Shown here in pieces: positions 1 through 64,000 of a stretch of 64,000 nt of DNA; the stretch's first letter is position 1, and every line of letters begins with the position of its first letter. The notes beneath the pieces were generated by a model, which saw only the letters and a program-made list of their open reading frames with translations, made no database searches and was not told the DNA's origin. A program made the position numbers and the translations under genes. The stretch is from Apostichopus japonicus (Eukaryota > Echinodermata > Holothuroidea > Aspidochirotida > Stichopodidae), in NCBI RefSeq assembly GCF_037975245.1, contig NC_092568.1, positions 39,572,631-39,636,630 of the forward strand, given 5' to 3'.

Positions 1-600
1 TACTTTATGCTATTTGCTATCAGAGATCAAAATGTACTTGGCCATTTAAAAATTAGATACTTTTAGTTCATTTGGCATTTTTCATGTATTATTTTGTAGA
101 TAAATGATATTATATACGCCCATTTTCTTGTCCGGCCCAAATAACCACAAACTAATGTTCAATCCGGCTTATCCCACCCAGTTATAAAACATTAATAACC
201 ATTGCTGTACAGAAGCGAACATTAGTAGCCATTGGCTCCTAAATGAAAAAATTTAAGCGTCAACTTTTACAACTGGTCTAAAAACCATTATCAGTGTTAC
301 AACTCAAACAAAAATGAGGTGAAAGGAGATAGAAAGGAAAAAAATACTCGTAATATCGTAATCTGATATCGCATGAACCAGTCACGAACAAGAATTTTAC
401 TAGGCTTTTAAAACTTGCGTTACAGGGACGCATTTACTCGAAAAAGTTTGAATGTAGCAGATAAAAACTTGCGTCTGCCCATATATACTCCTGTGATAAA
501 ACCTCAAGCCAGAGAGATATTATATGACCTTTTTGTTCTTTCAAAGTCAGGAAGAATATTGCTGTAAATTGGCAACTTTCCAAAGAGTAACACAATGCCC
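1..600. other. No recognised gene
   Basis: AT-rich sequence with no coding exon, RNA gene or clear repeat that I can recognise. The short open frames here have no recognisable domains. Confidence 0.5.
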
Positions 601-607
601 TATAGAT

Positions 608-876
608 CAGTGGCGTAAGAAGGTACTTTTGAGTGGCCTCAGATGCAATTTGGTGCAATATAGCACACTTCAACACCCACTCCATTTTGTAAATAATTTT
701 GCATTTTCACCTGGCCTTAGATGCAATTTGGTGCTCCAAATGAGATTTTTTTTCTCATTTGGAAATGAAAAAGGGGTTTTCTGACTTGCGAAGCGGGGGG
801 CGGAATGATAATTCCGCCCCCATATTTTTCACTGGGGGGCCAGCGCCCCCAGCCCCCCCCGGTTCCTACGCCCCTG
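608..876. mobile_element. Short hAT-like non-autonomous element
   Basis: The element begins CAGTGGCGTAAGAAGG and ends CCTACGCCCCTG, an imperfect terminal inverted repeat of the hAT type (CAG...CTG). It is flanked by the 7-base direct repeat TATAGAT (601-607 and 877-883), which I read as the target duplication. The interior holds C-rich and G-rich runs and no transposase. A close relative lies at 23910-24255. Confidence 0.75.
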
Positions 877-883
877 TATAGAT

Positions 884-1290
884 TCAAAACCGAACGAAAT
901 AGCCAATATTATAAGACAGATGAAAGATAAGAGGCTTACCAAAGCACGTTGCAAACAAAACTTTGATAAGCAACTTCAAAAAGGAATGTAAAATTCTACT
1001 TCTTTAAGGTATGAAGGTATGAAAATATGAAAATATTACGAGTTTATGTTTTGCATGTATTAGGAATCAATCTTTGAAACAAGTGGAATTGGAATACGTT
1101 TGAAAGAATATAATTTCTTTCTTGCTGTGTTTCTGGCTCATGTTATATGCGGGATCCTTATGTTGTTATCCACCGACTTGAAACAACCCGATACATAGTT
1201 TTTATTTTTCCACGTAATCTTTTAAAAACTGTTTCGTACCCTTTATGGTTTCGATGGTAATCGTAACCTTTGAGTCATGAAGGCAGATGG
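884..1290. other. No recognised gene
   Basis: Non-coding sequence between a hAT-like element and a GTCA-rich repeat. I see nothing in it that I can name. Confidence 0.45.
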
Positions 1291-1640
1291 GTGTAAGTGT
1301 ATGTGTTTGCACCTTGATTGTAAACACGATATCTCAAGAAGAGAAGCTTGGACCAATCTCATTTTTGGTGTGTAGGAGTACCACATTCAGTCAAATGAGT
1401 CGATTGTTTTTAGTGGAGGTCAAACGTTATAAGGGGTCACCAGTTGTCAAATTGTGAAAATCTTGTAAACGCGATATCTCAAGACCGGAAGCTTGAACTA
1501 ACCTAATATTTGTTAATTTGCTAATATTAATATATAGTTTTGACACGTTACGTACAACATAGCTATTGTGTTTTGTGGAAGTCAACGGTTATTTGGAGTC
1601 ACCAGGGGTCAAATTGTGAAACCTTGTATAATGATCTACC
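1291..1640 (+). repeat. GTCA-rich dispersed repeat, about two tandem units
   Basis: Two units about 146 bases apart share the core GTAAACACGATATCTCAAGA followed by AAGCTTGGACCAATCT and a segment with GGTCA..TTTGGAGTCACCAGG. The same family occurs as four tandem units at 27290-27870 and as diverged pieces near 25100-25500, 29250-29450 and 31020-31420. It has no coding capacity that I can see. Confidence 0.7.
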
Positions 1641-5633
<3,993 letters not shown>

Positions 5634-5745
5634 TATATATATACTTCGCACTTTGTACCCAGGCAGTATCATAAAGCGCTTGTCTGTTAACGTCGTAGCA
5701 CACGGCACACAACTTCAAACCATACACGCTTAAAGTCTCAATGTG

Positions 5746-6509
5746 CAAGGGCGGCGGAACCGGGGGGCACAGGGGGCACGTGCCCCCCTCCACTTTTCCT
5801 CAGATTAAAAATGTGCCCTTTTTCTACATAAAAATTTCTAAATAAAAAAGCGAAACCCAAAGCGAAACCCACGTCAAATGAAATTTTTCGGGAAGTTTTA
5901 AATGTTTACTACCACAGGCGTAGGAGCCCATTTTGATTTGGGGGGCTCTAACGACGAAAAATATTACCAAAATTTTTCGCGCGCTTCGCGCGTTCAACAT
6001 GTTAATGTGCACATCATATAGGCATGCGTTGGTTATTACATCGCATTCCAATAACATACAATCATTTGCCGTTTTATAACCCTTCCAAATCGGTTATAAT
6101 TATTGGGAAAGTCGTTACAATAATAATGATCATAATAATATCAGTTTAACCATTGAAAAACACATAGAAAATTACTTTTCTTTCAGTATTTTGACATATT
6201 TCATTTGCTTTCATGCATGTATCGATCGCGTGTGCAGGCACTTGGACTTTATAATGATTTCACCTCATTTTGTTTTTTTCCCTTGTTTCCCAATTTGCAC
6301 ATTAGATACTGCAGTGCTAGTATGCATTGTTTCCTTGAGGGAGGGGGGGGGGGGAGGGCGTTGATGGAGTGATGTGTATACGCAAATAAGATAATACAAT
6401 AAGAGTTAAAAGGGTACTAAATATCAGGCTGCATCAGTCCAATCGAATTTCTGCAAAGTGCCCTTCGACGTTGGTGCCCCCCAGATTCAAAGTGCTTCCG
6501 CCGCCCTTG
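5746..6509. mobile_element. hAT-like non-autonomous element with perfect 8-bp target duplication
   Basis: Begins CAAGGGCGGCGGAACC and ends GCTTCCGCCGCCCTTG, a long inverted repeat. The 8 bases TCAATGTG occur immediately before (5738-5745) and after (6510-6517), the target duplication length expected for hAT. The 764-bp interior has a G-rich run near 6345 and no transposase. Confidence 0.85.
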
Positions 6510-6517
6510 TCAATGTG

Positions 6518-7935
6518 TGTTTACCAAATTTGATATTCGACCTTCCCAGTTTATTGCCCTAAAAGCTCAATAAAAATACCACACTTCTATGCAATTTTCA
6601 TATTTATCATCATTTTTTTATTGAGTTATCTGTCGTTAAACAATTTGAGCTGAATAAAATTCGCCAGATTTGTTAAGGAGTCCGTACATTCTACAACTCG
6701 ACTTCTGTATACATATAACTTTACAGGCAAGTTTGAACAACTCATCACATTTTTACAATCAAACTGGTTAAAACGTAGTATTTTTACTTGTTTTAGGGCA
6801 AATCTTTACCAAATTTGATTTTAACCACGTACCCCGTTCTGGATAAAAGATTGCACAACTGCAGATCGTTATGAGGTAGCAGAATGATAAAGGCAATAAA
6901 CCCACACGTTTGAACATGTTTTTTTTCTTCTTGTGAATCAAGTGTTGAAATTCATTGGGATATACATACGATACAAGTAACCTTTGTGGTTACATTCCCA
7001 TGCATAAGCAATATTCGCAAGAGAAAGTGAGGTTTTGTCTAAGTGATAGATATACGATTTCTATTTTTTGTTAATATACCTATAGGGCCATTCTGGTAAT
7101 ACATCGTGAAGTTCTAGTTCAAAACGATTAACAGTCCTCATAGTATAGAAATAGAAGAGTTGTGGACTTTTCAACTTTATATTAGCAAATATTCTTCAAA
7201 TCTGTACCGGTGGTTATTACGAAGTTTCAAAATTGCATTAAATATGCAGTGTTCGGCAATGTGGGTATTTACAAATTGACTCTCTGATTGATAAGTGTGA
7301 GGTATGCAACTTAATTCTTCAAATTTCATGTAGGACTAACACGTCTGCGTTTTCCTAAACGGGTGTCACAGGTTGCACACAGCACCCCCAATTTGTAACA
7401 GCTAAAGTGATAAAGTGTTATTTGTTTTATACAAAGAATATATATATATTTTTGGCCTTCGGAACAAATCTTATGGGGCACATTGAAGTTAAGTTGCAAA
7501 TCGATACCATTTTACTTATACTTTTCCATTTGTACTTTACATTTAGATCCAATTTTGTGAACTGTTGAACATTGCAGCACACCAGCCGAGACATCCCATC
7601 ATACTCTGCTCATTACATGCTTGGATATATGTATTGTAACAGGTAACAGCTGTGTAAACGTGTCCTAACTTAAAGAGACAAGGGCAACTTTTCGCGGGCC
7701 TTCAATGTCTTCCTCTGTTTCCCAACATAAGATTGAGTGTAAATTTATCGAACACTACGCCTATTATCATCATAATTAAGGTCTTTTAAACCGAAGTTGT
7801 TCCACCTGAAGAAGTAGCCATCCTGGTCATCATATAGGAAACCCAATTTTGTAAGTTTCGAGAAAGAAGGGGGTGTTGGACCTAGTTATCTGATTGAATT
7901 GTGCACACTTTGGTGTGTAGGTGTAACAAGTTACC
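6518..7935. other. No recognised gene
   Basis: AT-rich sequence with no exon, RNA gene or element boundary that I can support. Confidence 0.4.
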
Positions 7936-7940
7936 TATGA

Positions 7941-8020
7941 CCAAGGCTAATAGCGCCTTTGAACAATTTCTGTTGACTTTGGCGCTATGTAAATGTCTTC
8001 TGATTGATTGATTGATTGAG
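7941..8020 (+). mobile_element. LINE 3' tail (CR1/L2-like) ending in (ATTG)n
   Basis: The segment with TAGCGCCTTTGAACAA, then TTTGGCGCTATGTAAATG and a final (ATTG)4 run matches the usual 3' end of CR1/L2-type non-LTR elements of marine animals. No coding part is attached, as expected of a heavily 5'-truncated copy. Confidence 0.6.
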
Positions 8021-8025
8021 ATGGG

Positions 8026-9309
8026 AGCAACAAATGTATTACGAAACCATTAGTAGAAACCGAACAATATGTCGAAAGCTTGAAAATGGCTTGTATTGAC
8101 ATCGAATAACGACTTTCCACAATAAGTTACTTCATACTACATGTTTTAAGTCGTTCATGATGACATATTACCACTGCAAATTCTGATTTTTCAGTCAATC
8201 CGCGCTACAAACCAAAATGGATCGAAACTAGTAAGTGAATAAGCCACACACAAAGTAGTGTGAGGTGTATATTCATGTATTAGATTAATTTCCATAGTAA
8301 TAGAGATCTGATAAATTATTTAGTAAATCCAATACATATATAACTCAAATAATGGGTAACATAAATTGTCTTATATTGTAGGTTCAGTCCTTATGCCACG
8401 TCCATCGAATTGTGTATACCATTAGGGAGCATAATGTGGACGCAATAATGTGCACGTGTGAAGTAGGAATTTTCCAGGAAAACGCTAACAAAGTGGATTG
8501 TTAATGAATAGAAAAAGCGAAAAAAGAAATGGAACTTGCTTCTAAGTTCTTGGTGAAATATGCATGCAATTCCTATGAACCGTTTTTGAGATATTGACAG
8601 TTGAAGTTGCCACCTAATAGATAATGTTATGATTTCCTTTAAAATGTACCTCTAATTTTATACCCCACTATTGGATGCATCCATAATGTGAATGTACCAT
8701 ATATAGGTATTGGTATTTTATGAACTTCACATCCCCTTTAGACAAACTAGTAATCCAATCCAAGGTCAAATCAATATACTAAAAAATGAAGAAAAGCAAA
8801 ACACGTTTTGTCAGTTTTTAGCTATGACGTCACACCTGTTTGCTGCAAGTTCACTCATGGTACGAAAGGTGGCAACTTCAGCTGTCAATATCTCAAAACG
8901 GGACATGGTTATTAATGCAAAATTCACTTGAATGCTTAGATTATGTTCCTCTTTAATATATAAGACGAAATTTTGACCTAGACTACATTACAAGTTTCTC
9001 CATTACAGTACAGAATGTACTTGTTTGGAGGAACATTGTTACGGGAAAGAATAGTCTGGGTTTAGCCCATTATACCTGTATCGTATTTGAAATAAAGTGT
9101 ATAAAACATTTTCTTCCTTATTCTTCATCCCTACCTGCAGCGATGAAAATTCCCCAGGGAATGTGAGTTGCATCAACTTTTTCCGTTCAATTTTCTAAGT
9201 AATATATATCTAAGTACACCAAGTTCTTTCATACTCTAATTAGTCAGGGCTGAAGTCGAGTTAAATACATACGAGTCAAGGTTTGTGTGGGGTCCCAAAG
9301 CAGGACCCA
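8026..9309. other. No recognised gene
   Basis: The only open frame of note (8710-8931, +) shows no domain. Nothing else stands out. Confidence 0.4.
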
Positions 9310-9935
9310 AGTTCTGATCATAGCACCGACTTCAGCAGCAAGAAGCATTGGCTTCACCTTTCATGGCAAGCATTGTTTTTAGCAGCACAACAAACGGTAC
9401 ACTTCGTTTCATTTATTCGTATTCTGCTCAACTATTGCCCATGGAGTCATATCATCTACGCTGGGTTATTGTCACTCCCTGTTGTAATGCCCCGTGCTAT
9501 TACAGGTCTTGCAGAATGCTCAGAACAATGCAGCAGTAGCACAAAAAGTAGCAATTCAGATCTCTAGTTTAACAGCACTTCACTGATTGCTCGTCTCATA
9601 TCGTATATTGATTGTGAACTTTCGTTTACTATTTACAAATTTCGCAATATCCTGCTCCACCTTATCCTTGTAACTTAACCCAGCCTGGTTCTTTGACTGC
9701 TCCCTTCGTTCAGCTACAATGAATCTTCGCAACCAAACAAAATGGAACCTTGTCCCAGCTGGCCGTTCAACATTCCCTGTTAAAGCTCCTGTGCTTTTTA
9801 ACTCATTCTGGTCATCACGTCACAAACTCATATCTTCAATTCTTAAATGCTAATTGGCAAATTCAATATAATCCATCTTCACATAAACCACCAGAAAATG
9901 CATTGATGTTATCAACTGTTGAGGATACTAGCTAA
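9310..9935 (+). pseudogene. Decayed CR1/L2-like LINE reverse transcriptase C-terminus
   Basis: Read across frames, this stretch gives the end of a non-LTR reverse transcriptase ORF. It shows LQNAQNNAAV (usual form LQRVQNAAAR), then a variant of the HSLHWLPV region. A late block reads RSATMNLRNQTKWN...FPVKAPVLFNSFW, matching the usual R-F-S-x-A-A-P-x-L-W-N-S-L motif, and ends ISSILK. Several stops and frameshifts make it non-functional. It abuts the start of the array at 9936. Confidence 0.65.
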
Positions 9936-10067
9936 TCAAACCAGTAAAAAAGCCAAGGAAAACTGTTTGTTTAAATTAAAATAAACTGACATTATAAACT
10001 TACTTTGTTTTTGTTTTATTGTTTTTCTCTTTTGTATATTAATTCGTTCTTTCTTCTTTCCATCTGT

Positions 10068-10090
10068 TCCTTTCTTTGCAGCCGGTAAGT
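10068..10090 (+). other. Candidate 3-nt micro-exon, copy A (CCG)
   Basis: A pyrimidine-rich tract ends CTTTGCAG, followed by CCG (10082-10084) and the strong donor GTAAGT. The distance to the next acceptor (copy B) is 395 bases, a normal small intron length. If spliced in frame it would add one codon. Confidence 0.45.
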
Positions 10091-10465
10091 ATTTATCATG
10101 CTTAGGGTAGTAGAACATTGTTATAATATATTAACACGAGGAAAGTCAATCCTGTTAATTCTTTATTATCGTACACAATTTGAATAAAATGTTAGAATTT
10201 TCACAGCATTCGTAATGCAATAATATGTTTATCGACTATGTATGGCAATGTCAATGAAGACAGAACGATTGTTGTAATTAATTTGTGCCTTTAACCTTTA
10301 ACCATTGATGATATGAGGTAGTGAGGTGATGAGCGAAAACAGGGAAAAAGCCTAAGTAAAACTACTTGCGTCAGCTATAATAAACTAACATTTTAAACTC
10401 CCTGTGTTTGTGCTTTTACTATTGTTTCTACATTATATAACGATTTGCTATTTTCTTTCATCTAT

Positions 10466-10488
10466 TCGTTTCTTTTCAGAGGGTAAGT
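10466..10488 (+). other. Candidate 3-nt micro-exon, copy B (AGG)
   Basis: TTTCTTTTCAG precedes AGG (10480-10482) and GTAAGT. Because the triplet begins AG, a second acceptor two bases downstream is also possible. Right after the donor the unit is broken by the 10490-11940 insertion. Confidence 0.42.
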
Positions 10489-10489
10489 T

Positions 10490-11516
10490 TGTAACATAAT
10501 TAAAGTCATGGGGACACGCGACGAATTTCCGCTCATTTGCGTTGCAAAATTTTTTTCTGGGATGTAGCTCAATACACTCAAAAAGTTTGAACCCTAAATA
10601 TTATTTAATTACGTTCTAATTAGCTAAAATAAACGTACATTTTCACCTACGAAACGACTGATCTTTCACTAATATGCAAATTACGTGACGTGTTCGGAGT
10701 GACTCTCGTTGTGAATGGTATGGAAATGCGACAATATGAATGTGTTGAATGCCTAGCCAAAACTGGAATACTATACTACACAGTATCCTATTACTAACGT
10801 ACCTGTAAGGTGGCATACTCCTATTAGAGTCTATATCAATCCGCTCGATTGTTCTCCTTCGGGAAAGTGCCAAAAAGCAGCAGGAGAACATCTTTTGTGA
10901 CCTGTTATCAATCATAATCTAGTTTTTTTGTGGCTTGCATGTTGAAGAGCATGAATGGAAGTACATGTGGTGAGAAAATTTGGTCAATTGAGGCAATTTT
11001 AGACCCCTTTAGGCCTCCCAGGGAGCAGCGTAGGAAATTTGTTTACCACTGAGTGAAGAGGTTTGTTTACAAGTGACGAAAACTTCCGGCTCGGATGGCA
11101 AAAAATCTAGATGGTCATGATACGGAAAATTGATGGTGCCATGAAAGGCCAACTTGTCAGCTATCCGGTGATGGGTAGCGTTTGGCTAGTGAAAACTTCT
11201 ATCTAGACTTAGAGACCACATTACTTTTGTGATTTAGTGTGTAAGTCAATGGGGCTTTTAATGAGCGTTTGCTACCTGTCAGCCATATGACACACAGTTT
11301 ACTGCACTGTGCGATATACCAGGAACGTCGCAAAACTAGTGCATGTTATAAAACGGACACGCGATTGAGCAATTTGGCTACAAAAGCCAATAATCTATAT
11401 GCGTTCAGGCTCACCGGAAGTGCACGGTCACTAAAACACTCTAGTTGTGCTCAAAGGAATTAAAATATAACAAATGAAGGAGCAATTACAGGAGTAAAAA
11501 ACGGTCGCACATGGCG
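10490..11516. other. Insertion in the array, left part; no recognised gene
   Basis: Sequence unrelated to the array unit begins shortly after copy B's donor. No domain is recognisable here. It continues into the minus-strand open frame at 11517-11792 and ends near 11940, where array-type sequence resumes. Confidence 0.4.
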
Positions 11517-11792
11517 TTAAATGCTAACAAATTTGCGTATTTGTTTCATACCAGTCCAGATTCTCCAAGCGATTGGCTGGCAGTATACGTCATTGGCTGC
11601 TGCTTCCGCCTGGTTGTCATCGTCGTCAGATTCATCCGTTTCTGGCTCAAAAATATAGGGTTTTATTTCTCCTTGAGGTGGAAATTCGTAATCCTTATCC
11701 CTTTCCCCATCCACATCCCTTTCAGACAATGGAATTTCATCAGATTCTAAGGCTTCTGTCTCAATCGCGTCTAATTTCGTGTTTAGTTTCAA
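11517..11792 (-). CDS. Partial acidic protein fragment with I-K-P-Y-I-F-E-P motif
   Basis: A 91-codon frame from ATG at 11792. Residues ~17-40 are acidic and polar, followed by GEIKPYIFEPETDESDDDD at ~41-59. The motif (I/R)(K/R)PYxFEP followed by an acidic stretch resembles the N-terminal part of invertebrate proteins annotated as P2X7-intracellular-domain-like, some of which belong to repeated gene families. The cysteine-rich part expected next is absent. It sits inside DNA inserted between copies B and C, so it may belong to a transposon. Identification is tentative. Confidence 0.35.
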   Translation of the reverse strand: MKLNTKLDAIETEALESDEIPLSERDVDGERDKDYEFPPQGEIKPYIFEPETDESDDDDNQAEAAANDVYCQPIAWRIWTGMKQIRKFVSI

Positions 11793-11991
11793 TGCTGCGC
11801 AGCAGTGTTACTTTTGGACCGATCTGCACTGCAAAACTGCACGTCTACAAATTTGCATACGAAAGGACAATGCAACCAATTACACAAACAGTGACTTCAA
11901 ATACCGCAAAATTTAGAATTGAAGAATTTTAGTAACGGAACCCTTCATGGACGAGTCAGGATTGGCCTTTCTCTTTTCTTCTCTGTATCTT

Positions 11992-12015
11992 TTCCATTTT
12001 TTGCAGAATGTAAGT
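11992..12015 (+). other. Candidate 3-nt micro-exon, copy C (AAT)
   Basis: TTTCCATTTTTTGCAG precedes AAT (12007-12009) and GTAAGT. The following TTTTTTCATGATTTAC is shared with most other copies. The intron to copy D would be 311 bases. Confidence 0.45.
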
Positions 12016-12305
12016 TTTTTCATGATTTACATTTGTAGATAAATATCAGTATCTAATAACACTTCAACGAAACCACCAATGGGAAAGTCAACGACGATAG
12101 AACAATTATTTTGAAATTAATGTTTAATTTTAATACTTAACCAATGGTGAATTGAGCTAGTGAGGTGATGAACCAAAAGTCGGAAAATCAGTTCAGACAA
12201 ATAGTTGTTTAAATTATAATAGAGTCAGAATTTAAGATTCACTGTAATTGTATGTTTACTGTTTTCTCTATTATATGATGGTTTGCTCGGTCTTCTTTCT
12301 ATCTA

Positions 12306-12329
12306 TTCCATTCTTTGCAGAATGTAAGT
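12306..12329 (+). other. Candidate 3-nt micro-exon, copy D (AAT)
   Basis: CCATTCTTTGCAG, then AAT (12321-12323), then GTAAGT. It has the same triplet as copy C and similar flanks, so C and D are probably a recent pair. The intron to copy E would be 424 bases. Confidence 0.45.
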
Positions 12330-12732
12330 TTTTTAATGATTTACTTTTCTGTATAAATGTCAGTATCAAATAACTTTCAAAGAAACCATCATTGAATTCA
12401 AATCATAATAATCCTTTTTTTCATACACAATTTGAATGAAATATTACTAATATCACAACACTGGTAACTCGCAGTTTAATACAATAAATAGTTTATCGAT
12501 TATTTGAATGGTTATGTCAATGAAGATTGAACAATTGTTTTGAAAATTATTTGTAACTTTACTATTCAACCATTGATGATATGAGCTAGTGAGCCACAAT
12601 CAGGAAAAACGCTTATGAAAACTTGTTGTTTCACTTAAATGAAAGTGACATTTTAAAGACGCCGCGTTTGTCCTTTTCGTGGGCTTCATTTCTCTATTAT
12701 ATAATCAATGGTTCTTTTCTCCTTTCTATGTA

Positions 12733-12756
12733 TTTGTTTCTGTGCAGACGGTAAGT
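12733..12756 (+). other. Candidate 3-nt micro-exon, copy E (ACG)
   Basis: TTTGTTTCTGTGCAG precedes ACG (12748-12750) and GTAAGT. This is the last intact core before ~10 kb of inserted DNA; the next is at 23086. Confidence 0.45.
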
Positions 12757-13079
12757 ATTTTAAAGGTTACCGTTTGTAGATACGTATCAGTATCTAATCC
12801 CTATTCAAAGAAAACCTTATTGGAATCATATCCTGTTTAATCCTTATTTTCATTACACAGTTTAAATGATATATTATAATGTTCACAACATTGGAGATTG
12901 ACAATTTAATACAATAGCGTGTTTATCGATTATATGAATGGCAGTGTCAGTGAAGAACTGTAATATTTAACCATTGATGATAATTATGAGTTAGTAAGGT
13001 GATGAGCTGCAGGGTAAAAGCTGATTTAAAATAGTTGTTTCAGTTTTATTAAATGAGAATAAACCCTGGCGTTTTGCAG

Positions 13080-13848
13080 TGACCTCATAATAGAGACTAA
13101 TATTCCTTACACCCTCTGTAAAATAACCAGTCAAAACCACCTTTACCCGAATTTCCAGGAATTGTGTAATTAATTGTTTACACCTACAGTGTTGGGGGCC
13201 ATTAAATTCATTTTAATAACGAGGGAGCTTCAAAAATTACGTCAGCAAGCCACATCGTAAGTTACACAATTCCGCTCTCTGCATCTCTACACTTATTCTC
13301 GGAGAATGTTTGGAAGTTGGTGGTTGGTGGTTGTAAACAGGAGAGCGGATGAAGGAGCAGGGAAGGGAAACGATATTATGTTATTCTTGCCAGGAAATGG
13401 TATCCAGAGAAAAGAGAACGCACTAAAGCACCAGGCTTACCCCTCCTTCGCATAACTGTTACTAGTGTCGGCAGTACTAGCATCAGAATAACTGCCAGTC
13501 TCGGCAATGGATGCGGTCTGTTTAGCAAGCTCTAGGTCTCGTTGCCTCAGTTCCTCCACTGTGTATTCATGTTCGAATTGATTCAAGTCAACCCCTTACT
13601 TTCATACCATCTTTTTCTTTCTTTTGCTTGTGCAATTTTAATAATTTTTGGAATTGGTAACGCGATTTCTGTTGAAATGCGATATGTGGCTCGCTTACGT
13701 CACGAATAGCCGGAATTCATAAAAATATGGCGAATGCCATGGGTGACAATTAAATCGATTTTTGAGGTTCTGACGAAAAGAGGGTACTGCAAAACGATAT
13801 TCTCTAAGCAGAAAAGGCTAGGATTGATTTCCTATTGTTTGCTTACAT
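13080..13848. other. Insertion in the array
   Basis: Array-type sequence stops near 13075 and resumes near 13848 (GTAAAGTCATTG). The insertion holds the coding-like stretch at 13441-13589 on the minus strand and nothing else that I recognise. Confidence 0.4.
13441..13589 (-). CDS. Exon-like coding stretch, function unknown
   Basis: Read on the minus strand from 13589 the frame is open and coding-like: DLNQFEHEYTVEELRQRDLE, then LAKQTASIAETGSYSDASTA and DTSNSYAKEG. It ends in a good donor (GTAAGCC, its GT at 13439-13440). The sequence just upstream reads KIAQAKERKRWYESKG in another frame, so a frameshift or a missed acceptor is present. No family is recognised with confidence. Like the 11517-11792 frame, it lies on the minus strand inside DNA inserted into the array. 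Confidence 0.35.
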
Positions 13849-13948
13849 TGTAAAGTCATTGTTTTTATGCCTGACTGTGTTTCTCTATTATATAATGGTT
13901 TGTGCTTTTCTTCTATCTATCTATATAACCCTATACCCTAAAAGGGAG

Positions 13949-14742
13949 AAGGTGTGTGTGTCTAGTTGAAAATTGAACTTCCTTGTTTAGATTTTTTTGC
14001 TGTAATTTTATTGTAATATGTTCATTTTATCTCAGTGCTTCCTTCAATTTTACAGACCCAAGACTATATTTCTGGGAGAGAGATTTTGCAGGTATTTCTA
14101 ACGTTTGCCTAAGGGTACCGATTAGGTGATATCCTTTAGCTACATATAACTTTTACGACTTTTGACGAATCTCGAATGAAATTCAATTCATGTTGGTTTG
14201 CTTGAAGCTATACAAGCATTTCAAGAAAACGCAAATAATGGGAATGAAGAATGACCAATACGACCAAATATATCAAAAATCATAGTAACACAGAAATTAT
14301 CTTCCGTAAGATGAAGATATGTTAATTAAACTTGGTATGACCACCAAGGTGTGTGTGTCTAGTTGAAAATTGAGCTTCCTTGTTTAGATTTTTTTGCTGT
14401 AATTTTATTGTAATATTTTCATTTTATCTCAGTGCTTTCTTCAATTTTACAGACCCAAGACTATATTTCTGGGAGAAAGATTTTGCAGGTATTTCTAACG
14501 TTTGCCTAAGGGTACCGATTAGGTGATATCCTTTAGCTACATATAACTTTTACGACTTTTGACGAATCTCGAATGAAATTCAATTCATGTTGGTTTGCTT
14601 GAAGCTATACAAGCATTTCAAGAAAACGCAAATAATGGGAATGAAGAATGACCAATACGACCAAATATATCAAAAATCATAGTAACACAGAAAATAGCTT
14701 CCGTAAGATGAAGATATGTTAATTAAACTTGGTATGACCACT
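13949..14742. repeat. 397-bp tandem duplication
   Basis: Two adjacent direct copies (13949-14345 and 14346-14742) differ at only a handful of positions, so the duplication is recent. Each begins with a GT run and TCTAGTTGAAAATTG. A truncated third copy lies at 26463-26577, cut by an AT repeat. All three follow array-type sequence ending in ATCTATCTAT and then AACCCTATACCCTAAAAGGG. Confidence 0.9.
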
Positions 14743-14879
14743 ATGATTCTTACAATAATAGCAAGGTAGAGAAAGAGCCTAACCGTGAGAAGCTGTTTAG
14801 TGATACAAATATTAAATATAGCACTAACTGAGTGTATTTGTAATGTAAGCATACTAAGTATGTTTGATGGTAAATATTA

Positions 14880-14990
<111 letters not shown>

Positions 14991-15031
14991 TAAATATAAA
15001 GGCTCGTGACACAAAGATCCGGGTTTCGGTC

Positions 15032-15093
15032 CTACCTTCGCCTGATGAGTCTCAAAAAAAATCTCAAGAAAAGTCCGAAACAGGTCGTGAAGT
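15032..15093 (+). ncRNA. Hammerhead ribozyme, stem II altered
   Basis: Same stem I (CTTCGC/GTGAAG), CTGATGA, CGAAAC and GGTC as the copy 354 bases downstream. The stem II region is longer and poorly paired, so the copy is probably weak or dead. Predicted cut after 15086. Confidence 0.6.
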
Positions 15094-15398
15094 GGAATTT
15101 TTCTTGCGTGTTATTCTTTATTGATTGACTATATATCTGTCATACCACTTGCTACACATTCAATTCTTATTTACGGCTTGGCGTGCCTATAAAGAGTGGT
15201 TATTCTGTGTAAAATTGTGTAAAAATTGTCAGATTCAAAGCGCCAGGGGTGCACTCTGTACAATCATAATACTTGGGTAGTACGCCCTTAATGACAGTTA
15301 TTCAAAGCCAATTTATACGCTTTAACACATCAGTAGAATCACTGTGGTCGAGTGGTACGGGCTTAGGTTCGTGACACGAAGATCCGGGGTTCGATTCC

Positions 15399-15447
15399 TA
15401 CCTTCGCCTGATGAGTCCCCAAAAAAGGACGAAACCGGTCGTGAAGT
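15399..15447 (+). ncRNA. Type I hammerhead ribozyme, intact core
   Basis: All core parts are present in order. Stem I is CTTCGC with GTGAAG (6 pairs, one G-U), then CTGATGA, stem II GTCC/GGAC around an A-rich loop, GAAA, and a very short stem III (ACC/GGT). The cleavage triplet GTC is followed by GTGAAG, with the cut after 15440. The tiny stem III is typical of minimal hammerheads in Penelope-like elements and metazoan retrozymes, which are thought to act as dimers. That family knowledge is established; activity here is not tested. Confidence 0.78.
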
Positions 15448-15480
15448 GGAATTTTTCTGGTGTGTTATTCTTTATTGATT

Positions 15481-17678
15481 TAGTAGTCCCAGTAGTGACC
15501 TGTGTCCAGGGAAAGTTCCATGGCGGCGAATTTCAAGTTAGTGGAGGGGCATGTGCAAATTTTCTATTTGATAATTTGTTTTAGTCAAATTTATTTACTC
15601 CTACCCTTTAGCCTAGAAATGTTTTAAAGGGGCCCTCTTTCACAGAAGCACTGTAAATCACAAATAAAATGGGTGTTAACTAATGGATTTTTCAGGGCGA
15701 TTTTTTTTTGTCTGGGTAACAGTAGAGCTCTGTCTTTGAATTTTAAACTTAACCTTTCAGTAAACTATCTTACCGCTTGTGTATTTCATTGCTAGATCCA
15801 GATCCGGATCCAGAAAGCTTTTTTTTTCAGAAGATGAATTAAACAACAAAACAATGTTTTGGTTCTGTTGTCATAAGTAAGCCTTGGAACATATGCTATA
15901 TGGCCTATATTTGTGTAAGTGTGCCACCAAGCAATCTAATTGAACACTATTTCTCCAGAAGGACTCATCAAATTGATACTACAGTTTTTATATTGGTTTA
16001 AGTCATTGGTAGAAGATGATCATTCTTGTGTTTGGTGAAGGTGTTATGTTTAACATATTTGCAAATGTTAGCATTGTTTCATTCGGTATGGAATTTGATG
16101 GTGATAGTATGCAAGTAAATGTAACCCCAGCATCATCACATTGTGTATTCATGGGTGGTGTACCACATAGAAATCAGTGAAATAAAGGTTGCGATATTAC
16201 ATTATGAGTCTCAGAGCTCAAGCAGGTAATTTGTAAAATGAAGGTGTATGGTGCCTGCCCGAGCCCCCTTCCTTTGTAGGTTTCTATAGGGAACGGAGAT
16301 AACACAGCATGTGTCACAGATTAGTAATCTGTACTAGTACCATGGACTAACCCCAGGCTCCACAAATTGTCCATTTCATTCACTTCTTTCCATATCACGA
16401 ACCCTCCATGCAGTCTTTGGATGGAATATATGTCACACACCTTAAGTATTATTCCATGCATCATTGTTTCCCCCAGTGCTGTTAGAGGGTCACAGTATAT
16501 TCATAGCTTAATGCACATTATATGTCGCCATAATGTGCATGTTTTTAATTATTTAAATAAATTCTGCATTCGTAGCAATAGCCTAGTTTGCTAAAGTTAC
16601 AACACACTTTACTGTCACCCTAAATGTTTTTTTGTTTTTTTTTTCATATTGTGTATGCTAGTGGTCTAATGCAAGTTTGAAGGAGGAAAATACTTTATAG
16701 TCATGCGTGTTACACACAAAACCTTGACCTGCAACACCCTAAATAAAATCAACCAATTGGCACAGTAGAAAAATCATTGACATTTTCTTAGTATAAGGGT
16801 TTCAGACTGCTACTTTGAAAATTGGTGGGCCCTGTCCTTTAGAATGTAACTGTACTATTGTTGAAGGGCATGCCCATGTTCGTTGCTGTTTTGTAGAACA
16901 TTCAAAATTAAGTAAGTGGGTGAAACTCCGATTGTCCATGTTCTGTTTCTCAGTTACACGTCACCTATATATTTAATTCTTTAATAGCGCTAGGTTTACA
17001 ATCCTCAAGTCCAGACTATGGACTTCAAGCTGATTTTCTGCTTTTCGGGTCTTAGACTAGGGTTAAGATGGATACAGACTTCAGCCAGAGTCCAGTCAAA
17101 TCAGCTGCAATATACTGAGATGGTCACTTCTGGAAAAACCTTTACAATTATACTCAATACTTTTTGCAATTTGTGGCTGTAATATCAGCAGTTTAAGAAA
17201 CAATTGTTGGAGGTACTGCATTAATGTACAGTATTCTGTTCATGTTTAGTTTTATGTCTCATATACAAGCCCATGTTGGCACCGTGTGATACTTTATAGA
17301 ATGAAATTGTATTATATGTCACCTACCAAATATGAAAGTCAGAAGCCCAGACTGAGTAAACTGTCCAAGCATTAAGATTGTCTGTTGTAGCTGTCAGCTC
17401 TATGACTAATAGGTTAAAATGCACCTTTGGTGACTTCCTTTTGTTAGGGTAGGTCAGTTTCACATTTAATATTCCCCAGTTGCATCAATGCAACTTGCAC
17501 TTTTATAGCGTCATACTGTCAAAGTGTCACATTTTGTACTTTTCATTCGAATGCTTAGTATTGCTGACGTAGGTCCCAGGGGGACCAAAAATTCCAATAT
17601 ATTTTGTAAAAAATTACCTCTTATTTGTCAATTATGAGCCATATCCTATTACTCTGGTTATATATAAATATATATCTT
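15481..17678. other. Spacer between inverted retrozyme copies; no recognised gene
   Basis: About 2.2 kb between the tandem retrozyme and its inverted truncated copy. I find no domain-bearing frame, RNA gene or repeat boundary in it. Confidence 0.4.
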
Positions 17679-18039
17679 TGGGACTCATCAGGCGATGGTA
17701 TGAATCGAAACCCCTGATCTTCGTGTCACGAACCGAATTCCGTACCACTCGACCCCAGTGATTCTACTGATGTGTTAAAGCGTATAAATTGGCTTTGAAT
17801 AACTGTCATTAAGGGCGTATTCGTCGTCGTCCTATGAGTCATGACTGACCCTTTGTGACCCTTTTGATGATGACGTTCCAACCATGCACTTCTATCCTGG
17901 GCATATCGGTGAGCTGCGCAGATGTTCATGCCGGTGATCTCTTTTATCCCTTGGGCGTATTACCCAAGTGTTATGATTATTGTACAAAGTGCACCCCTGG
18001 TACTTTGAATCTGACAATTTTACAGAGAATAACCACTCT
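17679..18039 (-). mobile_element. Truncated retrozyme copy, inverted
   Basis: On the minus strand this matches 15192-15420: the same AGAGTGGTTATTCT start, the A/B-box-like region and CGCCTGATGAGTCCC. It stops after the first arm of stem II, so the GAAA part of the ribozyme is lost. A ~110-base segment near 17825-17950 is extra compared with the plus-strand copy. Confidence 0.7.
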
Positions 18040-18069
18040 TGTTATGTTTGTGATTATACATGTTATGAT

Positions 18070-18073
<4 letters not shown>

Positions 18074-18123
<50 letters not shown>
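18074..18123. repeat. (AT)n microsatellite
   Basis: About 50 bases of AT repeat lying between the retrozyme copy and the SINE-like piece at 18124. Confidence 0.93.
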
Positions 18124-18125
<2 letters not shown>

Positions 18126-18280
18126 GGTTTCGAACCTCTGGACATACAATCAGCATCCATAGCATAGTGGTTAGGGTGTCCACGTACAGAGCGGAAGGCC
18201 CGTGGTTCGAATCCCGGTGGAGGCTGAAAGTTTTTCACTGTTCTTGATTTTCCAACTCATTACGATTTTCATTTATCTAT
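18124..18280 (+). mobile_element. tRNA-derived SINE-like sequence
   Basis: Contains TAGTGGTTAGGGTGTCC (A-box-like, ~18165) and GGTTCGAATCC (B box, 18204-18214) at normal spacing. The ends AGCATCC and GGAGGCT nearly pair like an acceptor stem with one mismatch, but the T-stem is poor. A second copy at 18492-18611 carries a deletion after the B box. I read these as SINE heads, not a working tRNA gene. Confidence 0.5.
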
Positions 18281-18491
18281 TCATTTGCCTTTGTCGTTTA
18301 CCTCCATTGCATTAACATAAAGTCTGTTCAAAGTATTTATTTCGAGACCCGGCTTTAGGAATCGCAAATGATTTCGAGTTGGTTAGCATCATGTTTGATC
18401 TGTAGAGTAAGGCAAAATATGTCACCAAAAACAGAACTAGTATTGTTCGATACAGGTGACAAACGCCTACAGTAGAATTACGACCTTCCTT

Positions 18492-18607
18492 ACCGGTTTC
18501 GAACCTCTGGACTGGACATACAATCAGCGTCCATAGCCTAGTGGTTAGGGTGTCCGCGTAGAGAGCGGAAGGCCCGTGGTTCGAATTTTTCAACTCATTA
18601 CGATTTA

Positions 18608-18611
<4 letters not shown>
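18492..18611 (+). mobile_element. Second SINE-like copy, internally deleted
   Basis: Matches 18127-18210 closely, including CCGGTTTCGAACCTCTGG and the A-box region. It then jumps from GGTTCGAA directly to TTTTTCAACTCATTACGA, losing ~45 bases. Its 3' part forms the left arm of the palindrome at 18578-18735. Confidence 0.5.
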
Positions 18612-18702
<91 letters not shown>

Positions 18703-18735
18703 AATTAAATCGTAATGAGTTGAAAAATTCGAACC
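18578..18735. repeat. Near-perfect palindrome with AT-repeat centre
   Basis: The 35-base arm at 18578-18612 is the exact reverse complement of 18701-18735 (the arm contains TTCGAATTTTTCAACTCATT). The centre is (AT)n with a few changes and is self-complementary, so nearly all 158 bases could form one hairpin or cruciform. The right-arm sequence recurs at 26183-26217 next to another AT tract. Confidence 0.93.
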
Positions 18736-18743
18736 AATACTCC

Positions 18744-18746
<3 letters not shown>

Positions 18747-18792
<46 letters not shown>

Positions 18793-18793
18793 G

Positions 18794-18867
<74 letters not shown>
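18747..18867. repeat. (AT)n microsatellite
   Basis: About 120 bases of AT repeat with scattered ATGT/ATAC variants. It is bounded by AATACTCCATT on the left and AATGGAGTATT on the right, another short inverted pair that comes from the end of the transposon starting at 18870. Confidence 0.93.
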
Positions 18868-18869
<2 letters not shown>

Positions 18870-20243
18870 CACGCAAAGAAAATGGAGTATTGAATATGAA
18901 CACTTTCCAGGTGTTGTAACCGTTCACCCTACACCTGAAGGGTTACTCTGACCCTGAGTAGGGTTACATAATTTATGTAGCGTGGATTTTTTAACACCTG
19001 CAGAAAGTGTACTTTCAGTTCGAGCATTCCGATTGGTCAAACCTCCCGTCAGCTGGATTCTTAGTGCAAGTTAAGTGTTTAAACGGTACCACCGTACCGT
19101 GACCACCCATTTACCGTACCTAGCAGTACTTGCAACAGTTTGTCGACATTTTTCGTTACTAAATGTACTATAGTAACCACGGCCATATATATGTTCAAGC
19201 CACAAATCGTTACGTACTCAGTGTGCGATAACGAGCTACAACGGCATGAAAATGACGTTATAGGAGACTGGGGCCTTGGAAGAATTGATTGAAAAATTCG
19301 AAGGTATGTTTTGATATTATGTAAGTGAACGTGACAAGAACGAGATATGCACGACTAAGCTGGGTAGACGAATGCATTTGAATCGCTTGGGTTACGTAGA
19401 CCTAACGTTAAAGTCATACAATAAGTTAATATAATAGGCTAGCTGCTGTTTGTCATAGTCAACTCATAATTGTCAACGAATCAGTGTAGCCTACATACAA
19501 GTAAACATTAAACGGAATTGCCTACGGACGGACGGAGGACTTTGGTCTAGGCCTTTATTGTAATCTAGTGCATTCTATTCCTTTTTGGGCGTTCACCGTT
19601 ACTTCGTATACCCTGCGAGTCACTTTTTTAAGTAGTACTACTACTAGGCCTAGTACTAGTAGGGTATACTTAGGCTATTTCAAGACAATGCATTTTAAAT
19701 AGCATCGGGCATGGGCCTATAGTTACGCTGGTACTATGTTTAATATGGGATATACATATATTCATGTAATGCAATATATAATTACCACTAATTGCCATTT
19801 TAGCTTGTAAGTTGCAGCAAGTAGGCCAAAGCTGATGTGGATTGGTGATACATTTAAACCTAGGCCCAACTATAATTTAGCTATATTATGGAAGTGATAT
19901 AGCTGTTATAATTCATAGCAATCTACACAATTGCATACAGTGGGAGTGAGCATTGTTTTAAGCATTGTTAACATGATGCATTGGTTGTAAAAGATGCCTA
20001 CATTGTCTGATGAAAGTTTAATGCAAGTTCCTGTTTTGACAAGGAATCACTATAGGCCATCTGGCTTTCTAGATTCAAACGTACTTGAAGAAGGTAGAAT
20101 CACAACTGATTAAATTGTGGTCATTTTCTTTAGGAATGTTCATGTTTTGTGAGGGGAACATGTAAATAACTGCTTATGCTCCAAGAATGTTTGAACACAA
20201 CTTCATTATGATGGGAATTTTCTTTTCTTTTCTTTGCTGTTAG

Positions 20244-20560
20244 TTAGGAAGCATCAACTTGGAATTCTATTTGCAAAAGATTTCAGAAAGACCTCAGCAA
20301 TATGTGTTACTTCTTGGAGGAAGCAAAATACATCCCAAGCAGTCATTTGTGATCATCCAGAGACATGCCCTACCCCAGAGGACATTTATGAAGCCATTGA
20401 TGTTTGCTTCAAATTATTCTATGTGTTAAATCTAAATTATACCAAATTGCAAGTCTCGGTGCCTGGGAATTTTTCCAAAAAGTTGTCTACAAGTTGCCTG
20501 GTAGTGTGAAGCGCAACCAGATTCGAGATTTTTATGCTCACCATGCCGACAAAAAAAGAC
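20244..20560 (+). pseudogene. Terminal exon of SAM-associated repeated gene family, frameshifted
   Basis: The acceptor TTTGCTGTTAG is followed by pieces in three frames. These read YLQKISERPQQYVLLLGGSK with HPKQSFVIIQRHALP; then PEDIYEAIDVCFKLFYVLNL; then AWEFFQKVVYKLPG and RNQIRDFYAH. The order matches the minus-strand terminal exon at 35890-36200 (FVVCKGTLLAP, TFVFLERRP, LLKAIDFCFKAMYILDMAY, VWQFIQNVIYEI). I infer one family, resembling the C-terminal region of animal SAMD3-like uncharacterised proteins. Two frameshifts make this copy dead. Confidence 0.6.
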
Positions 20561-21085
20561 AAAGTTACTGCAGTTTAGCAGTTGTCATAGACAGAACTCC
20601 ATGTTTCCTCATCTCACGGATCAGAATGTATGTAAAGTTGTTGCTTATTTGGAATTGTATTTGGGAAGAGTTTTTTCTTTGTGTTTAATTTGGAATACCA
20701 AAGGCACGATCCAACAACAAAGACAAAGTAACTGCAGTGTAGCAGTCATCATAGACAGTACTCCACGTTTTCTCATCCCACGGATCAGCATATATCTAAA
20801 GTTGTTGCTTATTTGAAATTGACTTTGGGAAGAGTTGTTTCTTGTGTTAATCTGGAATACCAATAGGCATTTGCCAACAACAAAGACATAGTCACTGTAG
20901 TGTAGCAGTCATCATACACACTGCACAGCACTCCATGTTTTCTCATCCCATGGATCAGAATTTTCTAAAGTTGTTGCTAATTTGAAATTGACTTTGGGAA
21001 GAGTTGTTTCTTTGTGTTTAATCTGGAATACCAAAAGGCATGTGCAAAAAATAAAGACCAAGTAACTGCACTGTAGCAATTGAAA
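20556..21085 (+). repeat. ~165-bp tandem repeat, about 3.3 copies
   Basis: Four starts of GACAAAGT(A/T)ACTGCAG-like sequence lie ~165 bases apart, each followed by CCATGTTTCCTCAT and TGGGAAGAGTTGTTTCTT variants. The repeat lies directly after the decayed terminal exon, so it would have been 3' UTR of the element's gene. Confidence 0.8.
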
Positions 21086-21874
21086 ATGTTGGCACTTTTA
21101 AGTTGACTTAATTCCACAAGACAATACTTTTATAGCTAAATTGTTCATATTACATTTAATGGGATATAATAAATGGACCTCTGGAATAGGAAGGTAGTAG
21201 GGTGTTTAATTGCTGAAAGTCGCACATTCTGAATTGTTTATGTTGTCATTGCTTTTTGCTCTCTCTTAAATGTACCTTTCTGCTGTGAGCGATTCAAACA
21301 TGCATCCATATTGTTTACCTAATTACTAGGTAATAATTAACCTAAAACCTGTATAAAATATTTACTAAACGGGTGCGATGTAAACTTTTCTGGCAAAATT
21401 TTACATAACAGTATTGTATTTGCGTTACATAATAAACATGTAAAACTTTACAGACCAGCAGTTAAGTAATTTTTACTTAAAGTAAAATTTTACCAAACCT
21501 GTGTAAAACGTTTTCTCAGTGTAAGTGTTCTATTTATAGAATAGGGGTTTGCAATTTCACCTGCAAGTGTCAATTGAACGTCAGTAAGGTGTTGGCTATA
21601 TTCAACACGCAAAAAGTGTAAGAATAGCCAGACATGTGGTGTTACTTCAGCGCTCCCATCAACTGAGTAATAAACACCTTTGAAGAGCTCCATTTAGGGG
21701 ACTGGGTGTGACAATGACACCTGCAAGTGTTGATAAATTCAACACCAGAGAGGTGTTAGATTTTCAACACTCGGAAAGTGTAAAATTAGCAAGGCTGGTG
21801 TTGTCCCTGTACGAGCTAGACTGAAGTGTTTGATATGACACTTATCGATTACTTTTCAACACTCCATTTTTTGA

Positions 21875-21980
<106 letters not shown>

Positions 21981-22021
21981 AATCCGAATTTCTAAAAAAT
22001 AATCCGAATTTCTAAAACTTC

Positions 22022-22200
22022 TACTCAATTCAGCAGGAATCAGTAAGTCGCTTTGCCTTTACAACCATGCCGACATCTTCTCTATAAAATAGTTTCAATT
22101 CCTGCTACTCCTTGTCACTTTCGGTGATCATGCACTGAAGAAGAGCTAGTTTTGCACGAAAGCTCTGCAAAAACCAAACATTGGCTGTTTTACTTCCAAT
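22022..22200 (+). mobile_element. Possible 3' fragment of a Penelope-like or related retroelement
   Basis: Contains CACTGAAGAAGAGCT, then GCACGAAAGCTC, a layout often seen near the 3' end of such elements. The pairing AGAGCT/AGCTCT forms a hairpin. It is not a hammerhead because CTGATGA is replaced by CTGAAGA. Assignment is weak. Confidence 0.3.
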
Positions 22201-22282
22201 CACTTACCTAATTCAATTATTGTATCTCGCTCGAGATCCAGCCTTTCTCTAATTGCAGCATAGTTGTTTAACAGTTTTTCCG

Positions 22283-22291
22283 TTATATATA

Positions 22292-22345
<54 letters not shown>

Positions 22346-22348
22346 TGT

Positions 22349-22417
<69 letters not shown>

Positions 22418-22425
22418 TATATACA
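22283..22425. repeat. (AT)n microsatellite with ATGT/ATAC variants
   Basis: About 140 bases. It interrupts the array: sequence matching the part just after an array donor (GATACGTGTCATTATATCTT) starts right after it. Confidence 0.93.
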
Positions 22426-23070
22426 ATGTAGATACGTGTCATTATATCTTCAACTTTCAAAAACACCACCAGGGATATCAATTAATGTTTAGTTCTATAT
22501 TTCATACTCAATAAAACAAATGTAAGTTTCACAACATTGGTAACGCAATATTTAATACAGGAGCTCTATCTGAGTGTATATGTTATATAAGCATACTACG
22601 ATTGCCTTAATGCTTGGTAAGAGATCAGTTTCATTTGAAAACATGATTGCATATCAAAATGAATAAGCATAACAATTTCGTGTGTATTTTTACTTGTGAC
22701 GAAAAAGAAGAGAACACAGAGAGGGAGGGCATCTTAAAAGTAGATAACGAAAGGAACCCCAAAACGAACGATCAATTGTAGAGGAAAATGATAGCAAAAG
22801 CACTCATACAAAACGCAGTAGCACTTTTAAGTACGTGTCATTATATAGTTACCATAAATATTATTGCCAGGGAAATAAATATCTGTTAAATCTCTGTTTT
22901 CACAGTCGATGAAACTTGTTGTTTGAGTTTTATTAATAATGCTTTGCTTTCTTACACAATTTAAATGAAATATTATAATTTCTACAACATTGAAAACTGT
23001 AACTGTGATTGTATTTTTTCTGGGTTTCTCGATTTAAAACGAGGATTTGTTGTTGTTTTCTGTCCGTCTA

Positions 23071-23094
23071 TTTGTTTCTTTGCAGCCGGTAAGT
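23071..23094 (+). other. Candidate 3-nt micro-exon, copy G (CCG)
   Basis: TTTGTTTCTTTGCAG, CCG (23086-23088), GTAAGT. The intron to copy H would be 505 bases, including a ~290-bp insertion shared with the partial unit just upstream. Confidence 0.48.
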
Positions 23095-23578
23095 CTTTTT
23101 CATGATTTACGTTTGTAGATACGTGTCATTATATCTTCAACTTTCAAAAACACCACCAGGGATATCAATTAATGTTTAGTTCTATATTTCATACACAATG
23201 AAACAAATGTAAGTTTCACAACATTGGTAACGCAACATTTAATACAGGAGCTCTATCTGAGTGTATATGTTATATAAGCATACTACGATTGCCTTAATGC
23301 TTGGTAAGAGATCAGTTTCATTTGTACACATGATTGCATATCAAAATGATTAAGCAAAACAATTTCGTGGGTATTTTTACTTGTGACGAAAAAGAAGAGA
23401 ACACAGAGAGGGAGGGCATCTTAAAAGTAGATAACGAAAGGAACCCCAAAACGAACGATCAATTGTAGAGGAAAATGATAGCAAAAACACTCATACAAAA
23501 CGCAGTAGCAATGTAGTTGTATTATTACTGGTTTTCTCAATATAATATGATGGTTTGTTGTTGTTTTCTTTTTATCTA

Positions 23579-23602
23579 TTTGTCTCTTTGCAGTCGGTAA
23601 GT
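23579..23602 (+). other. Candidate 3-nt micro-exon, copy H (TCG)
   Basis: TTTGTCTCTTTGCAG, TCG (23594-23596), GTAAGT. The flanks are almost identical to copy G, yet the triplet differs at its first base. Confidence 0.48.
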
Positions 23603-23909
23603 CTTTTTCATGATTAACGTTTGTAGATATGTGTCATTATCTCTTCACCTTTCAAAAACATCACCAGGGATATCCATTCATGTTAGTTCTATATCTCATA
23701 CACAATGAAAGAAATATAAATTTCACAAAATTGGTAACGCACAATTAAAAACAGTAGCATGTTTATCGATAACATACATATCGGGGTTTATTTATATAGA
23801 ACGATGAAATGAATTTGTAACATTATCAGTTTACCATTGATTACATTATGTAATGAGGTGATGAACCAACCACGGTGAGAAATTTTGAAGAAAAAAAATC
23901 AGTTGTTTA

Positions 23910-24255
23910 CAGTGGCGTAGGAAGGTACTTTTGAGTGGTGGGGCTGAAGACTGATGGCCGGCCTGAGGGAGAGGTCTGAAATTATTTGGCATTTCCAGGT
24001 GGCCTCAGATGCAATTTAGTGCAATATAGCACACTTCAACCCACCCACTCCATATTGTATATAATTTTGCATTTTCACCTGGCCTTAGATGCAATTTGGT
24101 GCTCCAAATGTTCCAAATGAGAAAAAAATCTCATTTGGAAATGAAAAAGGGGTTTTCTGACTTGCGAAGCGGGGGGGGCGGAATGATACTTCCGCCCCTC
24201 CAAATTTTTCACTGGGGGGCTGGCGCCCCCCCAGTCCCCGGTTCCTACGCCCTTG
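23910..24255. mobile_element. hAT-like non-autonomous element inside the array
   Basis: Begins CAGTGGCGTAGGAAGG and ends GGTTCCTACGCCCTTG. Flanked by GTTGTTTA (23902-23909) and GTTGTTTC (24256-24263), an 8-bp target duplication with one mismatch. Uninterrupted array units have TTGTTTCAGTT here, which confirms the insertion point. Close relative of 608-876. Confidence 0.85.
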
Positions 24256-24353
24256 GTTGTTTCAGTTGAAATAAACTTTTACTTGAAGTCAGTGTGTTTG
24301 TGTTATTACTGTTTTTTTGTCTCTTCAACATTAAGTATAGTTCTTTTTTTTTT

Positions 24354-24376
24354 CTATTTCTTTGCAGGTGGTAAGT
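24354..24376 (+). other. Candidate 3-nt micro-exon, copy I (GTG)
   Basis: CTATTTCTTTGCAG, GTG (24368-24370), GTAAGT. Because the triplet starts GT, the acceptor is also directly followed by a possible donor, as at a recursive splice site. Confidence 0.45.
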
Positions 24377-24752
24377 CTGTGTCATGATTGTAGATTTTGT
24401 GTCTTTTATCTACTCCCATTTTAATCAAACCAAATCCCGTTAGTTATCATGCTAAACTTGCAAGAAATGTAAATTTCCCTACATTGGTAACGCACAATTT
24501 AATAGAGTAACATGTTTATCGATTAAATGCAGTGCAAATTTAGAGAAGAACGTTTTCTTTTGATGATTTTTGTTGTAACCGTACCATTTACCATTGATGA
24601 TATGAGCTATTAAAGTGATGAGCGGAAAACAGGGATAAATTTGAAGAAAATTAGTTGTTTCGGTTATAATAACCTTGCACTTTTAAGTCATTGTGTTGTG
24701 CTTTTACTGTTTTTGCTCGACTGTATTGCGCTTTGTTCTTTTTGTCTCTCTA

Positions 24753-24776
24753 TTTATCTCTTTGCAGATGGTAAGC
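24753..24776 (+). other. Candidate 3-nt micro-exon, copy J (ATG)
   Basis: TTTATCTCTTTGCAG, ATG (24768-24770), GTAAGC. This is the only copy whose donor is not GTAAGT. The next supported plus-strand acceptor is the death-domain exon at 33447, 8.7 kb away. Confidence 0.45.
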
Positions 24777-25079
24777 TTTTTTTCATGATTAAAGTTTGCA
24801 GATATGTGTCATAATCACGCCCCCTTACAGAAAAACCACTAGTGATATCAATTTCTGTTAGTTCTATATTTTCATACAAAGAAATATATTTTCACTACAT
24901 TGGTAACGCACAATTTAATACAGTAACATGTTTACCGATTTGATGTATAGCAATGTAAATTTAGATAGAACGATTGTTCTGGAGTGAATTTGTAACTTTA
25001 TAAATTACCATTGATGATATGAGCTAGTTATATGATTAACAGAAAACAGGGAAAATGTCAAGAAAATTTGTTGTTACAG

Positions 25080-25705
25080 TTAGCCTATACTAAGCTTTTG
25101 GCAACAACTTCTAGTCACGTATCTTGACATAGCTGGTATTTTAGGACAAGTTGTGAATGAAGTAGGGGCACATTTTCCAAAATAACTGTGATGTGATCCA
25201 AGGTCACCAAAGGTCATTTATGAGTCGATATGTGAATCCACCACTGACTCGGTCCAATATGATTGATATTTTGGGACTAGTTGTGAATGGGGTAAGGGAA
25301 CGTTTCCAAACATAACGGTAATATGATCCAAGGTCAACAAGGTCTATAAGGGTAAAAAGCTAGTGTTTTTGGAATAACTTTATAACCAAATTTCCATCAA
25401 GGTTGGGTTACGCTGTTGTAATCCAATAGTCGACCTGCATTTGGGTGACCTTTGACCTCCAGTGCCATGATATGTAACGATGGAAATCGTGGATACCTCT
25501 TACACTTGGTGTGTGAATTCATAACATTGAGAACGAGACCCCTCTAGTATTTGATGGAGGTGTGTATATCCACGTACAGTAGACTGACCTGTGTAAGCAT
25601 GCCGTACTGTTATTGTAAAAGCTAGTTCTGGTTATCTAACAAGCAGAAATCTAGTGCATTGAAGTCATCGAAACCTCAATGCATTTTGCATTCTGGTTCA
25701 TTATC
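25080..25705. repeat. GTCA-rich repeat pieces and a Penelope-like 3' fragment
   Basis: Units with GATCCAAGGTCA and GTTGTGAATG(A/G)(A/G)GTA repeat ~145 bases apart. The stretch then matches 29380-29610 (CCACGTACAGTAGACTGACC, GCTAGTTCTGGTTAT, ATGCATTTTGCAT), the 3' end of a Penelope-like remnant. This fragment stands where the acceptor-NNN-donor core of the next array unit should be. Confidence 0.6.
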
Positions 25706-26079
25706 AACGTTTGTAGATATGGTTTCAAAAAATCACCAGGGAAATCAATTTATTTTAGTGCAATACTTTATACACACAATTTGAAAGAAATTACACTTTT
25801 CACAACATTGGTAACGCAGAATTCAAAACAGTTAAATGTTTATCGATTATATGTATAGCAGTGTAAAATCAGATTGAACAATTGTTTTGGAATGAAGTTT
25901 TAACTATAACATTTTACCATAAATGATATGAGCTAGTGAGACGATGAACCAAAACATATTAAAAGCTAAGGAAAACTAGTTGTTTCAGTTTTATTTAGCT
26001 TATATTTGTAAATCACTTTGTTTGTGCTTTTAATGTTTTCGGTCTATTATATCATGATTTGTTCTTTTCTTCTTTATTA

Positions 26080-26640
<561 letters not shown>

Positions 26641-26641
<1 letters not shown>

Positions 26642-27289
26642 GATCTTGATAATGATAACGATGGTGTTGTCTGGACTAAACAGCCAACCTACAATGGCAG
26701 ACAGACATACGTTCGTACAATATACGTGTGCATTCGTCAGTGCCTATAGTAAGACTGTGCATACCAACTAAAGGATCTATGGCACTGCACTCATTGAGTA
26801 TTTGTTTGATGTCTGCATTTGGCCATTCGTTTCTTTTGTTTAGGGTACACATGCCTGGCTTCAGTAGAAAAAAATGCTTCTCGACTATACATAAGTTGCA
26901 TTTTTTCGTTGCGGGGTTGTACGGACTGGCTTTTGTGATAATCCTCCACTTGATGTTGTAGTTGTTTTAGTCATTCCTCAATTCCCAGATGTCTTTGCTT
27001 AATTTTGTTGCGTTTTTAGTTTCGATTCCTAACATATGCCTTCATGCAGGCGGAGAGTGTGTGTATGGGTGGGTATGCATGTGCGTTTGTTTTTCTATCT
27101 GACCGAGGACTTGAACAAAAGAATTCCAGGTCCTCGGTTTAATTCTAAAGAATCACCACGTCCTCGGAAGAATTTCTATTGTGTGGGGTATTGTTAAGGT
27201 TAGGGTACGTGGATATGAACAATGGAAAATACAATGGGGTCCTCGGTTGGAATGTAAAACCAACATGTGTGTGTGCGTGTGTGTGCGTG
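26641..27289. other. No recognised gene
   Basis: Short open frames without domains; a GT-rich run near 27265-27295. CCTCGG-containing segments at ~27120-27250 repeat loosely. Confidence 0.4.
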
Positions 27290-27870
27290 TGTGTGACGAC
27301 TCGCTCGTAAACACGATATCTCAAGAAGGAAAGTTTGGACCAATCTAATATTTGGTGTATATGAGAACCACATTAAGTAAATAACCCTATTGTTTTGTGG
27401 GGAGGTCAAAGGTCATTTGGAGTCACCAGGGGCCAAATATTGAAAACCTTGTAAACACGATAACTCACGGCGGTAAGCTTGGACCAATCTCATATTTCGT
27501 GAATAGAAGGACCACATTTAGGAGCAAAAGCCTTTAGTTTTTGTGGAGGTCAAAGGTCATTTGGGGTCACCAGGGGTCAAATTGTTTAAACCTTGTAAAC
27601 ACGATATCTCAAGAAGGAAAGCTTGGATCAATCTCGTATTTCGTGTGAAGGAGTACCACAGTTCAAGATCCCTATTGTTTTTGGTGGATGTCCAAGTCCA
27701 TTTGGGGTCACTAGAGGTGAAATTGTGGAAACTTGTAAACACGATTACTCAAAAAGGGAAAATTGGGCGAATCTTAAATTTAGTATGTAGTTGTGACAAC
27801 TTTCAGTTCAAGATTTTATTGAGGTCAAATGTCATTTGGAGTTACCAGACGCCAAATTGTGGAAACCTTG
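27290..27870 (+). repeat. GTCA-rich tandem repeat, four ~143-bp units
   Basis: Four copies of GTAAACACGAT(A/T)(A/T)CTCA occur near 27307, 27451, 27595 and 27736. Each is followed by AAGCTTGGACCAATCT-like sequence, ACCACA and GAGGTCAAAGGTCATTTGG. Same family as 1291-1640. No coding function is apparent. Confidence 0.85.
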
Positions 27871-29240
27871 TGTTATAAGCTACCCTATCAGATAACATGT
27901 GCGTTACGCCTCATACGCGCAGGAGGCTATTGGCAATTGGAAAGAGGTGCATCCATATAATCTAAAACTCAAAACCGAAAACTCGAACATATTTGCATTG
28001 GCTTCAACGTGCCGCTCGGAAGCCTGACTTTGTAGGCAAAAAGGTTCACTCTTTGCAGTCCAGAGGTTCTATTGGATGTTTTCCGTCGTATTTATTTCAG
28101 GTTGGATGTATAGTTTCGTTGTGACCAGGCAGCGTTTATGAAACTTAACAGTTCGTCTAGTTAGATTTTTTACTATGACCAATCTTTATGCGAAATAACT
28201 GTATAAAACGGTATTAGTATAGCAGTGAGTTCACGAGCCTTCGTCTGGATTGGCTGTTGATCTCAATTTGTGTAGTCTCTTCCACCAGTTTCAGCATAGC
28301 TAGGCCTTAAAAGTAAAGTTCGACTTTCGTCACGTTTATGATTATGGGACAACTTGAACAAATCTGGCTAGGTCTGTGAGCAATTTTATGTTGTCTAGGT
28401 CAGCAACGGTTTGGGTAGAATAGGTTCAATACTAGTCAGACTACTAATACACTTAAGATGGCAAACCATCTCTCTCCTTAATTATTTCTTAAGGCAATTT
28501 CCTACTGGCTATCAGTCATAATTGCAAAGTATAGAACAATTTCAAGAGTTTTGAGACAAGTTTGCTGTTGTTGCTGCTAGGATTTTTGGAAGATAAATCC
28601 TCTTAAAACCTCAGATTTCCATTGCGTAAAACATCGCTTTGATTTAGGCAGTGTAATGAGGTAATAGCGATATTTTTCGTGCATCAATCTGCAGCTAAAA
28701 GACAAGATAAATAATTGGGCAAATGTACGAAGTCGCTCGAATCGAGTAGCGGTTCAAAGAAGCAGTGAGGTACTGTATATGTTTAGGACTCCAAGTTACT
28801 GTATAGCATATGCCTAGTACAATAGAGGAGCCCTGATGTAACAGAAGCCAAGCTATCTTCGTAGGTAGTTTTACAGATTTTGTATTTTTAATTGTTTACA
28901 GGCCTAGTTGCTTATTTATGATTCTGCGTCACGTTTTACTTGTTCATCACCTACTTTTGGTGGAAAAGGGTTAAATTACATATACTGCACAGAAACATAA
29001 TTTTCCAATGTGCAATTACGTAGCACCATGCATTTGCGTAAGTGCCTAATCTTTTATACACAGAAAGTATTGATGTTGTACATCTGTACTATCTGAGACT
29101 TGAACAGCAATCCTAGGCCTAGTGGCGAGTGAAATTTGGCGAGTAGATTTCTAGTCACGGTCGCCAAATAGCGAGTACTTTTAAAAATATTTGTCGAGGC
29201 CTGATAACCTTGAAAACATGAATTCTCTAGATGAATCATG
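27871..29240. other. No recognised gene
   Basis: No exon, RNA gene or repeat boundary is supported in this stretch. Confidence 0.4.
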
Positions 29241-29559
29241 GATGCTTTTCATACATGGTGTATGGATTTGCCATATTGAGTACAAGAATCTGTTGCTTGT
29301 GAGGTCAAATCTCCTTTGAGGTCACCAGATGTCAAACTCTGAAAACCTTTTACATGATATCTAACGATCGAAATCATGGATACATCTAATACTTGTTGTG
29401 AATTCATAAAATTGAGTACAAGAACCCTGTTGTTTTGGTGTAAAGCCACGTACAGTAGACTGACCTGACTGTGTTTATCAAGCCATAGTGTTGGGTATCA
29501 AACTGGGTGGTTCCGGCAATTTCTATTGTAACAGCTAGTTCTGGTTATACGTACAACCA

Positions 29560-30660
29560 GAAGTCTAGTGCACTGAAGTCATCGAAACATCAATGCATTT
29601 TGCATACTGGTTTCTTTTTCTCGTCGTTGAATGAACTTTTTTAATGATTGGTACATCTTTTCTTGAATTCAGTTGCGGTGAGTCCAATGTAAGATTCTTT
29701 GTTATCTTCACTTGTGACCTCTGCTTGGTAGATGACCCCTGACTGTAGGCATTCACTGTTTAAGGGGCAGTTGTGTTTTGTTCTGAAATTGAATTTCCCT
29801 TCTCCTTTTGCGCTAGTTTACCTTTCATCTCTTTGTTTATTTTCTTCATATAATCCCTGAATAATGGTTTTGATGTTTGACATACAACTGTATGAGATTT
29901 TGATGGTAGGCCGTTATCTGTTGCATATTTTATGAAGGGGTGGGTGTTTGGGAAACATTTGTCGACGATCTGTAGGAATTAGTGGCCTGTATTGATTGGT
30001 CTGCATGTTTTATAGTAGGGTGGGTTGTATAACACGTACGTAATACTTCGCTGTCTGTTTCTTCTTGGTTTTATCTTCCTTGTTCGTAGATAAGGTTGTG
30101 TTCGTATCCGCTATCGTTCAATGCCTTTTTGATATATTGTTTTTAGCTGCGTTAATTCTGCTTCTGATGAGGATATTTCCTGCCGACAGGCGCTGGTTAA
30201 TGCCTTTTGGTATGTTTTACAGAACCTGAGGTGGTGGTTAGATTTGATACTTACGTAGAATGGAGTGTTGTTCTGTTTCAAGTATAGTTTGTGGCTTGAT
30301 GTGGACAGGTCTAGGATGACGTCCAGGTAATCTACTGTTTTCTTGTTAGCTCCTGCTGTTATATCTTTAGGTTGTTGTCTTTGTTGTAGTCTCACATGTA
30401 AACCCTTTCTTTCTTTATATAGTTTATTTCCCTTGGTGCTTCGTTGATGACGCCGAGCCCATCGTGACTGTAGAGGCCGATGTTGTTCCCAAATTTAGCT
30501 TTAAGGATCTTCGCATACTTCATTTGAAAAAAAACAAAGATCTTGGATGGTACGATGGTAGTAGATGGTTGATGGCTATAGTTGATGGCTATAGTTGTCG
30601 TTTTGGCGCTAGTGGTTTTCTTGTTGGGTTCCACAGGCGGAATGACGACAAATAGTGGCA
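29560..30660 (-). pseudogene. Decayed Penelope-like element (reverse transcriptase end plus GIY-YIG endonuclease)
   Basis: On the minus strand the frame gives NNIGLYSHDGLGV, the position of the YxDDG catalytic box of Penelope-type reverse transcriptases, here altered. Then come ANKKTVDYLDVILDLS, NNTPFYVSIKSNHH and a weakened C-terminal part. Further on, CPLNSECLQSGVIYQAEV, SYIGLTATEFKKR and a nearby NH form a GIY-YIG endonuclease motif, the hallmark of Penelope-like elements. Stops and frameshifts are scattered throughout, so the copy is dead. The 3' end is flanked by GTCA-rich repeat, and a piece of the same end recurs at 25640-25705. Confidence 0.8.
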
Positions 30661-32385
30661 GAAGTTGAAACTTTTGAAAGAGAACAGTGTCTGAATGGCA
30701 GTGAAGTCAATGCGACTTATTTATTTCTGTTGGATTAGGAGACGTTTTGGAAAATATGGTTATTTTTAATCCGTGTCGCATTATTTCAATTCGATTTCGT
30801 CGTAACTTCAAAGGAATTGCTTTGATTTATCTGGGACTGCAGGTCGTATCTGATTTTTTAAACCGATCGGTGCTGTTTTTCTTAGATTTAGTTATCAGAA
30901 ATGTTCATTTTCCCCTTTGTCTCTTCAAGAATCATTTTAGTCAATGGCAACTAGTAACACGTTAACTCTCAATTGAATGATTTGGGATGTCATGTGCAAC
31001 AGGTTGGTTGATCATTTTCAACTTAATACTTAGCTTGGTGAGTGCAAGAATCCTATCGAAATTGGTAGAGATCATAGGTCAATGGGTTCACCATGCTTCA
31101 AAGTCTGAAAACCTTTTTAAGCAAGATAACTCCAAAATTAAAGCTACAATTAATCTGTGAATCCTCCAGTGCTATGATTTTCATTTGGTGAACATAGTTT
31201 GGTCAAATTCAATTCATTTTAGGTCTATAAAAGGCTCTAAAGGTCTTCGTTGAAACATAACTGGAATCTAGGTAGTGAAATCTGCTTCAGAGTGCATACT
31301 CTTGCTTTAACCGTGTACTTAAACTCCTATAAATGGTTTCTCTCTCTGAGCGTCAAGGGGTTAACTCAAATGGACGAAAATGGCACAAGGGGTCTACAGT
31401 TTATATCAAATGGTGGAAATCGTGGACATTTCGTCAAAACTATTACACAGTAAATAAACAATTTTTCATGGTGTTTTGTAATGTACAACCTTATACTTAC
31501 CGTTGCTCCACGATGATCATTAAAACATTTTAAGGTGATAAAATTGCTCGGATTTTGATATTGATTGGGAAACTCAGATTGTCTCAATATTATGCTATAA
31601 ATTTGCTGACAGTGTAAATGCAAAGTGGCTGTAGCACTCAACTTCCGGACATGTTCAAATCGGTGTTACACTTATACTAACTCTGCTACCATGTTACTCC
31701 ATGTGCTGTACGTTAGCAACATACATTATCTATTTCCTATACCCAATACGTGCGTGGTAACACACCATACTACATGTATTTTGCTGCTGAAGTAGAGAAG
31801 TATACAACTGTATATACTGGTATACTATTTAAATCGAGTAAAAGTAAAATAGTCAGAGCACTGAATGACAAGTAGTTTGGGTTCCGATTATTTTTCACTG
31901 AGTGTAAGTACCGAGTACCTGCAAAGAAGTACTCGAGTACTAAACTACAGGAAAGTATTTGTTGCATCGTAGCCCCCTAGCGTTATTAACTATGTTAACT
32001 CATACACATAGAACATGATGTAAGTAATTCTCGGAGATGATCACAAGACAGATTGTGTCAACATTTGATCATGGTAAACGCCCCATACTTGAAACAGATG
32101 AATTACAGGCTTACACGCACACTTGAATATGATCTTGCCGCCACCCTTCAAAGAATGTGATATTTAGACCAATTTAGATGTTAACTTGTCCATGTTCAGT
32201 GACTACGGGCGTAACATTCTTTATAGGTAGTGGGCTAGTGACAGAATATTTCACCCAGTCTTACCCACAAGGTCTGACTGTTTAAAATTACTGAGAACAT
32301 CTAAATCTGTCACAACAAATTGTTCACCTGCACCCCAGAGTTTATGGGTAGCGTATATGGAGGCCAGACATCCCCGGGAAGTGTC
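30661..32385. other. Repeat fragments; no recognised gene
   Basis: Diverged GTCA-rich repeat pieces occupy about 31020-31420. Nothing else is identified. Confidence 0.4.
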
Positions 32386-32389
32386 CTCA

Positions 32390-32680
32390 ACGTTTGAACT
32401 TACCCCATGACCAATGACCAATCCTTGTCAAAACTATGAATCATACAAGCGTATTATAAAATGAAATATTGACAAAATATCAGGTTGTAAAGTTGTCATA
32501 ACTATCCCCCACCCCTCCCCATCTCCTAGTCGATTGAATTTACCTCATCTTACCCTTGTCAAAACAAAGTAGCACACCAGCACATAATAAAAAGGAAAAC
32601 TGAGAAAAAGGTCAGATTGAAAAGCGGACCTCCCTCCCCCCCCCCCACCACCCCCGCTCCCAGTCGACTGAATGCATCTC
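32390..32680. repeat. ~130-bp imperfect tandem repeat
   Basis: At least two units share CTTGTCAAAAC, a TATAAAA-type AT-rich part and CCC(A/T)CCCC...CTAGTCGA(T/C)TGAAT. C-rich runs near 32510 and 32640 mark the unit ends. Confidence 0.55.
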
Positions 32681-32835
32681 CACTTGACACAAATAACTCA
32701 CTTTATTAAAAAAAAATGGGACAACTTACCTTGAAAATAAGCCTACTGGCAAATTATCACTTGATAAGTATACTGATAGGTTATATACTGATGGGTTAAA
32801 ATAATCCTTGTAACCGATTGTTGTAGTCCAATAAA

Positions 32836-33395
32836 ATATACTATATGTACTCTGATTCATTCACGCCGCTTATCAAAAAACCTACCAGGATTACTGATTC
32901 ATCTTCAACTTTAATTGATAATATTTTCTGTAATGACGTCAGTCTCTTCAATTTGCCTGGCATCCTTCTGTCTGCTATAAGTGACCATTTACCTATTATA
33001 TGTTCAGCTGCGTTCCATTTCTTCAAATTGCTCACATTGTACTACCATTTATGTCATGGAACGAGACAAGTCGAGGGGCAATTACAATAGGTTTTCCTCT
33101 GAGCTCAACGACTTCAAATGGTATCAACTGTACACAAAAACAGATGTAAATGATGATTGTAATTTCTTTGTTAGTGTAGTAAGTGATATCTACAACAAAC
33201 ATTGTCCAATTAAACGTACTGCCGGCAACGGGTCACGCAAACGCAATCATTGGAGTACCAATGGAATTATTAAATCAATTGCTACTAAGGAAAGACTTTC
33301 CTCCAAAAAAAATCTCTTCAGTGAATCTCGAGATTTCTGTCTGATCTCAAACATTTTTCCAAAATTTATGCATCTGTTTGTCGTTTCATCGTAGG
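32836..33395 (+). pseudogene. CR1/L2-like LINE fragment: end of the endonuclease domain
   Basis: Reads PLIKKPTRITDSSSTLIDNI then FCNDVSLFNLPGILLSAISDHLPI, the last part of an APE-type endonuclease (SDH box near the end). After a frameshift it reads WYQLYTKTDVNDDCNFF and YNKHCPIKRTA, as expected just upstream of the reverse transcriptase. The reverse transcriptase itself is missing. The fragment ends ~50 bases before the death-domain exon's acceptor. Confidence 0.75.
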
Positions 33396-33446
33396 TGACC
33401 CCCTGGATTTAACACTTATGTCAGTATATGTCATATTTCCTCGCAG

Positions 33447-33673
33447 GATCTTTCGGGTAAATTAGGGGGAAGTTGGAAGAGTCTTGGAAGATTCCTCGGT
33501 ATAGGAGAGGCTACTCTCTACGACTTCCAATACAACAATAGCACCACTCAGGAAGCTGCGTATCAAATGCTTCTTCATTGGGCTCGAAGCAACGGAAGCA
33601 ATGCCAATATTGAGAATCTTGCTGAAGGTCTCAGGAGAGCATGCAGAACTGATCTAGCAGAGTTTGTAGAAGG
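33447..33673 (+). CDS. Death-domain protein, penultimate exon
   Basis: The acceptor TTTCCTCGCAG precedes 75 complete codons, and the donor GTGAGTAAGT follows in phase 2. The product is most of a death domain: DLSGKLGGSWKSLGRFLG (helices 1-2, with the conserved W), GEATLYDFQYNN, EAAYQMLLHWARSNGSNANI (helix 5, W in the usual place) and LAEGLRRACRTDLAEFVE (helix 6). Death domains make homotypic contacts in apoptosis and innate immune signalling; the partner cannot be told. Upstream exons were not found, and a LINE lies immediately upstream. The next exon joins in frame, which makes a real gene or a recent pseudogene likely. Confidence 0.85.
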
Positions 33674-33950
33674 GTGAGTAAGTCCTACAAATTATTAGTT
33701 ACGTGAGCATTTATACAGCAAGACACCTCTCGTTCAATACTGAGGAAGGAGCGGTTAAAATCAATTAATTTCAGTAGCTTAAAAATTGTATTGTGGGTAT
33801 TTTCTTTATCACATTTCTACCCGAAAGGATTTGAAACACTGCTGGACGGATGGCGCAAACTAGGAACTTATCCTGCTGCAGACGTTTCCGAAGCATCCAT
33901 AATGATTTAATATAATTGCCTGATTTTTCATACTGTGTTGTCTCTTGCAG

Positions 33951-34023
33951 GCTAATTGACTTCTACCCAATCAAGTGTAACAGGGTGGCCAGGATCCTAT
34001 ACTCCTGTAGGAGAGAGCGATAA
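33951..34023 (+). CDS. Death-domain protein, last exon
   Basis: The acceptor TGTCTCTTGCAG precedes a 73-base coding end. With the two bases from the previous exon it reads GLIDFYPIKCNRVARIL then YSCRRER and TAA. The short basic, cysteine-containing tail closes the death domain's last helix. The intron between the two exons is 277 bases. The sequence around the stop is partly duplicated at 41974-42040. Confidence 0.82.
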
Positions 34024-35589
34024 CGTAGAGATTTGTCGTTAGGCGTTAAACAGCAACCAGTTCATCATCGTAGCTCATTCTTATCTCGGTCTCCATTTCG
34101 CATATTATTAAAGTGGAAAGAAATGATAGAAAAACAATGTTAAAACTTCTTAAATAAATTACACTTACCTTAAATCCGTAGGTAAAATGAGCCCAAAACA
34201 ATACAAACTAATAACACAACTGTTCAGACAGTCCCTGAAGGAGGAATTCCTACACTCTAAAAACAGTTGGTTAAAAAATTAACCAATACCTTAACCAACA
34301 CTGGGCACGTATGTCAAATTCGACTTATTGGTGATATTTTAACCAACACCTGTTGGTTAACGGCTTTAACCAGCCGTTGGGTAACATTTTTAACCAATAA
34401 AATAACTATAAGTTTGTACCCAACAGTTGTTGGTTAAATTAATTGTGTAAATTATGCCCATCATTGGTGAACTTACAAATGTAGGGATCATTAAATTGGG
34501 GAATTAAAAATCATTTTATTGGGCAATTACTATATTTAAATTGGGCAGTGGCTTTTACCATTACAAAAGGGTTGGGCAGTTAAATGAGCCTTTATTGCCC
34601 AATATATGTTGGCGAATGCAATATATTGGACAGTGATGGATAAGATCCTCAGTGAATTTTACTTAACGTAGTTGAAAGACTCCTCACAAGTTTTGTTCAT
34701 GCAGACCTAGTTTGCAACAATCAGCTGAATATGGCAATGCAAAGAGTAAACAATTCCTTGAAAAATATTGAGAAATTAACAAACAGTTACATTACAGAAG
34801 CCAGATGGATGACATTTTGAGAACTTGTTTTTATTGAAAACAATAACCAGCTGAACCATGCATGTGAATAAAATACAAACAAAACAAAACAACACATAAA
34901 TATGCTTGGATGTAACAACTTCTTAGCTGTGCTCTATCAGACCTTTAAGGTGACACAAAATCCTCTACTCTTCAAGAAGAACCGTATTCATAGAAAACTT
35001 GTAACACTAAATATCTCACATATGTAACTATAGATCAATTGATGTATAAACAATCTATGAATCTAAACATCAATCATGATCTGATTAATCAAGGTTTACC
35101 TATACATACAGTTAATTAAGAATTACATTGAGTATCACATACATATGTGGTGTACATGATTACATTTAGAGACATATTTATGATATATGCAGTACATTGC
35201 AGCCAGTGCATTGTTCGTTTCCAGTATTTGGATGTATAGTATATATCTTCAACACATATAGAGATACATGTGTAGGTGAAATTTAGCTACATTAAACCTT
35301 ACTCACTCATAAAAGATCAGTTGATCAGATCGGGATTCCAATAAAAATTAGTAATGAAAGTTTTGATTTGTACCAGCATGGTATGTAAAAATATGTCATA
35401 TCATGAGTTTTAATTAAATGTCCCTTCAAGATGATGCTATCTGCACCTGATGCTGGTGTGTGAATTTTAAAATAGTAATATTATACAAACTTCTTGCTAA
35501 CAATTATTATATGAGCTTGTTGCTTACAATTTCCTTTTAAGGCACTTCTTACTTTTCAGGGCCAAGAATGCTATAATACAACTTGGCAT

Positions 35590-35860
35590 ATGTGCTTCTT
35601 TGATTTTATTAATCACATTTTGAATGAACTGCCAAACAAGACTGCATGAGGGTCGATAAGCCATGTCCAAAATGCACATTCGCCATGAAACAGAAATAGA
35701 CAGCTTTTATAGAAGAGATTTGTGAGAAACTGACCCCTGTTCTAAAATAGCAAATATCTGGGTTGGTACCAAGAGGGCTCCTTGCATACAAAAGTAGCTG
35801 CAGTATTTTTGTGGCATCAATATCCTTTGAACTTTGTAGAATATCAGCCATGAATATTTT
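35590..35860 (-). pseudogene. Tandem copy of the SAM-family terminal exon
   Basis: Lies ~338 bases beyond the previous copy in the same orientation. It matches it as ADILQSSKDIDATK, SPLGTN, an ISSIKAVYFCF-like part and VHSKCD, with different frame breaks. The terminal exon was therefore duplicated after or within the element. Confidence 0.55.
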
Positions 35861-35879
35861 GCTTACAATTCTTTCCTTT

Positions 35880-36198
35880 TAAGCCACTAATTACTTTTAA
35901 AGGCCAAGAATGATCTACGATCTCTTATGCAACTTGGCACATGTGCTTCTTTGATTTCATAAATCACATTTTGAATGAACTGCCACACAAGACAGCATGA
36001 AGGTTGGTAAGCCATGTCCAAAATGTACATTGCTTTGAAACAGAAATCGATAGCTTTCAGTAGTGATTCTTGACGGACTGGCCTCCGTTCTAGAAAAACA
36101 AATGTTTGGGTTGGTGCCAAGAGAGTTCCTTTGCATACAACAAATGGCTGCGGCTTTTATGTGGCATCAATAGCCTTTGAAATTTGTAGAATATCAGC
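35880..36198 (-). pseudogene. SAM-family gene, terminal exon
   Basis: The acceptor TTTTTCTCACAG precedes EVADILQISKAIDAT, then TAA. Past that stop the frame continues as KPQPFVVCKGTLLAP, TFVFLERRPVRQESLLKAID, FCFKAMYILDMAYQP and VWQFIQNVIYEIKEAHVP. It aligns block by block with the plus-strand exon at 20244-20560. The in-frame TAA shows decay. Confidence 0.55.
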
Positions 36199-37757
36199 CA
36201 CTTCCTGTGAGAAAAATTGAAAAATATGAAAATTATCACAAGCTGGTCTTTGTCAATCAGTATGAAGTTGTGACAGCAAAAAGCCCTCCATTCTAGCAGA
36301 TTTGTACTTAGAAATAACTTTATATGAAATTATACTTGGCACAGCCAAACTTCATACCACCCATATCGATGCTTACAATGACATGCTAGTTTAAAAATAA
36401 GTACTATGAACGTTTGATACATTTGAAATTTACTGTTTAGTTATCATGTTTAGAAGATACTTTTACTATCATTGACTTTTTATCACCAACTCATAATTTA
36501 TTCCTTTAAATCAGCTTCACATGTGACCCATATCCTACTACTGTCATTTACCAAATTGAGCAAAATTTGACAAGCCTATTGTTGTTGTGAAATCAACATT
36601 TAAGTAATATCACGTAGGCCCTGCCCACCGATGAATATTAATTATCCATTTTGAACCAAATGGAATATGGTTCATGTGCTTGGGAGCATCTATGTACATT
36701 GACACATATCCAGCATAATTGTTGAGATTCCACTTTTACAAGCAATCCATTACAAACTACAAAACATATGTCATAAGCATGTTGTCAATGAACTTCAACA
36801 AGTGGACAAATGAATGCTTAAACACCTACTGGTTGAATGTCCACGAAGGAGGTGATTGCCTCTTTTACTGAACACAATCCTTTTTTTCCCTTTCCTTTCC
36901 CTCTCATGATGACTGGAAGAAGAAAAAATGCCAATGTTTCCTTCTTATCTGTGAAAGTGACAAAACATAACTAAAGATAATCTTCCCTCCAAGGTTCACA
37001 AAGTCCTTGTGCATAGAACTATAACACAATTAATGACCACTTAACATATAACTTGTCATTATCACGTACAGTACCCGCACAAATTATTTGTATTTTCCCT
37101 TGCCTTTATTTGTCTCTAACACTAGAAGTCCTTCAAGTCATTTTTATCAGAAAATAGCATATCATGGGAATGCAATGAGAAAATAGCATATCATGAGAAT
37201 GTAATGAGATAAGTTAGCATCTGTTTGGTATTTTGTGTATGTTTATTTTCAATAATACATGTCTCCTTTAAAAGCCCACATTCATAATGTTGTGCTGCTA
37301 TCACAACCTGTTTGCAAAGTTATCTACTCTTTATATTTTTTTATATATTCAGATCTCAAAACACTGATGAACCTTTGACATATTTTGTGTTCTATTGTTC
37401 TATAGTAGTCACTAGCTTTTGGCTTAAATGAAATCCCAAAAATGGGTCAGATGGAGTCTAAGCAAGGGAATATATCTGCACCAACCCAACTTGGTTTCTG
37501 TCTGAACCAGATCCCATTGATGCTTTTTGTTCAATTTCAGTTTATTTTTATAAAAAAAGAAAAGGAAGTGTTGTTGTCTTTACAAAAAGTAAACTAAGGC
37601 TATTTTGAGAACAAGATCAGATATATTACAGATAATTGGTCAAACCTGATCTTTCAGAAGTTCCTAGTGTGATGGTGGTAAAAGGTTGCAAGGAATGATC
37701 AACATACAAAAATTAAATTAGCTCAACTATGTGCACTGAAATAAGAAGCACTCTTAC

Positions 37758-37915
37758 CAATAGACAAACTCTCTAGGTCAACGTACTCCAATCCAAGAGG
37801 CCTTGCCAATTTTCAACCTGTTTGCCATATTCTATATCCCATTGTAGTACAAGTCCCATTTCTCATACAGGTGATCCTCACGCTCAGGCCAAAGCACTGA
37901 AAAATCTTGTTCTAT
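37758..37915 (-). pseudogene. SAM-family gene, exon with stop and frameshift
   Basis: The acceptor TTGCTCTTTCAG leads to IEQDFSVLWPEREDHLYEKW and DLYYNG, then a stop. Shifting frame restores IEYGKQVE and, shifting again, LARPLGLEYVDLESLSI before the donor GTAAGA. The DF..L.P.....L..KWD pattern is what follows the central helical block in the SAMD3-like family. The breaks mark this copy as inactive. Confidence 0.5.
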
Positions 37916-39060
37916 CTGAAAGAGCAAAGGGAAATAGAATACTTTAATGTGTGTAAGCGTATTCTTTTTTTTGATCCTCAGCTAGGATCCATTAAAAAAT
38001 CCCTCTCACTGAATTTGTTAAAGTCTGGTTCCATGCATCTATACAAACACTAAGTATTGTTGAAGCTGGATGTGGTAAATCCAACTGCTTGATACCTTTG
38101 GCTAGTTTAATAACATTTAGAAAACATCTGGGAAAGAAAAGTAAGTATTTAACATTTATTGACACATGCTTTGAAAATATCTCAGAATACAGCTCAAAAA
38201 TATATTTTTTTCAAAATATTTTTTTAATGTGGTGGGGGGAAAATTTAAATTGCAAAAATTCAATATTTAACATTTGTGATATCATTACTGAACATAAGCA
38301 TATTCATGGGAATAATTTATCTTGTCTCCCTATAACAAGATGATAGACAAGTTGTTAGATTTGTACACAATTGCAAGAAATGCAGAGCAAATATTGCACA
38401 TAAAACCATAGCACTGAATGGCAAAGACACCATATTAAAACAAAAAAACTTTGTACAAATTGTAAACCATATTATACCGCTTGAATCTGTACCTTTTTTT
38501 ACACTCAACATCAGCAACCTTTCTTAAAATCCTAGCTATATCCTTGAATAAAGCAAGATTTTCATCCAAAAATAATATTTATTCCCAATCTGGTCTTTAT
38601 AAAGCATACTGATCTGCCAGATGCCTAGGGTTAAATTAAAAGTCAGTCACATTTCTTCACTGTGTGGCTGATAACTGTCATAAACTTCCAGACATAAATT
38701 AAAAGAGATTTAAAATATAATGCCATCATTTAAGAAAAGCAGTGAAACTAGTTCTTTTCAATCAAACTAGATATGTAGACAATCAAAGTACTGTTTTTAA
38801 GTTGGCCAAATAGGCTTCAAAGTGAAATATAGTATTAACTCATCAGTGAGGTTAGTCACTTAATTAATTTCAGTGTTTCTGCTAAATCAAAACCTTGCTA
38901 GTAATTTTTCCACTTCCTTTTTCAAGAGTTAAAGGATATGGTCTTGAATAGTATCTTCGTAATATGTGTATTCAAAGCTCACTTCTTTAGTATTTTTGAT
39001 GCAAAATCACCTATGTATTTCTCTTTAATTAAGCAGCAAAAAATCAAATTTGATAGTTAC

Positions 39061-39251
39061 CATTCCACGGTCTAACAACCTTTGATACTCTTTCAGAATA
39101 TCTGAAATGTTAGTTGAGTGGTCTTTGATCTGCTGTTGTCTGTAAACTGCAGTTTGCCTCATAAAGTCCAATACTTTCTCTCTTGGTTCCATGTTACATT
39201 TCAGCCACTCAGTCATCATCACCAATTCCTCTTTGTTCTCCAGATCAGCTT
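39061..39251 (-). CDS. SAM-family gene, internal helical exon
   Basis: Bounded by the acceptor TTGTCCTTGCCAG and the donor GTAACT, this exon is open for 63 codons. It reads ADLENKEELVMMTEWLKCNM, EPREKVLDFMRQTAVYRQQQ, then IKDHSTNISDILKEYQRLLD and RGM. The pattern (ELV..M....P....V...M..T..YR...I......I.DIL..Y..L) matches the conserved central block of animal SAMD3-like uncharacterised proteins. It is predicted to be mostly helical. This is the best preserved exon of the element's gene. Confidence 0.55.
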
Positions 39252-39429
39252 CTGGCAAGGACAATAAAAACATATATTTCCTACTAAACATAGATGCCTT
39301 AACATCAAATTTTGAAGTTACCAATGGTTGTGATAGGTATAACCCAGTCTTTGATCATTGTCATAGCATGAGAGATAAGTCAAATCCTGAGAATAGTTGG
39401 TAAAACCTATTACACACCTCTCAATTTTG

Positions 39430-39592
39430 GTGGAGTGGACACTTTAGTCAAAGGAGTAGGTGGACTTGATGCACCGGGGAATCTTTCACCATGGCAATCT
39501 TCTTTTTACGTACGTAGCGTAGGTGCTCTTCTAGATACCCTGTCGCCAGTCGTCCTGCAGCACCTTTGCAATACCATGGTTCCTGCACATGA
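39430..39592 (-). pseudogene. SAM-family gene, internal exon with frameshift
   Basis: The acceptor TTTCATGTGCAG is followed by EPWYCKGAAGRLATGYLEEH, then LRYVRKKKIAMVKDS. A one-base shift within a run of C leads to GASSPPTPLTKVSTPPKLRG before a GTGTGT donor. The basic region plus S/P-rich linker precedes the next exon, as in the family. The frameshift implies decay unless it is a sequencing error. Confidence 0.5.
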
Positions 39593-40464
39593 AATCAGCA
39601 TACTCTTTTATCAAACTGAAGTATGGTAGCAAAATTCAAGTCAACTCAGAAAAAGACCTATTGATCTACATGTAAAGCTGTTGTACACCAACATTTAAAA
39701 CTTCCTAGCTGGTTGGAACATAGGCTTTTAGCCAGCAAACTACAAACATGTCTTGTACATGTCCACAACTGCACGGTAACAATATGAACGCTATGACTAA
39801 GGACACTGTGGCACTCCATACTGTCCTCACATAATATTGTAAGCTTACTGATGAAACAGTATTGTCCCAGGGGACACTATGACAATTGATTTTAAGTGAT
39901 AAGCCTAAAAGTAATGGGTTTGACCCTAATTGCACATATAATCAATAAGTTGCAGAATTCTGATATTTTATGGAATAATGAGGGTACCTACTGAACAACA
40001 AACTTCATTAATACCTTGGTTAGATTGAGAGATGAAGCCCACTGAAAACCAGTGCCTATGTTACAGTTTTTGGATTTCCCAATGTGACAACTGAACAACC
40101 ATTTTGATATTTTTAACATATTAAATGCCTTGTCACCCTAGTGCTGACTTCAATTAGAAATTATTCAGTTAAATGATGCCTATATAATCCTGGTAGTATT
40201 GAAAATAGATTTCAGTATCACAGTCCTCTATGAGATGAACAAATTACTTGGTAGAACCCACAGAAGATTATATTACTTGACTACAGATGACAAAAAGTAG
40301 TGATATTGTGGGCAGTGTGTTGTGGTCCACATTTTAGAGACATTTTGAAAGGGCAGGAAAAGGAAACTAGTCACCTCAACACAACAACGAAAGTGGTCTA
40401 TACTATGGCTAATGACAACTAAGCCGAGGGATATTAGAACATAAACATGCTTACATAACCCAAG

Positions 40465-40535
40465 GGAGATTCTGGATCCTTCAGAAAGGGAAACAAATCA
40501 ACAACTGCTGAGCTGCTAACGCTGCCTTAATAAAG
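40465..40535 (-). CDS. Possible small exon of the SAM-family gene
   Basis: Minus-strand reading gives SSSAVVDLFPFLKDPESPLG bounded by an AG near the start (TTATTAAGGCAG) and the donor GTAAGC after GGTTAT. The stretch is coding-like, but phase agreement with its neighbours could not be shown. Confidence 0.3.
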
Positions 40536-41095
40536 GAGATTGGCCTGTAGATTAAAAGGAAATAGGTAAAATGTTGATATTATAAAGCAAATTGTATCCT
40601 AGGCCTATCTATTGACAATTGAAACAATCCATTCAGAAACATAACCATATTGAATAATTTTTATTATAAATTCTATTAAAAGTATCTCTTGGTCTCCAGG
40701 GCACTTGAAAATAGGGTGTATACACTAGGCTAGGCTATAGACAGTAGCCTAGGTCGAAGTTTTTTTATTTGGACTTTAATAGGATACAACATTTTCATTA
40801 ATAATTAGGCCTGGGCCTATGTCGTTTACACGAACAACAATATATGGTGAAAAACACGAACAAGATTCATAACATTTAACATCGATTAAAGCACTGTGTT
40901 AAACTCAGTGGCAGTTTAGTAGTATACTGTTACTAATATTACTAGTGTTAGTTTAGGCATACTAGTATAGTACTAGTATTAACGTTAGCCTAGTATAAGC
41001 CTAACGTTGGCCTATGAGCCTAACGCTATACTGTCACTGGGGGTCTCAGTGCCCACATAAGTTCATACTTTTTACCGATGTTAAACTACACTTAC

Positions 41096-41174
41096 CGATA
41101 AAAGTTTCATGTAGAGACTCGACCTGGTATTTTTTCAAGAAAATCAAGACAGCACTGTCTTCGATATCTGCCAT
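41096..41174 (-). CDS. SAM-family gene, first exon
   Basis: From ATG at 41174 the exon reads MADIEDSAVLIFLKKYQVES and LHETFI (26 codons plus one base) and ends in GTAAGTG. Length, position and pattern (FLKKY...L...F) suit the first helices of an N-terminal sterile alpha motif. The rest of the domain should be in a downstream exon that I could not place. A second donor-like ATCGGTAAAAAG lies ~20 bases downstream. Confidence 0.5.
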
Positions 41175-41973
41175 GGCGTTAGCTGTAATCTTGATTACTA
41201 AGCCACCCTGTCAGGGATCGTACTATGCATGACGTGTTATGTAGTGTGTGTTATAGATGCTGCACTGATGTACGTACAGTGTACATATATGTGTACGCGC
41301 GAATTTTTTACTCAGAGAGCGGTAAAGTTATAAACAAGTTGGTTAAACGTCGGGCTGTGAAATGTACATACTTATTGGAATGGCCCAAAATCTGCCAGTT
41401 AACCAACTTAAGGGTACACACTAACCAATTAAGTGCGCGGGGGTCCTATACCATTCTTTTTTTAACCAACGTTTTAAGAGTGTAAGAAGACAATAATAAG
41501 GGGGTTCCATAGTTAATACTGACTGCATACGCGCATAACAATGTATAGCAACCGGCGCTCAACCGTTCGTTCATGTTCATTCACAACATTTTGAATTAAC
41601 TTTTATAGCTGTTGCAATAATTCTGGTTAAACACGTAATTTTGCATCCAGGTAAGACACACATGTCATAAATTAACCTCGAAGCACCGTAACACTGGGTT
41701 ATCATAAGAACAACAAATGAAAAGGCTGAACAATTATGAAATATATCAGACGAAAGTGCAGGCGATCGTCGCCTCTTGGGCTATACTAACATGCACACAA
41801 GCTTATAAAATTAGGCCTACTAATAGCGAATTTGACTTCTATCCTGATATATACTACAGTTGAGAGTATTTGACTCTGATTTACCATTAGTTAGAATAGT
41901 AACATATTTAACATTTCATGATTAGTTTATTGTTTGCTAAATGACCCTAAATATTGATCAATTTACCTGTAAA

Positions 41974-42040
41974 GTAGGAGAGAGCGATAACGTAGAGATG
42001 TGTCGTTAGGCGTTATACATCAACAAATTTATTATCGTTG
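41974..42040 (+). repeat. Copy of the death-domain gene's 3' end
   Basis: GTAGGAGAGAGCGATAACGT and the following GTCGTTAGGCGTTA match 34005-34050, the end of the death-domain gene's last exon plus its UTR. The two copies now bracket the 7.2-kb transposon. Confidence 0.8.
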
Positions 42041-43130
42041 CGCGCCCTCTAATAACAAATACTTTATAGCTAATTTTCATAGGGGGTGATAAATCGACCC
42101 CGTTAAACTCTTTCCGTCTTTACAAGATGTAGTCCCGACATTGGAAAATAGCTACGGATCTGTAACATAATCCAAGAATATAATATCTACTGCTACTTGT
42201 AAAACTATATGAATTGAAAATGATAGAAACACAATTTAAATGATGATATGGTAAATGTTTGGAAAATGACTGCACGTAAGACCTCATACTTCATTGCATA
42301 TAAATGATTGCATATATAAAACCCATTTTGTTTTGAAAACGTGTTCTCTCCATAGCAAACATATTGAATTCTCCTAGAGAAATGTAGTAGTTATACCTGT
42401 ACATTACATGTTGAATTCCTCCTCCACGCAATCACGCTATATTAATCACAACTCACCACTTGCAAGTATATGTGACAAATCTTGGAAGAAGTGAAGTTTC
42501 TACTTTCCGGTAAATGATCATCTCCTTATAAGATAAACTTCATATTACGATCAGTGATCGTTTAGTACATTGGTAAAAGAACAACACAAGTGGCAGTGTC
42601 CTCTCCTAGCTATATGAAATATTTAAATGAAAACTTCATATTTTTCCTTTTACACCGACTACACCAACACCCTTGTGTCCAACTATGAGATAAGTCAATT
42701 GTAATGCGGATCACCATAGATCTGTTTCAATAAAACAGCGTTCAAGTCGTTAATACTTTCCAACAGTTAAACAGTACCTGTCCCACCCCACCCCCATTGA
42801 AAAATGTCTATGAGGCATCTTATAGTATCACACTACCATTCCCTGAAGCATAGGATACCACAAAGTTTTGTCCTCTCATAGCCGACGGATGTAAGTTAGT
42901 CACAGAACCAGACCAATGTGGTTGCCTGGGTGCTGTCGGATAGCACCATGCACTTTTCCGGGTGTACAGAGCGAGAGGATCACCCGATACACTGTTAATT
43001 TGTGGGTGTAGCTGTTCGTATATCGGCACACCAAGATTGACATAAGTGAGAATAGTCCTGGGTCCCCTTCTTCTGGATGGTCCCATCTGTTGTGCAGGAG
43101 GTTCTGCATCATGTTCCCCATTGGGTACAC
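42041..43130. other. No recognised gene
   Basis: Minus-strand open frames at 42820-43130 have plausible composition but no domain that I can name. Confidence 0.35.
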
Positions 43131-43132
43131 AT

Positions 43133-43345
43133 CTACAAATGGTATCGCGTCTTGCCTAGATGGTCATCTGCATCTCTGCCTAATGGTTGGTCAGTCGCAT
43201 CTAGGGGTGGATTATCTTCGACTCGGAGTTGGTCATCTTCAACTGCGAGTTGTTCATCTACATGCAGAGGTTGACCATTTCTCTCTAGTGGCAACATCCC
43301 TTCAGAGGCACCACCCGTGTCTGTCTGGTTTGCCACATGTGACAT
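43133..43345 (-). other. Acidic repetitive open frame, function unknown
   Basis: The minus-strand frame from 43345 holds short acidic repeats (LAVEDDQLRVEDNPPLDATD). The underlying DNA repeats imperfectly every ~24 bases. It may be a coding minisatellite, but no family is recognised. Confidence 0.25.
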
Positions 43346-43759
43346 ACGTGAAAAAAGGGGAAAACATTAGTAAAACAAAAGAAAACATTAGTGAAACAAA
43401 GGAATTAATTGTGGACTTCAGACGAAATAAAAACACAATGGGTCCTCTCATTATCGATGGAATGGTGGTAGAGCAGGTGAACACATTCAAGTTGTTAGGT
43501 ACATTTACAGGACAATTTATCATGGAACATTAATACTGAAGAAATACTAAAAAAAAGGGACGCCAGAGACTGTTCTTTTTACGTGTTCTTAAATCTTATG
43601 GGGTCAGTGCAAATGTTTTAACAACTTTTATCGTGCAATTATAGAAAGCAATTTAACTACTAACATTTTAGTCTGGTTTGGTCGTGTAAGTCAGAGTGAC
43701 CTTCGGAAATTGCAATCAGTACTTAGACATGCTGAGCGTATTATTGGTACGGGCCTTCC
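43345..43759 (+). pseudogene. LINE reverse transcriptase C-terminal part, upstream piece
   Basis: Reads KELIVDFRRNKNTMGPLIID, VEQVNTFKLLGT, then after frame breaks RQRLFFLRVLKSYGV, FYRAIIESNL and SDLRKLQSVLRHAERIIGTG. This is the thumb and C-terminal block shared by CR1/Rex1-type non-LTR elements. The reading stops exactly where a hAT-like element begins (43760) and resumes after it at 44457. Confidence 0.8.
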
Positions 43760-44456
43760 CAGTGGCGGCGGAACCGGGGGGCTTGGGGGGGGGGGGGCTT
43801 GGGGGGCTCAGCCCCCCCCCAATGAAAAAGTTGAGGGGGCAACTGCACGATAAGCCCCCCCCCCAATATTGACCAAGGCTCCGAACGTGCATCTGCCCAT
43901 TTTTCAATGCATACTTGTCGATCTGTCCGATGCACACGTATACTATATAGGTGTAATAATTTTAGTAAATGCTGGGGGACCCTCGGCCCGTCCCCTGGCT
44001 ATAAACCACATTGTCACCCCAACCGCGTCTTCACGCCCTGTGAAATGTGGAAGCAGTGAGTGTGAGTACCGGTAAGCGCAACACAACTTCGTCTTAGGCC
44101 AATGACTTGCCTCATTTCAGCCAGTTCTCCAACATCACCTTACTACACTCAAAAACGTCTTTGCGAGTACACTACGAGTATTAGCTACTCTCTTAAAACA
44201 CCATCGAATATACAAATTACAAATGTTTTTACAAATTTTTACGTGCAATCTGAGAAATTGCAGGCTTGAGACCCATATTTTAGTGCTAGGTATTCGCAGC
44301 ATAAAACACTCGGGAAGTGCCGTTTACGGCCATCTGGGGATTTGAAAATCCCAAAATGTTCTTGTACGCTCCGCGCCAACCGGTGGTGGCGCTCCGCTTA
44401 GATAGTCTCCACACATTAGCCCCCCCCCCCATAATTTTCCCGTTCCGCCGCGCCTG
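43760..44456. mobile_element. hAT-like element inserted in the LINE
   Basis: Begins CAGTGGCGGCGGAACCGG and ends CCGTTCCGCCGCGCCTG. Flanked by GGCCTTCC (43752-43759) and GGCCTTTC (44457-44464), an 8-bp target duplication with one mismatch. Internal parts (TTCTTGTACGCTCCGCGCCA, GGCGCTCCGCTTAGATAG) are shared with 3697-5633 and 53229-54709. Confidence 0.87.
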
Positions 44457-44932
44457 GGCCTTTCATCTCTCCACTCTCTGTACCAGGAGCGTGCACTCAA
44501 GAGAGTCGATAATGTACTGGACGAGGACTCACATCCTGCTCATCAGTACTTCCAGTTCTTGCCCTCTGGTAAAAGGTTGCGTACATTCAGGGGATCAAAG
44601 AGGCTCACAAATAGTCATTATCCTGAGCTTGTACAGATATGTAATACACATAGTGCCCGCTGATTGGTTCTAGTCTTGCCTTCACGTTTTAGCCACTGCT
44701 TCTTATTGTGTAATATGCTATATTTGTTATACTTTTTTACCTCTGAATACTCTTTTTATATCATGAGCAGTATACATAGTACCCTTTTATAGCCTTTACC
44801 TAGTCATACGAATTGTTTACATTTTTATTTATTGTCTTAATCGTTTCATTGTTTTCGCTTGAGCTCCTGTTTTCATCCAATTTCCATTGTATATATTCTA
44901 TCCATTGGCTGAATAAATATCTATCTATCTAT
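44457..44932 (+). pseudogene. LINE end: last reverse transcriptase codons, 3' UTR and (ATCT)n tail
   Basis: Continues the interrupted frame as SLYQERALKRVDNVLDEDSH, PAHQYFQFLPSGKRLRTFRG and LTNSHYPELVQICN, then a stop at ~44660. The LPSGKR-R block is the usual end of these ORFs. A ~270-base UTR follows and ends AATAAATATCTATCTATC, a short simple-repeat tail of the kind used by CR1/L2-like elements. Confidence 0.82.
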
Positions 44933-45059
44933 GAGGTATATGTTAACACAGGCACATTATAGTGTTATTACGTATGGGAGATATAGGTAGTATTCCAGTT
45001 TGCATATCCACATATATGGACTAGCAATATCACAAAGTCAAACTTATAAGTAGCTGTAA

Positions 45060-45545
45060 TAACATTCTTCCAGTGGTGTCGTGGAAGTAGTGTATGTGTA
45101 TATGATGATCGGGGGGGGGGGGGGACGATGGGCATGGATGGAAGGTATGGGTGTAGTGGTAATCATCCAGGCACGTAGTCAGAAATGTGTCAAGAAGGAG
45201 GGGAGGGGGGCTGGCGAAACATAAGGCATGATTCCTGGATACTGTGGTGTCGGGTGTCATGGAAGTGGTGTAGGTGGATTTGATGAGAGGGCGGGCGAGG
45301 AGGGGTGTGGATGGGAAGTATGGGCGTAGTGTTAACCATGCAGGCGCGTAACCAGAAATTTGTCAAGAATGGGGGGGGGCGAATCATAAGGCATGGGTTC
45401 TAGACACTGTGGTGTTATGGAAGTAGTGTAGGTGGAGTTGATGACCGGGAGGGGAGGGGTGGGGAGGTGCATGGATGGAAGGCATGTGCATAGTGGTGAT
45501 CATGTAGGCGCGTAGCCAGATATATCTCAAGTAGGGGGGATGAAT
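45060..45545. repeat. ~170-bp G-rich tandem repeat, three copies
   Basis: Three units share TGGAAGT(A/G)(G/T)TGTA(G/T)GTG, a G-rich run, GGATGG(A/G)A(A/G)G(T/C)ATG, CAGGCGCGTA(A/G)CCAGA-like sequence and TCAAG. The CAGGCGCGTA core resembles the hAT-like element ends, so the unit may derive from one. Confidence 0.75.
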
Positions 45546-45599
45546 CAAGTTTTCTGGATACCTGAACAAAATGCGCAATTCGCAATACATGGGGAGAGT

Positions 45600-46104
45600 T
45601 TAAAAACGGGTATCTATACCACCATATTTATTTAATCTTGGAGTTTCAAATATATGAACATTTACAGTGATATTTCAACTCATTTTGAAACTTAATAATT
45701 AGTTTGGGGCGAGTCCTTTTTGTAAATGCATGAAGCGATAGAGGGTAAGAAGTTTCTTAAATTACGCAATATATAAACGAATAATGTACTCGGAGGCATT
45801 GACTTTTCTCAATTTGTAATGATTGTAATGAGGAATTTTTCTCATACCTTTAATGTTAGATTGAAGGCTTTGTATGGATTTTGTCTACAAAAATTTATCA
45901 TATTGGGCATGTAAACTAGAAAATGCGTTGATCTGATTCCTGAAGTACAAACGAATTTGGAACAATATTATTCAAATCAAAAGTGGTGCTTCTCAGATGT
46001 GAATATTGAAAACTGTATACACATTCTGTACACATAACCGTGACGTTATTTTGAAAAGCAATCGCTGAGCTAAGAACGCAGGGAGGAAACTAGATTTGTC
46101 TCTG
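45600..46104. other. No recognised gene
   Basis: AT-rich sequence without features that I can support. Confidence 0.4.
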
Positions 46105-46268
46105 TGTCATCTGACTTCCATTGTCTTCCTCACTATTGCAATGTGACTCTGTAGTATATGACTGTAATTTTCTCCTCCATTGTCTTCCACAATACCGCAT
46201 TGTGACTCTGTGGTTATCTGACGTCCATTGTTATCTTCACTATTACAATGTGACTCTGGGGGTATCTG
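46105..46268 (-). repeat. Three ~48-57 bp tandem copies, possibly coding
   Basis: On the minus strand a ~50-base unit starting AGAGTCACATTG repeats three times after a good acceptor (TATTTTACAG). The first two copies are open and read ESHCNSEDNNGRQITT and ESQCGIVEDNGGENYS; the third is in another frame. It could be a repeat-bearing exon or a simple minisatellite. Confidence 0.4.
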
Positions 46269-46379
46269 TAAAATAGCCAAATATATGAGACAAGTACTCA
46301 AAACAAATTTGGTCACACGTGCACTTACTCGAAATATTAAATGAGGTGAATCATACACACAGGTATCATTAGTCAACTT

Positions 46380-49300
46380 CTACATGTGGCAGATACAAAA
46401 GCAAAATTTGTTGGCTTTTATGATTTTGAAAGAGCAAAGATATTTTATGACCCAGTGACTTAAGGACTGCAAATTCTTTAATAAGCTACCAACTGAGATG
46501 TCCAGGCCCAAGTTTTAGTTTTCTCATTTCATGTATAACCCACGTGCATGTGTTTGATTATTCCTGACAATTATCTCCATTTGTTCTCTCCAGGCAGGAT
46601 TTAATTGGACGTAAATCCAACACAATGCCTCCCATTATCCGATGGGCCAGAGTCAAAAGTGGTCAACCTTAGCGCCATGTTATGAAGCCTTTCGAATTGC
46701 TGAACTGATTATGTGATACTATAGAGTAATAACTGAAGTAAAATGGAATAATTTTTTCTACCAAAGCATGCAAAATGCGCTACTTCTGGGGTGATTTTAA
46801 CGAAAAATTAGAGAGTGCGACATAACGGAATTATTGAACCCTGTATCACTAGTAAATAAAGAGAGGGATCCCGACTTTTCTCTTGATTGCTAAGTTACTT
46901 ATCCTAAAGTAAGATATGAAAACCAATATTTAAACAGCCATTTAATATATGCAAAAATGCGAATTAGGCCAGTTAAATCCCCTTCCTGTCGGATATTTTT
47001 ATTAATTAATTAATATTTGAGTGACTTAAGTTTTTTTAATTCAAATTATGGAGAAACTTTCAAGTAATAATGACTACTACAAAAAATGATGATGAATGAC
47101 TTCATAACATGAACTAGCTTAATAAAGCCACGAACTCTCACTGCTGTCATTTGTGTTTCTTCCCACCTGCAAGTTTTATTCGGAATTGTTTGCGAACATT
47201 TTCTGCACTCTTTGTAGAATTGGAACGTTTATGCGCTAGCAATTTAATGGAAGCGTTCAAGCCGAACATAGAATATGCTCTCATTGCGCGCAAGACGAAC
47301 CGTTGAAAACTAGCAAAATATGTGCCAATTGTACGTTATAGTAGGGCATGCAAATACGCACTTTGAGAATACAAGTTTTTGCACACAATAGACACACAAG
47401 TGTCAATATTTTGACGTATGTCGTATATATTACATGTCATATTCAAAATCATTTTAAGTGCTTGAATTATTTTAGTGCTCCGCTCAGATAGCGTCATAAT
47501 TGCCCCTGAAAAATGCCTTGAAATCCCCCCCCCCCCCCCACACACCTACTGTTGTGTAATCTGTTCATGTCGCTCACAATTTCATGTCAATTTTGCAAAG
47601 TGGGTAGTAGTTTATGCAGAATAACAGATCCCCTCCTTATGAAGTGATAGTGCAAAAAGTTTGATGGATTTCTATATTCAGTCACAGTCATCAAAGGAAG
47701 AAATGTTAGCACGATAAGTGGCTTGAGTGAGTCGTTTTGCCTACAAATCTTTGTCAGAACATGGTTAGTGAATTAGGCCTGGCTAGGTTGATTAGGCTTT
47801 GCCTACCTCAAAACTCAGATTACTGGCTAGGCGTGTACTGCTTAGACCCTTTTGCCACATTTACAGTGTTGGGAATATTTTGCAAAAGGAGGTTGAGTTT
47901 GAATATTATTATATTAATTCTAGATATGTTAACATACTGAACGATTGTATACTTAAGTTATGACCTAGACTGGCCTAAGTTAGACCAAGAGTAATGCTAC
48001 GACCATATCCATTAGTTGAACTAAGCCTATTTGCGTAGTATTTAATTGTTAGTGATATAAGCCCAGGACATCATAACCGTCATCCAATGTTATTCTGTCA
48101 AGTTCATTTATCGTTAGGGATACAGTTTCAAGTAAAATGAGGAGGTGATAATTGTTGTCATTAGGCTTTAGTCATATCGCATGCGAAAGGACGTCGTAAC
48201 CGGTATATGGGCCTAGGCTAACTACATCCAGAGTGCACTTATATCCAGGAGGCCTGGATGGGCAATGGACTGTGGGGCACCTGATGCCCCTGATGCATGT
48301 ATCGGAGATCCATTATGACAAACAATGATGTAGAAGATAATTAAACGATAGGAGTTCATACTTAATATCCTTTCAAATATGAGATATACAAGTTTTTGAC
48401 AAGAGTTAATAGTCGTTTTAAAAATTGCATTACATTAAAAAATAAAGGTGATTGCAGACATTTGCTCCATAACATTTATAGCTTTTTGACTTGTTCCTTT
48501 ACAGGGTGGCAACATCATGCCCGAGGGAAAATTGAAGGCACTGGACGGTCAAGGATATCAGAACATACAAATAGGTTGCAGCGGGCATGTGCTAGGATCC
48601 TGGGCAATTTGTATGAAGAACACCAATAGAGCTTCAGGTAGCAGGAACTAACTCCTCGCCTGTCCCTACGGGGAGAAAAGAGGGCATGGGCAGGGCCTTG
48701 GGGGTAGTTCCCAAGTGCGCTCAACCATGGTTAACTATTTCCCCACTCATTTGGTGTTTGGGCAGTTTCGTGAAGTACCCACCAAGTATGTTATTGATCA
48801 ATCATTCCATCGTTCAGTTATTATGCATACAAACTAAAGTGTCACACACAGATATGCCGACCTGACTTCATAGGTTCCATTGCTTTCAACGAGGAAACAA
48901 AAACTATTTCCAATAATGGATATCATCGCTGTTGAGCTATACAGCATGTCCTTCATAGTGTGCACAACAAGGTTGTAACTGATTTGTTCATACATTTTAA
49001 GGGATCACTTCACAGACAAAGGGGAGGAATGGCGAGTCTGGGGCTATGATACTGTTATGACAATCTAGGGATACCTATTTAAGTATTGTTGTTCCATTTG
49101 AATGTTATAAGGGAACAGGTTCTTTTGATTTCAAATAGAAATGCACAAGGACAGAGAAGTGTCTTTTATTTCAGCTACCAGTTATTTAGTTAGATGTATT
49201 ATACTTTTATTGGCGAATATACTTTTAGACTGCTAAAAAACTTCTCTCCCCCTTATTTTGGTGATATATACAATCGTGCGGATGAAATTCTCCTGAAAGC

Positions 49301-50320
49301 CATTTTAACCTATCAATTACAGTACCCAAGGCTAAGAACCCTAACTATAGTATCCCCCGCCCCAATACAATGCACCTGCCTAACAACAAATACAATTTCA
49401 CTCTATCCAAGCCCAATGTAAAGATGTGATGACCAAAATAAAGTGTGTTTCAGGAGCATTTGTGTCCAATCTGTTTGTATTTTGAAACCTAGAGTTTCAG
49501 GTGCACTTTACTGCGGAATGTACCAATTGTTTTTGAAAACTGCCCACCCCTCCCATTCTTGCTTTTCGTTTCGCGGGTTTACGTCCATTGTTACTAACGT
49601 TGACGATACAGTTCACAAGCATATACTGAATGATGATATGAATTATATGATTATAACACCATACACGATACCCAACAACGTATAGGTCGTAGTTGCGAAT
49701 GTATCTATATATGTATAATATTTGATACCAATTAAGAATTAGAGATAATTACTATAAACACATAGGCATATATATTCTCGCTCTGGACATGATTTTATCA
49801 AAAGAATACAACATGTTAATGAAAATACATCACTTGGTAAAACCATCTTGGTCTTTCTAATAGAGATACTCCATAAAGTATGAAACTTAGCCCAAGACCA
49901 AATCATTTCATACGACAGCTCGATTTTACCTCTTTCACGAAGATCGATAACTACAACCAAATAAGATAGCGCTGGTTAACTAAATTAATTATCACCGCCA
50001 CTTGTACTTAATCATCAATCCTCTTGTAAAGCTAAGCTATCCTAAGAATCTACAGTCTCGGAGTAAAATTCAAGCCAAATTGTATCCTCCTTCATCGACC
50101 TAAATCATTTCAATGCGCCTATAATAAGTTCGGTAAGCCATTCTGCTCCTCAAGAAAACCAGTATTTTGTGCTGACAAAAAAACGTTGTAAAGGAAAGTA
50201 CCGTGAGCGGAGAATAATGGGACCCTTAATTCTGTCACTTCGTTAGCAGTATTAGAAGAGCGTGTAGTTTTAAATTATTATATTCTATAGACAGGTTTCT
50301 ATTGTTTAATATTTTTAATG
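46380..50320. other. No recognised gene
   Basis: About 4 kb with only fragments. GTGCTCCGCTCAGATAGCGT at ~47475 followed by a C run at 47526-47540 looks like the end of a hAT-like element. A coding-like stretch at 48505-48630 (+) reads RLQRACARILGNLYEEHQ, without an assignable family. Confidence 0.4.
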
Positions 50321-50589
50321 TGTTTTCAGGGGCGGGGGTTGTTATACATTGAAGATATCAACAATGATGGCTCAACAGAGAATTATCTAGAAAAGAGGTT
50401 TGGTTGTCTCCATGAAGAGCTGGGTCCTGTAGACTTTAAAGAAATTGACGCGGTGCTTGTTTGCAGTAATGGATAGGATGGATTGCATGAATCTCATTGC
50501 TGAGAAAATATCTTCAAGTAGTAAATACAAGATACGCCATAAACCACTTGCATGCAAGGAAAATGTGTCTTTTTCTTCATTGAGATAAC

Positions 50590-52075
50590 TGCTGTTCAGC
50601 AGTTGACATGCTTCATGCAAAGGGATGGTTTCTATGAAAATATTCAACAGGAAAAAGAACATGCAAATCATGTTGATGAAATATACGATGGAGACGAATA
50701 CAAGAAACACTGTCAACTAGGGAAGTTTTGTATGAACGAAATAGCATAATTGTTATGTGGTATGTTGAAGGGGTGCCACTTTTGAAATCTTTATAAAGTA
50801 AAGTGTATGGCCCAGTTACTTTGTTGTGAACTAACTTCCATACAAGCTGAGGTTCAAGAAATACAATTTGATTTATGGAGGTTTATGGTTTGGGAAACCA
50901 GTTATCACTTCTTTTTTAAAACCATTTCATCATTCAATGCAGCAGCTGAAAGAAGGTGTAAATATCAATGTTCACGGTCACCGTTCACCAATTAAAGTTA
51001 AGGCAAAGATGTGGTACATGTGATCTGCCACCAAGATGTATGGTGCTGAGCATGGTACAGTTTAATAAGGCATTTGGTCATTGCTACTGTACCACAAAAT
51101 GGAAATCTGTACAAACTGCAAGATGCCACACATGACCTTATCAATTTAAAATTCAATATCCTAAGGGGCCAAAAGTGTTGCATGGAGACATGTTGAAGGA
51201 TGCAAAACATGCATTTCTTCAAAATAAGAAAGTCAATGGTAACAAAGGACCAAACTATTTGCCATATACTAGTTGTGATCTGGTACACGGGACTGTAATA
51301 TACTTCATGCATTCTGTACTTCTAGGTTCCGTTAGAAGGTTGCTAAATCTCATATTCTAAAGAAGTGTTTCTTTGCATTAGATGTTACACACTGTAGATA
51401 ACCGTTTGCTTTCTATCAAGCCACCACCATTCATTTCCAGAGTACCCCGCAGCATTAAAGAACATGTTAAATAATGGAAAGACATAGTACAGATCTTGGT
51501 TATTTGATTATTCTATTCCAGTATTGTATGATTTAATAGGCCTATTTTGTTTTACTCATTTTTTGCATTTGAAAGCACTAATGGCACTCAATTGAAGATG
51601 TTCCATGGGTCAAATTAAAAAGGCCAGAGCTAGTATAGAAAGTTTTGAAGTAAAACGTTATTACACAAAGCTTGATCCCAAATGATGATTATAGTGCAAG
51701 TGACACTCATACTTTTTCAAAATCACTTTGACAGATTGGGACATCAACCAGTTTTGATCCGACCAGGGCAGACATGAAATGTGTAGTTGATTGCTTAGGA
51801 TAAAAACTGAACCCTTGTTTTAAGTGTCTTCATCTAAACGTAAACAATTCTCTGTATCATTCTAAGGAGTATTTGTATGTTACTAAACGCAACTCCTCCA
51901 CTGTGTGCTATATGCAAAATTAACACTCTGTTTTTGAACATATTAAATACGTTTTTGAGGTGTGAACATAATGCAAATTTCAGACAACTCGGTGTACATA
52001 TAAGTATGACTAAATGCTATGAACAATTACAAAATGTAGGGCTTGTCATTTGTGAAAGATGCACATTTAGCTAAC
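50590..52075 (+). pseudogene. Decayed KDZ-like transposase
   Basis: Pieces in several frames fit the order of KDZ (Kyakuja/Dileera/Zisupton-type) transposase-like proteins of invertebrates. An early block reads QRDGFYENIQQEKEHANHVD and EIYDGDEYKKH. Later come NKKVNGNKGPNYLPY, IYFMHSVLLGSVRRLL (usual form YMHGVLLGVVKRLL) and VDNRLLSIKPPPF with RVPRSIKEHVK. Many stops separate the blocks and the catalytic region between them is largely lost, so this is a fossil. Confidence 0.65.
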
Positions 52076-52645
52076 ATTAACTGTTTATATTCACCTTTAA
52101 GGAAAAAGCAGAGCAAAAAAAAGCAAGCATTGTAGAAAAGTAGAAAACGAAGCGATGAGATGATAACTTTTACACAAATCTACGATTGACATCGTTTTCT
52201 GGTTTGGATATATTTCAAACGTAATACAGGTATAAATAACACAAACAGATAATGACGCATAATTGGAATAGAGAAAGAATATCCTCTTCATGGTTGGCAT
52301 GCAAGCAGGAAGAGCTAAATGCAACATGATAAATGTTGAAAAGTACAATTGAGGAAGATAATACTCAAGAATTCTCCATTTGTAAAAATGAAAGATGAGA
52401 TTGCTCAAAATTGCAATCATTCATAAGAAATTAATGCACATTGTCTCACAAGTTGATATTGTGCAACTGCCTTTTTCTCTCTTTCATGTAAGATAATTTC
52501 AAACCAGTTCTCAAAATTTCTTTTCAAAAACACATAAAAACATTTTGATTTCGTTACGTTACAAGGAAAACTAGGGCACAAAAATTTCTGATAATCTAAG
52601 CCGACATACAATTTGTAGAGTCCCCCATTCGTTAGTTTAAAATCT
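52076..52645. other. No recognised gene
   Basis: Two minus-strand open frames overlap here but show no known domain. Confidence 0.35.
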
Positions 52646-52838
52646 GGCTTATGATACTCGCCCACGGTGTTTAACACGATGTATAAAGAGTTCCTGAGCT
52701 CTTGAAATATCGCCCCAAGCACGTACCAATCTCGTGATAAGCACGGCATACGTCGTGACACATCATGAACAGATCGTGCTTGTTGGCGAACATCCCAAAA
52801 GTTTTAAACATGCTCAAAACTTTTGGCGACATCCTGTG

Positions 52839-53210
52839 TCAGCTAAATATGCACTTGTTGTGTTCGTGAACCATCGTGCTGTGTTCGTGATACATCGTGT
52901 TTGATACGTGTTGCTCGTGCAGTGCACGCGATCCCCTCGTGGAACGATTTTCGGTGCGTACATAATACGAGGTCGGATCCATCCGCAGGAGGTTCTGGAA
53001 TCCAGACCTGTCCTCCCGCGTCATATCCTGCATCCACGCCTCATAGAAGCCATGCTCCGGCCGCCGAAGGAGCCACGTCCTCACCCATATCTGACGTTTG
53101 ATCTTAAACCTGTGTTGCTCCTCTCCTCGTGTGAGCAAGGTGACGGCCGTAACGGCCGTGACTACAGCAGTTTTGAATTGCAGGTCAGCAGTAAGCTGTG
53201 GGTCTGTCAT
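52839..53210 (-). pseudogene. PIF/Harbinger transposase N-terminal fragment
   Basis: From ATG at 53210 the frame gives ~123 codons. It includes IWVRTWLLRRPEHGFYEAWM then QDMTREDRSGFQNLLRMDPT. The W(V)RxWLxRRxxxGxYxxLxxEL...D...F.NFxRM pattern is the N-terminal signature of HARBI1-like (PIF/Harbinger) nucleases. The DDE catalytic domain that should follow is absent, replaced by a TCGTG-rich low-complexity end. The ATG lies only 19 bases from the hAT-like insertion at 53229. Confidence 0.7.
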
Positions 53211-53228
53211 GTTGCTGTCTAGTGTATG

Positions 53229-54709
53229 CAGGCGCGTATCCAGGGGGCGTTGGGGGCGCGCGCCCCCGGGTAAGAAAAAGAGGAGAGAAAAAAAAAGAGA
53301 AGAAAAAAGGGGAAAAGAGGGGGGGGGAAGAGGAGGAGGAGAGGAAGGAAGGGAAAAGAAAAAGAAGAAAGAGAGAAAAAGGAGAAAAGGAGGGAGTAAA
53401 AGAAAAACGCCAAGACACCTGGAAGAGAAGGAGAAACAGTGACATCATTACAGCGCTGATCCCTATTATATACACAGGGTAGCCAGTGACTGATCAAGGA
53501 TTTCGGAAGGGGCGTGCGCCTCACCCTACCCCTAACATCGTCAACTCCATTTTTGACGTTTCCATTTTGTCCTCTCTCAATAATGTATATGTACATATAT
53601 ACTATATATGGTCTATCATAACGCGTGTGTGTGTATATGAAACCTGCTATGAAACCAACTGTGGCTGGTCTCGACCTCGACCGTATCGTCGGGGAACATG
53701 ACGCATTTCGGGAAGGGGCGACTGCCCCCACCCCCCCCCCCCCTTGAGCATATTTTTTTATGATATCGTTAGTAATTTCAAAATAAAATATGCTTAAATG
53801 CAACATACAAGGCCGGGGAAGTGTCATTACCAGCGATCTGGGAGGTATTTTTGGCCAAAATTTGCTTGTACGCTTCGCGCCAACAAATGGTCCTGGGTAG
53901 TGCCATTTCCAGCGATCTGGGAGGCATTTTCGGCCAAAAATTTTCTTGTACGCTTCGCGCCAACACATGGTGGCGCTACGCTTAGATAGTTTGCCAACAG
54001 GCTTCGTCCCTCACTTGGCAAACTCCTCGCTACGCGCCTGCTCGAATTTGTAAAGCAAACAGCAGATATCACCTTATATCAATGAGCATGAAAATGGTGT
54101 TCAAAGATGAACAGCCTCAAAACTGTCTATGTGTGAAGTCATGGGCGTAGGAGCCCAATTTGATTTGGGGCTGTAACGACTTGCCCGAAAAAAATAACCA
54201 AAAATTTTCGCGCGCTACGCGCGCGTTCAACATGTTAATGTCAATACCTTATAAGCCACCAGCGGTTATTACATCGTATGCCATCGTGTACCTTACGATC
54301 CGTGAAGTTGCGCAGTATACCGCGGGATGCTAATGTAAATAACGAAATGTCTTGTGTAGATGGGGAAAACCTTGAAAAGTGGGGCTGACAGGTATTGTGG
54401 GCCGCGACGTAGAATCACCTACACAAGCAATGATCCACAGGACATGCAATCAGGTCGAACATGATTTGTGACTGGTGACAACTTAAAAAAGGTTATGGAT
54501 AAAAAAAAAACTATTGGGAAATACTTGGTTCTCAGGCAAAAGTCTACATCTGGTTGGTCATTTTTAAGCCTGAGAAGTGCCATTTCCGGTGATCTAGAGG
54601 GTATCAAAACCAGAAAAATTTTTTGTACGCTGCGCGCCAAGCGATGGTGGCGCTCCGCTTAGATAGTAATTCGCACCCCCCGGGTCAGAAAATCCTGGAT
54701 ACGCCCCTG
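53229..54709. mobile_element. Long hAT-like element (sister of 3697-5633)
   Basis: Begins CAGGCGCGTATCCAGG and ends TCCTGGATACGCCCCTG. Only GTATG (53224-53228 and 54710-54714) repeats at the edges, shorter than the usual 8 bp. It carries the purine-rich tract, the doubled CCAGCGATCTGGGAGG block and GTGGGCCGCGACGTAGAATC, in the same order as the sister copy, which is ~450 bp longer. Confidence 0.78.
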
Positions 54710-55103
54710 GTATGCCCACTGTTTTGTGGCTTTAACTGCCAGCTTGTCACATATACCAAAGGGTACGCCAATTTAGGCCCGTTGAAAGACCGGGTCCGCA
54801 GAGAACGTATCAAAAACGTATAGATCGTGCCTTGGTCGTAGAGAGTGCGTACTAAGCTTGTATTAAGGTCGTGTTAAGGTTGTTTCAATGTCGTGCTGTC
54901 TCGTAGTCAAAACGTGCATGCTCGTGGTAGGCTCGAACAAAGTTCGTATTGTACTCTTGGTGAACTCGGGCTTTACTAGTAGCACATATTAGATGTACAG
55001 GAATTTCTTGGATTCTCTTAGTGACTACGATCAACCAGAGCTCGTTATACATCCTGTTTAACATCGTGGAAGTGGGCGAGTAGCATAAGATGAAATGCTC
55101 CAT

Positions 55104-57254
55104 AAAACAATACGCTTCATGAAAAAGATGTACTTTTTATCTTCATTCTTCTATACCTGTGATATATATTAATAACATACTTGGTGTGATAAAATGTATA
55201 TACCTGAGTACAACTCTTACATGTGGTCATTATGATCCATTAATACGTTATATCCCACTCCAGCTTATAATTACTGACAACTAGTTCCACTTAAACTGTT
55301 TTGTTCTGCAAATCTTCCAATCAATGGTCATATATTAGTATTTCAAACCAAATAACACCAATCCACACATATTCACAAATTAGATATGGAATCATAGGAT
55401 AAATTAATATCTCATTAAGGTTTTATACCCCTCTATGTTGTTATGAAAATGAAATAATTAAAACATTCATAATTCACAACAAGATCAACAGGAAAATAAA
55501 AGAATAAAACAAACTAAGGTATACTTTATAATCTAATAAATGTCCATTTTTTTTATTAGGAGGGCACATTGCTTACAAAGTGTTTTCCCATAAGCTATTG
55601 CAGTTTGACAACTGTTACAACAGATACAATGTAAAATAGACTTATGCTGTGTCAATTATCCAAGTTAAATGTATCAAACGTTTTGATTGGATGGAATTAA
55701 ATGGCCTACTTGGCTGTCCAAAGCCTTTCACGTGTAGTTGTTAACCTATGAGGTTACATGACAATTGTACTCATTTAATATACATTTTTATTACCATTCT
55801 TTACATTTACTAATGCTTGTCTTATATGCACACACAGTACAATGCTGCATGAAAAACATCTTTTGTTTTTGTGCATAAGATATTACTATACTTTAATCAA
55901 GAAGACTTGATTCTTAAAATGCAGATCCCTTCATGAATTTAATGTAAAAACAAAGTAAAAATGAATGATTACCAAACATTACTGTTTAATTGCTTTAAAT
56001 AAATTGTCATCCTTAAAACTGTAGTTCTTATATCTGCACCATCATCCTACTGTTTATAATTATGGCATTAGTATCAAAAAATAGTCATTGCAATTTACAC
56101 ATCAATACCTTATAAAATATAAGCCTCTGCAGTAAAGGCTTAACGGATAATGCAATGTAATAGGCAAAAGTACTTTTATTAAACTAAATTAGTACTAATA
56201 TTTAGGGACATGGACAGAGTCTAATTAAGCAGAAGCTGACATTAATTGAGACTATTTCTTGTCATATATTTATAATTGTTGTTTGGAAGGATAATGAAAG
56301 TAAACATATCTTAACAAAATAAGCACCCGTTTAACCCCCAATTAGGCACCATAGTTTAAGTAGGACTTCACATACAAACTCTACAAAGAAGAAGAAATTA
56401 ACATTTCAACTTTTTTGGGGGAAAAACATATAACATGGCAGGATGATACTACAAAGAAATTTCCAAATTACATTTATATAATTTCATCTGAATTGGACAC
56501 TACAATCTGACAACTGTAACTTGTTATAACGTTCAAGTTAAATAAAGCACCTATTCGGCAGTTTACAGATATATGGATACCATGATCAGAATGTAACGAT
56601 CAACCATAACTTTGTTTGTCATCCTGTTAAAAAACATTTCTAAATGACTGATACCCCAATACACAATTTAAACCATTACCTTTCAACAGTGTAACCCACA
56701 CATATGAAATCAGGGTAAAACTTGATGAAACAAGGCAGTTTTAACTTTTAAATGTAAGGAAAATGCCAGACATTTAGAAGAGCTCAATGGTGAACGATGC
56801 AATTACGCTGACGGCAGAAGTGATGCAATATAAAGCTCAAATGACCTACTAATTATTTAAATTTCCAGCATATTTGGGTACAATATTGACGTATTGACAT
56901 CAAAATTTCACTAAATTGGCAATCATCATTAATTGTCCTTTATTACATCAATATATTTAATTTACCGATATGTTTCAGAGAATAAATCATCACTTACAAA
57001 TATTTTCCTTCCATGAATTCCTTTAACCATTTGAGTCCTTTCGTTTCTTTAAAATAGATACTTTCTCAAATCTGGCAATACTCAACAATATTTTGTTATC
57101 ATTTTCATAACAAGGATTTTATCTTATTTTCCAAAAATAAATCTTTTTAATCCATCAATCTATACCTGCGTGTCATTAATGTTGACCTTGATGAATACAC
57201 TCAACGATCTAATTTTATTTCAGTCTTTTATCTTTACCATCTCCTCTTACTATG
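55104..57254 (-). other. 3' flank of the acetyl-CoA synthetase gene
   Basis: AT-rich sequence downstream of the stop codon, probably including the 3' UTR. A minus-strand AATAAA lies at 57214-57219, ~36 bases after the stop, and other AT-rich candidates occur further on. The true polyadenylation site cannot be chosen from sequence. No other gene is seen. Confidence 0.4.
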
Positions 57255-57422
57255 TTAGTGTTTACTAGTCAGTTGTTCATGTTTTTCAATCAGTGTTTCC
57301 ACGATGGAAGGATCCGCTAGGGTAGAAGTATCTCCGAGGCTTTCTTTCTCTCCAGCACAAATCTTCCTTAGTATCCTTCTCATAATTTTACCAGAACGAG
57401 TCTTTGGTAGTCCTGGAGTGAT
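57255..57422 (-). CDS. ACSS: Acetyl-CoA synthetase, last exon
   Basis: Begins after the acceptor ...GGTGACAG in phase 0 and runs 55 codons to [23 protein letters not shown], then [20 protein letters not shown] and the tail [15 protein letters not shown]. It holds the A10 motif with the catalytic lysine. Length and ending match the family. Confidence 0.95.
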
Positions 57423-60400
57423 CTGTCACCATGATAAGAAAACAAAGTATGATTATTATACAGACAAACGCAACCTACAGCTGGGTAATTCGACCAATGA
57501 GAACAGCAGGAGCAAGCTTTCTTCCAGAAAGTTGAGACTTTTCTTTCGAAGATACAGCAAACCCTTGTAACTCTCAACAACAAATACCTCATAAACTGCC
57601 AATAATTTACATGAAACACAACTCTATTATTTTAAGCATTTAAGTGATGCTTCCTTCATTTCCACGCCATCTGTTTTGTATTTGTTTAATCACGTTAAGT
57701 TATGATCACCCAATGGCTTTATTCAAACCTTCATTGATAAACCTTTGACCTTAACTGACAGCCTCCATGCACTTACCAGTACAACTTCAGGTAACTTTTG
57801 ACCTAAACTTACAGCCTCCATGCACTTACCAGTACAACATCAGGTAACCTTTGACCTTAACTGACAGCCTCCAAGCACTTACAAGTACAACTTCAGGTAA
57901 CCTTTGACCTTAACCGATAGCCTCCATGCACTTACCAGTACAACTTCAGGTAACCTTTGACCTTAACTGACAGCCTCAATGCACTTACCAGTACAACTTA
58001 ATTTAACCTTTGACCTTAACTGACAGCCTCCATGCATTTACCAGTACAACTTAATTTAACTTTTGACCTTAACCGATAGTCTCCATGCACTTACCAGTAC
58101 AACTTCAGGTAACCTTTGACCTTAACTGACAGCCTCAATGCACTTACTGGTACAACTTAATTTAACCTTTGACCTTAACTGACAGCCCCCATGCATTTAC
58201 CAGTACAACTTAATTTAACTTTTGACCTTAACCGATAGCCTCCATGCACTTACCAGTACAACTTCAGGTAACCTTTGACCTTAACTGACAGCCTCCATGC
58301 ACTTACCAGTACAACTTCAGGTAACCTTTGACCTTAACTGACAGCCTCCATGCACTTACCAGTACAACTTCAGGTAACCTTTGACCTTAACTGACAGCCT
58401 CCATGCACTTACCAGTACAACTTAATTTAACCTTTGACCTTAACTCACAGCCTCCATGCACTTACCAGTACAACTTCAGGTAACCTTTGACCCTAACTCA
58501 CAGCCTCCATGCACTTACCAGTACAACTTCAGGTACAGCATAGCCAGCTATCTTCTTTTTGGTCATTGCTTTTAATTCTTCAATTATCTGATCTTCAGGT
58601 TCTGTTATACCATCTTTCAGAATTACATAAGCATAGACACCTGCAATAATTACAAAAACAATACAAAATCATTACATGAAATATAAAGGATGTTAATGAC
58701 AGCTGTACTAAGTATTAAGTTCTGAAGTTATCTCATCTTTGGGCTCTGTTATACCATCTTTCAGGATTACATAAGCATAGACACCTGCAATAATTACAAA
58801 CACAATACAAAATCATTACAAGAAATATAAAGGATGTTAATGACAGCTGTACTAAGTATTACGTTCTGAATTTATCTGTTCTTTGGGCTCTGTTCTACCA
58901 TCTTTCAGGATTGCATAAGCATAGACACCTGCAATAATTACAAACACAATGCAAAATCATTACAAGAAATATAAAGGATGTTAATGACAGCTGTACTAAG
59001 TATCAAGTTCTGATGTTATCTGATCTTCAGGATCTGTTATACCATCTTTCAGGATTGCATAAGCATAGACACCTGCAATAATTACAGAAAGAAGACAGGA
59101 ACAATACATGCTATATAGAGAACCTGTAGGATATGCACCATTACACACTCAAACAAACTAAACACAATTTGCAGTTAGCCTAAAGCTGGTTTAATACAAA
59201 AAGATATTAACAGCAGTTTGTATGACACAACAACCCTTTATGAGCTAAATAACTTTCAAAGCATCTTCTGAATAAGATTCCCCTCTGGCCACAACATCAA
59301 AAGTCCTTTACTTTTCTCACTATCATCAGGTAACACACTATTTTACAAATCCACATTTTTTTCATCGCTATGATGTTTTTCTCTTTACTTGTCCACTTTC
59401 AGACAAAAACTTATTTGAGAACAATAACTTTACGACTAAATTCAGCACACAGAACAAGTGTCTATGAAATATGTTATGTCCACACTTTGAATACTTGTTT
59501 ATTCATCACACCTCTTCCACAAACCTTGAGCAATCTAGAATAACGGCATGTATGTATTGTCAAGTTTTGGTTGTTAAGGAAGTTGTGTAATTCTACATCA
59601 CTGCTGTTTTATTATAATCTTAACAGCAGCCGGGTCCAGCACTTTAATCTACATCTAGTTGCCTTTCTTATTGCTTAGACGTAAACAAACAGTAGTAAAA
59701 GTGCTATATACTGTGGATCTGACAACACAGGCACAATAAAAATAGAGAAAATAGAGAATAGAGGTTTCATCCTGAATATTAGGTGTATGACATCACAGTG
59801 TTTGCAAGTGCATGTGCAGTTGAGAAAAGGAATTTAACATCTTTGGTAAAAAAAACAGGTAAAGAGGTGAATCTGTCAACAAAAACTGGCAAAAGCTAAG
59901 CAATGCTACTTAACTCAGCCAGTAGAAGCTATCATGCAAGGTATATTAAATAATATAGCTTGAAAAGCTAAGCAGCTACTGATCAATGTATGTGTTTCAA
60001 AGAGATAAAAAAAAACTTTAGTCTAGCCAAAACATGAGGCTTGCAAATATACAGATGTCTCCATTGGAAAACAAGGCAAAACAAGTGCAGGATTTAATAG
60101 CACACCACATGAAAGAAACAACAACATGTTTGGCTTGCTGCTAGATATGGCAAATGGTTTTGATGCTCTTTTCCAAGCACGACAATCTTTCTGGAAAATT
60201 TATAGTTTATGTTACAACTTGACAACATTGGAAGGTACAAACACCAGACCAAACCACTAAAATTGTATCAACTTAATATCATCCAGCATTGCACAATGAT
60301 TTCACAAAATCTGTCAACAACTCTTTCACAACGTCTTTTGAAAATGATTTAATACTGTCCTTGGCATTTGCTGATACTATTAGTACAGTGATTTCAAAGG

Positions 60401-63119
60401 AAACCTACATTCGTTGTTTCAATTGTGTGGTTTAAATATTTACTTTAAGTTTCATATCATTTCTAAACCAAAGTCAACGTTCATAACAATATCAGGTTCT
60501 TTGTGTCACAAAGTCTCATGTTCGCTACAAAAGAACTGTATTAGTTTAAATAGACATGTGGCTGACTATAATTCAAATATGTAAACAAACTACCTAGTGC
60601 ATATATTCCTCAGTAGCAAGAAATAACAAGTTTCACAATTGCTGCTACTATTGATTTATGTATTCCCATAGTAACCTTTGATTAAGACTCTGTAGTGAAC
60701 TGAGGTGAGAATTATAACAAACTATATCTCATTTACATCCAAGACCAGTGCCGTAACTAGGTCAGCTGGGTCTCCAGAGCATGGTCCACAGAAGGCCTCA
60801 CTGTCAATGACCAAATAATATAAACATCAATAGGCTGAAGACACCTCTTAAAGTCATAAACTTCTGTTCGAAATCCCACCATCATGGGAATTCAAAATAA
60901 AGCCAGTCTTCAACAGAAAAAGCCTTAGAGGGCCACATCTAGATGCCTGTCAAATCTAAACTCAACATGGAACATAGAGTCTCCTTAAGGTCCAATTTCT
61001 ATGACTGCACAAGGTGCTAGGTTGCTCCTCCCTATGCCACTGTCAACGACTGTTTTTTGTTTCATACCCTCCCTATATGTCACTGCATGATTCAATATTA
61101 TCAAACAACTTAGTCAAAGTAATACCTCAGTGGCAGGAATAGAACAATTTCAAATATATTATTTCAAATCAAGCCTGAACTGAACAGAAACCCACTACTC
61201 TACAGCTAGTTCATCTGTTGGAGGAATACACATATTTTATAACTGAGAGTTTTATTTCCCTTTAATGAGAGTACCTCTGATCTGGCAACAGGGAATAGGT
61301 GACATTGTTACTTCAATAAAGAGGCAACAGGTCTTTTTGGTAAATTGCCATGTCCATTACCCAAACACAAATTGTACCTTGGTGAAGACTTGAAGTCAGA
61401 ATATCAGCTGCTCGTTTGAACAAATATACCAATTTTACAGAAATATTACCATTCATCCCAGCATTCATTCGTCCTACCAAGTTTGTTACTTTTCAACAAC
61501 CATAACTTAACTTTAAGAGAGCAATAAATCAAATCAATATGGCCTGCAGATTCCTAATCAGCTCCTGTCCTTCACATGATCAATTAAACTCAAGTAAGGA
61601 GTTTTCTCCACAGCTCATTCTAAAGATTAACATGATCTGATGCTTTACCAAACAAAATAACAAATGTTCTTTTTTTTTCTTTATTTTTTTAGTTCCTTTA
61701 CCTTCTCCTTTAATATCGTGAGGAAAACCAACCACTGCGGTCTCTGCCACAGCTTCATGTTCATCCTAGAAACAAAATAGAAAAGGTTAAAGGTCACAAT
61801 TAAAATGAAAAGTCAGGCTAACTAAGTTTCCAGCAACATATTTTATCCATTTCTGAGAGCACCAGCTCCATCTTTTTCAAATTAGTATAAATGGGAAATA
61901 ATGTTAAATATAGGACATCATAGTGTTTCTTTACAAAGTTAGCTTTAGAAAGTTACACAGTATGACATAACTAGATTTCAGAAGCTACACAATATAACAT
62001 AATTACCTTTAAAATATACGAAGTTTGACATAGTTAGCTTTCAAAAGCTAAACACTGCTACAAAACTTACAGCTATAATGCAGGATGTATTAGATAAAAT
62101 AACTTGAAAAGCTAAGCAATGAACATGTGAACATATGTGTTCGAAAGAGATAAAAAAAATTACCATTCTGAGCTTGAAAAACCTTAACATTTTAAGCTAA
62201 CATTCTTCTGTTTGCGTCAGTATTAAAGCTTCTGTAGAAGATGCTGTTATGATTGAGAAGTCAAGCCCTATTACATTCATATTTTTACCTTCACAGGGTG
62301 TTTGAAATTGATACAATGTTTTCTCTCTTTAATTTTCAGTATTAAATCACTAAGCTTGAAGCTCAACATTATTACATAATATTACTGAAGACTGGAGATA
62401 TACAGTGTTTAAGTATTAGTATCAAGTATCTGAACAGTATTACTTTTCCGTAGTTTTAAGAAGCTAACCAGTATGAAATGGCATTCATACCATTAAGCCT
62501 TCTTTACAAAGCCTTCATACATCTTTAAAGGAAGTTTTAATTCACAAAACAACTCATGTGTTAATCCTGTTTCATCATAAATAGCACAAGATAAATTCTA
62601 TGTGAGTTTTGTACATGAATATTCATTGCTTTTCTTCCTTACCTGCAAAGTTGTAACCATTTATGATACCACTTTAAATTCCGTTTCACCATTCCATCAT
62701 AAACATACAAATGCCAATTCCCATATTGCCTGCATCACTAATCAGGAATCACGTTGTGTTCTTTCAAGATCAAATGCATTATAGGAGTGTAAAGGCATCG
62801 CTCAACTGGTTACATCCACAATGAATGTATTTATAAGTGGTGTTATGCTTCACACAAGAATCTCTTACCATTGCATTTTCGGCATCTGCACAATGAATAC
62901 ATTAAAACCACAAGTGGTTTATTTCACATGAGGATCTCTTACCATTGCATCTTCCACCTCTGCTGTTATATTTCACATGAGGATCTCTTACCATTGCATC
63001 TTCCACCTCTGCTGTTCCGAGTCGATGACCTGTGACATTGATGACATCATCCATCCGTCCTGTGATGTGATAGTAACCATCAGCGTCTCTGTGAGCCCCA
63101 TTCCCAGTGCTGTAGTAAC
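57255..63119 (-). CDS. ACSS: Acetyl-CoA synthetase, 3' half (four exons: 63119-62992, 61765-61702, 58640-58519, 57422-57255)
   Basis: Makes acetyl-CoA from acetate, ATP and CoA through an acetyl-AMP intermediate, feeding lipid synthesis or protein acetylation (ACSS2-type) or mitochondrial oxidation (ACSS1-type). The visible 159 residues cover the hinge and the mobile C-terminal domain. They include [58 protein letters not shown] and [16 protein letters not shown]. The catalytic, acetylation-regulated lysine is in the SGK. All exon joins keep frame with GT-AG introns. Upstream exons lie beyond the right edge. Oddities: Asn replaces Asp in the TGD motif, and three of the four exons have tandem copies of their junctions in neighbouring introns. 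The cytosolic or mitochondrial form cannot be decided because the N-terminus is missing. Confidence 0.92.
57740..58521 (-). repeat. 53-bp minisatellite made of the exon 3' end plus splice donor, 15 copies
   Basis: The start of GCACTTAC (the donor GTAAGTGC on the minus strand) occurs at 57769 and then at exact multiples of 53 up to 58511, giving 15 copies. The last copy is the real exon-intron junction. Each unit contains ACCTGAAGTTGTACTG (the codons for PEVVL), the donor, and GTCAGTTAAGGTCAAAGG. Several copies carry TTAAATTAAGTTG in place of the CCTGAAGTTG part; most keep GTAAGTGC and three or so change it. Confidence 0.97.
58519..58640 (-). CDS. ACSS: Acetyl-CoA synthetase, exon with variable-junction repeats on both sides
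   Basis: The acceptor AATTATTGCAG and the donor GTAAGTGC bound 122 bases in phase 1-0: [20 protein letters not shown] and [20 protein letters not shown]. This is the alpha/beta part of the C-terminal domain. Its 5' segment is repeated upstream at 144-bp steps and its 3' segment downstream at 53-bp steps. Confidence 0.95.
58590..59085 (-). repeat. 144-bp tandem repeat carrying the exon's acceptor and first ~20 codons, four copies
   Basis: The acceptor-exon boundary GCAG/GTGTCTATGC occurs at 58640 (real), 58784, 58928 and 59072, exactly 144 bases apart. The three extra copies read VYAY(V/A)ILKDG(I/R)T(E/D)P and then diverge to SEL(N/D)T or SERNT and an in-frame TAG. In the transcript they come before the real exon. 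Confidence 0.97.
59090..61701 (-). other. Acetyl-CoA synthetase intron
   Basis: Intron between the exons ending at 61702 and starting at 58640, apart from the 144-bp repeat at its end. AT-rich; no other gene or element boundary is recognised. Confidence 0.6.
61702..61765 (-). CDS. ACSS: Acetyl-CoA synthetase, 64-bp exon
   Basis: Between the acceptor TTTCTAG and the donor GTAAAGG, 21 codons plus one base read [20 protein letters not shown] and E; the last base completes a glycine with the next exon. Conserved family block. No junction repeats are seen around this exon. Confidence 0.95.
61766..62855 (-). other. Acetyl-CoA synthetase intron
   Basis: AT-rich intron with nothing recognised besides the degraded exon-end copy that starts at ~62860. 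Confidence 0.6.
62858..63018 (-). repeat. Tandem copies of the exon 3' end and donor, about 50-bp period
   Basis: The segment GCAGAGGTGGAAGATGCAAT plus GGTAAGAGATCCTCATGTGA occurs at the real junction and again ~50 bases further into the intron. A third, diverged copy (GCAGATGCCGAAAATGCAAT, then GGTAAGAGATTC) lies at about 62864-62893. All three keep a GTAAGAGA donor. Confidence 0.9.
62992..63119 (-). CDS. ACSS: Acetyl-CoA synthetase, exon with A7-A8 motifs
   Basis: The acceptor ATATGTTAG and the donor GTAAGAGA bound 128 bases, phase 1-0. It reads [40 protein letters not shown] and AM. The [13 protein letters not shown] hinge is intact. The TGD motif, whose Asp contacts the ATP ribose in adenylate-forming enzymes, is TGN here (codon AAT). 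Confidence 0.94.
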
Positions 63120-63169
63120 CTAACATATGCAAAAAGATGTACCTTCCTTAGTCATAATGATGGAACGTT

Positions 63170-63632
63170 TTATGCTAAATGGATGATAATTCCATTCTCA
63201 TCCCTTTCTAGGTCAGTCCAGTTGCCAGTGCAGTAATAACCTAACATAAAGCAAATTTTTAGCAGGACATAGCTCAACCGTAATAATAACATTTTCTAAA
63301 ATGCTGATAACTACAGTCACATCTCTGTCTGAGTCACTGCCACATCTTACAAATTGCATATGCAAACAAAAGGACAATATCCAAACATACTGATGATGAC
63401 ATTTTTAAAGTGATGATACTTTTCACATTTCTCAATGATGACATTCACTTTTACAGAATCTCTATGTGGGTGAACCTTTTCTGCAGTGCAGAAATAATAA
63501 CCTAACAGACTGATAAAAGTAAACAGGTCTACCGTTGACTTTTGACATTTCATTTTTAAATTGATGATAAATTCCATATTCATATCTGTTTTTGGTAAAC
63601 CCCATCTTCAGTGAAAACCTATCAGGTGTGAC
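63170..63632 (-). repeat. Four diverged copies of the exon 5' half in the upstream intron
   Basis: Positions homologous to the exon start (GGTTACTACAGCACTGG) recur near 63240 (GGTTATTACTGCACTGGCAA, after ATGTTA), ~63380, 63501 (GGTTATTATTTCTGCACTG) and 63619, at 118-140 base steps. They stay alignable over about 80 bases, including the AGAGA(C/T).CTG(A/T) part. The copies are much older than the 50-bp donor copies. Confidence 0.7.
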
Positions 63633-63639
63633 TACGACA

Positions 63640-64000
63640 AGCAACCATTGTTACATCAGTACACTAGTAATGAAAAATTTAAGCTACTTTTAAAACTCAT
63701 AGACAGTTATGTGAGCCTTCTATCAACGTTTCAACTCAAAATGGTTCAAATGGTTGGTTAAATGAAGGGAAAATTCACACAGATAGCTTTGCATATATAC
63801 AAACCTATTTCATAAAATGGTTTACATATCCTTTCCATGGACACCAAACTTGAAAAAGCACTAGAAACTTGAAATGTAAAAACTAAACCATAAACGTATC
63901 ATGTCAGGTGACTAAGAAACTAACAATGTTTCATCGTTCTGTTATCAATGGAGAACAAAATTTTAACAGGTAATAAATAACAACAGCTATGAATTTGATG
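63640..64000 (-). other. Acetyl-CoA synthetase intron, right edge
   Basis: Remaining intron up to the window end. The next upstream exon is outside. Confidence 0.5.

Follow-up and report, generated by a model that had tools for sequence, protein, structure and literature searches.

The window, by which we mean the whole 64-kb stretch of DNA that was analyzed, contains nine CAG-NNN-GTAAG(T/C) units on its plus strand, each within a diverged copy of a ~400-bp repeat that is arrayed in tandem over about 9.9–26.1 kb. Present directly in the sequence are these units, their unchanged splice signals, and one antisense element that matches eight unit introns. The array runs on the same strand (plus) as the death-domain exons at 33447, as stated in the initial annotation, whose nine acceptor-NNN-donor units were also reproduced in position and in triplet, with a GTAAGC donor only in the last of the nine. 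The units and the candidate micro-exons are as follows.

9901..26075, plus strand: span of the tandem units, interrupted by unrelated insertions (nhmmer profile search)
10082..10084, plus strand: candidate micro-exon 1, CCG; acceptor 12.6, donor 11.5 bits
10480..10482, plus strand: candidate micro-exon 2, AGG; acceptor 10.4, donor 10.6 bits
12007..12009, plus strand: candidate micro-exon 3, AAT; acceptor 12.0, donor 7.8 bits
12321..12323, plus strand: candidate micro-exon 4, AAT; acceptor 10.4, donor 7.8 bits
12748..12750, plus strand: candidate micro-exon 5, ACG; acceptor 8.1, donor 10.6 bits
23086..23088, plus strand: candidate micro-exon 6, CCG; acceptor 10.7, donor 11.5 bits
23594..23596, plus strand: candidate micro-exon 7, TCG; acceptor 9.8, donor 9.1 bits
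24368..24370, plus strand: candidate micro-exon 8, GTG; acceptor 13.7, donor 9.9 bits
24768..24770, plus strand: candidate micro-exon 9, ATG, donor GTAAGC; acceptor 10.3, donor 9.1 bits

The nhmmer search, with a unit profile of 422 positions made from five units, returned 16 fragments on the plus strand that pass the inclusion threshold. The nine candidate 3-nt exons are of equal length and are arranged in tandem in diverged copies of one unit. The unit introns measure, in order, 395, 1524, 311, 424, 10335, 505, 771 and 397 bases; the spacing of 310–770 bases given previously fits about six of the eight, but not the two that are far longer because of inserted sequence. The relaxed pattern (C/T)AG-NNN-GTAAG(T/C) occurs 11 times on the plus strand of the window and is absent from the minus strand, the two additional matches (11235 and 19801) both having TAG and lying outside the repeat. 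A search of 9.0–34.1 kb against Rfam at gathering scores gave two matches, both outside the units, and an exact-pattern scan of a viral sequence collection found no match to the unit junction.

Splice-signal strength and constraint

Each of the nine units combines a strong acceptor with a strong donor exactly 3 nt away, as expected of a 3-nt microexon. With general splice-site weights, the units reach 18.1–24.1 bits and exceed every other AG-NNN-GT in the window, the best of which scores 10.9 bits among 205 sites on the plus strand and 13.9 bits among 184 on the minus strand. The 21 positions upstream of the acceptor include 16–20 pyrimidines in the nine units, and an AG-free run of at least 60 bases precedes the acceptor in six of them.

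On a tree of the nine units derived from their flanks, the eight CAG and GTAAG columns are free of change, in units that were originally chosen by the CAG-NNN-GTAAG motif itself, whereas 184 flank columns average 2.02 changes and only 11.4% of them have none (one near-duplicate row, 22427–22566, was left out of this count). The splice signals are, therefore, constrained. No degraded junction was found among the units recovered by the profile, some of which merely end their similarity ahead of the junction. The contrast of rates proposed earlier is upheld in that the splice signals evolve more slowly than the rest, but the triplet is not significantly faster: its columns changed 4, 4 and 1 times (P = 0.12 against random flank columns). 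Fast triplet evolution, suggested by the pairwise identity of two triplet columns (0.31 and 0.22, where the mean over 190 columns is 0.58), was rejected because the excess on the tree is not significant. Four of the nine triplets contain CG, which may mutate fast (the observed/expected CpG ratio of the window is 0.65).

The antisense element and its partner blocks

A single copy of an element antisense to the units is located immediately upstream of the first of them.

9807..9847, plus strand: candidate docking site, roughly the reverse complement of a block common to eight unit introns

The element first surfaced as an unplanned minus-strand match of the unit profile (E 2.7e-4). With speed filters off, it scores 10.2 bits with the whole-unit profile, a value that stands after an 11.1-bit composition correction; the next place outside the array scores -3.9 and the maximum of 100 shuffles is 4.3. 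A fixed 41-base pattern matches it at 32 of 41 positions, compared with 23 for the next antisense match in the 64-kb window and at most 27 in 200 shuffles, although the pattern was chosen post hoc and the whole-unit profile is the fairer test. The consensus scan gives 34 of 41 in antisense, with 28 for the next place outside the array. When the reverse complement of the element was used as query, the top eight places were the eight unit blocks, with alignment scores of 54, 43, 39, 38, 37, 36, 35 and 31, seven of which exceed the best control query (33). The element also has the best mean duplex energy with the eight blocks among 6,394 windows (-28.3, the next separate place reaching -25.0). 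Block by block, it outranks all other partners in the window for u1 and u8 only; for the other six, between 9 and 65 of the 6,394 windows pair better.

Antisense pairs of this quality are rare in the window. Among 2,407 segments of 41 bases, sampled every 25 bases with 152 low-complexity segments skipped, six have an antisense match of at least 30 within 600 nt; two of these are the docking pair itself, three lie in TA-rich sequence and one belongs to another hairpin. Seven further repeats that were examined reach at most 28 with any antisense partner, and shuffle, consensus and profile scans brought out no additional docking site for the remainder of the unit. The similarity of the element to the units fades gradually toward the array and ends abruptly on one side (0.27–0.42 over about 9720–9800). 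With these controls, a single candidate docking element, external to the cluster, is complementary to the repeated selectors; this docking/selector-like complementarity is new relative to the initial annotation. The candidate selectors, including a degenerate one (u0), are listed with their predicted duplex energies and the share of 500 random windows that pair as well.

9893..9932, plus strand: degenerate selector u0, ahead of micro-exon 1; -16.7 kcal/mol; 17.8%
10285..10338, plus strand: selector u1, ahead of micro-exon 2; -45.2; 0 of 500
12140..12176, plus strand: selector u3, ahead of micro-exon 4; -29.8; 0.2%
12553..12606, plus strand: selector u4, ahead of micro-exon 5, its block interrupted by an 8-base gap; -26.4; 1.4%
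12963..13008, plus strand: selector u5, in a unit that has no junction, the next micro-exon lying 10 kb downstream; -30.5; 0 of 500
23815..23869, plus strand: selector u7, ahead of micro-exon 8; -23.9; 3%
24578..24628, plus strand: selector u8, ahead of micro-exon 9; -37.4; 0 of 500
25009..25045, plus strand: selector u9, with no micro-exon after it; -23.7; 1.6%
25909..25952, plus strand: selector u10, in a unit (match 25693–26075) that enters a TA microsatellite ahead of any exon; -27.0; 1.0%

Five of the nine micro-exons (2, 4, 5, 8 and 9) are preceded by a selector, and micro-exon 1 by a poor one. The weakest of the eight, u7, belongs to micro-exon 8, and its alignment score of 31 falls inside the range of the control queries. 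A search with the reverse complement of the docking element found no selector in the 1.5-kb intron preceding micro-exon 3, close upstream of micro-exon 6, or in the intron preceding micro-exon 7; conversely, three selectors (u5, u9 and u10) have no micro-exon of their own. The distance from the end of the selector to the micro-exon is about 140–150 nt, and 499 nt in one case. Conservation is 0.78 in the columns paired with the docking element and 0.63 in unpaired ones, a difference that is not significant (p = 0.08), and a G-U pair is kept in 4 of 32 changes at the paired columns, a raw count given without a computed expectation. The selector block is exceeded in intronic conservation by 62 of 382 equal-length windows, and it does not account for unit positions 80–165.

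Host gene and competing interpretations

Three exons or candidate exons flank the array.

9141..9162, plus strand: candidate upstream exon of 22 nt; acceptor 10.6, donor 8.1 bits; two of three frames open; no homology support
33447..33673, plus strand: exon with the death domain, starting in phase 0; acceptor 10.9, donor 10.9 bits; Pfam PF00531, E 4.8e-15, computed on the surrounding open frame
33951..34023, plus strand: probable last coding exon, ending in TAA; acceptor CTCTTGCAG by eye; joined frame open

The frame that joins the 22-nt candidate exon to the death-domain exon is open with or without a triplet. The death domain and the splice signals together suggest that the DNA is of animal origin. 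A link between the array and the death-domain exon is plausible in view of the common strand and of phase 0, and the cluster possibly feeds this exon.

We give an even chance to the interpretation that the region is a mutually exclusive cluster of one-codon exons, in which the choice is made by pairing between the docking element and the selectors, with the death-domain gene as the likely recipient. In its favor are the constant CAG and GTAAG, the high splice scores, and a docking element that is the best antisense match; against it count micro-exons 3, 6 and 7, which lack a selector, micro-exon 1, which has a poor one, and the selectors u5, u9 and u10, which lack an exon. Also against it are the better partners that six of the blocks have elsewhere in the window, the u7 score inside the control range, the nonsignificant excess of conservation at the paired columns, the intronic windows that are more conserved than the selector block, and the gradual fading of the element's similarity toward the array. 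The cluster is partly decayed. We infer that splicing takes place at these sites, that the choice depends on pairing, that each message receives only one triplet, and that the array belongs to the death-domain gene. The cluster would have arisen by repeated duplication of a ~400-bp unit made of an intron and a 3-nt exon. In the pre-mRNA, the single upstream docking element would pair with one among the competing selectors, drawing the upstream donor near one micro-exon and looping out the earlier ones. The outcome would be the insertion of one codon, which in phase 0 would specify proline, arginine, asparagine, threonine, serine, valine or methionine. Should the death-domain exon at 33447 be the recipient, as seems likely, the variable residue would presumably lie at the beginning of the first helix of the domain or immediately ahead of it, a placement that we take from the general structure of death domains. 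A death-domain model folded without relatives (mean pLDDT 57) was set aside. The more specific proposal, a Dscam-like choice controlled by RNA structure among nine or more exons that alters one amino acid at the edge of this helix, is possible but doubtful.

Among the three interpretations in the initial annotation, one-codon alternative exons remain the best, and the complementarity at 9807–9847 strengthens them. They could also act as independent cassettes, real tandem 3-nt exons added stepwise to give zero, one or several codons, with an antisense element that was an accident of the birth of the array. Strong unchanged splice sites at all nine positions, including the three without a selector, agree with this, and any combination would preserve the frame because each exon is 3 nt long; unexplained, however, are the single antisense element at the upstream edge and the concentration of its similarity in one block, and we regard independent cassettes as unlikely. 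It is improbable that the array is a decayed or never-functional tandem repeat whose ancestral splice-like signals arose by chance and whose antisense element is the inverted remnant of a unit at the array edge. Several insertions do break the array, some units have no junction, and the docking element is closest to its neighbor u1 (alignment score 54, against at most 43 elsewhere), but such a repeat would hardly keep eight signal columns free of change in nine diverged copies, nor is the abrupt end of the similarity on one side of the element expected of it. The ancestor could have been an exon reduced to its splice sites, as also proposed earlier, although signals that stay constant while the copies diverge speak against simple decay after duplication.

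Closely spaced acceptor-donor pairs that are seldom joined form a known class of splicing decoys, which bind the splicing machinery and cause an intron to be delayed or retained. Constraint on the splice signals and not on the triplet would suit such decoys, as would the difficulty of defining an exon across 3 nt; yet exactly 3 nt are kept in all nine units, and a decoy requires neither a fixed nor a frame-preserving length, so that we consider this explanation decidedly improbable. Three bases are so short that few length changes are expected, which makes the constancy of length a weak argument. The idea of recursive ratchet points that divide a long intron, the third of the earlier interpretations, draws on the proximity of acceptor and donor, repeated along about 15 kb, and is hardly credible: in none of the nine units is AG directly followed by GT, and the three bases between them mean that each recursive use would add a codon. 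Intron-generating transposons would flank every intron with a matching pair of short target-site duplications; an origin of this kind was rejected because the flanking triplets are identical in only one of the eight introns.

The nine candidate one-codon exons, with the upstream element predicted to pair with most of the introns between them, suggest a splicing switch that would swap a single amino acid. Three-base exons are difficult to square with the usual mechanism of exon definition. If the interpretation is true, single codons can be selected by RNA structures that compete, and the array would be a natural test of how the spliceosome chooses an exon that offers hardly any exonic sequence. 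The interpretation would also imply a one-residue protein diversity that standard gene annotation and read mapping overlook; under the more specific, doubtful proposal, splicing would act as a one-residue dial on a signaling domain, the death domain.

Comparison with known systems

The micro-exon genes of flatworms are similar to the present array in having many short symmetric exons in one gene, but their exons are longer, constitute the coding sequence and are not known to be accompanied by a docking element. Recursive splice sites also place an acceptor near a donor within a long intron; they are described, in the part of the source available, as zero-nucleotide AG|GU sites (PMC13149111), unlike the three bases present in all nine units. 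Individual 3-nt microexons include micro-exon 8 of Drosophila homothorax, exon 4d of bee elavl2, and those of Ncam and Drosophila TnT (PMC7392893, PMC8553928, PMC8042270). These are likewise one-codon exons, and that of homothorax also lies between CAG and GTAAGT-type signals; in the portions of these papers available they are reported singly, whereas nine related copies with different triplets stand here in a row. A literature search on microexons with a docking site and selector sequence found no paper.

The closest layout is that of the exon 6 cluster of insect Dscam1, in which, according to the available sections of the sources, a docking site in the upstream intron is matched by a selector ahead of each variable exon (PMC6071210, PMC8042237). 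In both cases a single upstream element is complementary to a block ahead of most tandem exons, and diverged tandem units offer competing pairings, which are predicted here from sequence. Several units of the present array lack a selector, and its exons are 3 nt long, unlike the full coding exons of Dscam1. Dscam-type exons are, moreover, described as having weaker splice sites (PMC6071210, in part), and the strong sites found here count against a mutually exclusive cluster. The docking/selector control described in the sources consulted concerns ordinary exons. The layout of the array agrees with the origin model outlined in the available part of the same source, in which one arm of a stem is duplicated to yield competing selectors (PMC6071210).

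The junction array and its tandem unit

A direct read of the whole window for the motif (C/T)AG-NNN-GTAAG(T/C) yields 11 matches on the forward strand and none on the reverse strand. Nine of them are the acceptor-NNN-donor units described in the initial annotation; the remaining two (11235 and 19801) both carry TAG and fall outside the repeat. With a simple splice-site score based on general splice-site frequencies, the nine junctions reach 18.1–24.1 bits, compared with 10.9 bits for the runner-up AG-NNN-GT on the forward strand (205 sites) and 13.9 bits for the best on the reverse strand (184 sites). The nine-unit pattern is not chance, and the annotated array, which outscores all other AG-NNN-GT sites in the window, is real. 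Pyrimidines occupy 16–20 of the 21 positions counted upstream of each acceptor, and at least 60 AG-free bases precede it in six of the nine.

The nine-row alignment shows an average pairwise flank identity of 0.58 over 190 columns, with CAG and GTAAG invariant. On a flank-based tree, no change falls in the eight signal columns tested, against a mean of 2.02 in 184 flank columns (11.4% of which have zero changes); because the units are homologous, counts over them are not nine independent events. The splice signals of the array are constrained. The triplet columns have 4, 4 and 1 changes (P = 0.12), so variation is tolerated in the triplet but is not shown to be favoured. Of the departure from the repeat's own substitution rate that had been proposed as a check, the slower signals are borne out, and a significantly faster triplet is not.

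Sixteen forward-strand fragments, spanning 9901–26075, score over the inclusion threshold of a profile built from five units; a full unit is roughly 400 bp long. Several units are broken up, most clearly between micro-exons (the candidate 3-nt exons) 2 and 3, 5 and 6, and 7 and 8, and beyond 9. Both splice signals are retained in all nine junction-bearing units, and similarity in other fragments (near 13.9, 25.1–25.7 and 26.1 kb) ends short of the junction, at unrelated sequence or TA repeats. These truncated fragments show partial decay of the cluster.

Within the array's largest interruption lies a 397-bp tandem pair (13949–14741, forward strand). Each copy contains an open stretch of 36 nt whose ends are splice-like (TTTTACAG ... 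GTATTT); the two stretches read TQDYISGREILQ and TQDYISGRKILQ. A Type I hammerhead ribozyme match (15402–15446, forward strand) scores 35.1, marginally over its Rfam gathering score of 34, and a tRNA match (18153–18225, forward strand; 35.5 versus a gathering score of 29), adjoined by TA microsatellites, is possibly a tRNA-derived repeat. A reverse-strand open frame (11517–11807), situated in the long intron that separates micro-exons 2 and 3, has no Pfam match and carries a PYIFEPE-like motif, which we take to resemble a P2X7-type C-terminal domain. Elsewhere, on the reverse strand, a short segment with the translation GVYAY(V/A)ILKDG(I/R)T occurs four times in tandem (58584–59086), and a perfect 49-bp pair lies inside a reading frame (62920–63016). 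Both are presumably acetyl-CoA-synthetase-like by motif, and constitute an apparent further tandem exon duplication; a 53-bp minisatellite of 15 copies (57740–58535) adjoins the synthetase-like segment.

The candidate host gene

Three features on the forward strand enter the proposed gene model.

9141–9162, forward strand, candidate 22-nt exon with good splice sites
33447–33673, forward strand, death-domain exon (the open frame around it matches Pfam PF00531, E 4.8e-15)
33951–34023, forward strand, probable last exon, following the death-domain exon

The death-domain exon starts in phase 0 and matches eight PDB sequences, of RIPK1, THO complex subunit 1 and ankyrin-2. Its residue 6 falls on position 14 of Pfam's 86-position profile, and the start of the domain should therefore derive from upstream. 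The 22-nt exon, a triplet, and the death-domain and last exons form a frame open to the stop, as translated for three triplets and a triplet-free version; no stop codon occurs among the nine triplets. If this joining is right, the variable residue would lie immediately N-terminal to the residues encoded at the start of the death-domain exon. Since one phase in three fits by chance, the match points only weakly to the death-domain gene as candidate host, and the array may instead belong to a different gene.

A candidate docking element and its putative selectors

An unplanned minus-strand match of the unit profile (E 2.7e-4) adjoins the array and corresponds to 9807–9847 on the forward strand, upstream of micro-exon 1. 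Compared with the unit block in antisense orientation, this candidate docking element (the dock) agrees at 32 of 41 positions. The second-best antisense match in the window has 23, and the maximum across 200 dinucleotide-shuffled versions of the window is 27. This 41-position pattern was picked post hoc, once the hit had been seen. The fairer whole-profile test, with filters off and covering everything outside the array, gives 10.2 bits at the dock, −3.9 at the second place and 4.3 for the best of 100 block shuffles. A scan with all unit-consensus positions gives 34 of 41 at the dock and 28 at the second place. When the window is searched back with the dock's reverse complement, its top eight places are the eight block-bearing unit introns (scores 54 to 31). 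Control queries reach 32 (sense, self apart), 33 (reversed) and 28 (complemented), and seven of the eight candidate selector blocks score over every control; the eighth, u7 (31), does not. Seven other repeats in the window have no antisense partner above 28 of 41. Inverted repeats of such strength with closely spaced arms are rare in the window, at 6 of 2,407 sampled windows: two belong to the dock/unit pair, three are located in TA-rich sequence, and the last is a hairpin (8576–8616 / 8866–8906, 33 of 41), the only other comparably strong one outside TA-rich sequence in that scan.

Identity of the dock to the units is 0.72 across 9808–9848 and drops to 0.27–0.42 over about 9720–9800, where the units share 0.49–0.68 among themselves. 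The drop is gentler on the array side (0.51–0.64 over 9849–9898, then 0.34–0.50). The dock does not resemble an entire unit in inverted orientation, though its boundary towards the array is gradual. Predicted duplexes of the dock with the eight selectors range from −23.7 to −45.2 kcal/mol and are equalled by 0 to 3% of 500 random windows; the degenerate block before micro-exon 1 (u0) gives −16.7 kcal/mol, equalled by 17.8%. Among 6,394 windows the dock has the strongest mean duplex over the eight blocks, at −28.3 against −25.0 for the next separate place. Taken block by block, it is the top partner for u1 and u8 only; for the other six, between 9 and 65 of these windows pair better. The block ends 140–150 nt upstream of micro-exons 1 (degenerate), 2, 4, 5 and 9; that of u7 ends 499 nt upstream of micro-exon 8, with other sequence intervening.

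Pairing of the dock with one of several selectors would result in a one-of-many choice of a single codon, as the layout naturally suggests. Given the docking/selector arrangement, mutually exclusive exon choice is the leading candidate mechanism, with about an even chance of being correct. The dock may still be an inverted scrap left behind at the array edge, because micro-exons 3, 6 and 7 have intact splice sites and no selector was found for them, selectors u5, u9 and u10 lack a corresponding exon, conservation at the dock-pairing columns is not significantly higher (p = 0.08), only 4 of 32 changes there keep a G-U pair, and 62 of 382 equal-length windows, mainly around unit positions 80–165, exceed the selector block in conservation. 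Those positions (for example within 24371–24773, forward strand) form the top-conserved intronic block, at 0.757 identity, with no antisense partner that stood out. Among the readings offered in the initial annotation, one-codon alternative exons fit best, with a real array and constrained splice signals; recursive sites are not supported, and a worn-down exon ranks below.

Comparison with known systems

Single 3-nt exons are described for homothorax (micro-exon 8; PMC7392893), bee elavl2 (exon 4d; PMC8553928), and Ncam and Drosophila TnT (cited in PMC8042270). Recursive splice sites are given as zero-nucleotide AG|GU (PMC13149111), and human tandem duplicated exons are the subject of PMC9741552. 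In a literature search whose scope leaves most subscription journals outside, no paper joined a microexon with a docking site and selector sequence, and none treated 3-nt microexons together with recursive splicing. For microexons in tandem or in mutually exclusive sets, the matches were three papers, all through 'microexon cluster' and, by title and abstract, on plants or mouse. For Dscam exon 6, the left intron is described as carrying a docking site that pairs with one of several selectors preceding the alternative exons (PMC6071210, PMC8042237), and competing selectors are proposed to originate when an exon is duplicated along with one intronic stem arm (PMC6071210). The present array resembles Dscam exon 6 as described there, with one upstream dock and selector-like blocks ahead of micro-exons, and its layout also fits this published model of origin.
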